Origin: Myxococcales bacterium
GTDB taxonomy: Bacteria > Myxococcota > Myxococcia > Myxococcales > Myxococcaceae
Assembly: GCA_020846875.1 (NCBI GenBank)
Contig: JADLDB010000067.1
Span: 1 to 64,000 of the forward strand
Direction of reading: 5' to 3'
Length of the DNA: 64,000 bases
Shown: positions 1-64,000 of the stretch, in pieces
Layout: each line of letters opens with the position of its first letter
How positions within the stretch are numbered: the stretch's first letter is position 1
Made by a program: the position numbers and the translations under genes
Notes under the pieces: model-generated
Seen by the model: the letters and a program-made list of their open reading frames with translations, nothing else
Told to the model about the DNA's origin: nothing
The model's database searches: none

Positions 1-1
1 G

Positions 2-622
2 AGCGCGTCCAACAACCCCGGCAGGCACGAGCCTGACGAGAAAGTCCGACGACTCCAGCGGAAGCTCTACGTTGCAGCCAAGCAGCAGAAGGAACGCCGA
101 TTCCACGCGCTGTACGACCGATTGTGCAGGAGTGACGTCCTGCGTGAGGCGTGGGAACGGGTGAAGCGCAAGAAGGGAGCCGGAGGCGTGGACGGAGTCA
201 CGCTCGAGGCAGTGGAGCAGTACGGCGTCGAGAAGCTGCTGAATGAGCTGCGAGACGAGCTCCACGCAGGAGAGTACCGAGCACCTCCCGTGCTGAGGCG
301 GTACATCCCGAAGGCCGATGGCAAGCAGCGGCCGCTGGGGATTCCGACGGTGAGAGACCGCGTCGTGCAGATGGCGGCGAAGCTGGTGTTGGAGCCGATT
401 TTCGAGACGGACTTCCTGCTCGAGCGGCTGAAGCTGACGCTGCATCCCGAGAAGACGAGAAGAGTGGACCTGACCGAGGGGAAGGAAGGTTTCGACTTCC
501 TCGGCAACGCCAGTGCGCTGAAGTCGGCGTGCATGCTGCATCGTGAAGTCCCACCCGTAAGCCGTGTGCGGGAAACCCGCACGCACGGTTTGAAAGGAGG
601 TGGGGGAGACCGCGCCGCGTGA
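2..622 (+). pseudogene. ltrA-like: Group II intron reverse transcriptase/maturase, internally deleted
   Basis: The frame is open from the left edge to the stop at 620-622, so the protein begins before the window. The N-terminal part is typical of bacterial intron-encoded proteins: the charged stretch KVRRLQRKLY, then GAGGVDGVT, then YIPKADGKQRPLGIPTVRDR (RT0/RT1 region). After EPIFETDF the sequence jumps directly to LLERLKLTLHPEKTRRVDL, which belongs after the polymerase active site. The FRPGRS region and the YADD catalytic box are absent. This is an in-frame deletion of roughly 150 residues. What follows GFDFLG is short and lacks a recognisable maturase domain X. It is a relic without polymerase activity; family assignment is firm. 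Confidence 0.8.
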
Positions 623-648
623 GCGGAAACGGCGCCCCCATCCACCAA
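559..648 (+). ncRNA. Group II intron domains V and VI
   Basis: At 561-589 the sequence folds as gccgtg / cacggt around an inner stem tgcgg-gaaa-ccgca. This is the GNRA-capped 34-nt shape of group II domain V. Downstream, ggtggggg (about 598-605) can pair with ccccc-a-tcc (about 636-644), leaving an unpaired A on the 3' side, as expected for the domain VI branch point. The element lies immediately after the intron-encoded protein frame, as in intact introns. The terminal nucleotides are inferred. Confidence 0.6.
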
Positions 649-1121
649 TGAAGCACAAGGGGCCGGTTGTAGCGGGCGTGATTCTCTTTGGCCTCGCGAG
701 TTGCTGCGGGGCGTGCCTGGTGGCAGGGCTGGTCGCTGACACGTCCGTGCCGGCCACGACGGAGCCCTCTCCCGCCACCCCTTCAGAGCCGCCGCCACAG
801 GCCGCGCGCGGCGAAGACACCGGGCTCGATGGCCACTACAGCTGCGTCCAGATGGGCCGAATGATGACCGGCACCATGCTGACGGTGACGACCAACCCGA
901 CGATCTCGTTCACCATCGACGGCGACCGCTTCTCCACCGGCGCGGGCGGCGGCTCGGTGCAGCTTGACGGCGCAGTGGTGCTGTTCAGCGGCGACGACAT
1001 GGACGGCTGGCAGGGCACCATGTCGCCTTCGGGCGTCATCATGTACTTCCGCTCCGACCCGACGAAGCGACACCCGGGTGGCGGCGCCAGCAACGGCGAG
1101 ACGAAGTGTGACCGTAGGTAA
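648..1121 (+). CDS. Hypothetical membrane-anchored or secreted protein
   Basis: A 157-aa protein of unknown function. It opens with MKHKGPVVAG and a hydrophobic segment of about 22 residues containing a CCGAC cluster, so it is either a membrane anchor or a signal peptide. A Pro/Thr/Ser/Glu-rich spacer (residues about 33-52) follows, then a compact domain of about 100 residues with two further Cys that begins GLDGHYSCVQMGRM and looks beta-rich. The start is ATG 648. An in-frame GTG at 600 lies inside intron domain VI and is unlikely to be used. The presumed intron end abuts this ATG, so the gene's original promoter and leader may have been displaced. No family recognised. Confidence 0.55.
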   Translation: MKHKGPVVAGVILFGLASCCGACLVAGLVADTSVPATTEPSPATPSEPPPQAARGEDTGLDGHYSCVQMGRMMTGTMLTVTTNPTISFTIDGDRFSTGAGGGSVQLDGAVVLFSGDDMDGWQGTMSPSGVIMYFRSDPTKRHPGGGASNGETKCDRR

Positions 1122-1403
1122 CGGGCTCGGGCGACGGCGGAAGTCCGACGGCGAGGAATGGCCGAACGCATACCGAGCGCGCGGTCGCGGCAAACCCGAC
1201 GCGCTCCTCCTCGACAACGGCAACACCTGCCTTGGCGACGCCCTCGCCACGGCCTGCGCCCGCGTCCCTTGCGCCCCGGCGCGACGGCCGAGCGCCGATT
1301 CGCAAAGCCAGTTGCGTGTCGCCGCCGACCTGGTCGCTTCCCCTGGAATCACCGGGACCCAGGGACCCGACCCACCCGGCGGCGTGGGGGCGGTTCTTCG
1401 CCT

Positions 1404-1496
1404 GGGCCGGCCGTGTGAGGTGATGCAAGCCAAGCGACGATGGTCGTAGCGCTCGCTGATGACCTGGAAGGCGAGCTTGGCTTGTGCGGTGTCCAT
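1404..1496 (-). pseudogene. IS21-family IstB ATPase fragment
   Basis: On the minus strand, 31 residues starting MDTAQAKLAFQVISERYDHR and ending LACITSHGRP resemble the part of IS21 helper ATPases that normally reads LLFQVISxRYERxSxIVTTN. The rest of IstB is not found on either side, and the frame around it reads as random low-complexity sequence. It overlaps, antiparallel, the start of the IS66 relic, so it marks a second decayed insertion. The assignment rests on a short match. Confidence 0.35.
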
Positions 1497-2344
1497 GGTG
1501 GCCTCGAACTTCTCGCTGCTGACGCCGCTGGACAGGACGCTTCGCGACTTGAAGGAGCGCGGTGTGCCGATGGCGATGGGCAGCCTCGTCGCCTTCATCG
1601 AGCGCGCGGCCGACTTGCTGTCGCCCATCGACGGCCTGCACTGGCAGCAACTGCTCTCCTCGGCGTGGATGGCCACCGACGGTAGCGGCCTCAAGGTGCT
1701 GGTGCCCGGGCTGCCCGCGGCACTCTCACCGCCGACGCGGAACACCGACTCAACGTCCTCTACGTCGACGGGCGTGTCATCGAGGCCGGGTGCAACGTCC
1801 AGGAAGTTCGAAGACCGAAGCCACGCAGCCCACGCTGGCGGCGGAGGGCGGCGCCTTCCTGTCTGCGATGTACGTCGAGGAGGCCCGCGCGCGCGAGTTG
1901 GGCCTCGTCGGCGACGCTCTCGTGGAACGCCGCCGCCGCCTCATCCGGCCGCTCGCGAACCAACTCGAGAAGTGGTGCGACGCCGTCGCGCCGCCGCTGC
2001 TGCCGTCCGAGTCGCTGGCCGCCGCCGTCGGGTACTACCAACGGCACAAGAAGGCCCTCTTCCGCTTCATCGACGACGCCAACGTCCCTCTCGGCAACTC
2101 CGTCACTGAGCGCGAGTTCCAGCACGTCGCCAAGCAGCGGTTGAACGCGCTCTTCGCCGGCAGCACCGAGGGCGCCCACCACGCCTGCGTCCTGCTGGGC
2201 ATCATCGCGACCTGCCGCACCGTCGGCGTCCCCGTGCAGGCCCACCTCACCTGGGCCTTCGAGTGCCTCGGCACGCACCGCGACGTCTTCGGGCTACGGC
2301 TCGAGGAGATGACGCCCGCCGCCTTCAAGAAGACTCTCGGCTGA
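1459..2344 (+). pseudogene. IS66-family transposase (TnpC), multiply frameshifted
   Basis: Three reading frames together give an IS66 TnpC. Around 1490-1710, FSLLTPLDRTLRDLKERGV through MATDGSGLKVLVPG matches the segment before and at the first catalytic Asp. Around 1715-1800 a second frame gives LNVLYVDGRVIEAGCNV. From about 1815 a third frame runs EATQPTLAAEGGAFLSAMY through LGNSVTEREFQHVAKQRL and NALFAGSTEGAH to the stop at 2344, matching the conserved IS66 C-terminus (LGNNxAERALRPxxxGRKNxLFxGS). At least two frameshifts and the absence of tnpA/tnpB mark it as dead. No terminal repeats were identified. Confidence 0.75.
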
Positions 2345-2574
2345 CACGCCTCCGCGCGCAGCCCATCACTCCTCGGCTCGGCCTTCATCCCGCTGTCGCT
2401 GAGGTCACCCTGCAGCCAGCAGAACGACCAGCGAGGCACCCCGAATGCTCGTCGCGGCCATGGTGCACTCCTTTCGCAAAGCGGCCTCTGGCGTCGTCCT
2501 CGAGCATCGTGGGTGCCACCTGAACCTGCCGCGCTTCGTTGCGCCTGACGCGCCTGACGCGCAGGCCTTGCGCG

Positions 2575-4203
2575 CTACTTCCTGGGAGAAACGCGATCGA
2601 ACGAGATCTCCGGCGACGGTGGAGGCGCTCGGTTGCGCGTGGCTCGGCCGATCCACAACGCCATCTCGCCATCGGGGCGGCGCGCCCACTGAAAGCAGCG
2701 CGTCACGGTGACCCCAGCGGGAATGACGGCAGCCAGAATCGGCCCCGAGGTGAGCGTGCGTGCGACCGCGCGCTCGGCGCCGTCAGCGACGAGCACCTCG
2801 CCGGCCAGGAGGCGCTCGGTGCCCGTCGCGCCCTCGGGGAAGAGAGGGAAGTGCGCCGCCGGCGCGGCCGAAATCAGCGCGTACTCGACCTCTGCCTCAG
2901 GCGGAACGGTGGCCGCGGCCGCCGAAGCGCGCTCGCGCTCCGAACGCTCAACGGGACCAGCGAGCCCGTCGACGCGCTGCTCGATGGCCCAGAACAGGTT
3001 CGACAGCTCGTCGCGGCACAGCTCGACTTGCTCGATGGGTGACGACTCGAGCCGCGAGCCCGACGCCGGCGGCAGGAACAGCGACGGAGCCGTGGTGCCC
3101 GACTGGCGCCACAGCGCGAAGCGCCGCACGCCGCGGTAGTCGCCGAGCGCCGGCAGCGCCACGCGCTCGCCGAAGGTGTCCTGCACCTCGACTCGCTTCA
3201 CCTCGTGGAGCGCGCCGGCCGGCAGCGTCACCGGAAGCTGGAACCAGTCGTCCCCCGCCACCAGCACGAAGTCGAGCACCACCGAGCGCAGCAGGCTGCC
3301 GTCGGCGATCAACTCGATGAGCCGCACCTCTTCGCCCTCGATCTCCCAGAAGCGGCTCGCCGGCATCCCCGGGAAGCGCACCAGCGTGGGGATCAGCGCC
3401 GGCGGCTTCGTCGTCGCTACCTCCTCGCTCGCGCCGGTCTTCGCGTCGGGCGCCACGTCGTACGCGTACCAGGCGGGCTCGCCCTCGTAGCCCGGCGCGG
3501 TGAGCGTCACCTCACCTGCCGTGCCGAGCGAGAAGCCGTGATCGAGCCACTCGGGACGCCACGCCTCGCCGCCCTCGGCGGGAACGATCCACCCGTCGAA
3601 CCACGTCCCCCACGACTCCAGCACCGCGTCGACCTTCTCGCGCGCGGCCGCAGAGAGCGCCGGGGTCACCGCCACCACCTTCGACGGCGGCTTCGCCTTC
3701 GCCAGCGCCGCGCGCACCGCACCGCCGTCGAGCACCTTTCCCGCCAGCAGCGCGGCGCGCCTCGCTCCGCGCGCATCGGCGTCGGGCAGCTCCGTGAGCG
3801 CGAACTTCTCCAGCAGCGCGTCGAGGAACTTCTTCGCGCCCGCCTCGAGCAACGACGTGGCCAGCTCGACGCCCGCCTCCGCGCGAGCGCGCAACGTGCC
3901 ACCGCCCTTCGGCGGCGCCTCGGCTTCGACGCGCGCTTCCAGCGAGTCGCGGCTCACGTCGAACTTCTCTCCCTTCGCGCGGGCGCCGGGGGCGAGCGGC
4001 TTCGGCACGAAGCGCGTCACCGCGCCCGACGACAGCTCGGCGCGCGCGACGATGGGCGAGCCGGCGTCGGTCGCCTGGAACTCACCGAGCTGCCACTGCC
4101 GGAAGATGAACCACAGCGGGTCGTGCACCCGCGCCTCTGCCTCCCGGGCGAGATCGGCGTCGGGAGCAGGCTCGAGGCGTGTCCAGGTCGTGATCGAGGG
4201 CAT
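2575..4203 (-). CDS. Uncharacterised 542-aa protein, last gene of the PhoD/DUF6603 cluster
   Basis: I do not recognise a named family. The protein begins MPSITTWTRLEPAPD and has no signal peptide or membrane segment, so a cytoplasmic or non-classically exported product is expected. Residues about 28-52 contain a Trp/Phe-rich motif (DPLWFIFRQWQLGEFQ, then TDAGSPI) that looks like a conserved family signature. An Ala/Lys/Glu-rich helical middle (about 95-215) separates it from a beta-rich C-terminal half. The ATG at 4203 lies 12 nt after the stop of the 1537-aa gene, with AGGTGA overlapping that stop as ribosome-binding site. The coupling suggests co-production with the other cluster proteins. 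Confidence 0.75.
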   Translation of the reverse strand: MPSITTWTRLEPAPDADLAREAEARVHDPLWFIFRQWQLGEFQATDAGSPIVARAELSSGAVTRFVPKPLAPGARAKGEKFDVSRDSLEARVEAEAPPKGGGTLRARAEAGVELATSLLEAGAKKFLDALLEKFALTELPDADARGARRAALLAGKVLDGGAVRAALAKAKPPSKVVAVTPALSAAAREKVDAVLESWGTWFDGWIVPAEGGEAWRPEWLDHGFSLGTAGEVTLTAPGYEGEPAWYAYDVAPDAKTGASEEVATTKPPALIPTLVRFPGMPASRFWEIEGEEVRLIELIADGSLLRSVVLDFVLVAGDDWFQLPVTLPAGALHEVKRVEVQDTFGERVALPALGDYRGVRRFALWRQSGTTAPSLFLPPASGSRLESSPIEQVELCRDELSNLFWAIEQRVDGLAGPVERSERERASAAAATVPPEAEVEYALISAAPAAHFPLFPEGATGTERLLAGEVLVADGAERAVARTLTSGPILAAVIPAGVTVTRCFQWARRPDGEMALWIGRATRNRAPPPSPEISFDRVSPRK

Positions 4204-4215
4204 CGGCGGTCACCT

Positions 4216-7200
4216 TCAGGCGAAAGGATCTACCGACGGCGTCTCGCCGGCGGCGTTGTGCGGCAGCACCACCGCGGGCAGGTAGTGGTGCGTCTGGGGT
4301 ACGTCGGCGTACGCGACGCCGCGGAGCTTCCCGAGCTCGAGCGCCTCCTGCACCACTTCGGCGACGAGGTCGGCGTCCCACGCCGGGCGATCGTCGGGAC
4401 ACACCGCGAGCAGGATCGCGTGCGGCGGCGCCGCCCCCGGCGCGTCGTAGTGGAAGGAGATCGCCGTCGGCTGCTCCTTCGCTGGCAGCCGCTCGGTGAA
4501 GCTGTCGAGCAGCAGCCCGCACTCGACGTCCTTCCAGGCGAGCCCGCCGGAGAGGTGCGCGACCAGCGAGAGCTCCGCCTCCGTCCCCGCGTTCAGCCCC
4601 GCCCATCGTTCACCGGCCGCGCGCGGGAGCTGCGCCGTCTCGAAGCGCGCCGCGCCGGGCGCCGAGGCCTGCTGGCAGAGGAGCGCGTCGGAGAAGTAGC
4701 CGAGCGCCTCACGGGCACGCGCCGCCTGCCTGAACCAACGTCGCGCCGCCGTGCGATCGTCCGCCTCGTCGAACGCCGCCGCGTCCAGCGCCTTCGCCTC
4801 GTCGGCGGAGAGCTGCAGGGGAGCGAGGAAGCGGAAGGAGTTGCCCACCAGCAGCTCGAGCCGCTCAGCGGAGTCGCGCACGCCCGCCGCCGCGGCGAGC
4901 CGCCGATCGAGCTCCTCGCCGGCGCGCCGCGCGAGGGCACGGAGGCCGTCGCCGCTCGTCTCCGGCGCTGCTACTGAGCCCGAGAGCCCCGCGCACCACG
5001 CGGCGAACAGCGCTGCCCGCGCGTCCGCCGCCTGCGCGGGCGTCAGCTCACCCGCGCCCGCCGCCAGCACGCGCAAGGGAGCCACCGCGGCGAGCAGCAC
5101 ACGCTCCGCCTCCGCGGCGGGACTCGCCGCGTCGGCGCTGGCGTCGCGCTCGCGAGGCGGCCAGGTGACATCTTCGGCCCTGAGCGCGCGCCCAGCGGTC
5201 ATCGCCCGCCACGCCACGCACGCCGCCTCGAGCAGCTCGTCGAGCGCGTTGCTCCACGCCACCTCGACGCGCGCCGCCTTCGAGAGCGCCGCCGGACGCA
5301 GCGTGAAGAGCTGGTGCGAGAGCGCCGCGGTCAGCTCGTCGGGCCGCGCGACGCCGCTGGCGGTGCAGCCGAACACGACGTCGAGCGTCGAGAGCTTCGC
5401 CGCCGAGAGCGGGTGCTTCTTCGACGCCACCAGTCCGCCGCGCTCGTCAAGGTAGCGCGCCTCGGCCTGCGTCTCGTGCCACGGCCCGAGCAGCTCGCTC
5501 GCCAGCCTCTCGAGGCTCGCCGAGATGCGGGCGCGCAGCTGCGGCGCGGGCCAGCTGCGCGAGCGCTCCTTGCCGCGGAGCACCATCACCCGGTGCACCA
5601 GGCTCTTCTGCGACCGCCGCGTCTCGAGCACGTCGAACTGCGCGGGTGCGCCGCGGCCTTCCTCGTACGCGGCGACCAGCGCGCCCGCCTTGTCGAGCCT
5701 GCCCCCGACCCACTGGTGCATGCTCTCGGCGACCACCAGATCGGCCATCGCATCGGACGTGTCCGCGAGGCGATCGATCTCGAGCAGCACTTCGGACTCG
5801 AGCGAAGCGCCCGCGATGCCGGGCACCCACCCCACCCGCAGATCCTGGCTGCCACCGATCTCGACGAAGCCGCTGCCGTCGAAGCGCACCGCCTTCTCCG
5901 CGGGAACGCGCTCGCAGCCGACGCCCAACAGGCCGTCGCGGCGGCCCACCGCGTCGCGGCACGCGTCCCCCGACGCTTCATCGAGCGGCCAGTACGCCAC
6001 CAGCGCCGGCCCCCCTCCCGCCCTGCCCTGCGCCGCTGCGAGCACGTCGGCAGGGCTGCGCGCCACCGACCAGAGGCGCACCTCGCGCAGCGTGCCCCTG
6101 AAGTTGCGCGCGGTGCCGCCGCGCTGCTGGCCGCCGAGGCGCACCGTCACGCCCGGAGCGACGAAGGGCGTGACGGCCATCGCCGCGACGCCTGCTGGCT
6201 GGCCATCGACGAAGAACGACAGCCTCGCCCCGTCGCGCACCACGGCCACATGCACCCAGCGGCCAGCCGGCACCGGCGTGGTGCTGAACGCGCCGTTCCA
6301 CTCCGGCGTGCCCCACGCGGCGGCCCCCTCGAGCTGCCACGCGAACGCGAGGCGCCCGTCGCGCATCAACCCGAGGAGCGCGTGGTCCTGCGGGCCGTTG
6401 GCCCAGTGGTTGAGGATCGACGTCCAGTCCTCGGCGATCGACTCGACGTTGACGAAGGCCTCGAGCGTCGCCTGCGTGGTGAGCGTTCCCGCGCGGTACA
6501 GCTCGGCGAGGCGCAGCCCGTCCACCTGCGGCTCGCGTCGCTCCTTCGGCGGTGGCGCGAGCGAGCGCAGCCCCGCGATCGCGCCGCCCTTGCCGAGCTC
6601 GATCAGCCTGCGCTCGAGCTGCTCGCCGAGCACCGCGCCCAGCGGCCGTCCACCCTCGGCGGCCTCGAGCGCCCGCAGCGCGCGGCGCACCCGCGCGCTC
6701 GAGAGATCGATCTGAAACGCGTTGCCGAAGGCGCGGTGCGCGCGGTACCCGGCGGCGAGCAGCGCGGCGGTGGCGGCGTGCTCCTGACTGGGCGCGTGAA
6801 CGTACCCCGCCGATGGCGCCGCCGACGCGGGCAGCAGATTCTCCACCCACCCGAACGCTCCGAGCGCCAGCCCGGCGGGCCGCTTCTGCCGCACCGCCTG
6901 CAGCCGCCGCGAGGCGAACGCCGTCCACCAGGCGTCGAGGCGGTGAGAGAGCGCGTCGAACGCCGCGCCGAAGCCGAGCTCGAGCCGGTCGGCCGGCACC
7001 CCCGCGAGCAGCCGCGCCGCCTGCCACCACTCCCGCCACTCCGCGAGCGCCGGGCTCGTGCCCGTCCCCGCGCGCTCGGCGTCGAGGAACTGCTCCACCG
7101 TCTGCGCGCCCAGCGGCTGCGAGAAGATCGCCAGCGGCGACTCGGTGAGCCACTCCGCCTCATCGAAGACACGGCCGGCGCGCTGGTGGCCGAGCTCGAG

Positions 7201-8829
7201 CGCGGCGCGCAACCCAGCCAGCCGCAGCACCTGGCCGAGCAGCGTCGCGGGCGCGCCACCGCGGAGCCCCGCGACGTTCGCCTGCGCGAGACCCGCCACG
7301 AACGGGTCTACGCCAGCCAGCGGCGCCTTCACCACTGGCGCCTCGTCGGCGAACACCGCGCCCGACAGCCGCGGCGTCAGCGACAGGCCCGCGTTGTGCA
7401 GACCGAGCAGCGCGAACTGCTGCCGCCCGTCGAGCCAGGCGCGCTCCGCGGCGGCGTCGGCCGTCCACGGCAGCGGCGGCGACACGTCGAGCACGCGGTA
7501 CTCGGTGCCCGGCGAGAAGTTCGGGTCGATGGTCTGCAGGTCCTCCACGTGGCCCGGCGGCGGCGCCGGCCGCATCATCTGGTACAGGTTCCGCAGGTAG
7601 CGCCGGCCGAAGAGCGGGCGCGCGCCGAGGCGGTGGGTGACGGGCGTGCGGGCGAGCGCGCGGAGGATGCCGTCGGCGCCGGCCTCGGTGACGCGCGGGA
7701 GCGCCGCGAGCGCCGCACCGAACGGCCCCGCGCGCAGCTTGCCGAGCAGCGAGAGCAGCTCACCCTCGGCGGGCTCGGTCGGCTTGAGCGCGCGCCAGAG
7801 CGTCACCGGCAACACACCGTACGGCTGGCTGCCGATGCGCAGCGCGGGGAGCGGCCCCAACGGGCGCACGTGCTCGATGAAGTGGCGGCGAACCCAGGCG
7901 CGCGTGCTCTCGCCCGCGCCCATCCACTGGCTGAGCCACGCGCCCAGGGTCGCCGGCCAGAGCGCGGTGTGCAGCGCCCGCGCCTCCGCCTCGTCCTGGC
8001 CGCCCGCCAGCGCGAGCTCGAGTGACTTCGCCGGAATTCCCAACGCCGCCGCGAGCCGCGCCGCGCGCTCGTTCTTCGCCTCGGCCGGCGCCGCGCCCGC
8101 CACCGCGCCCGGCATGTGGTTCGTCGGCGTACCCACCGGCATGAACGAGGCGCCGCGGTCGAAGCGCTGCGCGGTGAGCAGCGCCGTGAGCCGCGCCGCG
8201 CCGGCCTCGGGCGCTTCCTCGGCGACGCCGAAGGCGATCAGCCGGGTGAGCCCGCGCGAACGGATGTCCGCCGCGCGCGCGCCGAGCGGAATCGACACCG
8301 CCAGCCCCGCCGAGGTCGCCGCGTCGAAGTCGTGCAGCCAGCGCGTGTCCGCGTCGAAGGGCAGCTCGCCCTCGGGCTGCCGAGGCACGACCACCGGCTC
8401 CGCCGACACCGGCGCGCCCTCGGCCTCGAGCACCTTGTCGGCGCCGAGGAACCCGACCACCCGAAACCGCGAAGGCAGCCCCAGAGCGCGCGTGCGCCGC
8501 GGGCGATCGACGGGCTTCGGCAGGGGCGCCGGCCCGCTCCGCCCGCGCGAGCGCCACGACGGGTAGGCAGCGAGCGCCTGCAGCACCCACTGCGCGCGCG
8601 CCGCGCCCACCGCTTCGTCGAGCTCGCGCCGCGCTTCAGCCTGCGGGAGCTTGCTCTCGAAATAGCGAACGCCCGCGTCGAGCTCGGCCTGCGACAGGCC
8701 CTCCTGATGCGAGGTGACGTGGAGCTCGTCGGGGAAGATGCGCACCAGCAGCGCGTCGCCGCGGAAGCGGGTCTCGAGGCGAACCGGCAGCAGCACCAGC
8801 GGAACGTCGGCGGAAGGGAAGGTAGCCAT
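4216..8829 (-). CDS. Uncharacterised 1537-aa protein with LamG-like domain
   Basis: Very large protein without signal peptide or membrane segments. The N-terminus (MATFPSADVPLVLLPVRLET) leads into a beta-rich region, and the motif LRIGSQPYGVLPVT lies near residue 325. Residues about 785-965 form a concanavalin/LamG-like jellyroll, seen in WVHVAVVRDGARLSFFVDGQ, GTLREVRLWSVARSPADVL and YWPLDEASGDACRDAVG. Such domains usually bind glycans or act as structural modules. The C-terminal third is Ala/Glu-rich and ends with DVPQTHHYLPAVVLPHN. The frame is open further upstream, but the start is set at ATG 8829 because it overlaps the upstream stop as TGATG. Function unknown; the neighbours suggest a partner in a multi-protein assembly. 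Confidence 0.75.
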   Translation of the reverse strand: MATFPSADVPLVLLPVRLETRFRGDALLVRIFPDELHVTSHQEGLSQAELDAGVRYFESKLPQAEARRELDEAVGAARAQWVLQALAAYPSWRSRGRSGPAPLPKPVDRPRRTRALGLPSRFRVVGFLGADKVLEAEGAPVSAEPVVVPRQPEGELPFDADTRWLHDFDAATSAGLAVSIPLGARAADIRSRGLTRLIAFGVAEEAPEAGAARLTALLTAQRFDRGASFMPVGTPTNHMPGAVAGAAPAEAKNERAARLAAALGIPAKSLELALAGGQDEAEARALHTALWPATLGAWLSQWMGAGESTRAWVRRHFIEHVRPLGPLPALRIGSQPYGVLPVTLWRALKPTEPAEGELLSLLGKLRAGPFGAALAALPRVTEAGADGILRALARTPVTHRLGARPLFGRRYLRNLYQMMRPAPPPGHVEDLQTIDPNFSPGTEYRVLDVSPPLPWTADAAAERAWLDGRQQFALLGLHNAGLSLTPRLSGAVFADEAPVVKAPLAGVDPFVAGLAQANVAGLRGGAPATLLGQVLRLAGLRAALELGHQRAGRVFDEAEWLTESPLAIFSQPLGAQTVEQFLDAERAGTGTSPALAEWREWWQAARLLAGVPADRLELGFGAAFDALSHRLDAWWTAFASRRLQAVRQKRPAGLALGAFGWVENLLPASAAPSAGYVHAPSQEHAATAALLAAGYRAHRAFGNAFQIDLSSARVRRALRALEAAEGGRPLGAVLGEQLERRLIELGKGGAIAGLRSLAPPPKERREPQVDGLRLAELYRAGTLTTQATLEAFVNVESIAEDWTSILNHWANGPQDHALLGLMRDGRLAFAWQLEGAAAWGTPEWNGAFSTTPVPAGRWVHVAVVRDGARLSFFVDGQPAGVAAMAVTPFVAPGVTVRLGGQQRGGTARNFRGTLREVRLWSVARSPADVLAAAQGRAGGGPALVAYWPLDEASGDACRDAVGRRDGLLGVGCERVPAEKAVRFDGSGFVEIGGSQDLRVGWVPGIAGASLESEVLLEIDRLADTSDAMADLVVAESMHQWVGGRLDKAGALVAAYEEGRGAPAQFDVLETRRSQKSLVHRVMVLRGKERSRSWPAPQLRARISASLERLASELLGPWHETQAEARYLDERGGLVASKKHPLSAAKLSTLDVVFGCTASGVARPDELTAALSHQLFTLRPAALSKAARVEVAWSNALDELLEAACVAWRAMTAGRALRAEDVTWPPRERDASADAASPAAEAERVLLAAVAPLRVLAAGAGELTPAQAADARAALFAAWCAGLSGSVAAPETSGDGLRALARRAGEELDRRLAAAAGVRDSAERLELLVGNSFRFLAPLQLSADEAKALDAAAFDEADDRTAARRWFRQAARAREALGYFSDALLCQQASAPGAARFETAQLPRAAGERWAGLNAGTEAELSLVAHLSGGLAWKDVECGLLLDSFTERLPAKEQPTAISFHYDAPGAAPPHAILLAVCPDDRPAWDADLVAEVVQEALELGKLRGVAYADVPQTHHYLPAVVLPHNAAGETPSVDPFA

Positions 8830-11444
8830 CAGGGGAGCAGATCGACTGCGGGGATGACGACGCGGAAGGGGCGCCGCAGGCTCGACTGGGCGAGCTGGGC
8901 GGACGAGGTGGCCGCGAAGGCCGTGGCGCGCAGCGGGCCGGGCGCGGCGCCGCGGGGGGCGGTGAAGCACGGCTCGGTGGGCTGTTCCTCGAGCACGAAG
9001 CGCCAGCGCTGGCCAGGGTCGGACAGCGCCGCGGCGGCGATGGGGAACCCAACGAAGCGCGTGCTCTCGTCGAGCGCGCCCTCGAAGGCCGGCGCCGTCG
9101 CAGGCTGGCCCTCGCGCGCGGCGTAGATCGTCACGCGCGGCTGGTTGCGAATCAGCCCGCCGCGGAGGAGCAGCACCGCCGCGTCGCGCAGCGCCGCCTT
9201 CAGGTTGCCCTCGGCGTTCCACGCGTCGAGCGGCGGCACCTCGGGCTCGGCGGTGAACATGCTGTCGAAGAAGGTCGGCGCGCCCTTCACCGGCACCTTC
9301 CGCCAGCGCACCTCGCGCAACAGCTCGTGGTTCAGCCCCGCGAGGAACGCCTCGATCACCGGGCCGTTCACCGCGAGCAGGCCGACCGTGTTCATCGGCA
9401 CGCGCTCGAGGTGCGGCAGCATCGCCTCGGGCGCGAGCTCGACCAGCGTGCGCCACATCGGGTACCGGATTCCGAGCGGGCTCGTGGCGGGCGCCGTCAC
9501 TGGCGGCGCGACCACGGGCATCACCAGCTTCGCCGTCGCCGGCTGCACCGCCGCGGTCGCGAAGGTGAGCGGCTGGAACACGCCGGTGATGATCAGCGGC
9601 CTCATCAGCGGCGCGAGCCACTGCTGCACCGCGCGCGCCGCGGGCCGGAACAGCGTCGCGTCGGCGCTGTCGACGTTGTCCTGCGGCTGCGCCTGGTGCA
9701 GCCGCCACGGTACGCTCGCGCGGAGGTTGGTGAGGTTTCGGAGGACGGTGTCCACGACCTCCAGGGGATCGTCGATCGGCTCGGGCTCAGCCACGTCGTC
9801 GAGCCGCCGGTGATCGCGAATGACGACCGGCCGCGGACGCACCGGGCGCACGCGATGCGTCTTCAGCTCGATCTTCGCGTTCACCACCGCGAGGCCGAGC
9901 GGGAAGTCAGCGCGCTCGTCCACCAGCTTGAAGAGCAGCGCCTTCGGCCAGGCGTCCACCGTCGCCGGAGCGATGCCCAGCGGGCTCGGCATGGCGGGCC
10001 CGCCGCGCTGGAACGAAGCGATGCCGGGCTCGGGCGGCGTGAAGACCCCGCGCGACAGCCTGCGCGCGCTGAACATCAACGAGGCGCGGCCCGAGATCGT
10101 GCTGAGCCGGCGCACCGCGGGGAGCAGGTTCGGTGCGACCGCGGGCGGTGTGGTGGCCGGTGTGGCCGGCGTGCTGGCGGCGGGCGCCGCGCGCGTCGCG
10201 AACGCGGTGACGCGGGCCACGATCTCCGGTGACGCCTTCGCCTGTTCCTGGGCGCCGAAGAACCGCCGCAGCATGGCGCGGTTCACCTCGCGCGCCGCCT
10301 CGGCCATCGCGGGCGCGGGGCGCTCGAGCTGCTCGTGCACCGCGGCGATCAGCGCTTCCTGCTGCTGCTGCACCACCCGCGTTCCGAGCGCCGCCGCCGC
10401 CCGGAGCGACGGGTCGCGGTTGAGCCGACCGACCCACGGCCCCTGCGGCGCGTGGCCCTCTCCGTACCGCGGGGGCACCAGCGTCTTCTTATTCGCCTGG
10501 AGCGCATCGACGGCGCCCGCGAAGCGCTGTGCGTCCGCGGCAGGAAGAGGCGACGGCTGGGCCTCGAAGGCGCGCAGCACGCCAGGGAGCTCGAACGCGA
10601 AGCCCTTCTTCAACCCTGGAGCAGGCGTGGCGAACGCGGCGCGCGCGCCCACCCTGGCGTCGAGCTTGCGCGGGGTGAGCTGCTCGACCTGCTCACGAAA
10701 GCCGCCCTGGTCGGAGCACTCGAGCTCCCAGTGGAAGTAGACGGGCAGCTCGACCTGCGCGGCGGCCACGCTCCACGCGAAGGCGAGGCCCGCGCCCTCC
10801 ACCGGCAGTCCGAGCCCCGTGCGGCGGCCCAGCTCCCAGGTCGGTACGAGGCAGGCGACGTAGCGCCTGCCCTTCTCGAGCTTGCGCGCCGCGAGCAACC
10901 GCGACGACGACTGGGCGGGCTTGTCGCGCACCAGCGCCTCCAGCGCCGCGCGATCGGTGACGTTCACGCCCGCCACCTGCGCGTGCGCGAAGGCCCACGC
11001 CTCGTCCGGCCGCGGCAGCTCGGCCGCGACCACCGCGGCGCCCTCGAGGTGCAGCACCGCGTTCTGACCGGCGCGCACCTCGAGCCGCACCCCGCTGCGC
11101 GGCTCGACCACCAGGAGCTGCAGCCAGGGCATGAGCTTGCCGCCGGCCGGCGCGTTGGGCGTGAACAGCCAGGGAAAGTCTGCGCGATCGAGCTCCACGG
11201 CGACGAGGGTGTCGTCGGTGAGCTGGCCGCCCGGCGCGGGGAACGTACGGATCACCGCGGAGCGATCGATCGCCACCACGTCGCCCGGCCCGAAGAGCTC
11301 GGTCGCGACGTCGATGGTGCGCGCGGGCTGGGCGCCCTGCTGCAGCTTCACCTTCACCGACACCGACGGACGCGCAGCCGGCGCGGGCGACGTCAGCGCC
11401 GCGGCGAGCCCCTGCCGTGCCCAGGGGAGAAACGTCAGGTTCAT
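8829..11444 (-). CDS. Uncharacterised 871-aa protein of the PhoD/DUF6603 cluster
   Basis: Begins MNLTFLPWARQGLAAALT and has no signal peptide or membrane helix. The N-terminal ~300 residues look beta-rich. A Pro/Ala/Thr linker (about residues 450-475) divides the protein. The C-terminal part contains VNGPVIEAFLAGLNHELLRE (residues 692-711) and VLEEQPTEP (817-825), which read like strongly conserved blocks of a family I cannot name with certainty. The ATG at 11444 overlaps the stop of the DUF6603-like gene as ATGA, which excludes the longer upstream frame. The 3' end overlaps the next gene by one base. Translation of the three large proteins is therefore coupled. Confidence 0.75.
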   Translation of the reverse strand: MNLTFLPWARQGLAAALTSPAPAARPSVSVKVKLQQGAQPARTIDVATELFGPGDVVAIDRSAVIRTFPAPGGQLTDDTLVAVELDRADFPWLFTPNAPAGGKLMPWLQLLVVEPRSGVRLEVRAGQNAVLHLEGAAVVAAELPRPDEAWAFAHAQVAGVNVTDRAALEALVRDKPAQSSSRLLAARKLEKGRRYVACLVPTWELGRRTGLGLPVEGAGLAFAWSVAAAQVELPVYFHWELECSDQGGFREQVEQLTPRKLDARVGARAAFATPAPGLKKGFAFELPGVLRAFEAQPSPLPAADAQRFAGAVDALQANKKTLVPPRYGEGHAPQGPWVGRLNRDPSLRAAAALGTRVVQQQQEALIAAVHEQLERPAPAMAEAAREVNRAMLRRFFGAQEQAKASPEIVARVTAFATRAAPAASTPATPATTPPAVAPNLLPAVRRLSTISGRASLMFSARRLSRGVFTPPEPGIASFQRGGPAMPSPLGIAPATVDAWPKALLFKLVDERADFPLGLAVVNAKIELKTHRVRPVRPRPVVIRDHRRLDDVAEPEPIDDPLEVVDTVLRNLTNLRASVPWRLHQAQPQDNVDSADATLFRPAARAVQQWLAPLMRPLIITGVFQPLTFATAAVQPATAKLVMPVVAPPVTAPATSPLGIRYPMWRTLVELAPEAMLPHLERVPMNTVGLLAVNGPVIEAFLAGLNHELLREVRWRKVPVKGAPTFFDSMFTAEPEVPPLDAWNAEGNLKAALRDAAVLLLRGGLIRNQPRVTIYAAREGQPATAPAFEGALDESTRFVGFPIAAAALSDPGQRWRFVLEEQPTEPCFTAPRGAAPGPLRATAFAATSSAQLAQSSLRRPFRVVIPAVDLLP

Positions 11445-14400
11445 GGGTTCGCCCTCGCGCGCGTCAGGAACCGCTCGAGCCCCGGGCGCCGTGAGGCTGC
11501 CTCCGCCCGCGCCGAGCGCGCGAGCAGCGCCTCGAGCGGCAGCGCCGACACCGCCGCCGCCACCGTCGCCGGCGCGCTCCCCGCGCCGAGGCGGAGCTCG
11601 ACGAACTCCTGCGTCGAAGCGGTGGCGCCCTCGCCCACCGACACCGCGCTGTCCGAGGCGATCACCGCGCCGGCGTTCATGTCCTCGAAGGCGGGCGTCG
11701 AGAACAACTGCTCCTTGCTCAGCTTCTGGAAGCGGCCGCGCGAGAACTGGTTCTTCACCGCGCGCGGCGCCGCGACGCTCACCGCGCCGAGCGAGGCGCC
11801 GGCGACGCGCACCGCCCCCTGCGCCGTCACCGGCCGCCCGCCGACCTTCTGCAGCGGCAGGTCGAGCGGCACGACGTCCTGCGCGAACTCGAGCGACTGC
11901 AGCGGGTGCAGCAGCAGGCGATCGCCCGAGGGCTTCTGCGACAGCCGCACGCTGGCGCCGTCCGCGGGGAGCGCGCCGGCCTCCCACGCCTTCGGGTTCT
12001 GCAGTTGCACGCGGAGGATCTCCACGGGGTCCACCGGCGCGGGTGGCGGCGGCGTCGCGCCCGAAAGGCTGCGATCGAACGAGTAGCTCACGTCCCACCA
12101 GAGCACCTCGAACGTCACCTTGCCCGAGACGCGCAGCGGCTTCGGCCCGCGCAGCCGCCCCTCGAGCCGCGCGCCGGCCACCGTCGAGCCCAGCACCGCG
12201 AGCCGCACCCGGCCGCGCACCTCGGCGTCGAAGTAGAACGGGTCGAACTCGAAGAGCGCGTCGAACCCGAAGCCGCCCTCGAGGCTGACGAGGTTCTCGA
12301 TGCCGACGAACGCGTCCACCTGCGCGCCGAGCTGCAGCGAGTTGGGCGTCACCGCGAAGTACGCCGTGAGCGTCACCTTCAGCACGTCGGTGCTGGGCGC
12401 CTTGAGCGTGAAGCGGCCGAGGCTCGAGAACACCGGCAGCGAGCGCTCCGGGCCGCGGTAGTCCTTGTGGAAGCCGCCGATCGCCAGCACGAAGGTGCGC
12501 GGCGACCTCCAGCGGATGAGCAGCGCCGCGTCGCCGGTCACCTCCGCGCCGAGCAGCTTCGAGTTGTAGATGTGCGCCTCGAGCAGCAGCTCGCCGTTGC
12601 CGAGATCGAGCACGCCGATCGCGGCCAGTTGCAGCTTGCCCGCCTGCTTGCAGTCGATCTCCAGCCGGCCCGCGGCGACGATGCGCGCGGGCTGCGAGGT
12701 GTCGTACAGCAGGCCGAGGTCGATCTTCACCTCGTCGCCGCGCGAGAGCCGCGCCGTCAGCGCGAAGGTGTGCGCACCCCGCGCCGGAGGGAAGAGCGTG
12801 CTGAGCTGGCTCACCGTCTGCGCGAGGTTGGCGAGCGGATCAGGCGGAGCGAGCAGCGCCTCGAGCAACCCGGTCTTGATGCCCGCGCGGAAGGCGGCGA
12901 GCTCGAAGCGCCGGTTGTAGCCGAACACCAGGCCGGCGCGCGTGAGCGCCAGGCCCATGCCCACCGGCAACCCGGGGTTGAGGCTCAGCGAGCCCTGGAG
13001 AAAGAGCGAGATCGCCTTCTCGCCCCCGGGCAGGTGCGTGGCGAGGAGCCCGGTGACGGAGAGCTTGAAGCGCTTGCTGAGCTGCACCTCGAACGCGCCG
13101 ACGTACTGATCCGTCGCGGCGTCCCTGCCGAGGAAGCCGGCGCCCTTCACCGCGGCGGCGTCGAGCGACAGCCCCACTCCCTCGGGCGGCTTGAAGCCGG
13201 CCTCGAGGTGAAACAGCCCCGCGACGTTCGACGGAAACGAGTCATCGGCGCGCAACTGGAAGCCCACGCCCTCGGCCACGGCGCTCAACGGCCCGAGCTT
13301 GAACTGGAGCCCGAACCCCGCCGTCATCTCGAGCGCGTTGCCGTCGGCGCTGGGGCCGAGGCGCGCGCGGAGGTGCTGCACGCGCGCGGGCCCGGCGCTG
13401 AGGCCGACCGGAACGTCGACCACGACGCCGCTCGAGCCGAGCTGAAACCCCTTCTCGGAGTCGAGCTGCAGATCGAGATCGAAGGTCGCCTTCGCGTGGC
13501 TCTCGCCGAGCGCCTCGTTGCTGAGCGCGTCGCGAGACTCCTTCGGCGGCGTCGAGATGGTGTTGCCGCGCGCCTCGAGCCGAACGCCGAAGCCACGCTG
13601 TGACGACGCCCAGGCCGAACTGCTCAGCGTCCCGAGCCTCACGTACTTTCCGAGCGTGAGCGGGTCGAGCCTGCCGTCGCGCGAAGCCTTCAGCGTCACG
13701 TCGTAGCTCGACGGGGTCCCGCGGCCCTCGAGGGCGAAGTCCCAGTCGCCGAACCTGCGGCTGACCGCCGCCTCGCCCTCGGCGCGAACGATGAGGCACG
13801 GCTCGATGGGCTTCGGCGGCACTACCATCGTCAGCCGCAGCACGCGCTCCTCGAGGGTGCTGCTGGCGGCCTCGACCAGATCCTTCGGCTGCGGGTCGGC
13901 GGCGATCTCGAGGGTGGTGAAGTGGAAGAGGTGCTTGTCGGCGCGCGGCGTCTTCGAGAACGGCGACGGGTCCCACCCGGGGAACGCGCGGAACTGAATC
14001 GGCACCGGGAAGTGCGGCGTCTCCTCGAGCCCGGGCGCGAGCCCGACCAGCTTGCTGCCGTACTTCGAGAGCAGGATCGCGCCCACGCCGATGGCGACCG
14101 ACGTCCACGCGCGCTCCTGCTCGTCGTCGCGGCCGAAGCGGAAGCCGTGCTCGTCGCCGACGAAGAGCGCCTTCCACCGCTGGCCGTTGAACGTCTCTCC
14201 GAACGGGAGCGCCGCGCGATCGTCGATGAACTGCAGCACGCGCATGATGCTCCACACGCCCGGCGCGCGCAGCCGCAGGTAGTCGACGGCGAGGAAGTTG
14301 GGGAGCAGGTGGAGGAACTGCTCCAGCGTCATGTCGAGGCCGCTGAGCTGGTCCTCGAGCCGAATCGTCTCGGCGGCGTCGCGCAGGTTGTCGATCAACG

Positions 14401-14632
14401 CGAGCAGGCTCCCGGCGCCGCTGGCGATCGCCGCGAGCTCGATGTCGCGCTGCTGGTCCGCGGAGAGGACCTTCTTCTCGAGGGCCGCCATCACTCTCGG
14501 GGTGAACAGCTTCACCGTGGCGGGGTCGACGTACCCGAGGCTGGCGAGGATCTCCCGCTGCACGTCGGGCTCGGCGAGCGGCCGCATGGCGCTGACGATC
14601 GCGTCGAGTGCTCTTTCGAAGAGATCGGCCAT
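11441..14632 (-). CDS. DUF6603-like large beta-rich protein
   Basis: 1063 aa. Residues 1-160 are helical (MADLFERALDAIVSAMRPLA onward). The rest is a long run of amphipathic beta strands with alternating Gly, as in LTRAGLVFGYNRRFELAAF, SLEGGFGFDALFEFDPFYF and SGKVTFEVLWWDVSYSFDRS. This pattern agrees with DUF6603, an uncharacterised domain of large bacterial proteins; I make that assignment from memory of the family's look. No signal peptide is present, so an outer-membrane barrel is unlikely unless export is unusual. The ATG at 14632 sits one base after the stop of the PhoD-like gene (TGA-C-ATG), with GGGGAAG as ribosome-binding site. Function unknown. Confidence 0.65.
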   Translation of the reverse strand: MADLFERALDAIVSAMRPLAEPDVQREILASLGYVDPATVKLFTPRVMAALEKKVLSADQQRDIELAAIASGAGSLLALIDNLRDAAETIRLEDQLSGLDMTLEQFLHLLPNFLAVDYLRLRAPGVWSIMRVLQFIDDRAALPFGETFNGQRWKALFVGDEHGFRFGRDDEQERAWTSVAIGVGAILLSKYGSKLVGLAPGLEETPHFPVPIQFRAFPGWDPSPFSKTPRADKHLFHFTTLEIAADPQPKDLVEAASSTLEERVLRLTMVVPPKPIEPCLIVRAEGEAAVSRRFGDWDFALEGRGTPSSYDVTLKASRDGRLDPLTLGKYVRLGTLSSSAWASSQRGFGVRLEARGNTISTPPKESRDALSNEALGESHAKATFDLDLQLDSEKGFQLGSSGVVVDVPVGLSAGPARVQHLRARLGPSADGNALEMTAGFGLQFKLGPLSAVAEGVGFQLRADDSFPSNVAGLFHLEAGFKPPEGVGLSLDAAAVKGAGFLGRDAATDQYVGAFEVQLSKRFKLSVTGLLATHLPGGEKAISLFLQGSLSLNPGLPVGMGLALTRAGLVFGYNRRFELAAFRAGIKTGLLEALLAPPDPLANLAQTVSQLSTLFPPARGAHTFALTARLSRGDEVKIDLGLLYDTSQPARIVAAGRLEIDCKQAGKLQLAAIGVLDLGNGELLLEAHIYNSKLLGAEVTGDAALLIRWRSPRTFVLAIGGFHKDYRGPERSLPVFSSLGRFTLKAPSTDVLKVTLTAYFAVTPNSLQLGAQVDAFVGIENLVSLEGGFGFDALFEFDPFYFDAEVRGRVRLAVLGSTVAGARLEGRLRGPKPLRVSGKVTFEVLWWDVSYSFDRSLSGATPPPPAPVDPVEILRVQLQNPKAWEAGALPADGASVRLSQKPSGDRLLLHPLQSLEFAQDVVPLDLPLQKVGGRPVTAQGAVRVAGASLGAVSVAAPRAVKNQFSRGRFQKLSKEQLFSTPAFEDMNAGAVIASDSAVSVGEGATASTQEFVELRLGAGSAPATVAAAVSALPLEALLARSARAEAASRRPGLERFLTRARANP

Positions 14633-14633
14633 G

Positions 14634-17273
14634 TCAGGGCTTCCCCAGTGAAGGAGGAGTAGCGGACGGCGGCGTCTTCAACGCGATCACGAAGACCGTG
14701 TGCGGCTGGGTGCCCTGCGCGGGGTCGGCGGCGCGCGGCTGGTAGTGCACCTCGTGGCGCACCGACGGGCCCTGGGGACCCGCGGCGAAGCGCACCATTC
14801 CGAAGTTGTTCGAGAACACCACCCGCCGCGGCGCGAGCCGATCGACCTGCAGCGCGTGGCGCTCGGCGAGCTTCTCGAAGTCGGCCTTGCCAGGCTTCTC
14901 CGGCACCTCGACCGGGGTGGGCATGCCGCCCGCGATGGCGGGCCGGCGCTCGAGTGTGGGCGGCGGCGTGCCCGCGTCATTGGCCTCGGGCCGCTCGTCG
15001 AGCACCGGCACGTACCGCCACGCCCAGTCAGGAGCCCGCGTCACCTGCGTGCCCTCGGGCCACCCGTCGGCGGCGAGGAGCAGCGGAGATCGGTTCAGGT
15101 TGCGGATCTGCGAGGACGGGACGCGCTTGCCGTCGGGCACCGTCCACGGCACGGGGCGGTCGGCCTTCCAGCCGACGCGCGCGGGCTTGATCGCCTCGGT
15201 GAGCGCGCGCTGGCCGAGCGGTGGGTCGACGAGGGTGATGAGCGAGGGCTGGTTCTTGAACGCGCTGGCGGTGAGCTGAATGAACCGCGTCGGCCGCGAG
15301 CCCTTCCAGTAGTCGATGACGGCGCCGGCGGCGTAGTGCACATCGCCCGAGAGGAAGATGACCGGTCGCCCCGTCGCGTACGCCTCGAGCCGTGCGAGCA
15401 ACGCCTCGAAGGTGCCCGGCTCGAAGCCCCAGGGCTCGGGATCCTTGTCGAGGAACTTGGCGCGCGTGCGCAGCCACTTGCCGCCCTTCTTCTCCTCGGG
15501 CTCCTGCAGGTGGCCGAGCATCGTCAGCACGTGCAGCGCGGCGGGCTGCACCAACTCGTCCATCAACGACGGGCCGATCACCGGACAGGGGGCCACCACC
15601 AGCACCGCCTCGAGGCCCGTGTCCGCCGGGCCTTTGGGGATCTGATCCTTGAGGCCGGCCTCGTCGATCAACCCGGCGGGCGAGACGGTGCCCGGGTAGT
15701 AGCGGCGGGTGCGGCTGTCGAGCACGAGCAACTCGAAGCGCGAGGCGCGGTAGCGAAAGTGCCAGCGCACGGGCGCCTTCGCGGGCGCGGTGGGCGCCGC
15801 CGAGGTGCGCAGGTCGAGCAGCTCGTCGAGGGCGGCGGTCGCGTCGCCCCACCCCTTCCTGCCGAGCGTCGCGCCGTCGATGACCTCGAGCAGCTTCGCG
15901 CGGCGGGTGCGCTCACCGTTCTGCCCGTCGTCGATCCAGTCGAGCGGGTTGTTGCCCCACGCCTGGAAGAGCGCGTACGCGACGAGCCCGTTGCGCACGA
16001 TCGCCCGGCCGGCGGGGCGCGAGTACACCTCGAGCTTGAAGCGCTGCACGATGTTCCAGTCGTCGGTGATCTCGTGATCGTCGAAGATCATCAGGGTCGG
16101 CACGTTGGCGAGCGCGCGGCGGACCTTCGGCAGCGCGTCGTAGAACTGCTGCAGCTTGACGAGGTTGTTGCGGCACCCGATGAACGTGCCGGGCTTCTTC
16201 TTCTCCTTCTCTTTCTGTGCGTTCTGGCGGCGCTCGGCGAGCTCGGCGGGCGAGAGCTTCGCCTCCTCCTTCGCGATCTCGGCGGCCTCCACCTTGTCGA
16301 AGAGCCAGGGCGTCTTCGCGGCGTCGACGTCCTCGAACCTGCCGACGAAGACCGGGTCTTGCGGAGTGAGCGCCTTCGGGTCCGGGCGCGCGGACCAGAG
16401 CTCGTTGCTCCAGCCGAGCAGGTACATCGCCGCGTACTCACCGAACGAGAGCAGGTGCTGCTCGCGGTCCTGGCTGGTGAAGCGCGCGTGGGCGTCGCAG
16501 TAGAGCGTGCGCTTCCCGTTGGGGAAGTTCTTGAAGTCGCATGGGCGCCACTCGGCCTCGGAGTCCTTGCCCTGCTTGTCGAGGATCGGCAGCGCCTCCT
16601 TGTTCTCGTCGCGGGTCGACACCGAGATCAGCCGCTGTGCGATCGGGTTCAGCTCGGCGAGCAGGAAGGGCGACACGTCGTCGGCGTAGATCTGATCGCC
16701 GGTGAGCATCAGCAGGTGGGGCCGCTTGCGTGGCTCGGTGACGGAGCGCGCGATGGTGTCGTCGATGAAGGCCATCGCGTCGGGCCCCTCGGCCGCAGCG
16801 CGCCGGCAGGAGCCGTGAATCAGCACCAGGTCTTCGAGCGCCAGCGGCGGGAGCGCGAACGACGGCAGCCGCCCCTGGTTGAAGCCGAGCGCGAGGTGGT
16901 GCGGCGGCATGCCGGCGTCCTGCTTGTCGACGAGGAGCCCGAGCGACCGGAGATCGGACGTCGCCGGCTGCCCACCGCCCGTGCGCGTGAGCTGCACGTT
17001 GTACGAGTAGAGCTGGTCGGGCACGAGCTTCTGCGTGTCCGGCAGCCGAACGACCGCCACGGCGACGTGCAGGCGATCGCCGGCCTTGATGGTGTTGGCC
17101 TTCGGGGGGTCGTCGCCCTTGATCATCGGCGTCGCGCCCGGGCCATCGACGACGCCGCGGAACAGCTCGACGCGCACCTTGCATGGCTCGGAGGTGGCGA
17201 CCCACACCGAGACGAGGCCAGGCTCGACCCGTCGCAAGATCGGGCCCGCCATCAGCAATGGAAAGTCCCCCAC
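14634..17273 (-). CDS. PhoD-like metallophosphatase without Tat signal
   Basis: 879 aa. An N-terminal Ig-like domain (GPILRRVEPGLVSVWVATSE) precedes a calcineurin-like phosphoesterase domain of the PhoD type. Motifs: HGSCRR (153-158), LTGDQIYADD (190-199), IFDDHEITDDW (396-406), VLDSRTRRYYPG (517-528) and LSGDVHYAAG (641-650), which supply the metal-binding Asp, Asn and His residues. PhoD enzymes are normally Tat-exported phosphodiesterases, but this one has no signal sequence. A Lys/Glu-rich insertion (about 328-360) separates two catalytic motifs. The start is GTG 17273 after GGGGGG; an in-frame ATG at 17252 (MAGPILRRV) is also plausible. A TAGGTT -10-like box lies at 17303-17308. It heads the run of four large unknown genes. 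Confidence 0.8.
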   Translation of the reverse strand: MGDFPLLMAGPILRRVEPGLVSVWVATSEPCKVRVELFRGVVDGPGATPMIKGDDPPKANTIKAGDRLHVAVAVVRLPDTQKLVPDQLYSYNVQLTRTGGGQPATSDLRSLGLLVDKQDAGMPPHHLALGFNQGRLPSFALPPLALEDLVLIHGSCRRAAAEGPDAMAFIDDTIARSVTEPRKRPHLLMLTGDQIYADDVSPFLLAELNPIAQRLISVSTRDENKEALPILDKQGKDSEAEWRPCDFKNFPNGKRTLYCDAHARFTSQDREQHLLSFGEYAAMYLLGWSNELWSARPDPKALTPQDPVFVGRFEDVDAAKTPWLFDKVEAAEIAKEEAKLSPAELAERRQNAQKEKEKKKPGTFIGCRNNLVKLQQFYDALPKVRRALANVPTLMIFDDHEITDDWNIVQRFKLEVYSRPAGRAIVRNGLVAYALFQAWGNNPLDWIDDGQNGERTRRAKLLEVIDGATLGRKGWGDATAALDELLDLRTSAAPTAPAKAPVRWHFRYRASRFELLVLDSRTRRYYPGTVSPAGLIDEAGLKDQIPKGPADTGLEAVLVVAPCPVIGPSLMDELVQPAALHVLTMLGHLQEPEEKKGGKWLRTRAKFLDKDPEPWGFEPGTFEALLARLEAYATGRPVIFLSGDVHYAAGAVIDYWKGSRPTRFIQLTASAFKNQPSLITLVDPPLGQRALTEAIKPARVGWKADRPVPWTVPDGKRVPSSQIRNLNRSPLLLAADGWPEGTQVTRAPDWAWRYVPVLDERPEANDAGTPPPTLERRPAIAGGMPTPVEVPEKPGKADFEKLAERHALQVDRLAPRRVVFSNNFGMVRFAAGPQGPSVRHEVHYQPRAADPAQGTQPHTVFVIALKTPPSATPPSLGKP

Positions 17274-17368
17274 GTCGCCCCCCGGTCGAGCTGAAGGCGG
17301 CGAACCTAGCTCGAATCAACCGGGAGTGACTCGCCAAGATCGAGGATCCTGGGATGCGCGCCGGGCGT

Positions 17369-18598
17369 TCAGCGCCCCAGCGGAATGGTGAGCAGCGGCG
17401 CCTTCGATGCCTGGTCGGGCAGCTCGAGGCGCGAGAGCTCCATCAAGAGCGCGAAGGTCGCCTTGGTGTCCTGGTCGCTGCCTTCGATGAAGAAGCAGTG
17501 CTCGTTGAACTCGATCGCGACGTGGGCCTCCTGCGGGTCCGAGTCGCAGCCGCCCGGCCGGGATCTCACGTGGAAGAGCCCCTCGAGGTGCACGCGCCAG
17601 TCGAACGGCTTCCCGTCGGCCGACCGGGTGGCGCGCGCCAGCCCCTTCTCGAGGTGCTCCGGCGGCACCTCCACGCCGTGCGCGACGAAGTAGAGTGCCT
17701 GGAGCAGTGAGCGCGTCTCCAGGTCTACCCGGGCCAGTTGCTCCTCGCCCGAGAAGGGAGGCGACTCGTCGACCGTGACGTCGTACTTCTCGCGGCCCGG
17801 CTTCAGGCGGAAGGCGCTCAGAAACGCCTTCGTCTCGGCAAGCCCGGCGGCCTTGGGGTTGAGGTGCATCACGTAGTGACGCGCGCGCTTCTGCAGCTGC
17901 CAGGTCGTCCCGTCGCTCGAGGGCACCAGCTCGCACCCCTGCTGAACCGCCTGGATCGCCGCCTCCGCCGTGATGGAGCTCGCCGGCACCGGCCCGCCGA
18001 TGGCCTCCACGCGCTCCTCGTGGCCGAAGACGACGTCGCCCCGATCCTGCAGCGCCTGCAGCGCCGCGATCCCCTCCCGAAACCCGGACGGCGGAGGAGC
18101 CTGCGCCGGGGTGGGCCCGCTGGCTGACTGGGCGTTCGGCACCCAGTTCAAGTTCTCGAGGTAGAGGCGGAAGACGGTCTGGATGGGCCAGGTCGTCCGG
18201 GCCAGGTAGACGGCGCCGTCCAGCGAGAGCGGGGTGAAGAGGCGCCGCACGAAGTTCGAGTCGTCCAGCGGCGTCAGGCTGAAGGTCGGCCGGTCCGCGC
18301 CGCCCACGCCCACCTGGGGTAGCACCGTGGCGAAGGGCTGGTCCGCGCCCGCGGCGAAGAAGGGGGCGGCCCCGGCGGTGGCGGCGAGCTCGAACTGCGC
18401 GGCGATGTTGGAGATGGCCAGCGAGCTGGGCGTGTCGGCGTACCGGAGCCGGACGATGTTGAGCAGCATCTCCTGCTCGCTCGTCACCTTCACCGTCTCG
18501 TTGTACTGGAGCCGCGACTGGCGCAGCGCCGGCGGGCCGATGATCGAGCAGGCGGAGCTCCCAAGGCAGAGCGCGGCGACGAGTGCACGGGCGGTCAT
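17369..18598 (-). CDS. Uncharacterised lipoprotein, possible first gene of the cluster
   Basis: 409 aa from ATG 18598, giving a signal peptide MTARALVAALCLGSSAC with the probable lipidated Cys at residue 17 (SSAC, a weak lipobox). The longer frame would bury the signal and is rejected. After the signal comes a conserved-looking block, EQEMLLNIVRLRYADTPSSL, which I have seen in unnamed proteobacterial lipoproteins. A Pro-rich loop near residue 160 and a C-terminal alpha/beta part follow. It lies 95 nt upstream of the PhoD-like gene on the same strand, so it may be the envelope-anchored member of that cluster or a separate unit. Function unknown. Confidence 0.7.
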   Translation of the reverse strand: MTARALVAALCLGSSACSIIGPPALRQSRLQYNETVKVTSEQEMLLNIVRLRYADTPSSLAISNIAAQFELAATAGAAPFFAAGADQPFATVLPQVGVGGADRPTFSLTPLDDSNFVRRLFTPLSLDGAVYLARTTWPIQTVFRLYLENLNWVPNAQSASGPTPAQAPPPSGFREGIAALQALQDRGDVVFGHEERVEAIGGPVPASSITAEAAIQAVQQGCELVPSSDGTTWQLQKRARHYVMHLNPKAAGLAETKAFLSAFRLKPGREKYDVTVDESPPFSGEEQLARVDLETRSLLQALYFVAHGVEVPPEHLEKGLARATRSADGKPFDWRVHLEGLFHVRSRPGGCDSDPQEAHVAIEFNEHCFFIEGSDQDTKATFALLMELSRLELPDQASKAPLLTIPLGR

Positions 18599-18718
18599 CG
18601 CTCGTGAGCGTCGACCTCCTGCCTGCCGAGTCAACTTCTCGGTCGTCCCTCACTCCAAGGGACGAGAGCGATCACTTTCCTCGCCTTCGGCAACTGACGA
18701 GTCCAAGGAGGCCGTCCC

Positions 18719-19834
18719 ATGACTCGTCGCGTCGCGCTGCTCTCGGTTGCCCTCTTCGCCGCCGGTTGCGGAAGGCCCTCGTCCACTGGCCAGCCGGGAG
18801 ATCGACCGGATCGGCCTCGGGCGGCGCGCGCGGCGATCACCGTGGCGCCCAACGCCGTCTCCTGCAGCACGCCGGCGCCGCGACTGCTCAACTCCGCGCT
18901 GTGCCTCTGCGAGGACCTCCACCTGGTGGGCCGCGGCGTGCTGGTCACCTCTTCCGATCTGCTGGACGCACCGGTGGGCGTCAACGGCGTCACCCATGTG
19001 GTGGGCGACACGCACTTCGTGAGCGGGCTCGCTTCCTGGGGTGGCATCTTGGGCACGGGCGACCTCTCTGTCGGCCTCGACGCGGTAACGCCGGAGTCCG
19101 TCTCCGTGGTGGGCACCACCCGCATCGGCCGTGACCTCGTCGTCGGCGGCGACCTCGACTCGGTGGGCACCCTGGAGGTCGGTGGCCTGGTCCGGGTGTC
19201 GGGACATGTCAGCGTGGTGGGCTCGGACACCTCGCTGAGGGCTGCCGGTTTCCAGGCGCCCGCCGCACCGCCGTGCGCGTGCGATCCCTCCGCCTTCCTC
19301 GACGTGGCCGGTCTCGTAGCTGCGGCGCGCGCCAGCAACGACAACGCGCGGATCGGCCTGGAGGGCGTCGATCACCTGGGCGATCTCACCCTCGCCCTCG
19401 ACGGCGGGCGCTTCTTCCTCTCCGGCCTGCGCTCGGTGGGCCGGCTGGACCTCGTCGTGACGAAGCCGTCGGCGCTGTACATCGACGGCGATCTCGAGAC
19501 CGTGGGCGACGATCGCCTCTCGGTGGAGGAGGGCGCGAGCCTCGACCTCTACGTCAACGGGCGGCTGGAGAACGTGGGCCGCTGGACGGTGAGCGACTCC
19601 ACGAAGGCCGGCGTGGTCCGTCTGTACATCGGCGGGAAAGACGCGATGGTCCAGTCGGTGGGGCAGCACGACTTCGTGGGCGCGGTGTACGCGCCCGAGG
19701 CGCCGGTGGAGTTGGTGGGTGACACCTCCTTCCGCGGCGCGCTCTTCGCGAAGAGCCTGTCGGGCGTGGGCGAGCTGACGGTGGACTATGCGGCGCCGGC
19801 GGTGCCCCAGGCCGGCACCTGCCCGGGCCCTTGA
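18719..19834 (+). CDS. Lipoprotein with repetitive beta-solenoid-like body
   Basis: 371 aa. The signal peptide MTRRVALLSVALFAAGC has a clear lipobox (AAGC). AAGGAGG lies 7 nt before the ATG. The body consists of short Gly/Val-rich strands, with repeated V-G-D/G-x-L/V patterns such as VGTTRIGRDLVVGGDLDSVG and GVTHVVGDTHFVSG, implying a right-handed beta-helix or bactofilin-like solenoid. A Cys-rich hinge (PPCACDPSAF) separates two such halves. It is transcribed divergently from the lipoprotein at 17369-18598 and followed by an ECF sigma gene 50 nt downstream. Likely a surface structural protein of unknown role. Confidence 0.7.
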   Translation: MTRRVALLSVALFAAGCGRPSSTGQPGDRPDRPRAARAAITVAPNAVSCSTPAPRLLNSALCLCEDLHLVGRGVLVTSSDLLDAPVGVNGVTHVVGDTHFVSGLASWGGILGTGDLSVGLDAVTPESVSVVGTTRIGRDLVVGGDLDSVGTLEVGGLVRVSGHVSVVGSDTSLRAAGFQAPAAPPCACDPSAFLDVAGLVAAARASNDNARIGLEGVDHLGDLTLALDGGRFFLSGLRSVGRLDLVVTKPSALYIDGDLETVGDDRLSVEEGASLDLYVNGRLENVGRWTVSDSTKAGVVRLYIGGKDAMVQSVGQHDFVGAVYAPEAPVELVGDTSFRGALFAKSLSGVGELTVDYAAPAVPQAGTCPGP

Positions 19835-19850
19835 GAATCGCCGCCTTTGG

Positions 19851-19874
19851 TGTAACGACTTCCATGTCCGCGAC
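19851..19874 (+). promoter_or_regulatory. Possible ECF-type promoter (autoregulatory)
   Basis: tgtaacg at 19851-19857 and cgac at 19871-19874 resemble the AAC-containing -35 and CG-containing -10 of ECF sigma promoters, with about 14 nt between the cores, slightly short. The position just before an ECF gene suggests autoregulation. If used, transcription would begin near 19880 and favour a start at 19885 or 19894. Only a pattern match. Confidence 0.25.
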
Positions 19875-19884
19875 TCAGGAGGGC

Positions 19885-20541
19885 ATGGACTCCATGACCG
19901 ACACGGCCCCCGTCGTCTCCGAAGAGCAGCAGCTCGTCGACGAAGCGAAGACCGGGGCGCGCGCCCCGTTGGAGAAGTTGATCCGCCGCTTCAACCAGCC
20001 GCTCTTCCGCATCGCCCGGGCGCAGCTCAAGGACGACGCCGAGGCCGAGGAGATCACCCAGCAGGCCTGGGTGCAGATCGTCTCCGCGCTCCACCAGTGG
20101 AACGGCCGCGGCACCTTCGCCGCCTGGGCGGCCACCGTGGTGGTGAACGCCTGCCGCCAGCGGCGCCGGGGCGCGCGTGACGACGCCCCGCTGGACGAGA
20201 CGGATGAGCTGGAAGGCACCCTGCCTGCCCCCGACGAAGAGGTGCAGCGCGCCGAGGTGGGCCGGGTGCTGGAGCGCACCGTGGACGAGCTGTCGACTCC
20301 GCTGCGACTCGTCTTCGTGATGCGCGACGTGCAGGGCCTGTCGGGCTCGGAGGTAGCCGAGGCGCTGGGCATCACCGAGGAGTTGGTGCGCGTGCGGCTG
20401 CACCGGGCTCGTCAGGCGCTGCGCGTGTCGCTCGACTCGCAGTTCCAGGGCGAGGCGCGGCAGCTCTTCCCCTTCCTTGGCGCGCGGTGCGATCGCATCA
20501 CCCACGCGGTGCTGGCCGCGGTGGGCGCCACCGACGCCTGA
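19885..20541 (+). CDS. ECF-family RNA polymerase sigma factor
   Basis: 218 aa from ATG 19885; in-frame ATGs at 19864 and 19894 are alternatives, and caggagggc precedes 19885. Region 2: LEKLIRRFNQPLFRIARAQL with DDAEAEEITQQAWVQIVSAL (the DAEDxxQ-type helix), then FAAWAATVVVNACRQRRR. Region 4: LSTPLRLVFVMRDVQGLSGSEVAEALGITEELVRVRLHRARQ, a canonical helix-turn-helix for -35 recognition. A short tail follows, ending FLGARCDRITHAVLAAVGA. No anti-sigma gene is adjacent: upstream lies a lipoprotein and downstream an acyltransferase relic on the opposite strand. The signal sensed is unknown. Confidence 0.85.
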   Translation: MDSMTDTAPVVSEEQQLVDEAKTGARAPLEKLIRRFNQPLFRIARAQLKDDAEAEEITQQAWVQIVSALHQWNGRGTFAAWAATVVVNACRQRRRGARDDAPLDETDELEGTLPAPDEEVQRAEVGRVLERTVDELSTPLRLVFVMRDVQGLSGSEVAEALGITEELVRVRLHRARQALRVSLDSQFQGEARQLFPFLGARCDRITHAVLAAVGATDA

Positions 20542-20549
20542 GCTGTGCC

Positions 20550-20874
20550 GCTCCGGGCATCGGACCTGAACTCCGGCACACCGTCGTCCTCGAAGATGCC
20601 GAAGCCCACCACGGCACAAGCGGCGAGCGCGGTCACCAGCACCGGGACCTTCAGCCGGCGCCCCTTGGACGAGAAGGGCGCTCCACGAATTGCCGCGTCG
20701 CCCAGGCCCAGACGACGGCCAACAGCGCCAGCGCGGCCCGCGTCGTCCACGGGGCGGGGTGAGGCTCCTCGGGAAGGCGTGGAACGCCACCACCACCAGG
20801 ATCGCCACGGCGCGTAGGCCGTCCACGTCGGGGCGGTAGCCGGCCACCTGGGCTTCGGGTGATGCGACGCTCAT
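20550..20874 (-). pseudogene. Acyltransferase-3 (OafA/YrhL-type) relic with large internal deletion
   Basis: From ATG 20874 the minus strand encodes the canonical start of membrane acyltransferases (GYRPDVDGLRAVAILVVVAF, then HAFP). The next 300 residues are missing. In a second frame comes ALALLAVVWAWATRQFVERP, the last helix of the acyltransferase-3 domain. In a third frame comes LKVPVLVTALAACAVVGFGI followed by FEDDGVPEFR, the typical post-domain helix. A deletion of most of the membrane domain plus two frameshifts leaves a scar of about 320 bp. Intact relatives O-acylate surface polysaccharides. Confidence 0.65.
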
Positions 20875-20960
20875 CGAGGGTGGGCGGTCCAGCGGACAAA
20901 GAGCGCGGACGGTCATGCAGAGGTGATGGGACAGTGCGCCTGTGGCAGGCTGCGGCACTC

Positions 20961-22091
20961 ATGCGTCGCGCTGTTGCCTTCCTGCTGCTGTGGATGACCG
21001 CGTGCGGTCCTCTGTCTCCTCCGAGAGCCGATGGGGGCGGAGGCGGAGCGGGCGGGGGCGGGTCGGGCGGCGGTCTCGGCGGAGGCACCGGCGGAGGCAC
21101 CGGCGGAGGCACCGGCGGAGGCACCGGCGGAGGCACCGGCGGAGGCACCGGCGGCGGGGGCGACCGGCTCCCACGGCTCTTCAGCTCGGTGCTCGTGAGC
21201 ACCTCGACGACGCCGGTGGGCGCGGTGAAGGGCTTCGCCGAGACGTCGGGCGCGGTGTGGGCCGTGACGCAGCGGGGACAGGTGCTCAAGTCGACAGGCT
21301 CAGAGTTCATCGAGCAGACGCAGCTCATGGCCGGCGGCACGCTGTACGTGCAGGACTTCACAGCGACGCCGGACGGGACCTTCCTGGTGCTCACGACGGT
21401 GCGCCTGCTGGTGTGCTCCTCGGCGTGCGAGCAGGCGCAGAGCTGGACGGCGCACGCCATCTCGCCCTCCGACGAGGTCCTGGAGAGCGTGTGCGGCAAC
21501 AGCGCGAGCGACGTGATCGCCGTCGGCTCCCGGGGCGGGCCCAGCATCGGCATCGCCTACCGGTGGAACGGCTCCTCGTTCACCAAGGTGAGCAACGACG
21601 TCGGCATGGATCTGCCCCGGGGCTGCTGGCGCTCGCCGTCAGGCGCCCTCACCTTCGGCGGGGTGGACGCGGTGCTGCGCTACTCGGGCGGCGGCTTCAC
21701 GCCGGTGCCGATGTCCGTCGCCGACGCGGGCGTCACCCAGCAGCGCTGGAGGTGCGGCGGCGTGATCGGCAGCGAGGAGGCGCTGGCGGGGCCCAACCGC
21801 CGCATCGCCCACCTGTCCTCGGGCCAGCTCGCCCTGCGCTTCGACGGTGCGCCGGCCGGCGAGATGAACGCGATGGCCGTGGTGGATCCCAACGAAGCCT
21901 GGGTGGTGGGCGGCCAGCCCAGCGCCTCGGCGCCCAACGCGTGGGAGTTCGACGGCCAGCGCTGGTCGGAGCGGACGCCACGCCTGCCCATCTACCTGGC
22001 GCACTCCGCGGCGGTCGTGGACGGCGGCGTGCTGTACGTGGGCGGCCAGGATGACACCGGCGGGCCGATCATCCTCCGCGGGGTGCGGTAG
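20961..22091 (+). CDS. Lipoprotein with Gly/Thr linker and beta-propeller-like domain
   Basis: 376 aa from ATG 20961. The short signal peptide MRRAVAFLLLWMTAC has the lipid-modified Cys at residue 15. Residues about 23-68 are an almost pure Gly linker with (GGGT) units, which would hold the folded domain away from the membrane. The C-terminal domain (about 70-376) has recurring strands with VWAV, DVIAVGS, AWVVGG and LYVGGQDDTGG, similar to bacterial propeller lipoproteins that monitor or bind surface ligands. Four Cys occur in two close pairs. The gene stands alone between the acyltransferase relic and gcdH. Function unknown. Confidence 0.7.
   Translation: MRRAVAFLLLWMTACGPLSPPRADGGGGGAGGGGSGGGLGGGTGGGTGGGTGGGTGGGTGGGTGGGGDRLPRLFSSVLVSTSTTPVGAVKGFAETSGAVWAVTQRGQVLKSTGSEFIEQTQLMAGGTLYVQDFTATPDGTFLVLTTVRLLVCSSACEQAQSWTAHAISPSDEVLESVCGNSASDVIAVGSRGGPSIGIAYRWNGSSFTKVSNDVGMDLPRGCWRSPSGALTFGGVDAVLRYSGGGFTPVPMSVADAGVTQQRWRCGGVIGSEEALAGPNRRIAHLSSGQLALRFDGAPAGEMNAMAVVDPNEAWVVGGQPSASAPNAWEFDGQRWSERTPRLPIYLAHSAAVVDGGVLYVGGQDDTGGPIILRGVR
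21078..21149 (+). repeat. Six perfect 12-bp tandem repeats (ggcggaggcacc)
   Basis: Six identical copies of ggcggaggcacc lie head to tail, in frame, each coding Gly-Gly-Gly-Thr. An imperfect copy (ggcggcggggg) follows. Perfect identity at the DNA level suggests recent slippage and likely length variation between strains. Confidence 0.95.
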
Positions 22092-22139
22092 GCCCATTGT
22101 CGCGCGCGGTGCGGCCCCCGTGCTACACGCGGCCCCGCC

Positions 22140-23324
22140 ATGAGCCGAGCCGCCATCACCGACCTGTACCGAATCGACGACCTGCTGTCCGAGGAGGAGC
22201 GCGCGATTCGCGACACCGTCGCCCGCTTCATCGACAAGGAGTACCTGCCCATCGTCGGCAAGCACTTCCGCAACGGCACCTTCCCGATGGAGCTGGTGCC
22301 CCAGCTGGCGGACATGGGCGTCTTCGGCGCGACGCTGAAGGGCTACGGCTGCGCGGGGCTGTCGAACGTGGCCTACGGGCTCATCCTGCAGGAGCTGGAG
22401 CGCGGGGACTCGGGCCTGCGCAGCTTCGCGTCGGTGCAGTCCAGCCTGTGCATGTTCCCCATCCACGCCTACGGCAACGAGGAGCAGAAGCAGCGCTTCC
22501 TGCCGGGGATGGCGGCGGGGAAGCTCATCGGCTGCTTCGGGCTGACCGAGCCCGACTACGGCTCCGACCCCGGCGGCATGGTGACGCGCGCCCGGAAGTC
22601 GGGCGACGAGTGGGTGCTCAACGGCTCGAAGATGTGGATCACCAACGGCACCATCGCGGACGTGGCGATCGTCTGGGCGAAGGTGGACGGCGGCGGGGCG
22701 GAGTCGATCAAGGGCTTCCTGGTGGAGAAGGGCATGCCCGGGTACGTGGCGAAGGAGATCCACGGGAAGTTCTCGCTGCGCGCGTCCTTCACCGCCGAGC
22801 TGGCCTTCCAGGACGTGCGGGTGCCGGCGAAGAACGTGCTGCCCGGGGTGACGGGCCTCAAGGGGCCGCTGTCCTGCCTGAACAAGGCGCGGATGGGCAT
22901 CGGCTTCGCGGCGATGGGTGCGGCGGTGGCCTGCTTCGAGGGCGCGCGCGAGTACGCGCTGGAGCGCAAGACGTTCGGTAAGCCGATCGCCGGCTTCCAG
23001 CTCACGCAAGAGAAGCTGGCGGACATGCTGCAGGAGATCGTCAAGGGGCAGTTGCTGGCGCTTCGGCTCGCGCGCCTCGCCGACGAGCACGGCAAGGTGT
23101 CGCCGGAGCAGGTGTCCTTGTGCAAGCGGAACAACGTGAAGGTGGCGCTGGAGATCGCCCGGGTGGCCCGCAGCATCTACGGCGCCAACGGCATCACCGA
23201 CGAGTACCCGCCAGTGCGGCACATGCTGAACCTGGAGAGCGTGTACACCTACGAAGGCACCCACGAGGTGCACACGCTGATCCTCGGCAAGGCGATCACC
23301 GGCCTCAACGCGTTCGGGAACTGA
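22140..23324 (+). CDS. gcdH: Glutaryl-CoA dehydrogenase
   Basis: 394 aa acyl-CoA dehydrogenase, full length. It oxidises and decarboxylates glutaryl-CoA to crotonyl-CoA in lysine/tryptophan degradation, passing electrons through FAD to electron-transfer flavoprotein. Signatures: CFGLTEPDYGSDPGGM (FAD/substrate loop), WITNGTIADVAIVWAK, RKTFGKPIAGFQLTQEKLAD, and TYEGTHEVHTLILGKAITG near the C-terminus with the catalytic Glu at about 372. The YEGTHE-HTLILG context separates glutaryl-CoA dehydrogenases from other members. There is no Shine-Dalgarno sequence; tacacg at 22124-22129 suggests a very short leader. A 93-aa protein gene follows 9 nt after the stop. Confidence 0.88.
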   Translation: MSRAAITDLYRIDDLLSEEERAIRDTVARFIDKEYLPIVGKHFRNGTFPMELVPQLADMGVFGATLKGYGCAGLSNVAYGLILQELERGDSGLRSFASVQSSLCMFPIHAYGNEEQKQRFLPGMAAGKLIGCFGLTEPDYGSDPGGMVTRARKSGDEWVLNGSKMWITNGTIADVAIVWAKVDGGGAESIKGFLVEKGMPGYVAKEIHGKFSLRASFTAELAFQDVRVPAKNVLPGVTGLKGPLSCLNKARMGIGFAAMGAAVACFEGAREYALERKTFGKPIAGFQLTQEKLADMLQEIVKGQLLALRLARLADEHGKVSPEQVSLCKRNNVKVALEIARVARSIYGANGITDEYPPVRHMLNLESVYTYEGTHEVHTLILGKAITGLNAFGN

Positions 23325-23333
23325 GAGGACGCC

Positions 23334-23615
23334 ATGGCCGAAGAGAAGGACGACAGCACCATCGAGAACCGGGTGTACGTGTTCGAGTCGCTGGCGCGGG
23401 CCTTCGTGGAGAAGGCGTCGGACGACCTGGGCTCGAAGAACCCCGAGCGGCGGACGCGGGCCATCCGGGCGCTGGCCGATCTCGCGTACGTGAGCTGCGT
23501 GGTGGCCGACACGGGCGCGCTCAAGCCGAAGGCGGTGCGCAAGAAGGTGCTGGCGGCGATCGAGGTGGACGGCGAGGCGCCCGCGCCCGAGCCCGACGAG
23601 CCCGGGGAGGCGTGA
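23334..23615 (+). CDS. Small acidic hypothetical protein, co-transcribed with gcdH
   Basis: 93 aa, starting MAEEKDDSTIENRVYVFESL. It is predicted mostly helical with an acidic, Pro-rich tail (PAPEPDEPGEA). It lies 9 nt after gcdH, with gagaggac as ribosome-binding site, so it is probably in the same transcript. Two Cys-containing residues sit in LAYVSCVVAD. No domain recognised; G/C at nearly every third codon position supports real coding. Confidence 0.7.
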   Translation: MAEEKDDSTIENRVYVFESLARAFVEKASDDLGSKNPERRTRAIRALADLAYVSCVVADTGALKPKAVRKKVLAAIEVDGEAPAPEPDEPGEA

Positions 23616-23651
23616 GGCAGCGCCGGCCTCGGTCGGCTATGCTGGGCAGCG

Positions 23652-24278
23652 ATGCAGATCGAAAGCACGGGGAGTTCTTCTGGCGGCGCGGCGAGCGACG
23701 GGATCGTCTTGCTCTCGGGCGCCACGTGGTCCGACTTCCGAAGGATCCTCGAGGTACGTGGTGACCAGCCCTCACCCCGTCTTGCCTACCTGGAAGGTGT
23801 CATCGAGTTCATGAGCCCCTCGAAATCGCACGAGCAGCTGAGCAGGTGGATCGGCTGCCTCATCGAAGTCTGGTGCCTCGAGCATGACGTCGAGTTCGGA
23901 AGCTACGGATCGTGGACCCTCGAGAACGCCGCAGCCGAGCGGGCCGTCGAGCCTGACGGGTGCTACGCCCTGGGCCCGCACCCCGACCAACGTCCGCGAC
24001 CAGACCTTGCCATCGAAGTGGAGTGGACGAGAGGCGGCCTCAACAAACGCGAGATCTACCGGAAGCTCGGGGTCCCCGAGCTGTGGATGTGGCGGTCCGG
24101 CCGCATCCGCATCTTCGTGCTGCGCGACGAGCAGTACGAGGAGGTCGAGCGCAGCAAGTCGCTTCCGGGCATCGATCACGCCGAGTTCGCGACGTTCCTC
24201 GACCGCCCGTCGACGAGCCAGGCGATCCGCGACTACCGAGCCGCGATTCAGAGCCGTCGGAAGCCGGGCTCTCATTGA
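23652..24278 (+). CDS. Uma2-family (DUF820) putative endonuclease
   Basis: 208 aa. The Uma2/DUF820 fold is a PD-(D/E)XK nuclease relative of unknown target, common in multicopy families of cyanobacteria and myxobacteria. Seen here: YLEGVIEFMSPSKSHEQLSR (with the family's E-x5-SP-x3-H pattern), then VEPDGCYAL (catalytic-type Asp in the EPDxCY box), then PDLAIEVEWTRGGLNKREIY with E-x-E and Lys, then LGVPELWMWRSG. All expected core residues are present. Tatgct at 23638-23643 ends 8 nt before the ATG. A hairpin follows the stop. No partner gene is evident. Confidence 0.8.
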   Translation: MQIESTGSSSGGAASDGIVLLSGATWSDFRRILEVRGDQPSPRLAYLEGVIEFMSPSKSHEQLSRWIGCLIEVWCLEHDVEFGSYGSWTLENAAAERAVEPDGCYALGPHPDQRPRPDLAIEVEWTRGGLNKREIYRKLGVPELWMWRSGRIRIFVLRDEQYEEVERSKSLPGIDHAEFATFLDRPSTSQAIRDYRAAIQSRRKPGSH

Positions 24279-24282
24279 GATC

Positions 24283-24305
24283 TTCGCCGGCTCAGGACCG
24301 GCGAA
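24283..24305 (+). terminator. Hairpin after the Uma2 gene
   Basis: ttcgccgg-ctcagga-ccggcgaa forms a perfect 8-bp stem with a 7-nt loop, 4 nt after the stop codon. No T-run follows, so it may be a Rho-assisted terminator or an RNA-stabilising 3' hairpin. Confidence 0.5.
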
Positions 24306-24614
24306 CGTCGAGGTCATGGACAGCTGGTGCAGCCCGGACCGCTCGATCCGATGCTTGTCCCGCTGCACGAGAAGAACCCGTTTCGACAGATCAGCCCCAT
24401 CGCACAGTTGTGGGCGCCCGGTCCGCCACGCCATCTCGCGCGATGGCCTTGCTCGGTTGATGCTCACCGCTTGAAACGGATCGAACGAGCTCTCGCGAGG
24501 GTTCCGGCGAGCTACGCGGACACACTGGTCGCGGTTCTCGAGCAACTGTGTGAGGCCCGGGCAAAGCCATCCGCGTCAAGGCGTGCGCGATGAGGGCGGC
24601 CTCTTGGAGAGCCC

Positions 24615-24746
24615 TCAGCGACGGCGTGCGCGCGGATCAGCGGTGTAGCGCGGCGCGCCGTGGGCGTGAGCCTCGACGACGAGGAGCCGCCCCCGGCGTG
24701 CGTTCAGCGACGACAAGAACTCGTTCCAGTCGCGAGGCAGTTCCAT
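24615..24746 (-). pseudogene. Nucleotidyltransferase (AbiEii/MNT-type) N-terminal relic
   Basis: 43 codons from ATG 24746: MELPRDWNEFLSSLNARRG then RLLVVEAHAHGAPRYTADPR and a stop. This matches the start of small nucleotidyltransferases paired with antitoxin-like proteins (LPxDFxELLxxLNxxxVxYLxVGGYAVxxHGxPRxTxDLD). The GG active-site motif is degenerate (VEAHA) and the protein stops before the catalytic Asp pair. It overlaps the end of the 77-aa gene in another frame. Only the beginning remains; the rest of the intergenic region (24306-24614) shows no further recognisable part. Confidence 0.5.
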
Positions 24747-24870
24747 GTCTGAACGATCGCAGGGCCTCCACGGCGGCGATGCGCTCGGCCACAGGCCGGC
24801 CGAGCCAATAGCTCACGTCGGCGCGGTCCGCCTCTGCTTTGGACCGGAACACGCGCAGCGCCCGCTTCAC
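24637..24870 (-). CDS. Small antitoxin-like protein, partner of the decayed nucleotidyltransferase
   Basis: 77 aa from GTG 24870, starting MKRALRVFRSKAEADRADVS and continuing YWLGRPVAERIAAVEALR, then SRLERVLVVAER. This is the usual shape of the short protein encoded just upstream of nucleotidyltransferase-domain genes in many bacteria (RVxxSFEEADRADxxYWxxxTPxERL). The last 20 residues are Arg-rich and read through the relic of the next gene, so the C-terminus is probably altered by the same decay. Whether it is still expressed is unknown. Confidence 0.45.
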   Translation of the reverse strand: MKRALRVFRSKAEADRADVSYWLGRPVAERIAAVEALRSFRHGTASRLERVLVVAERTPGAAPRRRGSRPRRAALHR

Positions 24871-24927
24871 GACGAGAGGATCGCCGGCTCGTGGCGGCAG
24901 CGCAACCGGCGTTAGACTGCTGACGCG

Positions 24928-25665
24928 ATGACGCGCGACGAGTTCCGCGACCGGCTGCTGGAGATCATGGAGCGCAAGCAGCACTGGGCCTGGCCGGCCT
25001 TCACCAGCGGCCTGGTGTCGAAGGCGAAGCTGCACCTCCACCTCGAGCAGGAGTACGCCGTCTACGTCCGCGACTTCCCGGTGCTGGTGGGGCGGGCCTA
25101 CGTGCAGTGCCCTATCCCCGCGGTGCGGCGCGAGCTGGCGGAGAACCTGTACGAAGAGGAGACCGGCGGCCTCCACGCGGGCAAGCCACACCCCGAGCTC
25201 TTCCTCGAGTACCCGAAGGGCCTCGGCTTCGACTTGAGGCGCTTCGAGACGGTGGAGCTGCTCCCCGCGGCGCGCGAGTACCGCCACGCGCTCGATCGCC
25301 TCACCACCTCCAATGGCTGGGCGGTGTCCGCCGCCGTCGTCACCTTGTTCATCGAGGGGACGCCGTACGAGCGTGCCCTCTTCGATCCGAAGGCCCCCGC
25401 CCGGCCCGAGCCCCCGCTGGAAGCGCACCCGCTGGTCCGGCATTACGGAATGCCCGTGGAAGCGCTGGCCCTCACCAGGGCGCACCGCGGCGTGGAAGGG
25501 CAGCACCGGCTCTCGGCGTGGCGCGTCATGCTCGATCACGTCCCCGCCGACGAGCGGCCGCACGTGCTCGAGGGCCTGGAGGACGCGCTGCAAGCCTGGC
25601 TCACCTGGCGCGACGAGGTCGCCCGCGTCTGCGGCGTGACGCGTTCGGCGATCGCGCAGCCCTGA
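24928..25665 (+). CDS. Iron-containing redox enzyme (heme-oxygenase-like di-iron oxidase)
   Basis: 245 aa, all-helical TenA/PqqC/CADD-type protein. Likely metal ligands are visible in the expected order: Glu 77/78 in ENLYEEETG, His 88 in GKPHPELF, Glu 143 in TLFIEGTPYE, and the closing H-x3-E-x2-H of HRGVEGQH (His 186, Glu 190, His 193). The set matches heme-oxygenase-like di-iron oxidases such as CADD and UndA, which use O2 for unusual C-C, C-H or N oxidations. The substrate cannot be told. Tagact at 24913-24918 ends 9 nt before the ATG and no Shine-Dalgarno is present. The gene is monocistronic, with a hairpin downstream. Confidence 0.75.
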   Translation: MTRDEFRDRLLEIMERKQHWAWPAFTSGLVSKAKLHLHLEQEYAVYVRDFPVLVGRAYVQCPIPAVRRELAENLYEEETGGLHAGKPHPELFLEYPKGLGFDLRRFETVELLPAAREYRHALDRLTTSNGWAVSAAVVTLFIEGTPYERALFDPKAPARPEPPLEAHPLVRHYGMPVEALALTRAHRGVEGQHRLSAWRVMLDHVPADERPHVLEGLEDALQAWLTWRDEVARVCGVTRSAIAQP

Positions 25666-25671
25666 CGCGTC

Positions 25672-25702
25672 CGGGCGCTCGCGTGCATTTTCTGCGCGCC
25701 CG
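25672..25702 (+). terminator. Hairpin after the di-iron oxidase gene
   Basis: cgggcgc (25672-25678) and gcgcccg (25696-25702) form a perfect 7-bp stem closing a 17-nt loop that contains attttc. It lies 6 nt after the stop. The lack of a trailing T-run leaves its terminator role uncertain. Confidence 0.4.
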
Positions 25703-25792
25703 CCTGGAGCCCTGCGCTGGGTCAGGTTGGTGGCGGCCTGTTTGCAGTCGCGGGGTGTCGAGGCTGTCTCGAAGGACATGGAGGGAGCACCG

Positions 25793-26299
25793 ATGAGGAC
25801 GGAGCGCGTGACGACGCGGAAGAAGACGAAGAGCCTGGACCCGATGGGGGTGCCCGTGAGCGCGGTGATGACGAAGCGGGTAAAGACGGTGCGCCCCGAC
25901 ACCAGCCTCGACCTCGCGATGGAGCTGCTGATGGCCAAGGACATCAGCCACCTCCCCGTCCTCGATGAGGCCGGCAAGCTGGTGGGGATCCTGTCCAAGA
26001 CTGACGTGGTGCGCCGCTACTTCATCGACGGCGACACCGAAGAGTCGGAGGTGCGCCTCAACGTGAAGGGCGTCAGCTACGGGCTCGGCGGCTTCCACGA
26101 GGACAGGACGATCAGCCGCACCGTCGCCGACGTGATGAGCCGCAAGGTGCGCACGGTGACGGACTCCGCGCCGCTGGCGGAGGCCGCCATGTCCATGTCG
26201 AAGCTCCGCGTGCACGGCCTGCCGGTGGTGTCCGCGAAGAACAACCTGGTGGGCTTCTTGTCCACCTTCGACATCGTGGACTGGGTCGCCGCGAGCTGA
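25793..26299 (+). CDS. CBS-domain pair protein
   Basis: 168 aa from ATG 25793, preceded by ggaggg with a 7-nt gap. Earlier in-frame starts lack a ribosome-binding site. It has two CBS motifs: VMTKRVKTVRPDTSLDLAM with ISHLPVLDEAGKLVGILSKTD (first) and VMSRKVRTVTDSAPLAEAA with VHGLPVVSAKNNLVGFLSTFD (second). Stand-alone CBS pairs form a disc that binds adenosyl nucleotides and act as energy sensors or regulators of partners. The basic N-terminus (RTERVTTRKKTKS) is unusual and may be a contact tail. It lies 59 nt upstream of nuoA on the same strand, but a separate promoter seems likely for the operon. Confidence 0.85.
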   Translation: MRTERVTTRKKTKSLDPMGVPVSAVMTKRVKTVRPDTSLDLAMELLMAKDISHLPVLDEAGKLVGILSKTDVVRRYFIDGDTEESEVRLNVKGVSYGLGGFHEDRTISRTVADVMSRKVRTVTDSAPLAEAAMSMSKLRVHGLPVVSAKNNLVGFLSTFDIVDWVAAS

Positions 26300-26358
26300 C
26301 CGGACGGCCTGCCGAAGCTGTAGCGCTTGGCCTCAAGACGGAGTAGCCCTTCGCCCCG

Positions 26359-26721
26359 ATGGCAGACATCTGGATCGTCGTCTTCGTCTACCTGCTGATC
26401 GCGTTCTCCGTGGGCTTCCTGATGCTGCTCGGCTCACGGCTGTTGCGCGTGCGCTCGAAGGATCAGCCACCCACCCGTGAGGCCACCTACGAGTGCGGGG
26501 AGGAGCCCGCGGGCAAGGCGTGGATCCGCTTTCACCCCCGGTACTACGTGGTGGCGCTGATCTTCGTCCTGTTCGACGTCGAGACGGTCTTCCTGGTGCC
26601 GTGGGCGCTCAACACCCGCCGGCTGGGCACCTTCGCCATCGTGGAGATGGTGATCTTCGCGTTCATCCTGATGCTCGGCTGGGGCTACGCGCTGCGGAAG
26701 GAGGCGCTCAAGTGGCAGTGA
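26359..26721 (+). CDS. nuoA: NADH-quinone oxidoreductase subunit A
   Basis: 120 aa, the usual length. Three membrane helices (residues about 5-27, 62-82, 90-112) and the conserved loop TYECGEEPAGKAWIRFHPRY, in which the Cys lies on the quinone-site loop. NuoA sits at the junction of membrane and peripheral arms of complex I. It is the first gene of an 11-gene operon, overlapping nuoB by 10 nt. Tagccc at 26344-26349 ends 9 nt before the ATG, in the same geometry as other leaderless-looking starts here. Confidence 0.95.
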   Translation: MADIWIVVFVYLLIAFSVGFLMLLGSRLLRVRSKDQPPTREATYECGEEPAGKAWIRFHPRYYVVALIFVLFDVETVFLVPWALNTRRLGTFAIVEMVIFAFILMLGWGYALRKEALKWQ

Positions 26722-27440
26722 AGCCCAACGAGGACGCGCGGCCCTTCGAGCACCCGCTGTACGACTACCTGGAGCGGGTGCCGGGGCTCGACTTCGCGAT
26801 CACCTCGGTCGACAAGCTGCTCACCTGGGGCGCGACCAACTCCATGTGGATCTTCCCCATGGCGACGAGCTGCTGTGGCATCGAGTTCATGGCCGCCGCC
26901 GCCAGCCGGGTCGATCTCGATCGCATGGGCTCGATCGTCCGCGGCACCCCGCGGCAGTGTGACGTGATGGTGGTGGCCGGCACCATCACCGTGAAGATGG
27001 CGCCGCGGGTGAAGCGCCTGTGGGATCAGATGCCCGAGCCCAAGTGGTGCGTGGCGATGGGCTCGTGCGCCATCTCGGGCGACTTCTACCGGGACATCTA
27101 CAGCGTCATCCCCGGCATCGACGTGGCCATCCCCGTGGACGTGTACGTGCCTGGCTGCCCGCCCAACCCGGAGCAGCTGATGGCCGGCCTGATCAAGCTG
27201 CAGGAGAAGGTGCGGCTCAAGCGCGCGGGGCTCCCGGTGCCGAAGGAGGAGCGCCCCGAGGCGCTGGAGCGGACCATCACCCCGCGCATCGGCCGCATCG
27301 AGGAGCGCCTGAAGGCCAGCGCGCAGGATCCGGTGAGCCGGGCGCAGCTTGAGTCGGCGCAGCGGCTGTACGTGCGCGTGCCCGTCGAGGGCGGCGTGCC
27401 CGAGGTGAAGCCCGCCAAGCCCACCGGAGGCGCGGAATGA
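26712..27440 (+). CDS. nuoB: NADH-quinone oxidoreductase subunit B
   Basis: 242 aa from GTG 26712, which follows ggaagg with good spacing inside nuoA. It carries the N2 [4Fe-4S] cluster next to the quinone pocket, with ligands at Cys 54 and 55 (TSCCGIE), Cys 119 (GSCA) and Cys 149 (PGCPPNPE). The usual core ends near residue 170. A further ~70 residues (KEERPEALERTITPRIGRIE onward, ending PAKPTGGAE) form a charged extension not needed for the fold. It overlaps nuoC by 4 nt (ATGA). Confidence 0.95.
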   Translation: MAVKPNEDARPFEHPLYDYLERVPGLDFAITSVDKLLTWGATNSMWIFPMATSCCGIEFMAAAASRVDLDRMGSIVRGTPRQCDVMVVAGTITVKMAPRVKRLWDQMPEPKWCVAMGSCAISGDFYRDIYSVIPGIDVAIPVDVYVPGCPPNPEQLMAGLIKLQEKVRLKRAGLPVPKEERPEALERTITPRIGRIEERLKASAQDPVSRAQLESAQRLYVRVPVEGGVPEVKPAKPTGGAE

Positions 27441-28096
27441 GCGAGACGACGACGCCTGCCGCCGCTCCTGCCGCGGCGCCGACTCCCGCGCCTGATCCGT
27501 CGGGGCTTACGGGCGCCGCCGGCGTGCTGCCCGGAAAGCCGGTGGACGAGATGAAGGCCGCGCTGGCGGCGGCGAATCCCCACGCCGCGGAGCACGTCCA
27601 GGCGAACACGGCGAAGCGGGCCGAGCGCCAGGCGCAGGTGACGGCGCTCTTTCAGGAGCGCTTCGGCGTCGGCGATCTCGAGGTGGCCAACGGCGGCCCG
27701 CTGATCCCCGCTGCGCGGCACGCCGAGCTGGCGCGCGCGCTCAAGGACACCGGCTTCACCTTCTACGTCACGGTGGCGGCGAGCCACTGGCCGGCGCAGA
27801 AGACGAAGACGGGCGACGAGCCGGAGTCCTTCGAGGTGGCCACGGTGCTGCGGTCGGTCGGCCCGGGCAGCCTGCAGGTGTCGTGGCGGGTGAAGCTGGC
27901 TCCGGGCGAGGAGCTGGACAGCCTGGCGCCGCTCTTCGCCGGCGCGGACTGGCAGGAGCGCGAGCAGTTCGACCTGGTGGGCGTGCGCTTCCTGGGCCAC
28001 CCGGACCTGCGGCGGCTGATGATGCCCGACGAGTGGGAAGGGCACCCGCTGCGCCGGGACTATGCGATCGACACGAGGTGCGAGCCATGGCGGTAG
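27437..28096 (+). CDS. nuoC: NADH-quinone oxidoreductase subunit C
   Basis: 219 aa, separate from NuoD. An Ala/Pro-rich N-terminal extension of about 60 residues precedes the 30-kDa subunit domain. That domain ends with the family signature DWQEREQFDLVGVRFLGHPD and LRRLMMPDEWEGHPLRRDY. NuoC belongs to the connecting Q-module with NuoB, D and I. The ATG overlaps the nuoB stop. The extension is low-complexity and probably disordered. Confidence 0.92.
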   Translation: MSETTTPAAAPAAAPTPAPDPSGLTGAAGVLPGKPVDEMKAALAAANPHAAEHVQANTAKRAERQAQVTALFQERFGVGDLEVANGGPLIPAARHAELARALKDTGFTFYVTVAASHWPAQKTKTGDEPESFEVATVLRSVGPGSLQVSWRVKLAPGEELDSLAPLFAGADWQEREQFDLVGVRFLGHPDLRRLMMPDEWEGHPLRRDYAIDTRCEPWR

Positions 28097-29304
28097 CAGT
28101 CGAGGCCGTCGCCACCGCCCCGGTGGTGCCCACGAAGGCCTTCGTGCCGGATCCGTACCTGGATCTCGACACCTACGAGGCCGACGCCGACCTGATGACG
28201 CTGTCGCTGGGGCCGCAGCACCCGTCGACGCACGGCGTCTTCCGCGTGGTGCTGTACCTGGACGGCGAGATCATCGTGAAGGCGGTGCCGCACTGCGGGT
28301 ACCTGCACCGCGGCGTGGAGAAGCTGTGCGAGAAGCTGGCCTACTCGAACATCACGCCGGTCCTGGACAAGAACGACTACGTCGCGCCGATGCTCAACGA
28401 GCAGGCGGCGAACATGGCGTTCGAGAAGCTCATGGGGATCGAGGTGCCGCTGCGCGCGAAGTACCTGCGCACGCTGCTGGCCGAGCTGCAGCGGATCGCC
28501 TCGCACCTGCTGTGGCTGGGCACCTTCGCGATGGATCTGGGCGGCGCGCTGGGCGGCGGAACGTCCGTCTTCATGTACTGCTTCCGCGAGCGGGAGCTGA
28601 TCCTCGATGTCTTCGAGGAGCTGACCGGCTGCCGCTTCCACTACAACACCCACCACGTGGGCGGGAACCGGCACGACATTCCACCCGGCTGGCCGAAGCT
28701 GGTGCACGAGGCGCTGGACACCATCGAGAGCCGGCTCGAGGCGTACCTCGTCATGCTGGAGCACCCGATCTTCGTGGACCGCACGAAGGGCGTGGGCACC
28801 ATCGACGCGCAGCTGGCGCTGGAGCTGGGGCTATCGGGGCCGCTGTTGCGCGCGTCGGGCGTCGATCATGATCTGCGCCGCGACGCGCCGTACGGGGTGT
28901 ACGACCTGCTCGACGTGCAGGTGGCGGTGGACGGCGGCGGCGACTGCCTGGCCCGCTACAAGGTGCGGCTGGCAGAGATCCGCGAGTCGATCCGCCTCTC
29001 GCGCCTCCTCATCGACAACGTGCCGCAGGGCCCGCTGTCGGCCACCAAGCCGCTCAACATGGTGACGCAGTTCAAGGCGGCGGCGGGCCAGGTGTACGTG
29101 GGCATCGAGTCGCCGCGAGGGGAGCTGGGCACCTGGCTCATCGCGTCGAAGGACAAGCCGACCAACCCGTACCGCTTCAAGATCCGCCCGCCCAGCTTGC
29201 ACGCGGCGGCCGCGGTGCCGTACGTCTTCCCGGGACACACGCTGTCCGACGCGGTGGCCATTCTCGGCTCGCTGGACCCGATCATGGGTGAGGTGGACCG
29301 GTGA
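28087..29304 (+). CDS. nuoD: NADH-quinone oxidoreductase subunit D
   Basis: 405 aa from ATG 28087, after gaggtg and overlapping nuoC by 10 nt; the longer open frame is out-competed by this start. This is the 49-kDa quinone-site subunit. Signatures: SLGPQHPSTHGVFRVVLYLD (quinone-binding His), PHCGYLHRGVEKLCE, and DPIMGEVDR at the C-terminus. The first ~35 residues are variable, Ala/Val-rich. It forms the quinone cavity with NuoB. Confidence 0.95.
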   Translation: MAVAVEAVATAPVVPTKAFVPDPYLDLDTYEADADLMTLSLGPQHPSTHGVFRVVLYLDGEIIVKAVPHCGYLHRGVEKLCEKLAYSNITPVLDKNDYVAPMLNEQAANMAFEKLMGIEVPLRAKYLRTLLAELQRIASHLLWLGTFAMDLGGALGGGTSVFMYCFRERELILDVFEELTGCRFHYNTHHVGGNRHDIPPGWPKLVHEALDTIESRLEAYLVMLEHPIFVDRTKGVGTIDAQLALELGLSGPLLRASGVDHDLRRDAPYGVYDLLDVQVAVDGGGDCLARYKVRLAEIRESIRLSRLLIDNVPQGPLSATKPLNMVTQFKAAAGQVYVGIESPRGELGTWLIASKDKPTNPYRFKIRPPSLHAAAAVPYVFPGHTLSDAVAILGSLDPIMGEVDR

Positions 29305-30281
29305 CCTTTGTTCTGAGCAACCCCTGGCTGCACGGGCTCGTCTTCGGGGCGGTGCTGGTCTCGGTGCTGATGGCGCTGGTGGCCTTCATCACCTGGTTCG
29401 AGCGCAAGCTGGCCGGGCGGATCCAGAGCCGCCTTGGCCCGACGATGGTGGGGCCGTTCGGGCTCCTGCAGCCCATCGCCGACGCGGTGAAGGCGATGCA
29501 GAAGGACTTCATCGTCCCGAAGGACGCGGACCGGTTCCTCTTCTGGCTGGCGCCGCCGCTCACCATCGCCTTCGCCCTGGCGACCGCCGCGGTGATCCCC
29601 TTCTCGAAGGACGTGCTGGCGGCGAACCTGGACGTGGGCGTCTTGTACGCGCTGGCCTTCTCCGGGCTCCTGGCGTTCCCCACCTGGGTGGCGGGCTGGG
29701 CGAGCAACAACAAGTACGCGCTGCTGGGCGGAATGCGCATGGTGGCCCAGGGGATCAGCTACGAGATCCCGATGGTGATGGCCGCGCTGGTGCCGGTGAC
29801 GCTGGCCGGGACGCTCTCGATGCAGGGGATCGTCGAGTATCAGGTGGCGAGCGGGTGGATCATCGCGACGCCGGTGGGCGCGGCGGCGGGCCTGTTGTTC
29901 CTCACCACCGCGCTGGCCGAAGGCAACCGCATTCCCTTCGACATCCCCGAGGCCGAGTCCGAGCTCGTGGCCGGCCCGACCACCGAGTACAACGCGATCG
30001 GCTGGTCGATCTTCGCGGCGAGCGAGTACGCGCACTCGGTGATCACCGCGGCCATCGTCTCGGCGCTGTTCCTCGGTGGGTGGGACGGGTGGTGGAACCT
30101 GCCTCCGCTGTTGTGGATGGTGGCGAAGACGGGCTTCGTCTTCTTGATCGTCACCTGGGTGCGCTGGTCGCTGCTGCGCTTCCGCAGCGATCAGTTGATG
30201 GCGCTCTGCTGGAAGTACCTGGTGCCGGGCGCGCTCCTGCTGGTGCTGATCGCGGGCATCCAGGTCTCGGTGAGGGGCTGA
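29301..30281 (+). CDS. nuoH: NADH-quinone oxidoreductase subunit H
   Basis: 326 aa, GTG start overlapping the nuoD stop. Membrane subunit with eight predicted helices that forms the quinone entry channel. Conserved loops: WFERKLAGRIQSRLGPTMVG, and the acidic loop LTTALAEGNRIPFDIPEAESELVAG with the E/D cluster that links quinone chemistry to proton channels. Normal length and no oddities. Confidence 0.95.
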   Translation: MTFVLSNPWLHGLVFGAVLVSVLMALVAFITWFERKLAGRIQSRLGPTMVGPFGLLQPIADAVKAMQKDFIVPKDADRFLFWLAPPLTIAFALATAAVIPFSKDVLAANLDVGVLYALAFSGLLAFPTWVAGWASNNKYALLGGMRMVAQGISYEIPMVMAALVPVTLAGTLSMQGIVEYQVASGWIIATPVGAAAGLLFLTTALAEGNRIPFDIPEAESELVAGPTTEYNAIGWSIFAASEYAHSVITAAIVSALFLGGWDGWWNLPPLLWMVAKTGFVFLIVTWVRWSLLRFRSDQLMALCWKYLVPGALLLVLIAGIQVSVRG

Positions 30282-30282
30282 C

Positions 30283-30996
30283 ATGGGCTACCTGCTGTCG
30301 ACGCTCAAGAGCCTCTACGCGACGCTGCGCCAGGCGCTGTCGAAGCCGACCACCGTCGAGTTCCCCAAGGTGAAGCGGGAGCGGGCGCCGCGGATTCGCG
30401 CCAGCTTCGCGCTGACGAAGGACGCCGCGGGCGACGAGAACTGCATCGGCTGCAAGAAGTGCGAGAAGGTCTGCCCGTCGGAGGTGATCACCGTGGTGGC
30501 GTCGAAGAAGCCGTCGCCGGTGACGGGCAAGGCGCGCGGCTACGCGGACGACTTCACGCTCAATCTGCAGGCCTGCATCATCTGCGAGCTCTGCGTGCAG
30601 GTGTGCCCCACCGACGCGATCATCATGGTGAAGGAGCAGGAGGCGCCGGGCTTCTCGCGGGCCGACCTCACGCTCACCATGGACAAGCTCTACAAGAACG
30701 CTGAGACGAAGGAGAAGTGGGCGTGGGCGAACGCCACGGTGCTGGGCGAGCACCAGAAGCCGGCGGAGGAGAAGAAGCCCGCGCTTGCGCCGAAGCCAGT
30801 GCCCGCGGCTGCCGCGCCGACTCCGACCGGGGCTCCAGCGACGGCGACTCCAGCGACGGCGCCTCCAGCGACGGCGGCTCCGACGGCGCCTGCGACTGCG
30901 GCGGCCCCGGCGACCAACGCGGCGACCCTCGCCGCCGCTCGTTCACCGGCCTCGGTAAGCCCCCCGCCCGCGGACGAGAAGAAGGGAGGCGCGTGA
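30283..30996 (+). CDS. nuoI: NADH-quinone oxidoreductase subunit I with Ala/Pro tail
   Basis: 237 aa. Two [4Fe-4S] clusters (N6a, N6b): Cys 54, 57, 60, 64 in CIGCKKCEKVC and Cys 98, 101, 104, 108 in CIICELCVQVC. They carry electrons towards N2 in NuoB. Typical NuoI ends near residue 150-160. Here about 80 residues of Pro/Ala/Thr-rich sequence follow (for example PATATPATAPPATAAPTAPA), ending in PPPADEKKGGA. The tail would project from the part of the peripheral arm that normally meets NuoG. The stop overlaps the nuoJ ATG (TGATG). Confidence 0.93.
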   Translation: MGYLLSTLKSLYATLRQALSKPTTVEFPKVKRERAPRIRASFALTKDAAGDENCIGCKKCEKVCPSEVITVVASKKPSPVTGKARGYADDFTLNLQACIICELCVQVCPTDAIIMVKEQEAPGFSRADLTLTMDKLYKNAETKEKWAWANATVLGEHQKPAEEKKPALAPKPVPAAAAPTPTGAPATATPATAPPATAAPTAPATAAAPATNAATLAAARSPASVSPPPADEKKGGA

Positions 30997-31610
30997 TGTT
31001 GGGACAGATCGGCTTCGGCGTCGTGGCGGTGATGCTGCTCTTCACCGCCTTCCGCGTGGTGACGGCGAGGAATCTGGTGCACACCGTGCTGTGGCTGGGC
31101 CTCGCCCTGGCGGTGACGGCGGTCGTCTACGTCATGCTGGGCGCACACTTCCTCGCGGCGATCCAGATCATCCTCTACACGGGCGGCGTGCTGACGCTGA
31201 TGCTCTTCGGCGTCATGCTCACCCATCGCGACGAAGGCTTCGTGGCCGTGCAGAACCCGTCTGGGCGGTACGTCGCCGGCGGGCTGTTGGCGGTGAGCGT
31301 GTTCGCGATGCTGGCGGCGGCCATCGTCCGCACGCCGTCGCTGCCGGCCACGCCCGCGCCGCCGGTGTCCACGGAGGCGCTGGGCGCGGCCTTCCTCACC
31401 GAGCAGGTGCTGGCCTTCGAGGTCCTCTCGCTGTTGCTGCTCGTCGCCGCGGTGGGCGCCATCGTCATGGCCCGCCGGAGGGACGCGGGGGAGGAGGGCG
31501 AGAGCCAGGGCGCGGTGCTGCCCGAGCGCAAGGTGCTGCCGCTGCGCCAACCGCAGCCTGACGCGGAGTCGGCCCCCGTCGCCGCGCGCGCCTCCGGAGG
31601 AGATGCCTGA
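30996..31610 (+). CDS. nuoJ: NADH-quinone oxidoreductase subunit J
   Basis: 204 aa from ATG 30996 (gggagg upstream, one-base overlap with nuoI). Five membrane helices, with the conserved third-helix segment QIILYTGGVLTLMLFGVML. The C-terminus carries a hydrophilic tail of about 40 residues after the last helix (RRRDAGEEGESQG onward). It helps form the E-channel with NuoK and NuoA. Confidence 0.92.
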   Translation: MLGQIGFGVVAVMLLFTAFRVVTARNLVHTVLWLGLALAVTAVVYVMLGAHFLAAIQIILYTGGVLTLMLFGVMLTHRDEGFVAVQNPSGRYVAGGLLAVSVFAMLAAAIVRTPSLPATPAPPVSTEALGAAFLTEQVLAFEVLSLLLLVAAVGAIVMARRRDAGEEGESQGAVLPERKVLPLRQPQPDAESAPVAARASGGDA

Positions 31611-31911
31611 CATGGGACTGTCCGCCTACCTGCTGTTGTCCGCGGGCCTCTTCGCGCTGGGTGTGTATGGCCTCGTGACGCGGAAGAACGCCGTCGGCGT
31701 GCTGGCGTCGGTGGAGCTGATGGCCAACGCCGTCAACCTGAACCTGATCGCCTTCTCCCGCTTCCTCGGCGGGCACGTAGGCCAGGTGTTCGCGCTGTTC
31801 GCCATCGCCATCACGGTCGCGGAGGTGGTCGTCGGCCTGGCGCTGGTCATCATCCTCTTCCGGGCCAGGGGCGACGTGCGGCTCGAGCTGATGAGCGAGC
31901 TGAAGGGGTAA
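31603..31911 (+). CDS. nuoK: NADH-quinone oxidoreductase subunit K
   Basis: 102 aa; three helices. Membrane-embedded Glu residues lie in SVELMANAVNLNLIAF and ITVAEVVVGLALVIILF, as needed for proton transfer. ATG 31603 overlaps nuoJ by 8 nt. ATG 31612 (MGLSAYLLL) would give 99 aa and better spacing from ggagg at 31596-31600. Four nt separate it from nuoL. Confidence 0.93.
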   Translation: MPDMGLSAYLLLSAGLFALGVYGLVTRKNAVGVLASVELMANAVNLNLIAFSRFLGGHVGQVFALFAIAITVAEVVVGLALVIILFRARGDVRLELMSELKG

Positions 31912-31915
31912 AGGG

Positions 31916-33748
31916 ATGCTGTCGATGGACTGGGCCCGCCTCGCGCTGTTCCTGCCGCTGGCCACGGCGTTGCTCTTCATCGTCGTTCCGCCGCTGCGCC
32001 GCACTGGCTTCATCGCGGGCGTCGTCTCGGTGCTGTCGGCGCTTACCTCGCTGGTCGCCGCCCTGGTGCTCTTCGGCCAGGTGCTGGGCGGGGCCCGCGT
32101 GCTGGGCCGGGAGGTCGTCACGTGGCTGCCGCACTCCTCCCTGGCGCCGGGCGTGCTGGCCCGAGGAGTTTTTCAGGTCGGCCTGCTGGTCGACGGCATC
32201 TCGGTATCGATGCTGGTGATCGTCACCCTCGTCGCCTTCTGCGTGCAGCTCTTCTCGCTGGGCTACATGGCCGACGAGCCGAAGCACGACTTCGGGCGCT
32301 ACTTCACCTGGCAGTCCCTGTTTCTCTTCGCGATGAACACCCTGGTGCTGGCGCCCAACCTGCTCCAGGCCTTCCTCGGCTGGGAGTTGGTCGGCCTGGC
32401 CAGCTACCTGCTCATCGGCTACTGGTGGCGCAAGCCGTCGGCGGCGCGAGCGGCGGTGAAGGCCTTCTGGATCAACAAGTTCGGGGACATGGGGCTGCTG
32501 GCGGGGTTGATCATCCTCTTTCTTGGCACCGGCGGCTTCGAGTGGACCGGCGCGGTGGCGGTGGCCACCCCCGTGACGTTGCTCCTCTTCGTCGCGGTGA
32601 TGAGCAAGTCGGCGCAGTTTCCTCTGCACATCTGGCTACCGGACGCGATGGAGGGCCCCACGCCCGTCTCGGCGCTCCTGCACGCCGCCACCATGGTGGC
32701 CGCCGGCGTGTACCTGGTGGTGCGCGCGCACCCGCTCTTCGCCCAGGCGCCCGACACCCAGTTGGTGATGGCGTACGTGGGGGGCTTCACCGCGCTCTTC
32801 GCCGCCGTCGTCGCCGTGGTGCAGACGGACCTCAAGAAGGTGCTGGCGTACTCGACGTGCTCGCAGCTCGGCTACATGGTGTGCGCGCTGGGCGCCGGCA
32901 GTCAGGTGGGCGGCTTCTTCCACCTCACCACCCACGCCTTCTTCAAGGCGCTGCTCTTCCTCGCCGCGGGCAGCATCATCCACGGGGTCCACTCCAACGA
33001 GCTCAAGCACATGGGCGGGCTGTGGGGGAAGATGAAGGTGACCAGCCTGGCCTTCATCGTCGGTGCGCTGGCGCTGGCGGGCGTCCCGGGGCTCTCGGGC
33101 TTCTTCTCGAAGGATCTGATCCTCGAGGAGGTGGCGCACCAGGGCCTGTGGGCCCCCCTGGGCGCGCTGCTCGTCGCCGCGTTCCTCACCGCCTTCTACA
33201 TGGGCCGGGTCGTCTTCTCGGCGCTCTTCGGCAAGCCGTCGAAGGAAGCGCAGGTCGCCCACGAGTCCGGGCCGTCGATGCTGGCGCCGCTGGTGCTGCT
33301 CTCGGTGCTGGCGGTGGTGGCGGGCTACTTCGGGGCGGTGCTGTCCGGGCTGTATGGCCAGCCGGTGCACTTCCACCTCTCGCCGGTGGGCATCGCCGCC
33401 ACGGTGCTGGGGCTGTCCGGCCTGGGCCTCTCGTACTTCATGTTCGGCGCGCCGCAGGGAGGCGCGTCGCTGCGGGCCGCGTTCGCGCCGGTGGGCCGGC
33501 TGGCCGCCTCAGCCGCGGTGGACAAGACGTTCGCCTGGGCCTACCGCAAGGTGCTGACCGGCCTCGCCGAAGCGATCGGCTGGTTCGATCGCTACGTCAT
33601 CGACGGGCTGATGAACGGCCTCGCCTACGGAACGCTGGAGGCAGGCTCGCGTTTGAGGCCCACCCAGACGGGGCGGGTGGGTGACTACGTGTACGTGGTG
33701 GTGGCGGCGATGGTGCTGATGGGCCTGTACGGCGCGTTCTGGAGATAA
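31916..33748 (+). CDS. nuoL: NADH-quinone oxidoreductase subunit L
   Basis: 610 aa antiporter-like proton-pumping subunit at the distal end of the membrane arm. Signatures: LLQAFLGWELVGLASYLLIG (pump Glu), INKFGDMGLLAGL, SAQFPLHIWLPDAMEGPTPV (channel Lys/His), and STCSQLGYMVCALG. The C-terminus includes the lateral-helix region and final anchor helix. Length is usual. Ggggtaaaggg precedes the ATG. Confidence 0.95.
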   Translation: MLSMDWARLALFLPLATALLFIVVPPLRRTGFIAGVVSVLSALTSLVAALVLFGQVLGGARVLGREVVTWLPHSSLAPGVLARGVFQVGLLVDGISVSMLVIVTLVAFCVQLFSLGYMADEPKHDFGRYFTWQSLFLFAMNTLVLAPNLLQAFLGWELVGLASYLLIGYWWRKPSAARAAVKAFWINKFGDMGLLAGLIILFLGTGGFEWTGAVAVATPVTLLLFVAVMSKSAQFPLHIWLPDAMEGPTPVSALLHAATMVAAGVYLVVRAHPLFAQAPDTQLVMAYVGGFTALFAAVVAVVQTDLKKVLAYSTCSQLGYMVCALGAGSQVGGFFHLTTHAFFKALLFLAAGSIIHGVHSNELKHMGGLWGKMKVTSLAFIVGALALAGVPGLSGFFSKDLILEEVAHQGLWAPLGALLVAAFLTAFYMGRVVFSALFGKPSKEAQVAHESGPSMLAPLVLLSVLAVVAGYFGAVLSGLYGQPVHFHLSPVGIAATVLGLSGLGLSYFMFGAPQGGASLRAAFAPVGRLAASAAVDKTFAWAYRKVLTGLAEAIGWFDRYVIDGLMNGLAYGTLEAGSRLRPTQTGRVGDYVYVVVAAMVLMGLYGAFWR

Positions 33749-33751
33749 GCC

Positions 33752-35314
33752 TTGGCACCCTTCATCGACGCCCACCTGTTGTCGATCATCGTCGCGGCGC
33801 CGTTCCTGGCCGGCCTGTTGCTGCTGCTCGTGGACGACGAGGCGCGGCTGACCATCCGGTGGATCTCGCTGTTGGGCGCGCTGGTGTCGCTGGCGGGCAG
33901 CGTTCACCTCGCGACGCGGTACGAGCTGGGGCGCGGCGGCCTGCAGTTCGTCGAGCGCTACCCGCTGGTGCCGTCGTTCGGCATCGAGCTGAGCTTCGCG
34001 GCGGACGGGTGGGGCGTGTCGCTGTTGCTCCTCACCGGCATCATCATCACCGCCGGGGTGCTGGCCTCATGGACCGTCACCACTCGCAGCCGGGAGTTCT
34101 TCGTCCTGCTGCTGGTGCTGGTGGCCGGCGTGTTCGGTGTCTTCGTCAGCCAGGACCTGTTCGTCTTCTTCCTCTTCTATGAGATCGCCGTGCTGCCGAT
34201 GTACCTGCTCATCGGCATCTGGGGCAGCCGCGGGAAGGTGGACGCGAAAGGCCCCTTCGCCTTCACCTGGAAGCGCTTCGACATCGGCGGGCGCGAGTAC
34301 GCGGCGATGAAGCTGACCTTGATGCTGCTGGTGGGCAGCGCGGCCATCCTCATCGTGATCTTCGCCATGTACTACGCGGCGGGCGGGACGAGCTTCGACC
34401 TCTCGGTGCTGGCCCGGGCGACATACCCCCGGCAGCTGCAGTTGTGGGCCTTCCCGCTGCTCTGGTTCGGCTTCGGCGCGCTGGCTGGCGTCTTCCCGTT
34501 CCACACCTGGTCGCCCGACGGCCACGCGGCGGCGCCCACGGCCGTGTCCATGCTGCACGCCGGCGTGCTGATGAAGCTGGGGGCCTTCGGGGTGATCCGC
34601 ATCGGCATGCTGCTGCTGCCCGACGGCGCGGCGTACTGGGCGCCCTACGTGGGCGGGGTGGCGGTGATCAACGTGCTGTACGGCGCGCTCTCGGCGATGA
34701 GCCAGAAGGATCTCAAGTACATCATCGCCTACTCGTCGGTGAGCCACATGGGCGTGGTGATGCTGGGCGCGGCCACCATGACGGTCGACGGGTGGAACGG
34801 AGCCATCTACCAGATGTTCGCGCACGGCATGATGACCGGCCTCTTCTTCGCGCTGGTCGGCCTGGTCTACGAGCGCGCCCACACCCGCTGGCTGCCGTCG
34901 ATGGGCGGCTTCGCGGCGAGGATGCCGGGCGTGGCGGCCTTCTTCGTGCTGGCGGGCCTGTCCTCGCTGGGGCTGCCGGGGCTGGCCGGCTTCGTGGCCG
35001 AGTTTCTGGTCTTCGTCGGCGCCTGGCAGTCGAAGCACTGGTGGTGGGCGCTGCCCGGCATCCTCGGTGCGTGGGTGACGGCGGTGTACGTGCTGCGCGC
35101 GGCGAAGCAGATCTTCTTCGGCGAAGGCCCGGCGGCCGGCTACCAGGATCTGAAGGACGCCACGCGCACCGAGTGGGGCGCCCTGTGGGCCCTGGGCGCC
35201 TGCCTGGTGATCTTCGGCAGCTTCCCGCGGCTGATCCTCGACTTCATCCACCTGGCCACCAACGAGTACCTGCCGCGCCTCACCAGCGCGATGCAGTTGG
35301 CGCAGTTGCCGTAA
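33752..35314 (+). CDS. nuoM: NADH-quinone oxidoreductase subunit M
   Basis: 520 aa, TTG start 3 nt after nuoL, with ggaga 6 nt upstream. Antiporter-like subunit: FFLFYEIAVLPMYLLIGIWG (pump Glu), GVFPFHTWSPDGHAAAPTAV, and KYIIAYSSVSHMGVVMLG. The start is set by the ribosome-binding site, as no ATG is available near the family N-terminus. Confidence 0.94.
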   Translation: MAPFIDAHLLSIIVAAPFLAGLLLLLVDDEARLTIRWISLLGALVSLAGSVHLATRYELGRGGLQFVERYPLVPSFGIELSFAADGWGVSLLLLTGIIITAGVLASWTVTTRSREFFVLLLVLVAGVFGVFVSQDLFVFFLFYEIAVLPMYLLIGIWGSRGKVDAKGPFAFTWKRFDIGGREYAAMKLTLMLLVGSAAILIVIFAMYYAAGGTSFDLSVLARATYPRQLQLWAFPLLWFGFGALAGVFPFHTWSPDGHAAAPTAVSMLHAGVLMKLGAFGVIRIGMLLLPDGAAYWAPYVGGVAVINVLYGALSAMSQKDLKYIIAYSSVSHMGVVMLGAATMTVDGWNGAIYQMFAHGMMTGLFFALVGLVYERAHTRWLPSMGGFAARMPGVAAFFVLAGLSSLGLPGLAGFVAEFLVFVGAWQSKHWWWALPGILGAWVTAVYVLRAAKQIFFGEGPAAGYQDLKDATRTEWGALWALGACLVIFGSFPRLILDFIHLATNEYLPRLTSAMQLAQLP

Positions 35315-35328
35315 CAGGGAAAGACGCG

Positions 35329-36774
35329 ATGCCGACCCTCGAGGACCTGAGGCCGCTCATCATCGACCTGCTGCTGCTGTCCGCGGCGCTGCTGGTCTTC
35401 GCCGTCGACCTCGGCCTGCCTCACGGGCGCAAGCGCGGCCTGGGCTTTCTGACCGCGCTGCTCCTCGCCGGGCTCTTCGCCGTCACCTTCTTCGTCGACG
35501 TGAACGGGCCCGCCTTCTCCGGCGCCTACCTGGGCACGCCGTGGGTGCTGCTCCTCAAGCGGGTGGCGCTGGCCGCGGGGGCGCTGGCGGCGCTGGGCGC
35601 GGTCGATCACGTCGATCGCCACTTCCCCAACCGGCAGGGCGAGTTCTACCTGCTGCTCCTCTTCAGCTTGATGGGCATGACGCTCCTGCCCGGCGCGAGG
35701 GATCTGATCCTCTTCGTCGTCTGCTTCGAGCTGATGGGCCTGCCCCTGGCGATGATGGCCGCCTACGCCAAGGCCGATGACAAGAAGAGCGTGCACCGCT
35801 ACGCCGCGGAGGCGGGCCTCAAGCTGTACCTGGTGAGCGTCGCCAGCACCGCCATCACCCTCTTCGGCCTGTCCTTCGTCTACGGCCTGTCGGGCACCAC
35901 CACGCTGGAGGGCATCGCCCAGGCGCCAATGACGCCGCTGCTCGCGATGGGGATGATGGTCACCATTGCCGGCATGGCCTTCAAGGTGGGCGCGGTGCCC
36001 TTCCACCTCTGGGTGCCGGACACGTACACCGGCGCGCCGACGCCCTTCGTGGCCTTCCTCTCGGTGGGGCCCAAGGCGACGGGCTTCGCGGCGCTGGCGG
36101 CGGTGATCCTGGTGGCCTTCCAGGGGAACCGGGCGCAGCTGGGGACGCTCCTGCTCCTCTTCGTCGTCGCCTCCATCGTGGTGGGCAACCTGATGGCGCT
36201 GCCGCAGCGCGACGTGAAGCGCATGCTGGCGTTCTCGGGCGTGGCGCAGATCGGCTACATGATGATGGGCCTGTTGACCGGAACGCCGCTGGGCCTGGGC
36301 ATGCTGCTCTTCTACGTGGTGGGCTACGTGGCCACCAACATGGGCGCCTTCCTGGTGCTGGAGGCGGTGGCCCCCGATCGCACCGGCGTCACCCTCGATG
36401 ACTTGAGCGGGCTGTGGAAGCGCTCGCCCTGGCTGGGGCTGGCCATGCTGCTCTTCGTGCTGTCGCTGGCCGGCATTCCCTTCGTGGTGGGCTTCTGGGC
36501 CAAGCTGTACGTCTTCATGGCGGTGTACCAGGCGGGGCAGGGCTGGCTGGTGCTGTTCGGCGCGCTGATGGCGATCGTCAGCCTCTGGTACTACCTGCAG
36601 ATCGCCCGCGCGGTGTACATGGGGGAGGCGAAGGCGGGCCCGGTGGCGGTGCGGCCGGCGCTGGCGGCGGCGATCGGCCTGTGCCTGCTGGGGGTGGTGG
36701 CGATGGGCGCGTGGCCGGCGCCCTTCGTAGAGAGCGCGGCGGCGGCGGCGTCTTCGTTCCTCGGGCCGCGCTGA
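35329..36774 (+). CDS. nuoN: NADH-quinone oxidoreductase subunit N
   Basis: 481 aa from ATG 35329, after caggga; 14 nt from nuoM. Third antiporter-like subunit: LFVVCFELMGLPLAMMAAY (pump Glu), MAFKVGAVPFHLWVPDTYTG (channel Lys), and DVKRMLAFSGVAQIGYMMMG. It closes the operon: nuoE, nuoF and nuoG are absent between or around these genes. Confidence 0.94.
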   Translation: MPTLEDLRPLIIDLLLLSAALLVFAVDLGLPHGRKRGLGFLTALLLAGLFAVTFFVDVNGPAFSGAYLGTPWVLLLKRVALAAGALAALGAVDHVDRHFPNRQGEFYLLLLFSLMGMTLLPGARDLILFVVCFELMGLPLAMMAAYAKADDKKSVHRYAAEAGLKLYLVSVASTAITLFGLSFVYGLSGTTTLEGIAQAPMTPLLAMGMMVTIAGMAFKVGAVPFHLWVPDTYTGAPTPFVAFLSVGPKATGFAALAAVILVAFQGNRAQLGTLLLLFVVASIVVGNLMALPQRDVKRMLAFSGVAQIGYMMMGLLTGTPLGLGMLLFYVVGYVATNMGAFLVLEAVAPDRTGVTLDDLSGLWKRSPWLGLAMLLFVLSLAGIPFVVGFWAKLYVFMAVYQAGQGWLVLFGALMAIVSLWYYLQIARAVYMGEAKAGPVAVRPALAAAIGLCLLGVVAMGAWPAPFVESAAAAASSFLGPR

Positions 36775-36801
36775 GGCGGCTCGCTGCACCTGGGGGTGCC
36801 C

Positions 36802-37218
36802 ATGAGGCTGCGCGATCTTCGGAAGCAACTGCTCGAGCAACACGCACAGATCCGCCGCCTGGTCGGGCAGGTGGAGGCGGGCCTGGACGCGCGGCTGGGC
36901 GCCGGCGAGGTGACGGGCCGGCTGGACGCGCTCAAGGCCGCCGTGGTGGCGCACAACCAGTTGGAGGCGCACGCCCTGGAGCCGATCCTCGAGTGCATCG
37001 ACGCCTGGGGTCCGCAGCGGGTGAAGGCGCTGGTGGGCGAGCACCGGGCCGAGCACGAAGGGGTGTTGACGCACCTGGGCGAGAGCGCGGCGAAGGACGG
37101 CGCGAAGCTGCGGACGCTCTTGGCGGAGCTGGTGGCCCACCTCGCCCAGGAAGAGAAGACGCTGCTGACGGAGAAGCTGCTGCGGGACGACGTCATCCAG
37201 TTGGACGCCGGCGACTGA
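36802..37218 (+). CDS. Hemerythrin-like (HHE domain) protein
   Basis: 138 aa four-helix protein. Candidate metal ligands are His 14 (LLEQHAQIRRL), His 51 and Glu 55 (VVAHNQLEAH), His 81 and His 85 (GEHRAEHEG), and a later His-x4-Glu in LVAHLAQEEKTLL. This is the arrangement of hemerythrin-like cation-binding domains that hold a di-iron site for O2/NO sensing or iron handling. ATG 36802 and GTG 36796 are both possible. It lies 27 nt after nuoN on the same strand and may be co-transcribed with complex I, but a functional link is only inferred. Confidence 0.75.
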   Translation: MRLRDLRKQLLEQHAQIRRLVGQVEAGLDARLGAGEVTGRLDALKAAVVAHNQLEAHALEPILECIDAWGPQRVKALVGEHRAEHEGVLTHLGESAAKDGAKLRTLLAELVAHLAQEEKTLLTEKLLRDDVIQLDAGD

Positions 37219-37314
37219 CCTGGGCGCACCGGCCGCGACTTCTTGCACACGATGGGGGTGGCCCGGGGTCACTCGGAGAGGTCCTTCTCTCTTCCCTGTG
37301 CTTCACTGCCCCCC

Positions 37315-40300
37315 ATGCGTTTACTCGTCGCCTCCCTTGCCCTCGTGGCAACCCTCCTCTTCGCGTCGGGCTGTGGTTCGAAGCCGGTGGAGAAGTGTGG
37401 CCCGTCCAACTGCAATGGGTGCTGCAGCGCCACCGGCCAGTGCCAGACGGGCGCGTTACCCGAGGCGTGTGGCGCCGGCGGCGCGGCGTGCCTCACCTGT
37501 CTGCCTGGCCAGCAGTGTCAGTTTGGCGTCTGCCTCACCACGGCGACAGGCGGAGGCGCGGGCGGTGGCGGTGGATCGGGCGGAGGAGTGGGAGGTGGCC
37601 TCGGCGGAGGCGTGGGCGGTGGCCTCGGCGGCGGCACCGGAGGGGGCGCGGGCGGCGGCACGGGCGGCGGCACAGGCGGTGGAGGTGGGCTGAGCTGCTC
37701 GGTCGGCTGCTCCGGCGCGACGCCGGTGTGCGATCCCCAGACGAGCACCTGCGTGGCCTGCGTCGACAACACCACCTGCTCGGGCGCCACGCCCATCTGC
37801 AACACCACCACGAAGGCCTGCGTGGCCTGCACCAGCAACGTCCACTGCGGCGGCTCGGCGCCCTACTGCGACACCAGCACCAACCGGTGCGTCACCTGCA
37901 CGCCCACCATGGGCTGCGGGGGCGCCACCAGCGTCTGCGACACCTCGGTGCCCCAGGGCCAGTGCGTGCAGTGCCTGGGCAACTCCAACTGCGGCGGCAT
38001 GACGCCGGTGTGCAACCTGGCCAGCAAGACGTGCGCGCGCTGCACGACGGGCCAGGGCTGCAGCGGGGCCACGCCCGTCTGCGACACCACCGTGCCCGGG
38101 GGCCTGTGCGTGGCCTGCACCGCCAACAGCCACTGTGGCGGCACCACGCCGCTGTGCGACACCGGCACCCGGCAGTGCGTGCAGTGCCTGTCCAACGCCA
38201 ACTGCAGCGGCGCGGCACCCCTATGCAACCCGTCCACCCGCACCTGCGTCACCTGCACCGCCACCGCGGGCTGCAGCGGCGCGACGCCCGTCTGCGACAC
38301 CACCGTGCCCGGCGGCCAGTGCGCGCAGTGCACCAGCAACGCCAACTGCGGGGGCTCGGCGCCGATCTGCAACACCACCACCCGGCAGTGCGTGACGTGC
38401 ACCTCCACCGCCGGGTGCGTCGTGCCCCAGCCGGTGTGCGACACCTCGGTGGCGGGCGGCCAGTGCGTGGGGTGCCTGTCCAACTCCAACTGCAGCGGGG
38501 TGACGCCGGTCTGCGACACCACCTCGCGGCAGTGCGTGAGGTGCACCTCCACCGCAGGGTGCGTCGCGCCCACGCCGGTGTGCGACAGCTCCATTCCCGG
38601 GGGCGTGTGCGTGGGGTGCCTGTCCAACGCCAACTGCGGCGGCTCGACGCCGGTCTGCAACACCACTACGCGCACCTGCGTCACCTGCACCGCGACGGCC
38701 GGGTGCCTCGCGCCCACGCCCGTCTGCGACACCTCGGTGGCGGGAGGCCGGTGCGTCGGCTGTCTGTCCAACGCCAACTGTGGGGGCTCGACGCCGATCT
38801 GCAACACCACCACCCGCCAGTGCGTGCGCTGCACGGCCACGGCCGGGTGTCTGCAACCCACGCCGGTGTGTGACACGTCGGTGGCCGGAGGCCAGTGCGT
38901 CGGGTGCCTGTCCAACATCAACTGCGCCGCGCCCACGCCCGTCTGCAACACCACCACGAAGAATTGCGTGCAGTGCGCCTCCAGCGCCAACTGCAGCGGG
39001 GGCACGCCGGTCTGCGACACCACCGTGGGCACCTGCGTGCAGTGTCTGTCCAACGCCAACTGCAGCGGCATGCGCCCGCTGTGCAACACCACCTCGCGGC
39101 AGTGCGTGCAGTGCCTGTCCAGCGCCAACTGCACGGCGCCCACCGCGCTGTGTGAGACGGCGGCCGGCAACTGCGTGCAGTGCCTCAGCAACGCCAACTG
39201 CATGAACCCCACGCCGGTGTGCACGGCCAACGCCTGCGGGGCCTGCACGGACACGCCGCAGTGCAGCTCGGGCACCAGCTGCGCGATGGGATCCTGCGTG
39301 GCGAACCCCGAGAGCTGCGCCATGCCCCGGCTGGTGCCGCTGATGACGGGGCAGACGATGGTGAACTTCCAGGCGGATCTCCGCCGGGCCACCGACGACG
39401 AGGACGGCAGCTGCAGCGCGTCGGGGCCCGAGCTGGTGTACCAGCTGAACCTGCCCGCGGCGCAGGACGTCACCATCTCCCTCGCCAAGGCGGTGGGCCA
39501 GCCCACCAGCGACGGCGTGCTGTACGTGCGCACCAGCCCGTGCGCCACGGGCACGGAGCTGGGCTGCGAGGATCAGACGTTCAGCAACGGCGTGGAGACG
39601 CTGACGCTGTACAACCAGTCGGGGACGATCTTCATCTTTGCCGAGGCGTTCACGGCCACCTACGCAGTGCTGTACGACGTGAGCGTGGTGCTCAGCGCCC
39701 CCGCGCCGCCGCCGGCCAACGAGAACTGCAGCGCGCCCCAGGCGCTCACCTTCATGGGCAACGCGGCCACCGCCACGGGCAGCTTCGTGTCGGCCGCCAA
39801 CGACAACGGCGCGACGGACGCGGCGCCCACCTGCAGCCCCGAGGCCCGCGCCACCGGACGCGACGTCGTCTACAGCTTCACCACCACCGCGGCCCAGGAC
39901 GTGGAGGTCACGGTGACGCCGGGCGGAGGCGCCTTCACCCCGGTGGCCTACCTCCGCACGCTGGCCAACTGCGCGGTGGGCACGGCGATGGCGGAGCTGG
40001 GCTGCGGCGTGGGCACCTCCACCAGCTTGAACCGCCGCTTCGCCAACCTGCCGGCGGGCACCTACGCCCTGTGGGTGGACTCCACGACCGCGGTCAACGG
40101 CACCTTCAACCTGGGCGTACAGCTGCACCCGCCTACCTTGCCGCCGCCCAACGACACCTGCGCCGCGCCGGAGGTGCTCACCCTGATGGGCAACGTGGCC
40201 TCCACCACCGGGCAGACGGCCGCGGCGGCCAACGACTACTCGGCGGCCTGCAGCGCGGGGACCGCCACCAACGCAGACACGGTGTATTCGCTCACCGTGC

Positions 40301-40950
40301 CCGGCGCATCGGCGGCGCCCGTCTCCTTCGTGGTGGCGCCCTCGTCCGCGTCCTTCGCCCCCGCGCTCTACACCGGGGGCACCTGTCCGGTGACGGCGCC
40401 TACCGCGTGCGCGGGAGCTACCACCACGACTCAGCCACGGCCGGTGGGCGTGCTGTTGCCGTCCCAGGCGCCGGGCGTGGTGTACGCCGTCGTCGATGGA
40501 GCGATCGGCAACGGCTTCTACCGGCTCGACGCGCGCGTCGGGGCGCCGCCCAACGACACCTGCACCACCCCCACGCCGATCGGCCTGTCCACGGTGGTGG
40601 TGGACGCCTCCACGCTGGAGACGACCCAGCTCTCCGTCAACGACTTCACCAGCATGTGCGGCTACACCACGCGCTTCGCCGGGAAGGACCTGGTGTATGC
40701 CTTCACGCCCGCCACCACCGGCAGCTTCACGGCCACCGTCATGCCGTCGCCTACCTTCGATCCGTCGCTCGCGCTGCTGGTGGGCGGGTGCGGCCCCACG
40801 TTCTGCAGCACCTCGGCGGACACCGGCGCCACCGGTGGGCCTGAGACGCTCACCTTCAGCGGCACGGCCGGCGTGACGTATTACCTGGTGGTGGACGGGT
40901 GGAGCACCGGCACCAGCAGCGAGGGCTTCTTCCGCCTCGAAGTGCGTTGA
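37315..40950 (+). CDS. Giant Cys-rich repeat lipoprotein
   Basis: 1211 aa from ATG 37315 with signal peptide MRLLVASLALVATLLFASGC (lipobox ASGC, Cys 20). Residues 28-73 hold a Cys-dense head (GPSNCNGCCSATGQCQTG, CLPGQQCQFGVC). A Gly-rich linker spans 79-125. Residues 126-640 are about 22 tandem Cys-rich repeats. The last ~560 residues are three or four PPC-like beta domains, two starting NDTC, with recurring DxVYSF/Y and YYLVVDGW strands. Secreted, disulfide-rich and probably rod-like, it would suit adhesion or matrix binding. It shares its head and linker design with the 486-aa lipoprotein at 49839-51299. No named family known to me. The neighbours give no functional hint. Confidence 0.8.
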   Translation: MRLLVASLALVATLLFASGCGSKPVEKCGPSNCNGCCSATGQCQTGALPEACGAGGAACLTCLPGQQCQFGVCLTTATGGGAGGGGGSGGGVGGGLGGGVGGGLGGGTGGGAGGGTGGGTGGGGGLSCSVGCSGATPVCDPQTSTCVACVDNTTCSGATPICNTTTKACVACTSNVHCGGSAPYCDTSTNRCVTCTPTMGCGGATSVCDTSVPQGQCVQCLGNSNCGGMTPVCNLASKTCARCTTGQGCSGATPVCDTTVPGGLCVACTANSHCGGTTPLCDTGTRQCVQCLSNANCSGAAPLCNPSTRTCVTCTATAGCSGATPVCDTTVPGGQCAQCTSNANCGGSAPICNTTTRQCVTCTSTAGCVVPQPVCDTSVAGGQCVGCLSNSNCSGVTPVCDTTSRQCVRCTSTAGCVAPTPVCDSSIPGGVCVGCLSNANCGGSTPVCNTTTRTCVTCTATAGCLAPTPVCDTSVAGGRCVGCLSNANCGGSTPICNTTTRQCVRCTATAGCLQPTPVCDTSVAGGQCVGCLSNINCAAPTPVCNTTTKNCVQCASSANCSGGTPVCDTTVGTCVQCLSNANCSGMRPLCNTTSRQCVQCLSSANCTAPTALCETAAGNCVQCLSNANCMNPTPVCTANACGACTDTPQCSSGTSCAMGSCVANPESCAMPRLVPLMTGQTMVNFQADLRRATDDEDGSCSASGPELVYQLNLPAAQDVTISLAKAVGQPTSDGVLYVRTSPCATGTELGCEDQTFSNGVETLTLYNQSGTIFIFAEAFTATYAVLYDVSVVLSAPAPPPANENCSAPQALTFMGNAATATGSFVSAANDNGATDAAPTCSPEARATGRDVVYSFTTTAAQDVEVTVTPGGGAFTPVAYLRTLANCAVGTAMAELGCGVGTSTSLNRRFANLPAGTYALWVDSTTAVNGTFNLGVQLHPPTLPPPNDTCAAPEVLTLMGNVASTTGQTAAAANDYSAACSAGTATNADTVYSLTVPGASAAPVSFVVAPSSASFAPALYTGGTCPVTAPTACAGATTTTQPRPVGVLLPSQAPGVVYAVVDGAIGNGFYRLDARVGAPPNDTCTTPTPIGLSTVVVDASTLETTQLSVNDFTSMCGYTTRFAGKDLVYAFTPATTGSFTATVMPSPTFDPSLALLVGGCGPTFCSTSADTGATGGPETLTFSGTAGVTYYLVVDGWSTGTSSEGFFRLEVR
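37690..39237 (+). repeat. About 22 tandem Cys-rich protein repeats of 23/25 residues
   Basis: The consensus is C-V-x-C-x-S-N-A-N-C-x-G-x-x-P-V-C-N-T-T-x-R-x-C, with six Cys-related positions per unit. Between about units 9 and 18, short units (23 aa, LSNANC...NTTTRQC) alternate with long ones (25 aa, TATAGC...DTSVAGGQC), giving a higher-order period of about 144 bp. Confidence 0.9.
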
Positions 40951-40982
40951 CCGCAACCCCCTGACTTCTCAGACGCCCATCA

Positions 40983-41001
40983 TGTGCGCACGTGTCGCAC
41001 A
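40983..41001. promoter_or_regulatory. Inverted repeat upstream of the DUF4332 gene
   Basis: tgtgcg-cacgtgt-cgcaca is a perfect 6-bp inverted repeat with a 7-nt spacer, 32 nt before the ATG at 41033 and 33 nt after the preceding stop. It could be an operator or a weak terminator hairpin. Confidence 0.25.
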
Positions 41002-41032
41002 ACTCTGGACTGACGGTCGACGATAACGCCCC

Positions 41033-41776
41033 ATGGCGATCATCGACTCGCGCCCCACGTCGCTTGCCTCCTTGAGGGGCCTCACCACGGACGAAGTGCG
41101 CGCCTTCAAGCAGCAGGGCATCACCAACAACCAGCAGTTGCTGGAGAAGGCGAAGACGCGCAGCGAGGTGACGAAGCTGGCGCGGGCCACCGGCCTGTCG
41201 GCGACGCGGGTGAAGGAAGCGGTCAACCGGGCGGATCTGGTCCGGCTGGAGGGCATGGGGCCGGCGACGGCGGATCTGTTCGAGAACGCGGGCGTCAACT
41301 CAGTGAAGGAGCTCGCGCAGCGCAACCCTGCGTCGCTGCACAAGACGCTGGCGGAGTACGCCCGGCGTAACCCTGCGCTCCACGCGCGAGAGCCGTCGGA
41401 GAGCCAGGTGAAGACGCTGGTGACGAAGGCGGCGGTGTCGCTGGGCCAGACGCCGGTGGACACGCACCTTCGCAGCGTCGAGGCCGCCGTCGCGCACGCC
41501 AGCGGCATCTTCAGCGAGTACATCGACCAGGTCCTCTTCGGCACCCACCCCGAGGGCCACGCCTTCCGCACGGCGATCCTCGACTGGCGCACGCCGGACG
41601 ACGTGGCGGCGCTCAAGCAGCGCGGGCTGGGCGAGGTGGCCACCTTCTTCCGCGACGCGGAGCGCAGCGAGACGGCCGACACGTACCTCTTCACCGGGCG
41701 GTGGCTGGGGCTGTACACCGAGATCGGCGTCCGGAAGTCCGGAGGCATCGAGCGCCTCTTCGTCGAGGTGGACTGA
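41033..41776 (+). CDS. DUF4332-type helix-hairpin-helix protein
   Basis: 247 aa. Residues 10-115 contain paired helix-hairpin-helix units typical of DUF4332: LRGLTTDEVRAFKQQGITNN and VRLEGMGPATADLFENAGVN, followed by SVKELAQRNPASLHKTLAEY. HhH units of this kind bind DNA backbone non-specifically or mediate protein contacts. The C-terminal 130 residues contain a His/Tyr-rich alpha/beta part (GIFSEYIDQVLFGTHPEGHA) that I do not recognise. No signal peptide. Monocistronic, with a possible short leader (gataacg at 41022-41028). Confidence 0.6.
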   Translation: MAIIDSRPTSLASLRGLTTDEVRAFKQQGITNNQQLLEKAKTRSEVTKLARATGLSATRVKEAVNRADLVRLEGMGPATADLFENAGVNSVKELAQRNPASLHKTLAEYARRNPALHAREPSESQVKTLVTKAAVSLGQTPVDTHLRSVEAAVAHASGIFSEYIDQVLFGTHPEGHAFRTAILDWRTPDDVAALKQRGLGEVATFFRDAERSETADTYLFTGRWLGLYTEIGVRKSGGIERLFVEVD

Positions 41777-41820
41777 CAAACTCGTGGCTGGGCGCGGAGG
41801 CTTGAGTTAGCTCCGCCGCC

Positions 41821-44313
<2,493 letters not shown>

Positions 44314-44448
44314 GGGCGCGCGCGTGGGTGCAAGAGGCGAGGGCCTGATCTCGCGGGAGAGCGTCGTGGTCCATCCGACAGCGTGGGCGCCCAGCCGGCT
44401 TGACCGCTTGGCGAGGCGAGCGCGCGTTGGGGCCGTTACGCAGGCGAC

Positions 44449-44873
44449 ATGGCCCCGGTGAAGACCGTCGACGACTACCTCGCTTCGAAGCCGCCGCCCG
44501 TCCGCGCCGTGCTGCGCCAGGTGCGCGCCGCCGTCCGCAAGGCCGCGCCCGGAGCGCAGGAGATCATCTCGTACCGGATGCCCGCCGTCCGCGTGCCCGA
44601 CGGCGTCATCGTCTACTTCGCGGCCTTCACTACTCGATCTACCCGGTGACCTGGGGCCTCATCGAGAAGCTCGGGCCTCGAGCCAGGAAGTACGGCTCCT
44701 CGAACAAGGGCACGATCCGCTTCCCGTTGGATGGCCGCGTGCCGGTGGCGCTCATCTCCCGCATCGTCAAGCTGCGCGCGGCGGAGGTGGCTGAGCGCCG
44801 CCGGGCAGCAAGAGGGAAGGCGCCCGCCGTCAGCCGTCGCCGGCCTCGCGCTGGCGGAGCTTCAGCACGGTGA
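44449..44873 (+). pseudogene. DUF1801 (YdhG-like) protein, frameshifted
   Basis: From ATG 44449 the frame encodes MAPVKTVDDYLASKPPPVRA through AQEIISYRMPAVR and VIVYFAAF, the DUF1801 N-terminal half. It then stops soon after. In the next frame LHYSIYPVTWGLIEKLGPRA and SNKGTIRFPLDGRVPVALIS complete the domain. The break lies near 44627, where cttcactactcg seems to have lost bases of an expected Phe-Lys-His-Tyr segment. Either a true recent mutation or a sequencing error; both halves are otherwise well preserved. The 3' end overlaps the convergent toxin gene. Confidence 0.65.
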
Positions 44874-45138
44874 CGACGCTCTGGTCGATCTCCAGCAGCG
44901 CCAGGTAGCCCCAGCGCCCATACGGGACGAGCAGCTCGCGGAGCGTCGTGCGACGGGCCAGGCGGGCAGCGCGCGCCGAGAAGGGCATGCGCTCGAGGGT
45001 CTCGAAGGCGCCTGCCATCGCGGCACGCAGCCGGCGCGCGCTGGCCAGGTCTCGCGCCACCTCGGCGTCGAAGAGCCGGAAGAGCTCGGCGGCGGCGCCA
45101 GCGGTCAATCGGACGCGCCACCGATCCCTGCGCGTCAT
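44830..45138 (-). CDS. RelE/ParE-type toxin
   Basis: 102 aa with the RelE/ParE fold pattern. The helix-rich N-terminus (WRVRLTAGAAAELFRLFDAE, ARDLASARRLRAAMAGAFET) is followed by LERMPFSARAA, then the strand-rich end LRELLVPYGRWGYLALLEID and VVTVLKLRQREAGDG. The basic Arg and Tyr residues of the toxin face are present. RelE members cleave mRNA at the ribosome and ParE members poison gyrase; which applies cannot be told. It overlaps the antitoxin gene by 4 nt (ATGA), as expected for a type II pair. Confidence 0.75.
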   Translation of the reverse strand: MTRRDRWRVRLTAGAAAELFRLFDAEVARDLASARRLRAAMAGAFETLERMPFSARAARLARRTTLRELLVPYGRWGYLALLEIDQSVVTVLKLRQREAGDG

Positions 45139-45419
45139 CCGCGCTTCCGGCCGCGCTTCTTCTCGGGGGCCGGCTCCAGGCGCGCGTCCATCCGGGCCAG
45201 CACCTCGGCCGCGGAGACGGTGTCGTTGTCCCCCCGTGCCCGCTCGGCCTCGAGGAGGCCTTGTTTCAGAAACTCCCGCTGGGTGCGGCGCCAGGCGATG
45301 TGCGCGCGGACCGCCTCCTCGAGGAAGCTGGGGATGGTCTCCTCAGGCCCGAGGACTGCCGCCAGCTCCTGGCGGAGCCGGGGAGTGATCCACGCCAGCG
45401 GAGGTGGCGCCGGCTTCAT
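45135..45419 (-). CDS. Antitoxin of the RelE/ParE pair
   Basis: 94 aa. The core, LAWITPRLRQELAAVLGPEE followed by TIPSFLEEAVRAHIAWRRTQ, looks like a short ribbon-helix-helix or YlcI/YnfO-type DNA-binding unit. The second half (DNDTVSAAEVLARMDARLEP, ending EKKRGRKRG) is the segment that would wrap the toxin, followed by a Lys/Arg tail. It lies upstream of and overlaps the toxin, and 9 nt downstream of a 49-aa ORF. An operator-like palindrome precedes the transcript. Confidence 0.7.
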   Translation of the reverse strand: MKPAPPPLAWITPRLRQELAAVLGPEETIPSFLEEAVRAHIAWRRTQREFLKQGLLEAERARGDNDTVSAAEVLARMDARLEPAPEKKRGRKRG

Positions 45420-45428
45420 TCGGTTCCT

Positions 45429-45578
45429 TCAGCGCGCGGGCGCGGGGACTGGCTGCGGCGCAGGCAGTTGCTCCACCGCCACCAGCACCGTCTGCCAGGT
45501 GCCGACCAGCACCTGCTTCACCTGCGCGACTGCCCCGTTGTCCAGGCGCACCAGCTGGCCGTCCGTCATGCCCTGCAT
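45429..45578 (-). CDS. Small ORF leading the toxin-antitoxin operon
   Basis: 49 aa from ATG 45578 (or 46 from ATG 45569): MQGMTDGQLVRLDNGAVAQV, KQVLVGTWQTVLVAVEQLPA, then PQPVPAPAR. Almost all third codon positions are G or C, as in true genes of this window, and the composition is not that of a shadow frame. It ends 9 nt before the antitoxin start. It might be an overlooked third component or a leader peptide. No family recognised. Confidence 0.5.
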   Translation of the reverse strand: MQGMTDGQLVRLDNGAVAQVKQVLVGTWQTVLVAVEQLPAPQPVPAPAR

Positions 45579-45616
45579 GGTGCCTGAGGCCCCGCACGCG
45601 CGTCAGCCCCGGCCTG

Positions 45617-45652
45617 AAAATCGGTAAATCAACAGGCGTGTAAATGGTTTAC
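45617..45652 (-). promoter_or_regulatory. Promoter and operator-like palindrome of the toxin-antitoxin operon
   Basis: On the minus strand, gtaaa-cca-tttac (45652-45640) is a perfect 5-bp inverted repeat. Its right half is part of a TTTACA -35-like box (45644-45639). A GATTTT -10-like box lies 16 nt further (45622-45617). A second half-site, gatttac, occurs at 45630-45624. An antitoxin bound here would block the -35, the usual autoregulation of such operons. Confidence 0.45.
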
Positions 45653-46266
45653 GGGGTTTTCTTCCGAGGCTCTGCCAGGCGGGGTTTTACAGCCCCCTTC
45701 TGGGGATCAGCGGTAGCTGGAAGGGGGGAGGAGGGCTGGGAAGGACTGAGGATTCGGGGAGCGAGGGCCTCGGGGGGCGGAGGCGGAGTCCAGCCCGGCA
45801 ACTGGCGCCGCTGTGCGGCGACCAGTCCGTCGTAGCAGCGGCGATTTTTCGGAGCGGCCTCGAGGCAGCGCTGAAACACCTCCACCGCGGCCTTCGCCGT
45901 GTCCACGCCGGAATCGGGGCCGAAGACGAGCTCGAAGGCGTAGTCCAGCTCGCGGCTGTCCTCGGTCTCGAAGGGGCTGTCGGCCATCGGGGGCGGGGGG
46001 GCGGTGAGCTCCTCGGGTGCGCCAGGCGCGGAGGCGGCGCCGTCGGGGGCTGGTCCTGGCGTGGGGCTCGGATCGCCCACGGGCGCGGCCTGCCGCGCAA
46101 TGTCACCCAGCGCCGAGGGCGGCTGCTCCGTGCCCGGGGGCGGAGGTGGCACGGCCGGCGAGCTCCTGGCCGGCGGAGGAGGCGCTTCTTCGTCGTGCAG
46201 CGCGTACACCGCCACCGCGGCGAGCAGCACGCCCAGCCCTACGCCCAGCCAGCGCCACCGGCTCAT
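45649..46266 (-). CDS. Membrane-anchored Pro-rich protein
   Basis: 205 aa from ATG 46266, which follows gagggg with 8-nt spacing; GTG 46275 is poorer. A single N-terminal membrane helix (WRWLGVGLGVLLAAVAVYAL) is followed by a Pro-rich periplasmic stalk (residues about 28-95). A small domain of about 60 residues comes next: LDYAFELVFGPDSGVDTAKA, AVEVFQRCLEAAPKNRRCYD with one Cys pair, reminiscent of a single TPR unit. A Pro-rich tail ends it. It is 12 nt downstream of the dehydrogenase gene and probably shares its transcript. Function unknown. Confidence 0.65.
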   Translation of the reverse strand: MSRWRWLGVGLGVLLAAVAVYALHDEEAPPPPARSSPAVPPPPPGTEQPPSALGDIARQAAPVGDPSPTPGPAPDGAASAPGAPEELTAPPPPMADSPFETEDSRELDYAFELVFGPDSGVDTAKAAVEVFQRCLEAAPKNRRCYDGLVAAQRRQLPGWTPPPPPEALAPRILSPSQPSSPLPATADPQKGAVKPRLAEPRKKTP

Positions 46267-46278
46267 CCGCGTCACCCC

Positions 46279-47169
46279 TCAGGCGATCTTCGCGCCGGCC
46301 AGCTCTTCGTAGGCGGTGATCACCGCGGTGATGTCCTGGCCGCCTTTCCCCGCGGCCCGCGCCAGGTTGTACGTCTCGCGCATCACCGCCGCGCACGGCG
46401 TGGGCACCTGGTGGACCGCCGCGTTGTCGAGGAACAGCGAGAGATCCTTGTGCATGAGATCGATGGAGAAGTGCGTGGCGAAGTCGCGGCCCAGCAGCGC
46501 CTTGCCCTTGAAGTCGTAGTACGGCGAGCGAAAGCCCGACGCTTGCACCACCTCGACGAACTTCCGCGGATCGACGCCCGCCTTCGCGGTGAGCAGCATG
46601 CCTTCACTGAAGCCCTGCAGCATGGCGGCGATCAGCGCGTTGCCCGCCAGCTTCACCTGGGTGCCCGCGCCCACCGGCCCGCAGTGCACCACCTTCTCGC
46701 CTACCGCCTGGAAGATGGGCGTGGCCTTGGCGAGCGCCGCGTCGCTGGCGCCGGTCATGATCACCAGCGTGCCTTTCTCCGCGCCCCCCTTCGAGCCCGT
46801 CACCGGCGCGTCCACGAAGTCCACCCCGTGGGCGGCGAACTGGGCGGCGAGCTGCTGCACCAGGCCCACCGACACGGTGGAGAAGTCGATGAACAGCTGC
46901 CCCTTGCGCGCGCCCCGCAGCAGGCCCTGCTCACCCAGGGCCACCTCGGTGAGGGCCGACGGATCCGCCACGCAGGTGCAGAACACGTCCACCGCCTTCG
47001 CCACCTCCACCGGGGTCGCCGCCACCTGGATCCCCTCCGCCGCCAGCGCCTGGGCCTTCTCAGGGGAGCGGTTCCACACCGTCACCTCGAAGCCCTTCTT
47101 CTTCAGGTTCCTGGCCATCGGCGTGCCCATGATGCCGAGGCCCAAGAAACCGACGCGGGTGGGTGCCAT
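46279..47169 (-). CDS. NAD(P)-dependent beta-hydroxyacid dehydrogenase (3-hydroxyisobutyrate/glyoxylate reductase type)
   Basis: 296 aa. Rossmann motif VGFLGLGIMGTPMARNLKKK (residues 6-25). Substrate signature DAPVTGSKGGAEKGTLVIMTG (120-140). Catalytic Lys 173 in GAGTQVKLAGNALIA. The C-terminal helical domain includes HKDLSLFLDNA. It belongs to the family of 3-hydroxyisobutyrate, tartronate semialdehyde and plant-type glyoxylate/succinic semialdehyde reductases. The DF-STVS and MHKDL forms favour a GLYR-like enzyme, but the substrate is not fixed. It is divergent from the 70-aa gene at 47215, sharing a 45-nt promoter region. Confidence 0.85.
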   Translation of the reverse strand: MAPTRVGFLGLGIMGTPMARNLKKKGFEVTVWNRSPEKAQALAAEGIQVAATPVEVAKAVDVFCTCVADPSALTEVALGEQGLLRGARKGQLFIDFSTVSVGLVQQLAAQFAAHGVDFVDAPVTGSKGGAEKGTLVIMTGASDAALAKATPIFQAVGEKVVHCGPVGAGTQVKLAGNALIAAMLQGFSEGMLLTAKAGVDPRKFVEVVQASGFRSPYYDFKGKALLGRDFATHFSIDLMHKDLSLFLDNAAVHQVPTPCAAVMRETYNLARAAGKGGQDITAVITAYEELAGAKIA

Positions 47170-47214
47170 GGGTTGTTCCTGCCTTTCCTTTGCTAGAAGC
47201 TGTCGCCTGAGGTC

Positions 47215-47427
47215 ATGCGCCTACCACTGCTCTTTCGCCGGGAAAACTCCTCCGCGGCCCGCCGGGAACGGGAGGAGCAGCTCGAGAAGGCCCTGACCCA
47301 GGGCATGAGGAAGCTGGCGGACCTCCTCAAGCAGGCCGCGGATCAGCTCGAGGCGCGCCGCCTGGAGAAGCGCGGGTACGAGCCGCAGGAGCGCTTCCTG
47401 GAGCGATCCGACAAGGACCGGCGCTAG
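47215..47427 (+). CDS. Small charged hypothetical protein
   Basis: 70 aa, MRLPLLFRRENSSAARRERE then a predicted amphipathic helix (QLEKALTQGMRKLADLLKQA) with Arg/Lys/Glu ends. No family known. TTGTTC (47173-47178) and tagaag (47194-47199), 15 nt apart, are promoter-like, and tgagg precedes the ATG. It ends 5 nt before the acyltransferase gene and is probably co-transcribed with it. Confidence 0.6.
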   Translation: MRLPLLFRRENSSAARREREEQLEKALTQGMRKLADLLKQAADQLEARRLEKRGYEPQERFLERSDKDRR

Positions 47428-47432
47428 GCACC

Positions 47433-48755
47433 ATGTTCTACCGGGCCTTCCGCGCGGTGGCGGCGCTGGTGCTGCGGCTGTTCTTCCGCCTGGAGGCGCC
47501 GGTGGATCCACAGGCCGGCCTCGCGCAGGAGGGGCCGGTCATCTACGTGGGCAATCACCCCAACGGCCTGGTCGATCCCGGGCTGCTCTTCATCCTGGTG
47601 CGGCGGCACGTCACCTTCCTCGCCAAGGCGCCGCTCTTCTCCATGCCGGTGCTGGGGTGGATCCTCAAAGGGCTGGACGCGCTGCCCGTCTTCCGCCGGC
47701 AGGACAAAGGCCAGGACATGGCGAAGAACGAAGGCACGCTGGCGGCCTCGGTGGAAGCGCTGGTGGCCGGGCGCGCCATCACCATCTTCCCGGAGGGGAA
47801 GAGCCACAGTGAGCCGCAGCTGGCGGAGCTGAAGACGGGCTGCGCGCGGATCGCCCTGGAGGCGGCGCGGCGGGGCGCGGCGGCGCGGATCGTCCCGGTG
47901 GGCATCACCTACGAGGAGAAGAACTCCTTCAAGAGCCGGGTCCACGTGGAGGTGGGGCCCGCGCTTTCGGCCTCCGAGTGGCTGGAGAGGCCGGGCGAGG
48001 AGCCGCATGACGCCGCGAGGAGGCTCACCCAGGCGATCGCCGACGCGCTCACCCAGGTGACGCTCAACCTGGAGGCCTGGGAGGATCTGCCCATCCTCGA
48101 GACCGCCGAGGCCCTCTACGCGCTGGACCAGGGCGATCGCCCCGGCGATCCCGAGCGGCAGAAGGCCTTCGCGCGGGGCGTGGGCCTCTTGCGCGCCGAG
48201 CAGCCCGAGCGCTTCGAGCGGCTCAAGGCGGCGCTGGCCTCCTTCCAGCGGCGGTTGTCGCTGGTGCAGGTCGAGCCGCACGAGCTCACCTTCCGCTACC
48301 GGCCGGCGACGGTGGCGCGCTTCGTGGTGAAGAACGTCCTGTGGCTGCTCGGCCTGCCCGTGTGGCTGGCAGGGATGGCGCTCTTCATCGTGCCGTACTG
48401 GATTCCGGTGGCGCTGGTGAAGCTCACCCGGGTGGAGAAGGACACGGAGTCCACGGTGAAGGTGCTGACGCTCATGCTGCTGGCCCCGGTGTGGTGGGCG
48501 ATCGTCACCGCGCTGGCCTTTGGGCTGGGCGGTGTGGCCTGGGGCGTGGCGGCGCTGGTGGGGGTGCCTCCCCTGGCCCTCTTCACCCGGTACTACCTCG
48601 AGCGGCGCTCGGCGGCGCTGCGGGACGCGGGCGTCTTCTTCCGCCTGGGCAGCCGGGCGGGGCTCAAGGCGGCGCTGCTGGCGGAGGGGCTGGGGCTCGC
48701 GCGCGAGGTGGCCGGGCTGGCGGAGGAGTTGAGGCCGCGGGTGGTGGCGGCATGA
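47433..48755 (+). CDS. PlsC-type 1-acylglycerol-3-phosphate acyltransferase family protein
   Basis: 440 aa. Acyltransferase motifs: block I NHPNGLVD (41-48), block II around FRRQDKGQDM (87-96), block III FPEGKSH (119-125), and block IV VPVGITYEEK. It transfers acyl chains to lysophospholipids or related substrates at the membrane. A long C-terminal extension contains two to four membrane helices (VLWLLGLPVWLAGMALFIV, LLAPVWWAIVTALAFGLGGV) that are absent from short PlsC enzymes. The NHPN form, rather than NHxxxxD with Q/R, is common in large bacterial members. The exact substrate is unknown. Confidence 0.8.
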   Translation: MFYRAFRAVAALVLRLFFRLEAPVDPQAGLAQEGPVIYVGNHPNGLVDPGLLFILVRRHVTFLAKAPLFSMPVLGWILKGLDALPVFRRQDKGQDMAKNEGTLAASVEALVAGRAITIFPEGKSHSEPQLAELKTGCARIALEAARRGAAARIVPVGITYEEKNSFKSRVHVEVGPALSASEWLERPGEEPHDAARRLTQAIADALTQVTLNLEAWEDLPILETAEALYALDQGDRPGDPERQKAFARGVGLLRAEQPERFERLKAALASFQRRLSLVQVEPHELTFRYRPATVARFVVKNVLWLLGLPVWLAGMALFIVPYWIPVALVKLTRVEKDTESTVKVLTLMLLAPVWWAIVTALAFGLGGVAWGVAALVGVPPLALFTRYYLERRSAALRDAGVFFRLGSRAGLKAALLAEGLGLAREVAGLAEELRPRVVAA

Positions 48756-49121
48756 AGGAGCGCGCCCCCTCGGACGCGGCGGACCTCGGGCGCAGCGTTG
48801 CGCCACGGGAGGGCGAAGTCCTCTTCGGGGAGAGTCGGTCCCTTCGCGACCGCACCGGGTCAGGCCCCCAGGAGCGCCGTGGGGCCTGGGCGAGCGGTGG
48901 ATTGGGAAGGACCTTCGCCGTGCACGTCCCCGCGAGCCCCGTGGACCCGGCGCGACAGGTGCGCAGGTGACGAGGTGCGCACGTGGAAGCGGCACGTGGG
49001 CCTCGAAGGTGCTGTCAGGACGACGTTTTCGGGGCCCACGTGAGTCAGCGCGAGGGCCGCACCTGAGGAGCGCGAGTCTCGAGGAGTCGTGCCAGCTGTG
49101 CTGTCCGGTCCGTGAAGGAGC
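48756..49121. other. 366-bp gap, no convincing gene
   Basis: A 72-codon frame overlapping the acyltransferase stop (48752-48970) has a visibly lower G/C fraction at third positions than the confirmed genes and no recognisable motif. I see no hairpin, repeat or mobile-element scar here. Confidence 0.5.
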
Positions 49122-49541
49122 ATGGCGGCTTCCCTCACCTGCTCCTATCGGGAGGACTTCTTGAAAGACGCGGTGGCGCCCGTTGCGCGATGGGCCGGCG
49201 AATCGCTCGCCCTGTCCGCTCCCGGCGCCAGGGCGGCAGCGCGCGGGCTGGGCAGCCGAGGCGGGTGCCTCCGTCGCTTCCTGAAGGCGCGGGTGCTGTT
49301 GCTGGGGATCGCCTGCGCGCTCCTGCCGGTGGCCCCCGCCCAGGCCCGTGCGCCTGCGGCCGCCGTCTCGCGCCTGGTGCGCCCACCCGAGGCTGACACC
49401 CGGCAGTGCCTGGCGCCGGCCGCGGCGAACGCACCCGGCTTCGTCAGTGCCGCGGAGGGGTCCGCTGGCGTCCAGCCGCCGTCATCCTGGCCGAGGGTCC
49501 CCTGGCGGCTCTACCTGTGGTGCCGCGCGCTCCTCAGATGA
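49122..49541 (+). CDS. Doubtful hypothetical secreted/anchored protein
   Basis: 139 aa. A central hydrophobic segment, ARVLLLGIACALLPVAPAQA (residues about 56-75), ends in an Ala-x-Ala-like site, as a signal peptide would. About 55 residues precede it, however, so the true start may lie downstream. Third-position G/C is only moderately high. aaggag lies 2 nt before the ATG. No family; may be spurious. Confidence 0.35.
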   Translation: MAASLTCSYREDFLKDAVAPVARWAGESLALSAPGARAAARGLGSRGGCLRRFLKARVLLLGIACALLPVAPAQARAPAAAVSRLVRPPEADTRQCLAPAAANAPGFVSAAEGSAGVQPPSSWPRVPWRLYLWCRALLR

Positions 49542-49595
49542 GGCGCCTTTGAGGCCTGTCGCCCGAGGTGTTCCTCACTTCTTCCGGAGTCTCAC

Positions 49596-49790
49596 GTGAA
49601 ACTGTCTGTGCTGCGGCGAGCGATCGCCGCGACCAAGCGCCTGCTGGTGCGCATCTTCAAAGCCGTCGTCGTCGTGCTGCTGCTGATCATCCCCGTCCCC
49701 ATCGCGTCCCTCTTCGCGCGAGGCGAAAAGGGACCCAAGGCCAACCTGCCGGGGCAGGTGGTGAAGAAGGAGGAGGACGACGCCGGCTGA
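49596..49790 (+). CDS. Small single-helix membrane protein
   Basis: 64 aa from GTG 49596, with cggag 6 nt upstream. A basic N-terminus (MKLSVLRRAIAATKRLLVRI) is followed by one membrane helix (VVVVLLLIIPVPIASLF) and a charged cytoplasmic tail (GQVVKKEEDDAG). Such small proteins are common in myxobacteria but I know no function. A hairpin follows the stop. Confidence 0.6.
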   Translation: MKLSVLRRAIAATKRLLVRIFKAVVVVLLLIIPVPIASLFARGEKGPKANLPGQVVKKEEDDAG

Positions 49791-49796
49791 GCAGAG

Positions 49797-49825
49797 GCGG
49801 GCCCGACGGGAGTCCCCGGGCCCGC
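49797..49825. terminator. Bidirectional hairpin between convergent genes
   Basis: gcgggcccg and cgggcccgc form a perfect 9-bp stem with an 11-nt loop, located between the stop at 49790 and the convergent stop at 49839. The position fits a shared transcription end point. There is no T-run. Confidence 0.6.
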
Positions 49826-49838
49826 TCGCAGTGGTGCC

Positions 49839-51299
49839 TTACTGGCAGTGGCCGGTGGTGGTGTTGCAGGTCTCGCCCGTGTCGCAGCCGGTGGCGGTGC
49901 AGTCGGGGTAGCAGATGCTGACGTTGGTGAGGCCGTAGCAGGTGTACCCGGCGCGGCAGGTGGAGCGGCCACCTGGGGTCGCGCAGGTCGCCATGCAGGC
50001 CAGGAAGGGATCCGTGCTGTCGCCGATGTTCACGCACGTAGCCGTGCTGCCGCAGAAGGTCCCCGTGTTGTCGAGGCTGCAGTCGGCCGAGCAGTAGCCC
50101 TGGTTCCACCCGCTGACGCCGCCGTCCGACAAGTTGGGCGGGAAGCAGAAGCCGAAGTCCGAGGAAGGTGGGTTGATGCAGGCGGAGTTAGCCGTGCAAG
50201 GCTGGCCCGTCTTCGTCGCCTGGCCGCCGCCGTTGAAGGGCGGGAAAGGATCCAGCCAGCAGGAGCCGGGCGCCGCCGAGCCATAGCAGGTGTAGCCGGT
50301 GCGGCAAGTGGACTGACTACCCGGCGTCGCGCACTGGGGCACGCACAGAGCGTCGGCCTCACCGAAGTAGGGGAGCGAGGAGGTCATGCCGCCTACGCAG
50401 TTGGCTCCTGCCCCGCAGTCGGCCGTTGCCGCGCACGTCTTGGTGCAGAAGCCGCCGGCGTACACCGCGTCGCCGCGGCTCGTCGTCATCTTGCAGGTCA
50501 ACCCCGCGCCGCACTGGGGGGACGAGGTGCACGGCGCGCCGATGTTGGAGGCCGTCCCTCCGCCGCCGCCCGTGCCGCCGCCGGTGCCGCCGCCGAAACC
50601 GCCGCCGGTACCGCCGCCGAAGCCGCCGCCCGTGCCGCCGCCGGTGCCGCCGCCGAAGCCGCCGCCGGTCCCGCCTCCAGAGCCACCGCCCGCGCCGCCG
50701 ACGCACTGGAAGTTCTGGCAGCTCTCGCCCGTCGCCACGTTGCACTGGGCGCAGGGGCCGCCGTTGTTGCCGCAGAAGCTGTCGGTGCCGTTGTTGGGAG
50801 GCATCACGCACACCGTGCCCGCGTAGCAGCCGTTGCACCCGGTGCCACCGCCGCCGCCCGTCGCGCCGCCGCCGGTGCCGCCACCCGTCGCGCCGCCGCC
50901 GGTACCGCCACCCGTCGCGCCGCCGCCGGTCCCCCCACCCGTCCCGCCGCCGCCGGTCCCACCGCCCGTCGCTCCACCGCCGGTGCCGCCGCCGGTGGCG
51001 CCGCCGCCCATGCCGCCCCCCGTCGCCCCACCGCCGGTGCCGCCGCCGGTGCCGGTGCCGCCGCCCGAGCCCCCGCTGCACACGCCCAGGTTGCAGAACT
51101 GGCCGATCGCGCAGACCTGGCACAGGTTGCCCAATTGACCGCAGGCGCCGTTCGACGGCGTCTGACACTTGCCGGCCGCGTCGCAGCAGCCCTGTTGACA
51201 GGTCGACGCGTTGCACTTCGGTGTGCCACCGCAGGACGGAGCCGCGGCCACGAGCACCCCGGCCGCGAAACCGGCCACCAGCCAATTGAGCTTGAACAT
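49839..51299 (-). CDS. Cys- and Gly-rich lipoprotein
   Basis: 486 aa. The signal peptide MFKLNWLVAGFAAGVLVAAAPSC has the lipobox APSC. A Cys-dense head follows (CNASTCQQGCCDAAGKCQTP, QVCAIGQFCNLGVC), closely like the head of the 1211-aa lipoprotein. Two Gly linkers, (GGGT/GGGA)n at about residues 76-152 and (GGGT/GGGF)n at about 203-250, flank a short Cys module (CNGCYAGTVCVMPPNNGTDS). The C-terminal ~235 residues are Cys-rich modules with CRTGYTCYG and CRAGYTCYG, resembling small disulfide domains of secreted eukaryote-like proteins. A surface-exposed, linker-separated, disulfide-bonded protein of unknown role. Confidence 0.75.
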   Translation of the reverse strand: MFKLNWLVAGFAAGVLVAAAPSCGGTPKCNASTCQQGCCDAAGKCQTPSNGACGQLGNLCQVCAIGQFCNLGVCSGGSGGGTGTGGGTGGGATGGGMGGGATGGGTGGGATGGGTGGGGTGGGTGGGATGGGTGGGATGGGTGGGATGGGGGTGCNGCYAGTVCVMPPNNGTDSFCGNNGGPCAQCNVATGESCQNFQCVGGAGGGSGGGTGGGFGGGTGGGTGGGFGGGTGGGFGGGTGGGTGGGGGTASNIGAPCTSSPQCGAGLTCKMTTSRGDAVYAGGFCTKTCAATADCGAGANCVGGMTSSLPYFGEADALCVPQCATPGSQSTCRTGYTCYGSAAPGSCWLDPFPPFNGGGQATKTGQPCTANSACINPPSSDFGFCFPPNLSDGGVSGWNQGYCSADCSLDNTGTFCGSTATCVNIGDSTDPFLACMATCATPGGRSTCRAGYTCYGLTNVSICYPDCTATGCDTGETCNTTTGHCQ

Positions 51300-51381
51300 T
51301 GGAATGAGACTCCCCGGCCCCGCCGGCCGCGGGGCATTTTCGGCCCGGCTTCGTACCCGAAACGGGGGGCGGGGTTCAACT

Positions 51382-51408
51382 TTGCGAGGGATGCCTCCGC
51401 GCTACAGT
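51382..51408 (+). promoter_or_regulatory. Promoter of the ABC exporter operon
   Basis: ttgcga (51382-51387) and tacagt (51403-51408), 15 nt apart, resemble a housekeeping promoter. The -10 ends 10 nt before GTG 51419, which has no Shine-Dalgarno, so the transcript would be leaderless or nearly so. The box overlaps the earlier in-frame GTG at 51407 and argues against it. Confidence 0.45.
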
Positions 51409-51418
51409 GTACCCAATC

Positions 51419-52198
51419 GTGAGTGAAATCAGCGCGGTGGAGGCCCAGGGGCTGGTGAAGCGGTTTGGCGATTTGGCGGCGGTGAACCGGCTGTCGATGC
51501 GCATCCCCCGCGGCGCCTTCTACGCCTTCCTCGGACCCAACGGGGCCGGCAAGTCCACCACCATCAGCCTGCTGACGGGCATCTACACGCCGGACGAAGG
51601 CGCGCTGTGGATCCTCGGAGTGGACGCGATCCGCCAGCCGCTGGAGGTGAAGAGCCGGATCGGCGTGGTGCCGGAGGAGCTGTCCCTCTTCGAGCGGCTC
51701 ACCGGGCGCCAGTACCTCACCTTCTGCGGGCGCATGCACGGCCTGTCCGGTGACGAGGCCGAGGCGCGGGGCAACGAGCTGCTCGCGCTCACCGAGCTGT
51801 CGGGGAAGGGCGGAGCGCTGGTGGCCGAGTACTCCAAGGGCATGCGCAGGCGCCTGGCGATCGCCGCGGCGCTGCTCCACGGGCCGGAGCTGGTCTTCCT
51901 CGACGAGCCCTTCGAGGGCATCGACGTGCTGGCGGCCGGGGTGATCCGCGAGCTGTTGTCCGAGCTGTCGCGGCGGGGGGTGACGCTGCTGCTCACCACC
52001 CACGTGCTGGAGATCGCCGATCGCCTGGCGACGCACGCAGGGGTCATCCGCGCCGGGGCGGTGGTGGACGAGGGCTCGGTTGACGAGCTCAAGGCGCGCC
52101 ACGGCTGCCCTTCGCTGGAGGCGGTGTTCGAGAAGTTGATCGGCGTCCCGGTGGCGCGCCACGCGGCGCTCTCCTTCTACCGGGGGAGCGGCTCGTGA
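51419..52198 (+). CDS. ABC transporter ATP-binding protein
   Basis: 259 aa from GTG 51419. Walker A GPNGAGKST (about 39-47), Q-loop region RIGVVPEELSLFERL, signature YSKGMRRRLAIAAALLHGPE (a degenerate SGGQ loop, as in many exporters of this type), Walker B LVFLDEPFEGID, and switch His in LLTTHVLEIADRL. It powers the membrane partner encoded next, whose start overlaps this stop (GTGA). The class resembles ABC-2-type export or extrusion systems (CcmA-like). The substrate is unknown. Confidence 0.88.
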   Translation: MSEISAVEAQGLVKRFGDLAAVNRLSMRIPRGAFYAFLGPNGAGKSTTISLLTGIYTPDEGALWILGVDAIRQPLEVKSRIGVVPEELSLFERLTGRQYLTFCGRMHGLSGDEAEARGNELLALTELSGKGGALVAEYSKGMRRRLAIAAALLHGPELVFLDEPFEGIDVLAAGVIRELLSELSRRGVTLLLTTHVLEIADRLATHAGVIRAGAVVDEGSVDELKARHGCPSLEAVFEKLIGVPVARHAALSFYRGSGS

Positions 52199-53850
52199 CG
52201 GTGCTGCGGCGGCCGGGCTTCTTCACCCACCTCTGGCTGCTCTGGGGCCTGCGCCTGAAGATCGCCGCCAACCGGGGGGCGCCGTCACGCTGGTGGTTGT
52301 CCGCCGCGGCCTTCCTCTTCTCCAGCGCTCCGGCCCTGGTGCTGGCGGTGTCCTTCTTCGGGCTGATGCAGGTGCCGGTGGTGGCCGGCTCGGAGCTCTG
52401 GCCGGAGTTCATCGTGCGGCTGTTGTCCTTCGTCACCACCTGCGTGTGGGTGACGTGGCCGGTGCTGTCCGCCGGGGTGGACGATCACAGTGAGCTGTCG
52501 CGCTACGCGGCGTTCCCCATCTCCAGCTTCCGGCTGATGATCGCCTCCACGGTGGCCAGCCTCTTCGAGCCGCGGGCGCTGGTCTTCTACGGGCCGCTGG
52601 TGGGCGCGTCGCTGGGCTACGTGGTGCACCGGCCTCCGGCCTACCCGCTGGTGGTGGCGGCCTGCTTCGCGGTGTACGTGCTGTTCAACGCGGCGCTCTC
52701 GCGGGTGGGCCTGCACGTGATGCTCAACGTGCTCCGGCAGCAGCGCAGCGCGGAGTTGTTGGGCGGCGGCTTCGCCCTGACGCTGCTGGCGGCGTCCTTC
52801 ATCCCTCCGGTGGACACCACCTGGCTGTTGAACCTGGGGAAGGCGGGCGTGGAGGCGGTGCCGGACACCCTGGTGGCGGACGCGGCGCTCGCCCTGGGCC
52901 GCTTCCCCACCGGCTACTTCGCGCACGCGCTGACGATGGCGGCGGCGCACCGCCCCCTGCGCGCCCTGGCCGATCTCTTCTGGCTGTCGGTGATGCTCGG
53001 CTTCGCCCTGTGGGCGGCGTGGTGGCTCTTGCAGCGCTTCCACGAGCACAGCGGGCGGACCAGCGGCTTCTCGGGCACCACGCGGCTGGCCAACCCCTTC
53101 GCGCGGACGAAGACGCTGTTCAGCACGCTGGTGGCGAGAGAGGCGGTGGATCTGTGGCACAACCCCCGAGCGCGGCTCCTGGCGGCGGTGCCCTTCGTGC
53201 TGGGGATCCTCCTCAAGCTGCTGTCGGGCAGGGACTTGTTCGTCTTCTTCCTGGGGAAGACGGCGGACGCGTGGTTTCTGGGGGGCCTGTGTGTGTACGG
53301 GGCGATCGTCCTGGGCTCCACCTTCTCGCAGAACGCCTTCGCCTACGACGGGCACGGCTTCTCGGCCTTCTTGTCTGCCCCGGTGGAGCTAGGGCTGGTG
53401 CTGAAGGCGAAGAACCTGGTGCACGCGGCGGCGGGCGCGCTGCTCGCGGAGGCGGCGGGGCTCTTCTACGTCCTCTACTTCCAGGCCGGCGGGCTGCTGG
53501 ACGTGGCGTGCGCGCTGGCCAGCGTGGCGACGCTCATCCCCGTGGTGCTGACGGCCGGCAACTTCCTGTCGGTGCTCTTCCCGGTGAAGTTCCACGCCAA
53601 CCTGAAGCGGCGCGACAAGCTGCCTTTCGTCGCCTCGATGCTGGGCGTGGGCGCGGCGGGGCTGGGGACGGCGCCGCTGGCCTGGGCGCTGCGGGCGCGG
53701 GGGCCGGCGGGTCCGACCCTTCTCACCCTGGCGATCGTCCTCGGCGCGAGCGCGGTGGCCTGGCTCGTCTACTGGCGCAGCCTGCCGCTGGCGGTGAGGC
53801 TTTTGTCCCGGCGGCGAGAGGCGGTGCTGCGGGCGGTGACTCGCGAGTAG
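52195..53850 (+). CDS. ABC transporter permease, ~12 helices
   Basis: 551 aa membrane protein with about twelve hydrophobic segments in two halves, for example WWLSAAAFLFSSAPALVLAV, VVAACFAVYVLFNAALSRVG, VPFVLGILLKLLSG and FLGGLCVYGAIVLGS. The central cytoplasmic segment (TRLANPFARTKTLFSTLVAR) and the late motif NAFAYDGHGFSAFLSAPVEL are typical of large ABC-2-like permeases found in actinobacteria and myxobacteria. GTG 52195 overlaps the ATPase stop. The pair forms an exporter of unknown cargo. The next gene starts 78 nt on and may be separate. Confidence 0.8.
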   Translation: MTVLRRPGFFTHLWLLWGLRLKIAANRGAPSRWWLSAAAFLFSSAPALVLAVSFFGLMQVPVVAGSELWPEFIVRLLSFVTTCVWVTWPVLSAGVDDHSELSRYAAFPISSFRLMIASTVASLFEPRALVFYGPLVGASLGYVVHRPPAYPLVVAACFAVYVLFNAALSRVGLHVMLNVLRQQRSAELLGGGFALTLLAASFIPPVDTTWLLNLGKAGVEAVPDTLVADAALALGRFPTGYFAHALTMAAAHRPLRALADLFWLSVMLGFALWAAWWLLQRFHEHSGRTSGFSGTTRLANPFARTKTLFSTLVAREAVDLWHNPRARLLAAVPFVLGILLKLLSGRDLFVFFLGKTADAWFLGGLCVYGAIVLGSTFSQNAFAYDGHGFSAFLSAPVELGLVLKAKNLVHAAAGALLAEAAGLFYVLYFQAGGLLDVACALASVATLIPVVLTAGNFLSVLFPVKFHANLKRRDKLPFVASMLGVGAAGLGTAPLAWALRARGPAGPTLLTLAIVLGASAVAWLVYWRSLPLAVRLLSRRREAVLRAVTRE

Positions 53851-53928
53851 CCGGTGGCGCTCGGGCGAGGACGTGCGAGGCCCGGGGCGCGAGATCATCC
53901 GGCGCTTTTCCGGCTAAGAGGCTCGCCC

Positions 53929-54825
53929 ATGGAGCTCTGGTGCGCGGTGGTGGTGCTCGCGGCGTCGGCGTCTCTTCCCACGGCGCTGAGCGTCTCGCCC
54001 GAGCTCAAGTCCAGCCTGGACGAGAGCGTCCTGGTCTCCCGCCTCTCCGAGGAGGGCTTCCAGCCGGCGCCACCGACCGAGGCGCGGCTCCTGCTGGTGG
54101 TGTCGCGTGACGAGAAGGGCGTCAAGCTGGAGGCGGTGACGGCCGCGGGGCGCCTGTCGCGGCTCGTCGAGGCGCCGGACGAGGTGTGGGCCACCGAGCG
54201 CACCTTCGAGCTCGCCCAGCGGCTGGCCGCCCTCGCGCACGAAGCCGCCGCAGGCCTGCCCCCGGAGGCTCCTTCAGCTCCTCCCGCCGCGATCGCCGGC
54301 AGCCCACCACCCGAGGAGGAGCCCCCGCCGGCGCCAGTGGCCGTGAGCGACTCGTCCACGGCTCCGCCGCGCTTCGCGATGACCATCCGGCCCGGCTTCA
54401 TCCTTCGGAGCGGGGCCTTCGACTTCACCGCGCAGGCGATGGGGGTGCTGCGCCTGAGGACGTTGGAGCCGCTGCTTTCCCTGGGGATCGTCGTGGCCCC
54501 GGATCGCGGCGGCACGGCGCTGGAGTTCCCCTTGCTGGGTGGCCTGCGCGTCCTCTTCGCGCCGTGGGAAGGCTGGACGCTGTCGCCCGAGGTGGTGCTG
54601 GGCCTGCGGTTGCACGCCTTCCTGGGGGACGAGGCCGCCGTGCGCGTCGATCCCGCGCTGCAGCTCGGCCTGTCCTTCCGGCGGCGGCTGTTGCCGCACC
54701 TGGCCCTGGGCGCGTCGGTGGCGGCCTTCTTGTCCACCGCCCGCACCCACGTCGCCGGGCTGAGCCAGGTGTTGTGGGACCGCGGCTCGCTGGGCCTGGT
54801 GGTGGGGCTGGACGTCGAGATTTGA
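53929..54825 (+). CDS. Secreted protein with N-terminal alpha/beta and C-terminal barrel-like domain
   Basis: 298 aa from ATG 53929. Signal peptide MELWCAVVVLAASASLPTAL. Residues about 22-105 are an alpha/beta domain with ARLLLVVSRDEKGVKLEAVT, similar in outline to small periplasmic domains that precede barrels. A Pro-rich linker (112-145) leads into a strand-rich C-terminal part (IRPGFILRSGAFDFTAQAMG, TLSPEVVLGLRLHAFLGDEA) ending SLGLVVGLDVEI, compatible with an outer-membrane beta-barrel. Taagag at 53915-53920 ends 8 nt before the ATG; no Shine-Dalgarno. It may be an outer-membrane partner of the preceding transporter, but this is only positional. Confidence 0.6.
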   Translation: MELWCAVVVLAASASLPTALSVSPELKSSLDESVLVSRLSEEGFQPAPPTEARLLLVVSRDEKGVKLEAVTAAGRLSRLVEAPDEVWATERTFELAQRLAALAHEAAAGLPPEAPSAPPAAIAGSPPPEEEPPPAPVAVSDSSTAPPRFAMTIRPGFILRSGAFDFTAQAMGVLRLRTLEPLLSLGIVVAPDRGGTALEFPLLGGLRVLFAPWEGWTLSPEVVLGLRLHAFLGDEAAVRVDPALQLGLSFRRRLLPHLALGASVAAFLSTARTHVAGLSQVLWDRGSLGLVVGLDVEI

Positions 54826-54871
54826 CCGGGCGTAGGAAACTTCGTCCCTCGCCGTTCGTGGTGGGGCAGAG

Positions 54872-55420
54872 ATGGCAGGCATGGCGCTCGTGGCCCAGGC
54901 TCAGGACGTCGCGGGGGAGGCGCGCTCCTTCGAGGACGTGTACCGTCGCCACCGGGACGGGGTGCTGGGCTGGGCGCTTCGCTACTGCGCTGGCCGGAGC
55001 GATCTCGCCGAGGACGTGGCCCACGACGTGTTCCTCAAGCTGCACCAGCAGCTCGCCCGCCTCACCGGGCTGGAGGACGTCGGCGCCTGGCTGTACCGCG
55101 TCACCGTCAACGAGGCCTTGAGCCGCCTGCGCCGCGAGCGCTCCTTCGGCGCGAAGGTGAAGCAGCTCCTCTTCGGCGAGGAGGAGACGAGGCCCGGGGC
55201 GGATCACGACTTCGAGCGCCACGAGAAGACGCTGCTGGTGGAGCGGGCCCTGGCGGCGCTGCCGGATCTGGAGCGCGCGGTGGTGTGCCTGTGGGCGCTG
55301 GACGGCCGGGCCCAGAAGGACATCGCCCGCACCCTGTCTCTCTCGGAGGGCTACGTGTCGAGGCTGCTGGCCCGGGCCACGGAGCGGCTGGAGAAGCGGG
55401 GCTGGGAGGTGCGGCCATGA
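54872..55420 (+). CDS. ECF-family sigma factor paired with FecR
   Basis: 182 aa. Region 2: FEDVYRRHRDGVLGWALRYC, SDLAEDVAHDVFLKLHQQLA and DVGAWLYRVTVNEALSRLRR. Region 4: ALPDLERAVVCLWALDGRAQ, KDIARTLSLSEGYVSRLLAR with helix-turn-helix. ATG 54872 or 54881 are possible starts. The stop overlaps the fecR start (ATGA), and a kelch lipoprotein follows with the same overlap, so the three form one regulatory unit. Ggaaac at 54835-54840 may be part of an autoregulated promoter, though no convincing -10 partner is seen. Confidence 0.88.
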   Translation: MAGMALVAQAQDVAGEARSFEDVYRRHRDGVLGWALRYCAGRSDLAEDVAHDVFLKLHQQLARLTGLEDVGAWLYRVTVNEALSRLRRERSFGAKVKQLLFGEEETRPGADHDFERHEKTLLVERALAALPDLERAVVCLWALDGRAQKDIARTLSLSEGYVSRLLARATERLEKRGWEVRP

Positions 55421-56430
55421 CGCGGGGTTTCCGGCAGGCGCTTCGGGAAGCGGACGCGGTGTGGGCCCAGTCGGTGCCCGGTCCCCTCGCCACGCGGCTC
55501 GACGCGCGGCTGCGCGACAGCCTGAAGCCCAGGCGCTCGCTGCGCTGGGGCGATCTGGGCCTGGTGGGGGCGGGCGCGGTGGTAGGGGCGGTGCTGGTGG
55601 TGGCGCTCTACCGGCCAGCGCCGCGGCCCTCGGCAGAAGCAGCCCCGGCGCAGGTGGCGGGCTTCCAGGTGGCGCGCGCTACCCCCGAGGCGCCGGTGGT
55701 AGCGGTGGCGAGCGACGAGGTGCGGGTGGACGAGGAGCTCGAGCTCTACGACGCGGCCCGGCAGCTGCGCGTCACGGCGTCGGCGGGCACCACCTTGAAG
55801 CGCGAGCCGAGGGGCGTGCGCCTGGTGAAGGGGCAGGGCGTCTTCCGGGTGGCGAAGCAGCCCCAGCGGCCCGAGCCGGTGCGGGTGCTGGTGTCCGGCG
55901 GGGACATCGAGGTGCGAGGTACGCGCTTCACCGTCACCCAGGGCGCGGACGGTACCGGCCACGTGACGCTGGAAGAAGGGGCGATCGACTTCCGCTTCCC
56001 GTCGGGCCGGGTGAAGGCCGTGTCCCCCGGCGAGACGGTGCACTGGCCCGAGGAGCCCGAAGAGCTGGCCCCGCTGCCCGAGCTCCCTCCTCCGCCCGCG
56101 AAGCCCGCCCGGCCCACCGCCAACTGGAACGACTTCGATCGCCGGCTGAGGAGCGAGGTGGTGCTCAAGCGGGTGATGGCGCTGCGGCAGCAGGGCCGCT
56201 GGGCGGAGTGCCTGGAGGAGCTGGAGCGCGCGCTGGAGCTGCCCGACGCGGCGTACGGACCCGGCACGCGCGAGCGCCTGTCCTGGGAGCTAGGCTCGGT
56301 CTTGACCTGGCCGCAGCACCACCAAGGCGCGGCCTGCTGGCACTGGACGATCCACTTGAAGACCTACCCGCGCGGGCGCTACGCGCTGGAGGCGACCCGG
56401 GCCATGGACGCCCTGGGGTGCACGCGATGA
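55417..56430 (+). CDS. FecR-domain membrane protein, putative anti-sigma factor
   Basis: 337 aa from ATG 55417 (ATGA overlap). A cytoplasmic N-terminus of about 45 residues contains Arg-rich LDARLRDSLKPRRSLRWGD. One membrane helix follows (LGLVGAGAVVGAVLVVALY). A periplasmic FecR domain (about 100-220) includes LRVTASAGTTLKREPRGVRL, VKGQGVFRVAK, GGDIEVRGTRFTV and VTLEEGAIDFRFPSGRVKAV. After a Pro stretch (about 210-232) a C-terminal helical segment ends with HWTIHLKTYPRGRYALEATR and resembles a TPR/Secretin-like helper domain. FecR proteins hold or activate their ECF partner on an envelope signal. No TonB receptor gene is nearby. Confidence 0.82.
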   Translation: MTRGFRQALREADAVWAQSVPGPLATRLDARLRDSLKPRRSLRWGDLGLVGAGAVVGAVLVVALYRPAPRPSAEAAPAQVAGFQVARATPEAPVVAVASDEVRVDEELELYDAARQLRVTASAGTTLKREPRGVRLVKGQGVFRVAKQPQRPEPVRVLVSGGDIEVRGTRFTVTQGADGTGHVTLEEGAIDFRFPSGRVKAVSPGETVHWPEEPEELAPLPELPPPPAKPARPTANWNDFDRRLRSEVVLKRVMALRQQGRWAECLEELERALELPDAAYGPGTRERLSWELGSVLTWPQHHQGAACWHWTIHLKTYPRGRYALEATRAMDALGCTR

Positions 56431-57884
56431 GGCGCTCTTTCGCGGTGGCCCTGGTGACCTTCCTGGCGGGCTGCTCGGAGCTCGTCCAGCACCCGGGCAG
56501 GGCCCAGTTGGCCGTCAGCCAGACGGGCTGCGACGGGGCGGAGCGCGCCGCGGGGGCCACCGAGTGGCGCTTTCGGATCCTGGGCAACGGCGCGCTGGCG
56601 GAGGAGCGGACGGGGAAGGTGAGCGACGGCTTTCCGAAGGAGGTGGCGCTGCCCGAGGGGCTGGACGTGGCGGTGCGGCTGGAGGCCTTCGACGGCCCGC
56701 CTTCCGCCGGGAGGCTCGTCGCCTGGGGCCAGTCGCGCACCGTGACGGCCCGGGAGCCCCGCCAGGAGCTCTTCCTCACCGTGGCGCTCGCTCCGCCCGA
56801 GCAGTTCGTCGATCTCTGCGTGCGGCTGGGGCGGCCGCGCGCCAGCCACACCGCCACGCTGCTGCCCGACGCGAGGGTGCTCCTGGTGGGCGGCTCCACC
56901 GGCGGCCCCAACCCGGCTACGCACGACTCGATGGAGCTGCTGGATCCGTCCACCCGGACGACGGAGGACGCAGGGTCGCTGCGGCTCGCCGTGAATGGGG
57001 GATCGGTGCTGTTCGCCCTCGAGGATCACGCTGCGGCGGCCTGGGGCCCTCAGGGTGTGCTGCTGTGGGGTGGTCGCGCCGTCAGCCCCGCAGGGAAGGT
57101 GAGCACCAGCCTGATGTTGGTGTGGGATCAGGAGGTGCGGCGGCTGGCCGCCTTCCCGGTGGGCACCCAGGGCCCCGTGCGGCGCTACGGGCACACGCTC
57201 CTGCGCCAGGGGACGGAGCTGTTCGCGCTGGGTGGACTGACGGGCGGCCCCGCCGACCCGGCTCCGGCGTCGGCGATCGAGCTGTTGAGCGACTCAGGGC
57301 TGCGCTCGGTGGTGGGCTCCCTGGCTCCCGCGCTGACGGGGCGCGCGGTCAGCGGGGCGGACTTCGGGGCGGTGGTGGCGGGTGGCGCAGAGCCGGGGAC
57401 GGGCGCGGTGTCGGGCGACGTGCAGATCCTCCGCCTCGCTCGCACCCTGGAGGTGCGCTGGTCCGGAAACCTGGCCACTGCCCGCACGCGGGCGACGGCC
57501 TTTGCGCTGGGCGACGGGGTGTTGATCGCCGGTGGTGAGGACAACAGCCAGCGGCCGCTCGGTGAGACGGAGTGGCTTCTCGACGGGCCCCCGAGGCTCG
57601 CGCCGGGTCCGGTCATCACGCCGCGCGCGTCGCCGTGTGCCGCGAGGCTTCTGGACGGGCGGGTGCTGCTGCTGGGCGGCGTGGCCAGCGGGCAGCCTTC
57701 CAACGCGGCGGAGCTCCTCTCACCTGACGGAACGGCGCGGCAGGCCAGCTTCCCCGGGGCGGGCCGCTACGCCCACACCTGCACGACGCTGGCGGACGGC
57801 AGCGTGCTGGTGACGGGCGGGCTGGGCACGGGCGACGTGGCCCTGTCCGACGCTTGGCGCTACGTGCCGCCGCCGCCGCCGTAA
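56427..57884 (+). CDS. Kelch-repeat lipoprotein
   Basis: 485 aa from ATG 56427. Signal peptide MRRSFAVALVTFLAGC (lipobox LAGC). Residues about 25-125 are a beta domain. From about 130 come five or so kelch/galactose-oxidase blades: RASHTATLLPDARVLLVGGS, RRYGHTLLRQGTELFALGGL, TRATAFALGDGVLIAGGEDN, CAARLLDGRVLLLGGVASG and AHTCTTLADGSVLVTGGLGT. The protein ends in six Pro. It is coupled by ATGA to the FecR gene, so it is likely either the envelope sensor or the main target of the ECF pathway. Ligand unknown. Confidence 0.82.
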   Translation: MRRSFAVALVTFLAGCSELVQHPGRAQLAVSQTGCDGAERAAGATEWRFRILGNGALAEERTGKVSDGFPKEVALPEGLDVAVRLEAFDGPPSAGRLVAWGQSRTVTAREPRQELFLTVALAPPEQFVDLCVRLGRPRASHTATLLPDARVLLVGGSTGGPNPATHDSMELLDPSTRTTEDAGSLRLAVNGGSVLFALEDHAAAAWGPQGVLLWGGRAVSPAGKVSTSLMLVWDQEVRRLAAFPVGTQGPVRRYGHTLLRQGTELFALGGLTGGPADPAPASAIELLSDSGLRSVVGSLAPALTGRAVSGADFGAVVAGGAEPGTGAVSGDVQILRLARTLEVRWSGNLATARTRATAFALGDGVLIAGGEDNSQRPLGETEWLLDGPPRLAPGPVITPRASPCAARLLDGRVLLLGGVASGQPSNAAELLSPDGTARQASFPGAGRYAHTCTTLADGSVLVTGGLGTGDVALSDAWRYVPPPPP

Positions 57885-57900
57885 AGTCCGGCGGGCCTCG

Positions 57901-58503
57901 CTACCGCGGCCTCACCGCCAGCACCTGCAGCACCGCGCTCTTCCCGCCGTGGAGCGCGCCTTCGTGCACGTCGCGCTCCTTCTCTTCGAGCCGCTCGAAG
58001 GTGAGCCCGGCCAGCTCCCGGCGCACGTCCTCGGGCTCGCAGAGCAGCTCCACCGCCTTCGGGCCTCCGGTGGAGAAGGCGAGCTGCCGGGGGGTGTAGG
58101 CCTCCAGCACGAAGCGGCCGCCGGGCGCGAGCGCCCTCACCACGTCGCGGTGGATGCGCTGGCGCAGCGGAATCGGCGTGTGGCACCAGATGGAGACGAT
58201 GGCGCCCCAGCGCGCCTCCCCGAAGGCGAAGTCCTGGAGGTCGGCCACCTGGGTGGTGAGCGCCACGCCGCGTTCTGCCGCCAGCCGCCGGGCCTTCTCC
58301 ATTCCGACGGGCGACGCGTCCATGGCGGTCACCTCCAGGCCGCGCTGGGCGAGGAAGACGGCGTTGCGCCCCTCCCCCTCGCCGAGGCACAGCACCGGGC
58401 CGGACAGGCCGGCTGCCACCTCGCGGACCAGGTCGTTGGGCTCGGTGCCGTACGCCCAGCCGTCGCCCCGGAAGCGCTCGTCCCAGAAGGTCGTGTCACT
58501 CAT
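57901..58503 (-). CDS. Class I SAM-dependent methyltransferase (TehB-like)
   Basis: 200 aa from ATG 58503. Short methyltransferase: TFWDERFRGDGWAYGTEPND (N-terminal signature of tellurite/thiopurine-type enzymes), SAM motif I PVLCLGEGEGRNAVFLAQRG, motif II VTAMDASPVGMEKARRLAAE, and motif IV FGEARWGAIVSIWCH. The C-terminal part includes GRFVLEAYTPRQLAFSTGGP. Such enzymes methylate small oxyanions or thiols for detoxification. It is convergent with the kelch gene, with a 16-nt gap. The substrate is unknown. Confidence 0.82.
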   Translation of the reverse strand: MSDTTFWDERFRGDGWAYGTEPNDLVREVAAGLSGPVLCLGEGEGRNAVFLAQRGLEVTAMDASPVGMEKARRLAAERGVALTTQVADLQDFAFGEARWGAIVSIWCHTPIPLRQRIHRDVVRALAPGGRFVLEAYTPRQLAFSTGGPKAVELLCEPEDVRRELAGLTFERLEEKERDVHEGALHGGKSAVLQVLAVRPR

Positions 58504-58761
58504 GCCCGGCAGCTTAACCCCGGAGATCGCCTGAGCAGAGCACGCCTCGCTGGTCCCCTTGCCCGGATCTCGTCGTCGCTCGTCGGTCACGGGCCCACCA
58601 GACCGCTCCCTCCTCGCTTCTCGACCTCCGGGCAACGTCCTGCGCGATCCATGCTCTACCCAGGTGAACTCCGGGGTTAGAGGCGATCTGCCGCGCGCGT
58701 CCGGGCAGGCTTGCCGGACTTCGGGCGCGCGCGCCGGGCCCGGGCGTCACCTGGTGACGCC

Positions 58762-59649
58762 TCAGTGGACGATGGGCACCGCCACCTCGGGGCCGCCGTC
58801 CACCGCGACGTGGGCCCGGCCCAGCTTCCACACCAGCGAGGAGAAGCGGGCGCTCACCACGTGCCCGTCCGACGTCTGCACGGTGAGGCTGCCTTCCTTC
58901 GGCAGGTAGCCGCCCACCTCGTACTCGAGCGCGTCGAAGCGCACGAGGTCGACCGCCTCAGCGCGGCGCAGCTCGGCCTGGCCGTCCAGCACCAGGGTGG
59001 TGCCGCCGATGATCGGCAGGCTGCTCTGGCGGATCCCCACGCGGACGTCCACCTCGAAGGACACGTCGGGGCGGCGGGGCAGGGTGCCTTCCGCGCTGGC
59101 CCACACCCGCTTCTCGTCCCCGCAGGTGCCGTAGCCCACCCGCGCCGACAGCGGCTCGTCGTCCACCGCCAGGTGGCGCAGGTCCGCCTCCACCTCCAGG
59201 CGCTCCTCCCCGCCGCGGAAGATGAAGCGCGCTTCACCGCCCACGGTGTGCCCGTTCACCCGACAGCCTTCGTCGAAGCGCACCACCAGCGCGTCGCCCG
59301 TCGCGCCCTCCGGCTCGAGGGAGAGGGTCGCGCAGTCGAGCTTCCGCTCCAGCTCCACGCGCACGCGGGACAGGAAGACGGAGCGCGCCTCGCCGCAGGT
59401 GTAGTCGGGCGCGAGGCCCAGGATCTCCAGCGCGGTGCGCACCTGGTGCGAGGCCTCCAGCGCCGCCTCCACCGAGGCCGTCGCGTCGTCCACGCTCATC
59501 GGCGTGGTGGGCGGAGCCTTCGGTGGAGGCGTCGAAGGGGCCGGCGTCGAAGCAGGCGGCGTCGTCTCGGGAGGCAGCGCCTCCCCCTCGTTCCCTCCAC
59601 ATCCCGTCACGGCCAGCAGCACTCCCAGCAGCAGTTGGTGTCGGCGCAT
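58762..59649 (-). CDS. Uncharacterised lipoprotein
   Basis: 295 aa from ATG 59649. Signal peptide MRRHQLLLGVLLAVTGC with lipobox VTGC. A Pro/Thr linker (residues 23-50) is followed by a helix (VDDATASVEAALEASHQVRT). The rest is a largely beta domain with two Cys pairs (DYTCGEARSVFL, RKLDCATLSLE, DEGCRVNG, YGTCGDEKR), likely disulfides. No recognised family. The upstream 183 bp to rlmN contains the divergent promoters. The 258 bp downstream to the methyltransferase start shows nothing recognisable. Confidence 0.65.
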   Translation of the reverse strand: MRRHQLLLGVLLAVTGCGGNEGEALPPETTPPASTPAPSTPPPKAPPTTPMSVDDATASVEAALEASHQVRTALEILGLAPDYTCGEARSVFLSRVRVELERKLDCATLSLEPEGATGDALVVRFDEGCRVNGHTVGGEARFIFRGGEERLEVEADLRHLAVDDEPLSARVGYGTCGDEKRVWASAEGTLPRRPDVSFEVDVRVGIRQSSLPIIGGTTLVLDGQAELRRAEAVDLVRFDALEYEVGGYLPKEGSLTVQTSDGHVVSARFSSLVWKLGRAHVAVDGGPEVAVPIVH

Positions 59650-59791
59650 GCTGACCGACAGTTCACGGTTTGTGCCGCCAGAAAGCCTCGATTCCGCGGT
59701 GAAATCCGTCCTGGGCTGAGCGAAGGCCTGCGCAGCACTCTGATCCTGCCGGCTGCGCAGGAAGGCCCAGGTAGGCACCGGTGAGAGCGCG

Positions 59792-59824
59792 TTGACAGGC
59801 CCCTCGCGACTCTGCGAGTCGTCT
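59792..59824 (+). promoter_or_regulatory. rlmN upstream region: TTGACA box and perfect dyad
   Basis: ttgaca at 59792-59797 is a perfect -35 consensus. cgactc-tgc-gagtcg (59807-59821) is a perfect 6-bp dyad, directly followed by tcttttc, and the rlmN ATG lies at 59833. The dyad plus T-rich run could act as an operator inside the promoter spacer or as a small attenuator hairpin. Tcgtct (59819-59824) sits where -10 boxes of other genes lie, though spacing from the -35 would be long. Confidence 0.35.
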
Positions 59825-59832
59825 TTTCGGCG

Positions 59833-60882
59833 ATGGCGAACCGCGCGCTGCCCGGCCTCACCGTGGAAGAGCTCACCCGCGAGCTGGGGAGCCGTACGCG
59901 CGCCATCGAGACGGTGAAGTGGCTGTTCGCCCAGTGGCCGCTGCCGGAGCGGCTGCCGGACGCGCTGCCCACGGTGAGTCACCGCGCGTGGCGGCCCTTC
60001 ATCGCGAAGCACGGCCTCGTCACCCCGCGGATCGTCGAGCGCAGCGTCTCGGAGGACGGCACCACCAAGTACGCGCTCGAGCTGTCGGGCACCAGCGTGG
60101 AGACGGTGCGCATCCCGTCGAAGACGCGCAGCACGGTGTGCATCTCCAGCCAGGCCGGCTGCACCCGCACGTGCGCCTTCTGCGCCACCAAGGAGCTCGG
60201 CTTCATCCGCCAGCTCAAGGCCGAGGAGATGGTGGCCCAGTACCTGGTGGCCCGCGCCGAGGCGCCCAGGCACCAGAGCGCCCGCAACGTCGTCTTCATG
60301 GGCATGGGCGAGCCGTTCGACAACCTGGACGAGGTGCTGCGCGCGGTGGAGCTGCTCACCCAGGCGCCCGCGCCGATGCTGCGCGCGGAGTCGGTGACGG
60401 TGTCCACCTCAGGAGTGCTGCCGGGCTTGAGGCGCTTCCTCGCCGAGTCGAAGGCCGCGCTGGCGCTGTCGTTGAATGCCACCACCGACGAGGTGCGCGA
60501 GCAGGTGATGCCGCACAACAAGACGTGGCCGATCGCCGCCTTGCTGGGGGAGCTCCGGGAAGACGCGCGCCGCCGTCGCCGCCCGCGGGACACCTTCATC
60601 GAGTACGTGCTCTTCGACGGCCTCAACGACTCCGACGAGGACGCGGATCGCCTGGTGCGCCTGCTGGACGGCGTCCCCTCGCGGATCAACCTGATCCCCT
60701 ACAACCCGTACCCCGGCACGTCGCTCAAGACGCCGCCCGAGGCGCGGGTGGTGCGCTTCTACGAGCGGGTGGTGAAGCAGGGCGCCCTGTGCCTGGTGCG
60801 CTGGCCGCGCGGCCGGGAAATCGCCGCCGCCTGCGGGCAGTTGGTGCTGGCGAAGGAAGCCTTGGGCTTCCAGCCGCTCTAG
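59833..60882 (+). CDS. rlmN: RlmN/Cfr-family radical SAM 23S rRNA methyltransferase
   Basis: 349 aa. Methylates C2 of adenosine 2503 in 23S rRNA (and some tRNAs) by a two-Cys radical SAM mechanism. [4Fe-4S] ligands Cys 110, 114 and 117 in GCTRTCAFCATKELGF. SAM-binding NVVFMGMGEPFDN. SVTVSTSGVLPGL and LALSLNATTDEVREQVMPHN as in the family. IEYVLFDGLNDSDEDADRL. The methyl-carrying Cys 334 in RGREIAAACGQL. Slightly unusual are TKELGF and the short N-terminal domain, so a specialised paralogue is possible. The stop TAG overlaps the stop of a remnant on the other strand. Confidence 0.88.
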   Translation: MANRALPGLTVEELTRELGSRTRAIETVKWLFAQWPLPERLPDALPTVSHRAWRPFIAKHGLVTPRIVERSVSEDGTTKYALELSGTSVETVRIPSKTRSTVCISSQAGCTRTCAFCATKELGFIRQLKAEEMVAQYLVARAEAPRHQSARNVVFMGMGEPFDNLDEVLRAVELLTQAPAPMLRAESVTVSTSGVLPGLRRFLAESKAALALSLNATTDEVREQVMPHNKTWPIAALLGELREDARRRRRPRDTFIEYVLFDGLNDSDEDADRLVRLLDGVPSRINLIPYNPYPGTSLKTPPEARVVRFYERVVKQGALCLVRWPRGREIAAACGQLVLAKEALGFQPL

Positions 60883-60998
60883 CGCTTCTCGAACACCAGC
60901 AACTGGTGCCGCGCGTCCTTGAAGACGGTGGCCACCTTGAGGCTGCGGGTGAGGCGCGCGCCCTTCTCGGTGGCCTCCACCTTCACCGAGGCGCTCAT
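60879..60998 (-). pseudogene. C-terminal fragment or small ORF, convergent with rlmN
   Basis: 39 codons from ATG 60998: MSASVKVEATEKGARLTRSL then KVATVFKDARHQLLVFEKR and stop. Every codon after the start ends in G or C except none that I can find, the strongest coding signature possible here. The frame upstream of the ATG (towards 61060) continues without that bias, as if a longer gene had been truncated and its 3' end left behind. The ending resembles C-terminal strands of small enzymes, but no family is recognised. Confidence 0.4.
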
Positions 60999-61310
60999 CG
61001 CCTCGCGCTCGGCCCCGGACCGCCGTCCACTCCGCCGCGGAAGGAGTCGCCCCCGCTCTTCCGAGAGAAGCGTGCGCAGCTTCGCGTCCGGGTGCTTCTT
61101 TCCGTCGGGCAGCGTGGACAGGGCGAGCCGCGGAAAGGAAGCGCACGCGCGGAACGCGATGGACCCCAGCAGACACGCAGGTTCCGCGCAGCGGGTCCGG
61201 GGCGAAGGCGAACGGAAGCGGTCCTTCCCTCAGTTCAGCCTCCGGTGTCGAGGTGGCGACGCCCGGCTTTGGGTCGACTCCTGCGCGCGAGCGTCTAGAG
61301 TCGGCGGCGC
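60999..61310. other. 312-bp gap before the nucleoside kinase gene
   Basis: No gene, repeat or hairpin is convincing. Scattered frames lack the third-position G/C bias of the confirmed genes, consistent with decayed coding sequence. Tagagt at 61296-61301 is a probable -10 box for the downstream gene. Confidence 0.5.
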
Positions 61311-63437
61311 ATGGGGATCTCCCGCATCGTCGATGAGGATCTCGCGGTCGAGGTGCTCTCTCGCAGCTCGAGCCTCTCGGTGATGTCCGTGGAGGCCTTG
61401 AGCCACCTGCTGATGTACCTGCGCCAGGTGGAGGCGCCGCCCGGCGAGGTGGTGGTGCGCGAGGGCGAGGTGGGGCACGACATCTACTTCATCCTCCAGG
61501 GCGAGGCCGAGGTGACGCGCGGCCGCACGCCCATCGGGCTGCTGCACCCGGGCCAGCAGTTCGGCGCCATGGCGGTGCTGACCGGGCACGTGCGCAGCGC
61601 CACCATCATCGCGCGCACCAGGCTGGTGCTGCTGCGGCTCCACCTCGACGACTGGGAGGAGCTGAAAGCTGCCGAGCCGGCGCTGGCCGTGCAGGTGGTG
61701 GAGGCGCTGTTCGCCCAGGCCCGGGAAGATCTCTCCCACGTCACCGAGGTGGTGGGGGCGCTGCTGCGCGGCCGCTCGCTGCCCCGCGCGGTCGAGGTGC
61801 AGGTGCAGGTGGGCGACCAGACGAAGAACGTGCAGACCGGCACGCGCGCCCAGGTGCTCCTGCCCGCCGAGGTGGACGGCTCGCCGGTGGTGGCGGCGTT
61901 GCTCAACAACAAGCCGGTGTCGCTGGACACGCCGATCGTCACGGCCACTACGCTGGCCCCCATGCCCCTGTCCCACTGGGAAGGGCGCGCCATCTACGCC
62001 CGCAGCCTCGGCCTGCTCGTGCTCGACGCCGCCCACGAGCTCGATCCGAAGGTGAAGCTGGCCTTCGGGCCCTCGCGGGGCACCGAGCAACTGCTGCTGG
62101 TGCAGGGGGTGACCGACCTCCAGGACTTCGCCGGGCGGCTGACCGCCAACGCCGAGCGGCTGGCGGCGGGCGAGCTCAAGATTCGGCACGAGCAGTGGCT
62201 GGTGGACGAGGCGCGCGAGTACTTCCGCACCATCGGGTGGGCCAACGCCGAGCTGCTCCTGCAGACCTTCCGCGGCTCCACCGTGCCGCTGGTGTCCTGG
62301 GGCCGGCTCTACGCGCTGGCCTTCGGTCCCTTCCTGCCCGACACGTCGCTCCTGCGAGGCTTCAAGGTGGAAGCGGCGAACGGCGGCCTGGTCCTGCAGT
62401 TGGGCCGGGTCGATCCCCGCCGGAATGGCTTCCCCGGCAGCCGCCCGCCCGAGTCAGCCATGGCCGCGGAGCACCTCAAGTGGATGACGGTGCTGGGCGT
62501 GGACAGCGTGGGCGCCTTCAACACGCTGTGCATCAACGGGCAGGTGTCCACGCTGCTGCGCGTGGCCGAGGGCTTCCACGAGAAGCAGATCGGCCGCATC
62601 GCCGACACCATCGCGGACGCGCGAAAGCGCCTGCGGATCATCTCCATCGCCGGGCCGTCTTCGTCGGGGAAGACGACCTTCATCAAGCGCCTCTCGGTGC
62701 AGTTGCGGATCAACGGGCTCACCCCCATCAGCCTCTCGCTGGACGACTACTACGTCGATCGCGAGACGACGCCGAAGGGCGAGGACGGGAAGTGGGACTT
62801 CGAAGCGCTGGAGGCGTTGAACCTGCCGCTGCTGCACGAGCACCTGAAGCGCCTGTTGGCCGGCGAGACGGTGACGCTGGCGAGGTACGACTTCAAGGCA
62901 GGGAAGAGCCACCCGCAGGGCGGCCAGCAGCTCAACCTGACGCCCGGCGACCTGCTGCTCATCGAAGGCATCCACGGGCTCAACCCGAAGCTGCTCGGCG
63001 ACATCCCCGAGCAGGGGCAGACGTTCAAGATCTTCATCCACCCAGCCACCTCGCTGCCCTTCGACCGCCTGAGCCGGGTGAGCGCCACGGACCTGCGCCT
63101 GCTGCGCCGCATCATTCGCGACCGGCACTCCCGCGGGTACAGCGCGGCGGACAACATCATGCAGTGGCCCAACGTGCAGGCCGGCGAGCGCAAGCACATC
63201 TTCCCCTTCCAGGGCGAGGCGGACGCGGTGTTTGACACGTCGCTGGTGTACGAGCCGGCGGTGCTGAAGGTGTACGCCGAGCGCTACCTGCTGGAGGTGC
63301 CCCGCGCCCACCCGGCCTTCGCCACCGCCTGGCGCCTGCGGCACCTCGTCGATCGCTTCGTGGCCATCTACCCGGATCACGTGCCGCCCACGTCGATCAT
63401 CCGCGAGTTCATCGGCGGCAGCGGCTTCGAGTACTGA
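61311..63437 (+). CDS. Nucleoside (uridine) kinase fused to a cyclic-nucleotide-binding domain
   Basis: 708 aa. Residues about 15-135: CNMP-binding domain, LLMYLRQVEAPPGEVVVREG, DIYFILQGEAEVTRG, PGQQFGAMAVLTGHVRSATI. Residues about 160-420: the TGS/threonyl-tRNA-synthetase-like region typical of long bacterial nucleoside kinases. It includes PVVAALLNNKPVSLDTPIVT, HWEGRAIYARSLGLLVLDAA and GFHEKQIGRIADTIADARKR. Residues about 440-708: P-loop kinase, Walker A GPSSSGKTT (448-456), SLDDYYVDRETTPKGEDG, ARYDFKAGKS, LLIEGIHGLNPKL, RLLRRIIRDRHSRGYSA. It probably phosphorylates uridine/cytidine under cNMP control. Tagagt at 61296-61301 ends 9 nt before the ATG. The stop and the next, convergent stop share the palindrome tgacgtca. 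Confidence 0.88.
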   Translation: MGISRIVDEDLAVEVLSRSSSLSVMSVEALSHLLMYLRQVEAPPGEVVVREGEVGHDIYFILQGEAEVTRGRTPIGLLHPGQQFGAMAVLTGHVRSATIIARTRLVLLRLHLDDWEELKAAEPALAVQVVEALFAQAREDLSHVTEVVGALLRGRSLPRAVEVQVQVGDQTKNVQTGTRAQVLLPAEVDGSPVVAALLNNKPVSLDTPIVTATTLAPMPLSHWEGRAIYARSLGLLVLDAAHELDPKVKLAFGPSRGTEQLLLVQGVTDLQDFAGRLTANAERLAAGELKIRHEQWLVDEAREYFRTIGWANAELLLQTFRGSTVPLVSWGRLYALAFGPFLPDTSLLRGFKVEAANGGLVLQLGRVDPRRNGFPGSRPPESAMAAEHLKWMTVLGVDSVGAFNTLCINGQVSTLLRVAEGFHEKQIGRIADTIADARKRLRIISIAGPSSSGKTTFIKRLSVQLRINGLTPISLSLDDYYVDRETTPKGEDGKWDFEALEALNLPLLHEHLKRLLAGETVTLARYDFKAGKSHPQGGQQLNLTPGDLLLIEGIHGLNPKLLGDIPEQGQTFKIFIHPATSLPFDRLSRVSATDLRLLRRIIRDRHSRGYSAADNIMQWPNVQAGERKHIFPFQGEADAVFDTSLVYEPAVLKVYAERYLLEVPRAHPAFATAWRLRHLVDRFVAIYPDHVPPTSIIREFIGGSGFEY

Positions 63438-63439
63438 CG

Positions 63440-64000
63440 TCAGGCCAGCGCGCGCTGCATCAGCAGGTGCGTCATCTGAGGCGTGGCGGGCAGCGGGATG
63501 CGGTACTGGGCCTTGAGCGCCACCGCGGCCGCCGCGTCCGAGGCCGAGGTGGGGTTCACCAGCAGCACCACCTTGAAGTCGCGCTTCTTGGCCTGGAAGC
63601 CCCACACCGCCTTGCGCACCTCGAAGCTGGCCTGGCTGCCCGACAACACCAGCACGTCAGGGGCCTCGGTGGGCAGCGCCCCGCCGTGCGTCATGTGCGC
63701 GCCGAGGTGCCGGCACACGTCGCCCAGCAGCCTGGTGGCGGCGGCGTCGTCGCTCATCACGTACACCCACTTCTGGCCGGGCTGCTTGGCGGGGACGGGG
63801 GAGGGCTGGCGGACCCGCTGCGTCTTGCGCTGGGCGACCAGCGCGCTGACCGTCTCGCGCACCGTGTCCAGCTCGAAGGGCTTGGACAGGTACTCGTCGG
63901 CCACGCCCACCAGCTCGTCGGCCGAGCCCGGCGTGGCGTGCCCGGTGATGAAGATGATCACCGCGTCGGGGATCTGCGAGCGGATCGATCGGGCCACGTT
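63440..64000 (-). CDS. Response-regulator-like protein, C-terminal part (cut by window edge)
   Basis: At least 187 codons, open to the right edge. The visible N-terminal part, ARSIRSQIPDAVIIFITGHA then LVGVADEYLSKPFELDTVRE, is the second half of a receiver domain, with the conserved Thr (FITGH) and Lys (SKPF). The phospho-acceptor Asp lies outside the window. After a Gln/Pro/Arg linker comes a second alpha/beta unit (WVYVMSDDAAATRLLGDVCR, DVLVLSGSQASFEVRKAVWG, FKVVLLVNPTSASDAAAAVA) that looks like a degenerate receiver domain without its acidic pocket. The stop is 2 nt from the convergent kinase stop. Confidence 0.75.
   Translation of the reverse strand, partial: NVARSIRSQIPDAVIIFITGHATPGSADELVGVADEYLSKPFELDTVRETVSALVAQRKTQRVRQPSPVPAKQPGQKWVYVMSDDAAATRLLGDVCRHLGAHMTHGGALPTEAPDVLVLSGSQASFEVRKAVWGFQAKKRDFKVVLLVNPTSASDAAAAVALKAQYRIPLPATPQMTHLLMQRALA

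What the first reader, a model, noticed from the sequence alone, without database searches (positions are those of the whole stretch)
2575..17273. Five-gene, translationally coupled operon of giant uncharacterised proteins with a PhoD-like enzyme
Seen: PhoD-like metallophosphatase, DUF6603-like 1063-aa protein, and 871-, 1537- and 542-aa proteins follow one another with overlaps or gaps of at most 12 nt (TGACATG, ATGA, TGATG, then 12 nt). None of the five has a signal peptide or membrane segment. Known: PhoD enzymes are normally exported phosphodiesterases; DUF6603 has no assigned function. Inference: fixed order and coupling suggest a stoichiometric multi-protein assembly with one enzymatic and several structural subunits. 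This is the strongest candidate for an undescribed system in the window. A lipoprotein gene 95 nt upstream may be its envelope anchor.
Basis: partly seen in the sequence, partly recalled or inferred. Interest (0 to 1): 0.85.

Follow-up and report, generated by a model that had tools for sequence, protein, structure and literature searches.

The report
Unnamed hydrolase-plus-giant-protein operon, widespread
The five giant genes in this soil bacterium belong to a four-gene cassette, usually led by an interchangeable enzyme gene, that keeps the same order in very distant bacteria and archaea and matches no described system; it may be an undiscovered kind of enzyme-carrying protein particle.

Summary
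In detail: five tightly coupled minus-strand genes, 17273 to 2575. X is PhoD-like, A is DUF6603, B and D are unknown, and C is unknown with a LamG domain.

A-B-C-D is a real system. In 78 loci holding D, every gene order is consistent with A-B-C-D and none is reordered. Hosts span Myxococcota, Actinomycetota, Nitrospirota, Pseudomonadota, Acidobacteriota, Bacteroidota, Chloroflexota, Bacillota, Verrucomicrobiota and haloarchaea. It is patchy (about 2-7% of genomes) and often on plasmids.

"Five genes" is really 4+1. The slot before A holds PhoD-like X in 22 of 52 loci. Elsewhere it holds phospholipase D, M64-like or trypsin-like peptidases, or an alpha/beta-hydrolase fused into A. Some Streptomyces X proteins have lost the catalytic residues.

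A is predicted as a huge amphipathic antiparallel beta meander, resembling outer-membrane barrels, yet has no signal peptide. B, C and D gain optional LamG, FG-GAP or lamin-tail domains. A sister DUF6603 architecture adds phage-collar/S74 fibre proteins.

Best reading: a cytoplasmically assembled, effector-bearing, surface-binding particle, analogous to but unrelated to Tc toxins or contractile injection systems. The delivery step is inferred. The lipoprotein anchor is unsupported. No paper in the held library mentions DUF6603.

The parts
14634..17273 (-). X: PhoD-like metallophosphoesterase (879 aa), occupant of the variable enzyme slot; motifs GSCR, GDQIYADD, DDHEITDDWN, SGDVHY all present; no signal peptide
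11441..14632 (-). A: DUF6603 protein (1063 aa), hallmark of the system; predicted giant antiparallel beta meander
11711..13405 (-). DUF6603 domain within A (residues 410-974)
8829..11444 (-). B: core protein, unknown family (871 aa); conserved N-terminal ~400 and C-terminal ~200 residues, middle variable (FG-GAP or LamG inserts in relatives)
4216..8829 (-). C: core protein, unknown family (1537 aa)
6043..6480 (-). LamG / concanavalin-like domain inserted in C (residues 784-929); absent from the other C proteins scanned
2575..4203 (-). D: core protein, unknown family (542 aa), last gene; motif DPLWxLxRQWQxGEFxGEDAGSP; confident model without a recognisable fold match

Best explanation
Shown: A-B-C-D is a conserved, horizontally mobile four-gene cassette of bacteria and archaea, usually preceded by one swappable enzyme gene (here PhoD-like X) and coupled to it. 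Inferred: the five proteins are made together in the cytoplasm and assemble into one particle. A forms a long beta-sheet core (an open or closed barrel-like channel or belt with a hydrophobic face). B, C and D form the shell and carry adhesive or ligand-binding modules. The slot protein is the enzymatic payload, mostly a membrane- or protein-degrading hydrolase. With no signal peptides and no export genes in the cassette, the particle probably leaves by cell lysis or an unknown route, docks on another cell, and A inserts in or bridges the membrane so that the hydrolase acts. It would thus work like a Tc-type or eCIS-type effector-delivery device without being homologous to either.
For: Order and coupling: 78 loci with D give collapsed orders ABCD 46, XABCD 3, BCD 16, CD 9 and D 4, the shorter ones mostly cut by locus ends, with no reordering; median junction gaps X/A -4, A/B -0.5, B/C 8.5, C/D 4 nt. 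All 12 strong D loci in 11 of 150 Streptomyces genomes have DUF6603 on the same contig and strand within about 9-14 kb (hypergeometric P 5e-12). Mobility: plasmids of Streptomyces, Rhizobium, Nocardia and haloarchaea; the D tree mixes phyla with high support, e.g. Polyangium with Arthrobacter. Swappable slot: X in 22 of 52 loci, otherwise PLD, M64-like or trypsin/NAL1-like proteins; an alpha/beta-hydrolase is fused inside A in two loci, tying enzyme to A; 9 label changes on the D tree for 6 labels. PhoD-family exemplars include a secreted phospholipase D that binds membranes (PMC4223295). Core: long amphipathic strands in A resembling ushers, LptD, porins and the ApoB belt. Binding modules: LamG in C, FG-GAP in six B, lamin-tail domains in haloarchaeal D, PG-binding tails on some X; sister clusters carry phage collar, Gp10-C and S74 fibre domains plus lipase or LCAT-like enzymes.
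Against: No secretion, release or immunity gene recurs next to the cassette. Physical association of the proteins is untested. Slot enzymes are not exclusively toxins: one ferritin-like and several unknown proteins occur, and some X are catalytically dead. Barrel resemblance is loose (TM-scores about 0.2, rmsd about 11-12 A) and does not show membrane insertion. Relatives of X also occur alone, far from any DUF6603 gene.
Confidence: 0.42

Rival explanations
1. Lipid-handling particle: A is an ApoB-like amphipathic beta belt that holds or transfers lipid inside the cell or at its envelope; B, C and D stabilise the particle, and the slot enzymes are lipid-remodelling hydrolases.
For: A has about 30 long amphipathic strands without a signal peptide; ApoB100 and LptD are among its structural neighbours. 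Many slot or linked enzymes act on lipids: PLD, PhoD (whose family includes a phospholipase D), alpha/beta-hydrolase, and lipase-3 and LCAT in type 2.
Against: M64-like and trypsin-like peptidases occupy the same slot; adhesive and phage-fibre modules are unneeded for an internal lipid particle.
Confidence: 0.2
2. Surface enzyme scaffold: a cellulosome-like complex anchored by LamG, FG-GAP or peptidoglycan-binding domains that degrades extracellular polymers or releases phosphate; the lipoprotein would help anchoring.
For: Hydrolase slot, ligand-binding modules, PG-binding tails on some X.
Against: No signal peptides on any of the five, or on nearly all relatives; catalytically dead X retained; peptidases in the same slot; the lipoprotein is not conserved.
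Confidence: 0.17
3. Intracellular defence or stress system: the cassette senses a phage or damage and the slot hydrolase kills or protects the host.
For: Patchy, mobile and plasmid-borne distribution; a variable effector slot is typical of conflict systems.
Against: No match to any PADLOC defence model; no nucleotide-sensing, ATPase or nuclease subunit in the core; ligand-binding and fibre modules point outwards.
Confidence: 0.12
4. Ordinary metabolic operon of unrelated large proteins kept together by chance or shared regulation.
For: X relatives exist as solitary genes.
Against: Identical order across two domains of life with coupled junctions.
Confidence: 0.03

Closest known systems
Extracellular contractile injection systems (Afp, PVC, Streptomyces CIS)
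   Same: Patchy distribution in soil bacteria and archaea, signal-less components, effector cargo, adhesive fibre modules such as collar, H-lectin and S74 (PMC12923769; compare).
   Different: No sheath, tube, baseplate or AAA+ gene in the cassette; no Phage_sheath_1 match anywhere in the window's genome.
Tc toxin complexes (TcA/TcB/TcC)
   Same: A few giant proteins, a putative pore-like beta or translocating component, an enzymatic payload and receptor-binding inserts: logic only (own knowledge).
   Different: No RHS, TcA or TcB Pfam match in the window's five proteins, and no solved-structure relative for A-D; different gene number and order.
PhoD family (Bacillus PhoD, Streptomyces chromofuscus PLD)
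   Same: X has the family's core motifs and passes the Pfam cut-off.
   Different: No export signal, extra N- and C-terminal regions, embedded in a conserved operon; DD-x4-DD where PhoD's reported ligands D265/D266 and N271/N272 imply DD-x4-NN (motif comparison, not an alignment).
DUF6603 (PF20248)
   Same: A is a clear member, 299.6 bits.
   Different: The family has no assigned function; here it is shown as the hallmark of at least two cluster architectures.

Membership tests
PhoD phosphoesterase | Pfam PhoD match above cut-off and metal-ligand motifs | tested here: met
   29.7 bits vs 27; GSCR, GDQIYADD, DDHEITDDWN, SGDVHY
PhoD phosphoesterase | Exported by a signal peptide (extra-cytoplasmic enzyme) | tested here: not met
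   No N-terminal hydrophobic segment in X or its relatives by hydropathy
DUF6603 | Pfam PF20248 over cut-off | tested here: met
   299.6 bits, profile positions 2-501 of 502
Contractile injection system (eCIS, T6SS-like, tailocin) | Sheath protein in the locus or genome | tested here: not met
   No Phage_sheath_1 match in the own genome; rings in 3 of 14 control genomes; no sheath-like Pfam hit in the five proteins
Tc toxin complex | TcA, TcB or RHS-repeat TcC domains | tested here: not met
   No such Pfam match in the five window proteins up to E 1; no PDB relative of the A, B, C or D families
Known anti-phage defence system | Match to a PADLOC model | tested here: not met
   No match for any of the five up to E 0.1
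Phage structural module | PHROGs match outside shared domains; presence in phage genomes | tested here: not met
   Only LamG-region matches for C and nothing convincing for the others; A absent from phage records by tblastn and D only in one unverified faecal scaffold
Outer-membrane beta-barrel | Signal peptide and closed transmembrane barrel | tested here: inconclusive
   Long amphipathic antiparallel strands and barrel-like neighbours, but TM about 0.2, rmsd about 11-12 A, no signal peptide, and the system also occurs in monoderms and archaea

The most novel reading that the evidence does not exclude
A previously undescribed, pan-prokaryotic class of effector-delivery particle, present in both archaea and bacteria: a beta-barrel or belt core (DUF6603), a three-protein shell or adhesin (B, C, D) and an exchangeable hydrolase warhead, assembled in the cytoplasm without contractile, RHS or secretion-signal machinery.
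Probability: 0.35. Interest if true: 0.93.

Novelty: categorically new. Interest (0 to 1): 0.8.

Why it matters
A fixed multi-gene cassette found in at least nine bacterial phyla and in haloarchaea, with well over 500 candidate relatives in one genome collection, has no name, no assigned function and no structure. If it delivers hydrolases to other cells it would be a new class beside Tc toxins and contractile injection systems. If it is a lipid particle it would be a prokaryotic counterpart of apoB. Either way the cassette gives DUF6603 a testable context: each subunit, the swappable slot and natural catalytically dead X variants are defined.

Tried and rejected
Sequence searches of A-D against PDB chains gave only chance-level hits. 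NCBIfam gave nothing. Fold searches for D found no PDB match with E <= 0.001 or VIA Z above 2.4, and no viral match; this is absence of a match, not proof of a new fold. B, C and D are not detectably related, except a weak C-D helical match (45% probability, E 2e-4), left as a hint. C' of the sister clusters did not match C or D. The lipoprotein-as-anchor idea was dropped because no relative lies beside the other loci. Genes after D are unrelated housekeeping genes, so D ends the unit. A phage origin was rejected. Literature searches for DUF6603 and for combinations of the domains found nothing describing the system. The viral-contig scan with D alone found no relative. L102 (a type-2-like DUF6603 match) was left out of the slot count. 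The gene calls used a home-made codon-bias caller: eight upstream loci were mis-called at first and repeated with seeded training.

Full report
OBSERVATION. The five ORFs are on the minus strand at 14634-17273 (X), 11441-14632 (A), 8829-11444 (B), 4216-8829 (C) and 2575-4203 (D). Pfam recognises PhoD and DUF7800 in X, DUF6603 in A and a LamG domain in C; B and D have no Pfam match, and none of the five has an NCBIfam, PADLOC or convincing PHROGs match apart from LamG-region matches in C. Hydropathy shows no signal peptide or membrane segment.

A CONSERVED SYSTEM. D homologues on plasmids led to Streptomyces, Rhizobium, Nocardia, Gemmatirosa, Paraburkholderia and four haloarchaea; in 11 of the 12 records examined the DUF6603, B, C and D genes lie in the same order, and one Streptomyces plasmid has D alone. 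The best 80 come from Acidobacteriota, Verrucomicrobiota, Nitrospirota, Chloroflexota, Bacillota, Actinomycetota, Pseudomonadota, Myxococcota, Bacteroidota and haloarchaea. Searches with family models show no reordering: of 78 loci with D, the collapsed gene strings are ABCD 46, XABCD 3, BCD 16, CD 9 and D 4; the shorter strings are mostly loci cut by the fetched flank or the contig end. Junctions are tight everywhere (medians X/A -4, A/B -0.5, B/C 8.5, C/D 4 nt).

CO-OCCURRENCE WITHOUT SEEDING BIAS. In 193 genomes of the window's phylum, D occurs in 4 and DUF6603 in 13 over cut-off; all four D genomes also have DUF6603 beside D (P 1.3e-5). In 150 Streptomyces genomes, 11 have a strong D (12 loci) and 19 have DUF6603; every strong D locus has DUF6603 on the same contig and strand within about 9-14 kb (P 5e-12). 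D therefore practically never occurs without A, while A can occur without D (next paragraph).

A SISTER ARCHITECTURE. DUF6603 genes without D in the window's family (nine loci fetched) form a second cluster type: A' followed by B', with a 1230-1370 aa protein C' and, where scanned, a fibre-like protein. B' is homologous to B (hhalign 93.7%, E 1.9e-7). The fibre proteins carry Phage Tail Collar, Gp10_C or Peptidase_S74 domains, and the adjacent enzymes are a class-3 lipase, an LCAT-like hydrolase or a metallo-beta-lactamase-fold protein. The common denominator of both types is A-B plus adhesive or fibre proteins plus a variable hydrolase. C' is not detectably related to C or D.

THE VARIABLE SLOT. 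In 52 type-1 loci with upstream sequence, the gene directly before A is PhoD-like X in 22, including the window (six of these have C-terminal extensions, several with PG_binding_1). Elsewhere it is phospholipase D (Nitrospira), M64-like peptidase (Bacteroidota, Virgisporangium), NAL1/trypsin-like protein (Gemmatirosa, Paraburkholderia, a Myxococcota relative), a ferritin-like protein, or unknown. In Micromonospora and Polyangium an alpha/beta-hydrolase is fused into the N-terminal half of A itself, which argues that the enzyme is physically part of the complex. On the D tree the slot label needs 9 changes for 6 labels, so occupants are exchanged; Nitrospira has both PLD and PhoD types. X motifs are intact in most loci but lost in two Streptomyces (GEHD and GGQD for DDHE, GGSGH or GGVGH for GDVHY), so catalysis is dispensable there. 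Full-length X occurs next to A in the two Streptomyces of the 150-genome sample that have it, although shorter relatives of X exist as solitary genes in Roseibium and Salinivibrio.

STRUCTURE. D (67-sequence alignment) gives a good model (pLDDT 83, pTM 0.81) with no PDB match at E <= 0.001 and no VIA Z above 2.4; PDB structures hold no recognisable relative of the whole model, and separate domains were not tried. A residues 270-1063 (40 sequences) give pLDDT 79, pTM 0.65: about 30 antiparallel strands of mostly 9-16 residues, mostly amphipathic. Neighbours are SlpA, the FimD/PapC ushers, LptD, porins and the ApoB100 belt, with Foldseek E 2.5e-4 to 2e-3 for the best and VIA Z up to 14.7 over 279 residues, but TM about 0.2 and rmsd about 12 A. 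I read this as a barrel-like or belt-like sheet of the same general class, not as membership of any of these families.

MECHANISM. Shown: conserved cassette, coupling, exchangeable enzyme, patchy and mobile distribution, optional LamG (window C), FG-GAP (six B), lamin-tail (haloarchaeal D) and PG-binding (some X) modules, no signal peptides. Inferred: one particle; A as channel, belt or cargo-holding core; B-C-D as shell and adhesin; slot enzyme as payload; release by lysis or an unknown route; action on another cell. The PhoD family includes a secreted, membrane-binding phospholipase D (PMC4223295), so X attacking phospholipid headgroups is plausible; its substrate is unknown. The main alternative is a lipid-carrying particle, since A resembles lipid-binding belts and many slot enzymes act on lipids; peptidases in the slot and fibre modules in the sister clusters speak against it.

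LIMITS. Interactions, stoichiometry, localisation and activity are untested. Slot counts rest on a home-made gene caller and on a sample biased to close D relatives.

Noticed in passing
window 17369-18598 (-): Lipoprotein gene (409 aa, lipobox LGSSAC) 95 nt upstream of X; no relative found beside the cassette in other genomes.
   Followed up: partly
window 121-620 (+) and about 1459-2341 (+): Fragments resembling a group II intron reverse transcriptase and an IS66-type transposase (by eye, not searched) lie just beyond the 3' end of the operon, in keeping with a mobile neighbourhood.
   Followed up: no
L141-L146, L150-L152: Second DUF6603 cluster type in the window's own family: C' (about 1300 aa), collar/S74 fibre-like proteins, A', B', with lipase, LCAT-like or metallo-beta-lactamase-fold enzymes; no described function found.
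   Followed up: partly
L032, L044, L048, L051 and other Nitrospira loci, between B and C: About 269-aa coiled-coil protein inserted between B and C in 11 Nitrospira loci.
   Followed up: no
L008:2-4189 and L138:8111-12496: X proteins of two Streptomyces have lost the PhoD catalytic residues; L138 has a PG_binding_1 domain and L008 is annotated as peptidoglycan-binding (natural dead-enzyme variants).
   Followed up: partly
L105, L106: A proteins of about 2700 aa in Micromonospora and Polyangium contain an alpha/beta-hydrolase domain in the N-terminal half.
   Followed up: partly
L065:12118-13275: In one Nitrospira the gene after D encodes an H-type lectin with a Gp53-like tail-fibre C-terminus.
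   Followed up: no
L155 (MT835531.1): An unverified 'Bacteriophage sp.' scaffold from human faeces carries B, C, D and part of A; probably a bacterial or prophage fragment.
   Followed up: partly
L108 (Neobacillus) about 1.5-10 kb: A row of consecutive ~500-aa genes, at least three of them related, lies upstream of DUF6603.
   Followed up: no
L016 (NZ_CP109276.1): A Streptomyces plasmid carries D alone, without DUF6603 anywhere on the plasmid.
   Followed up: partly
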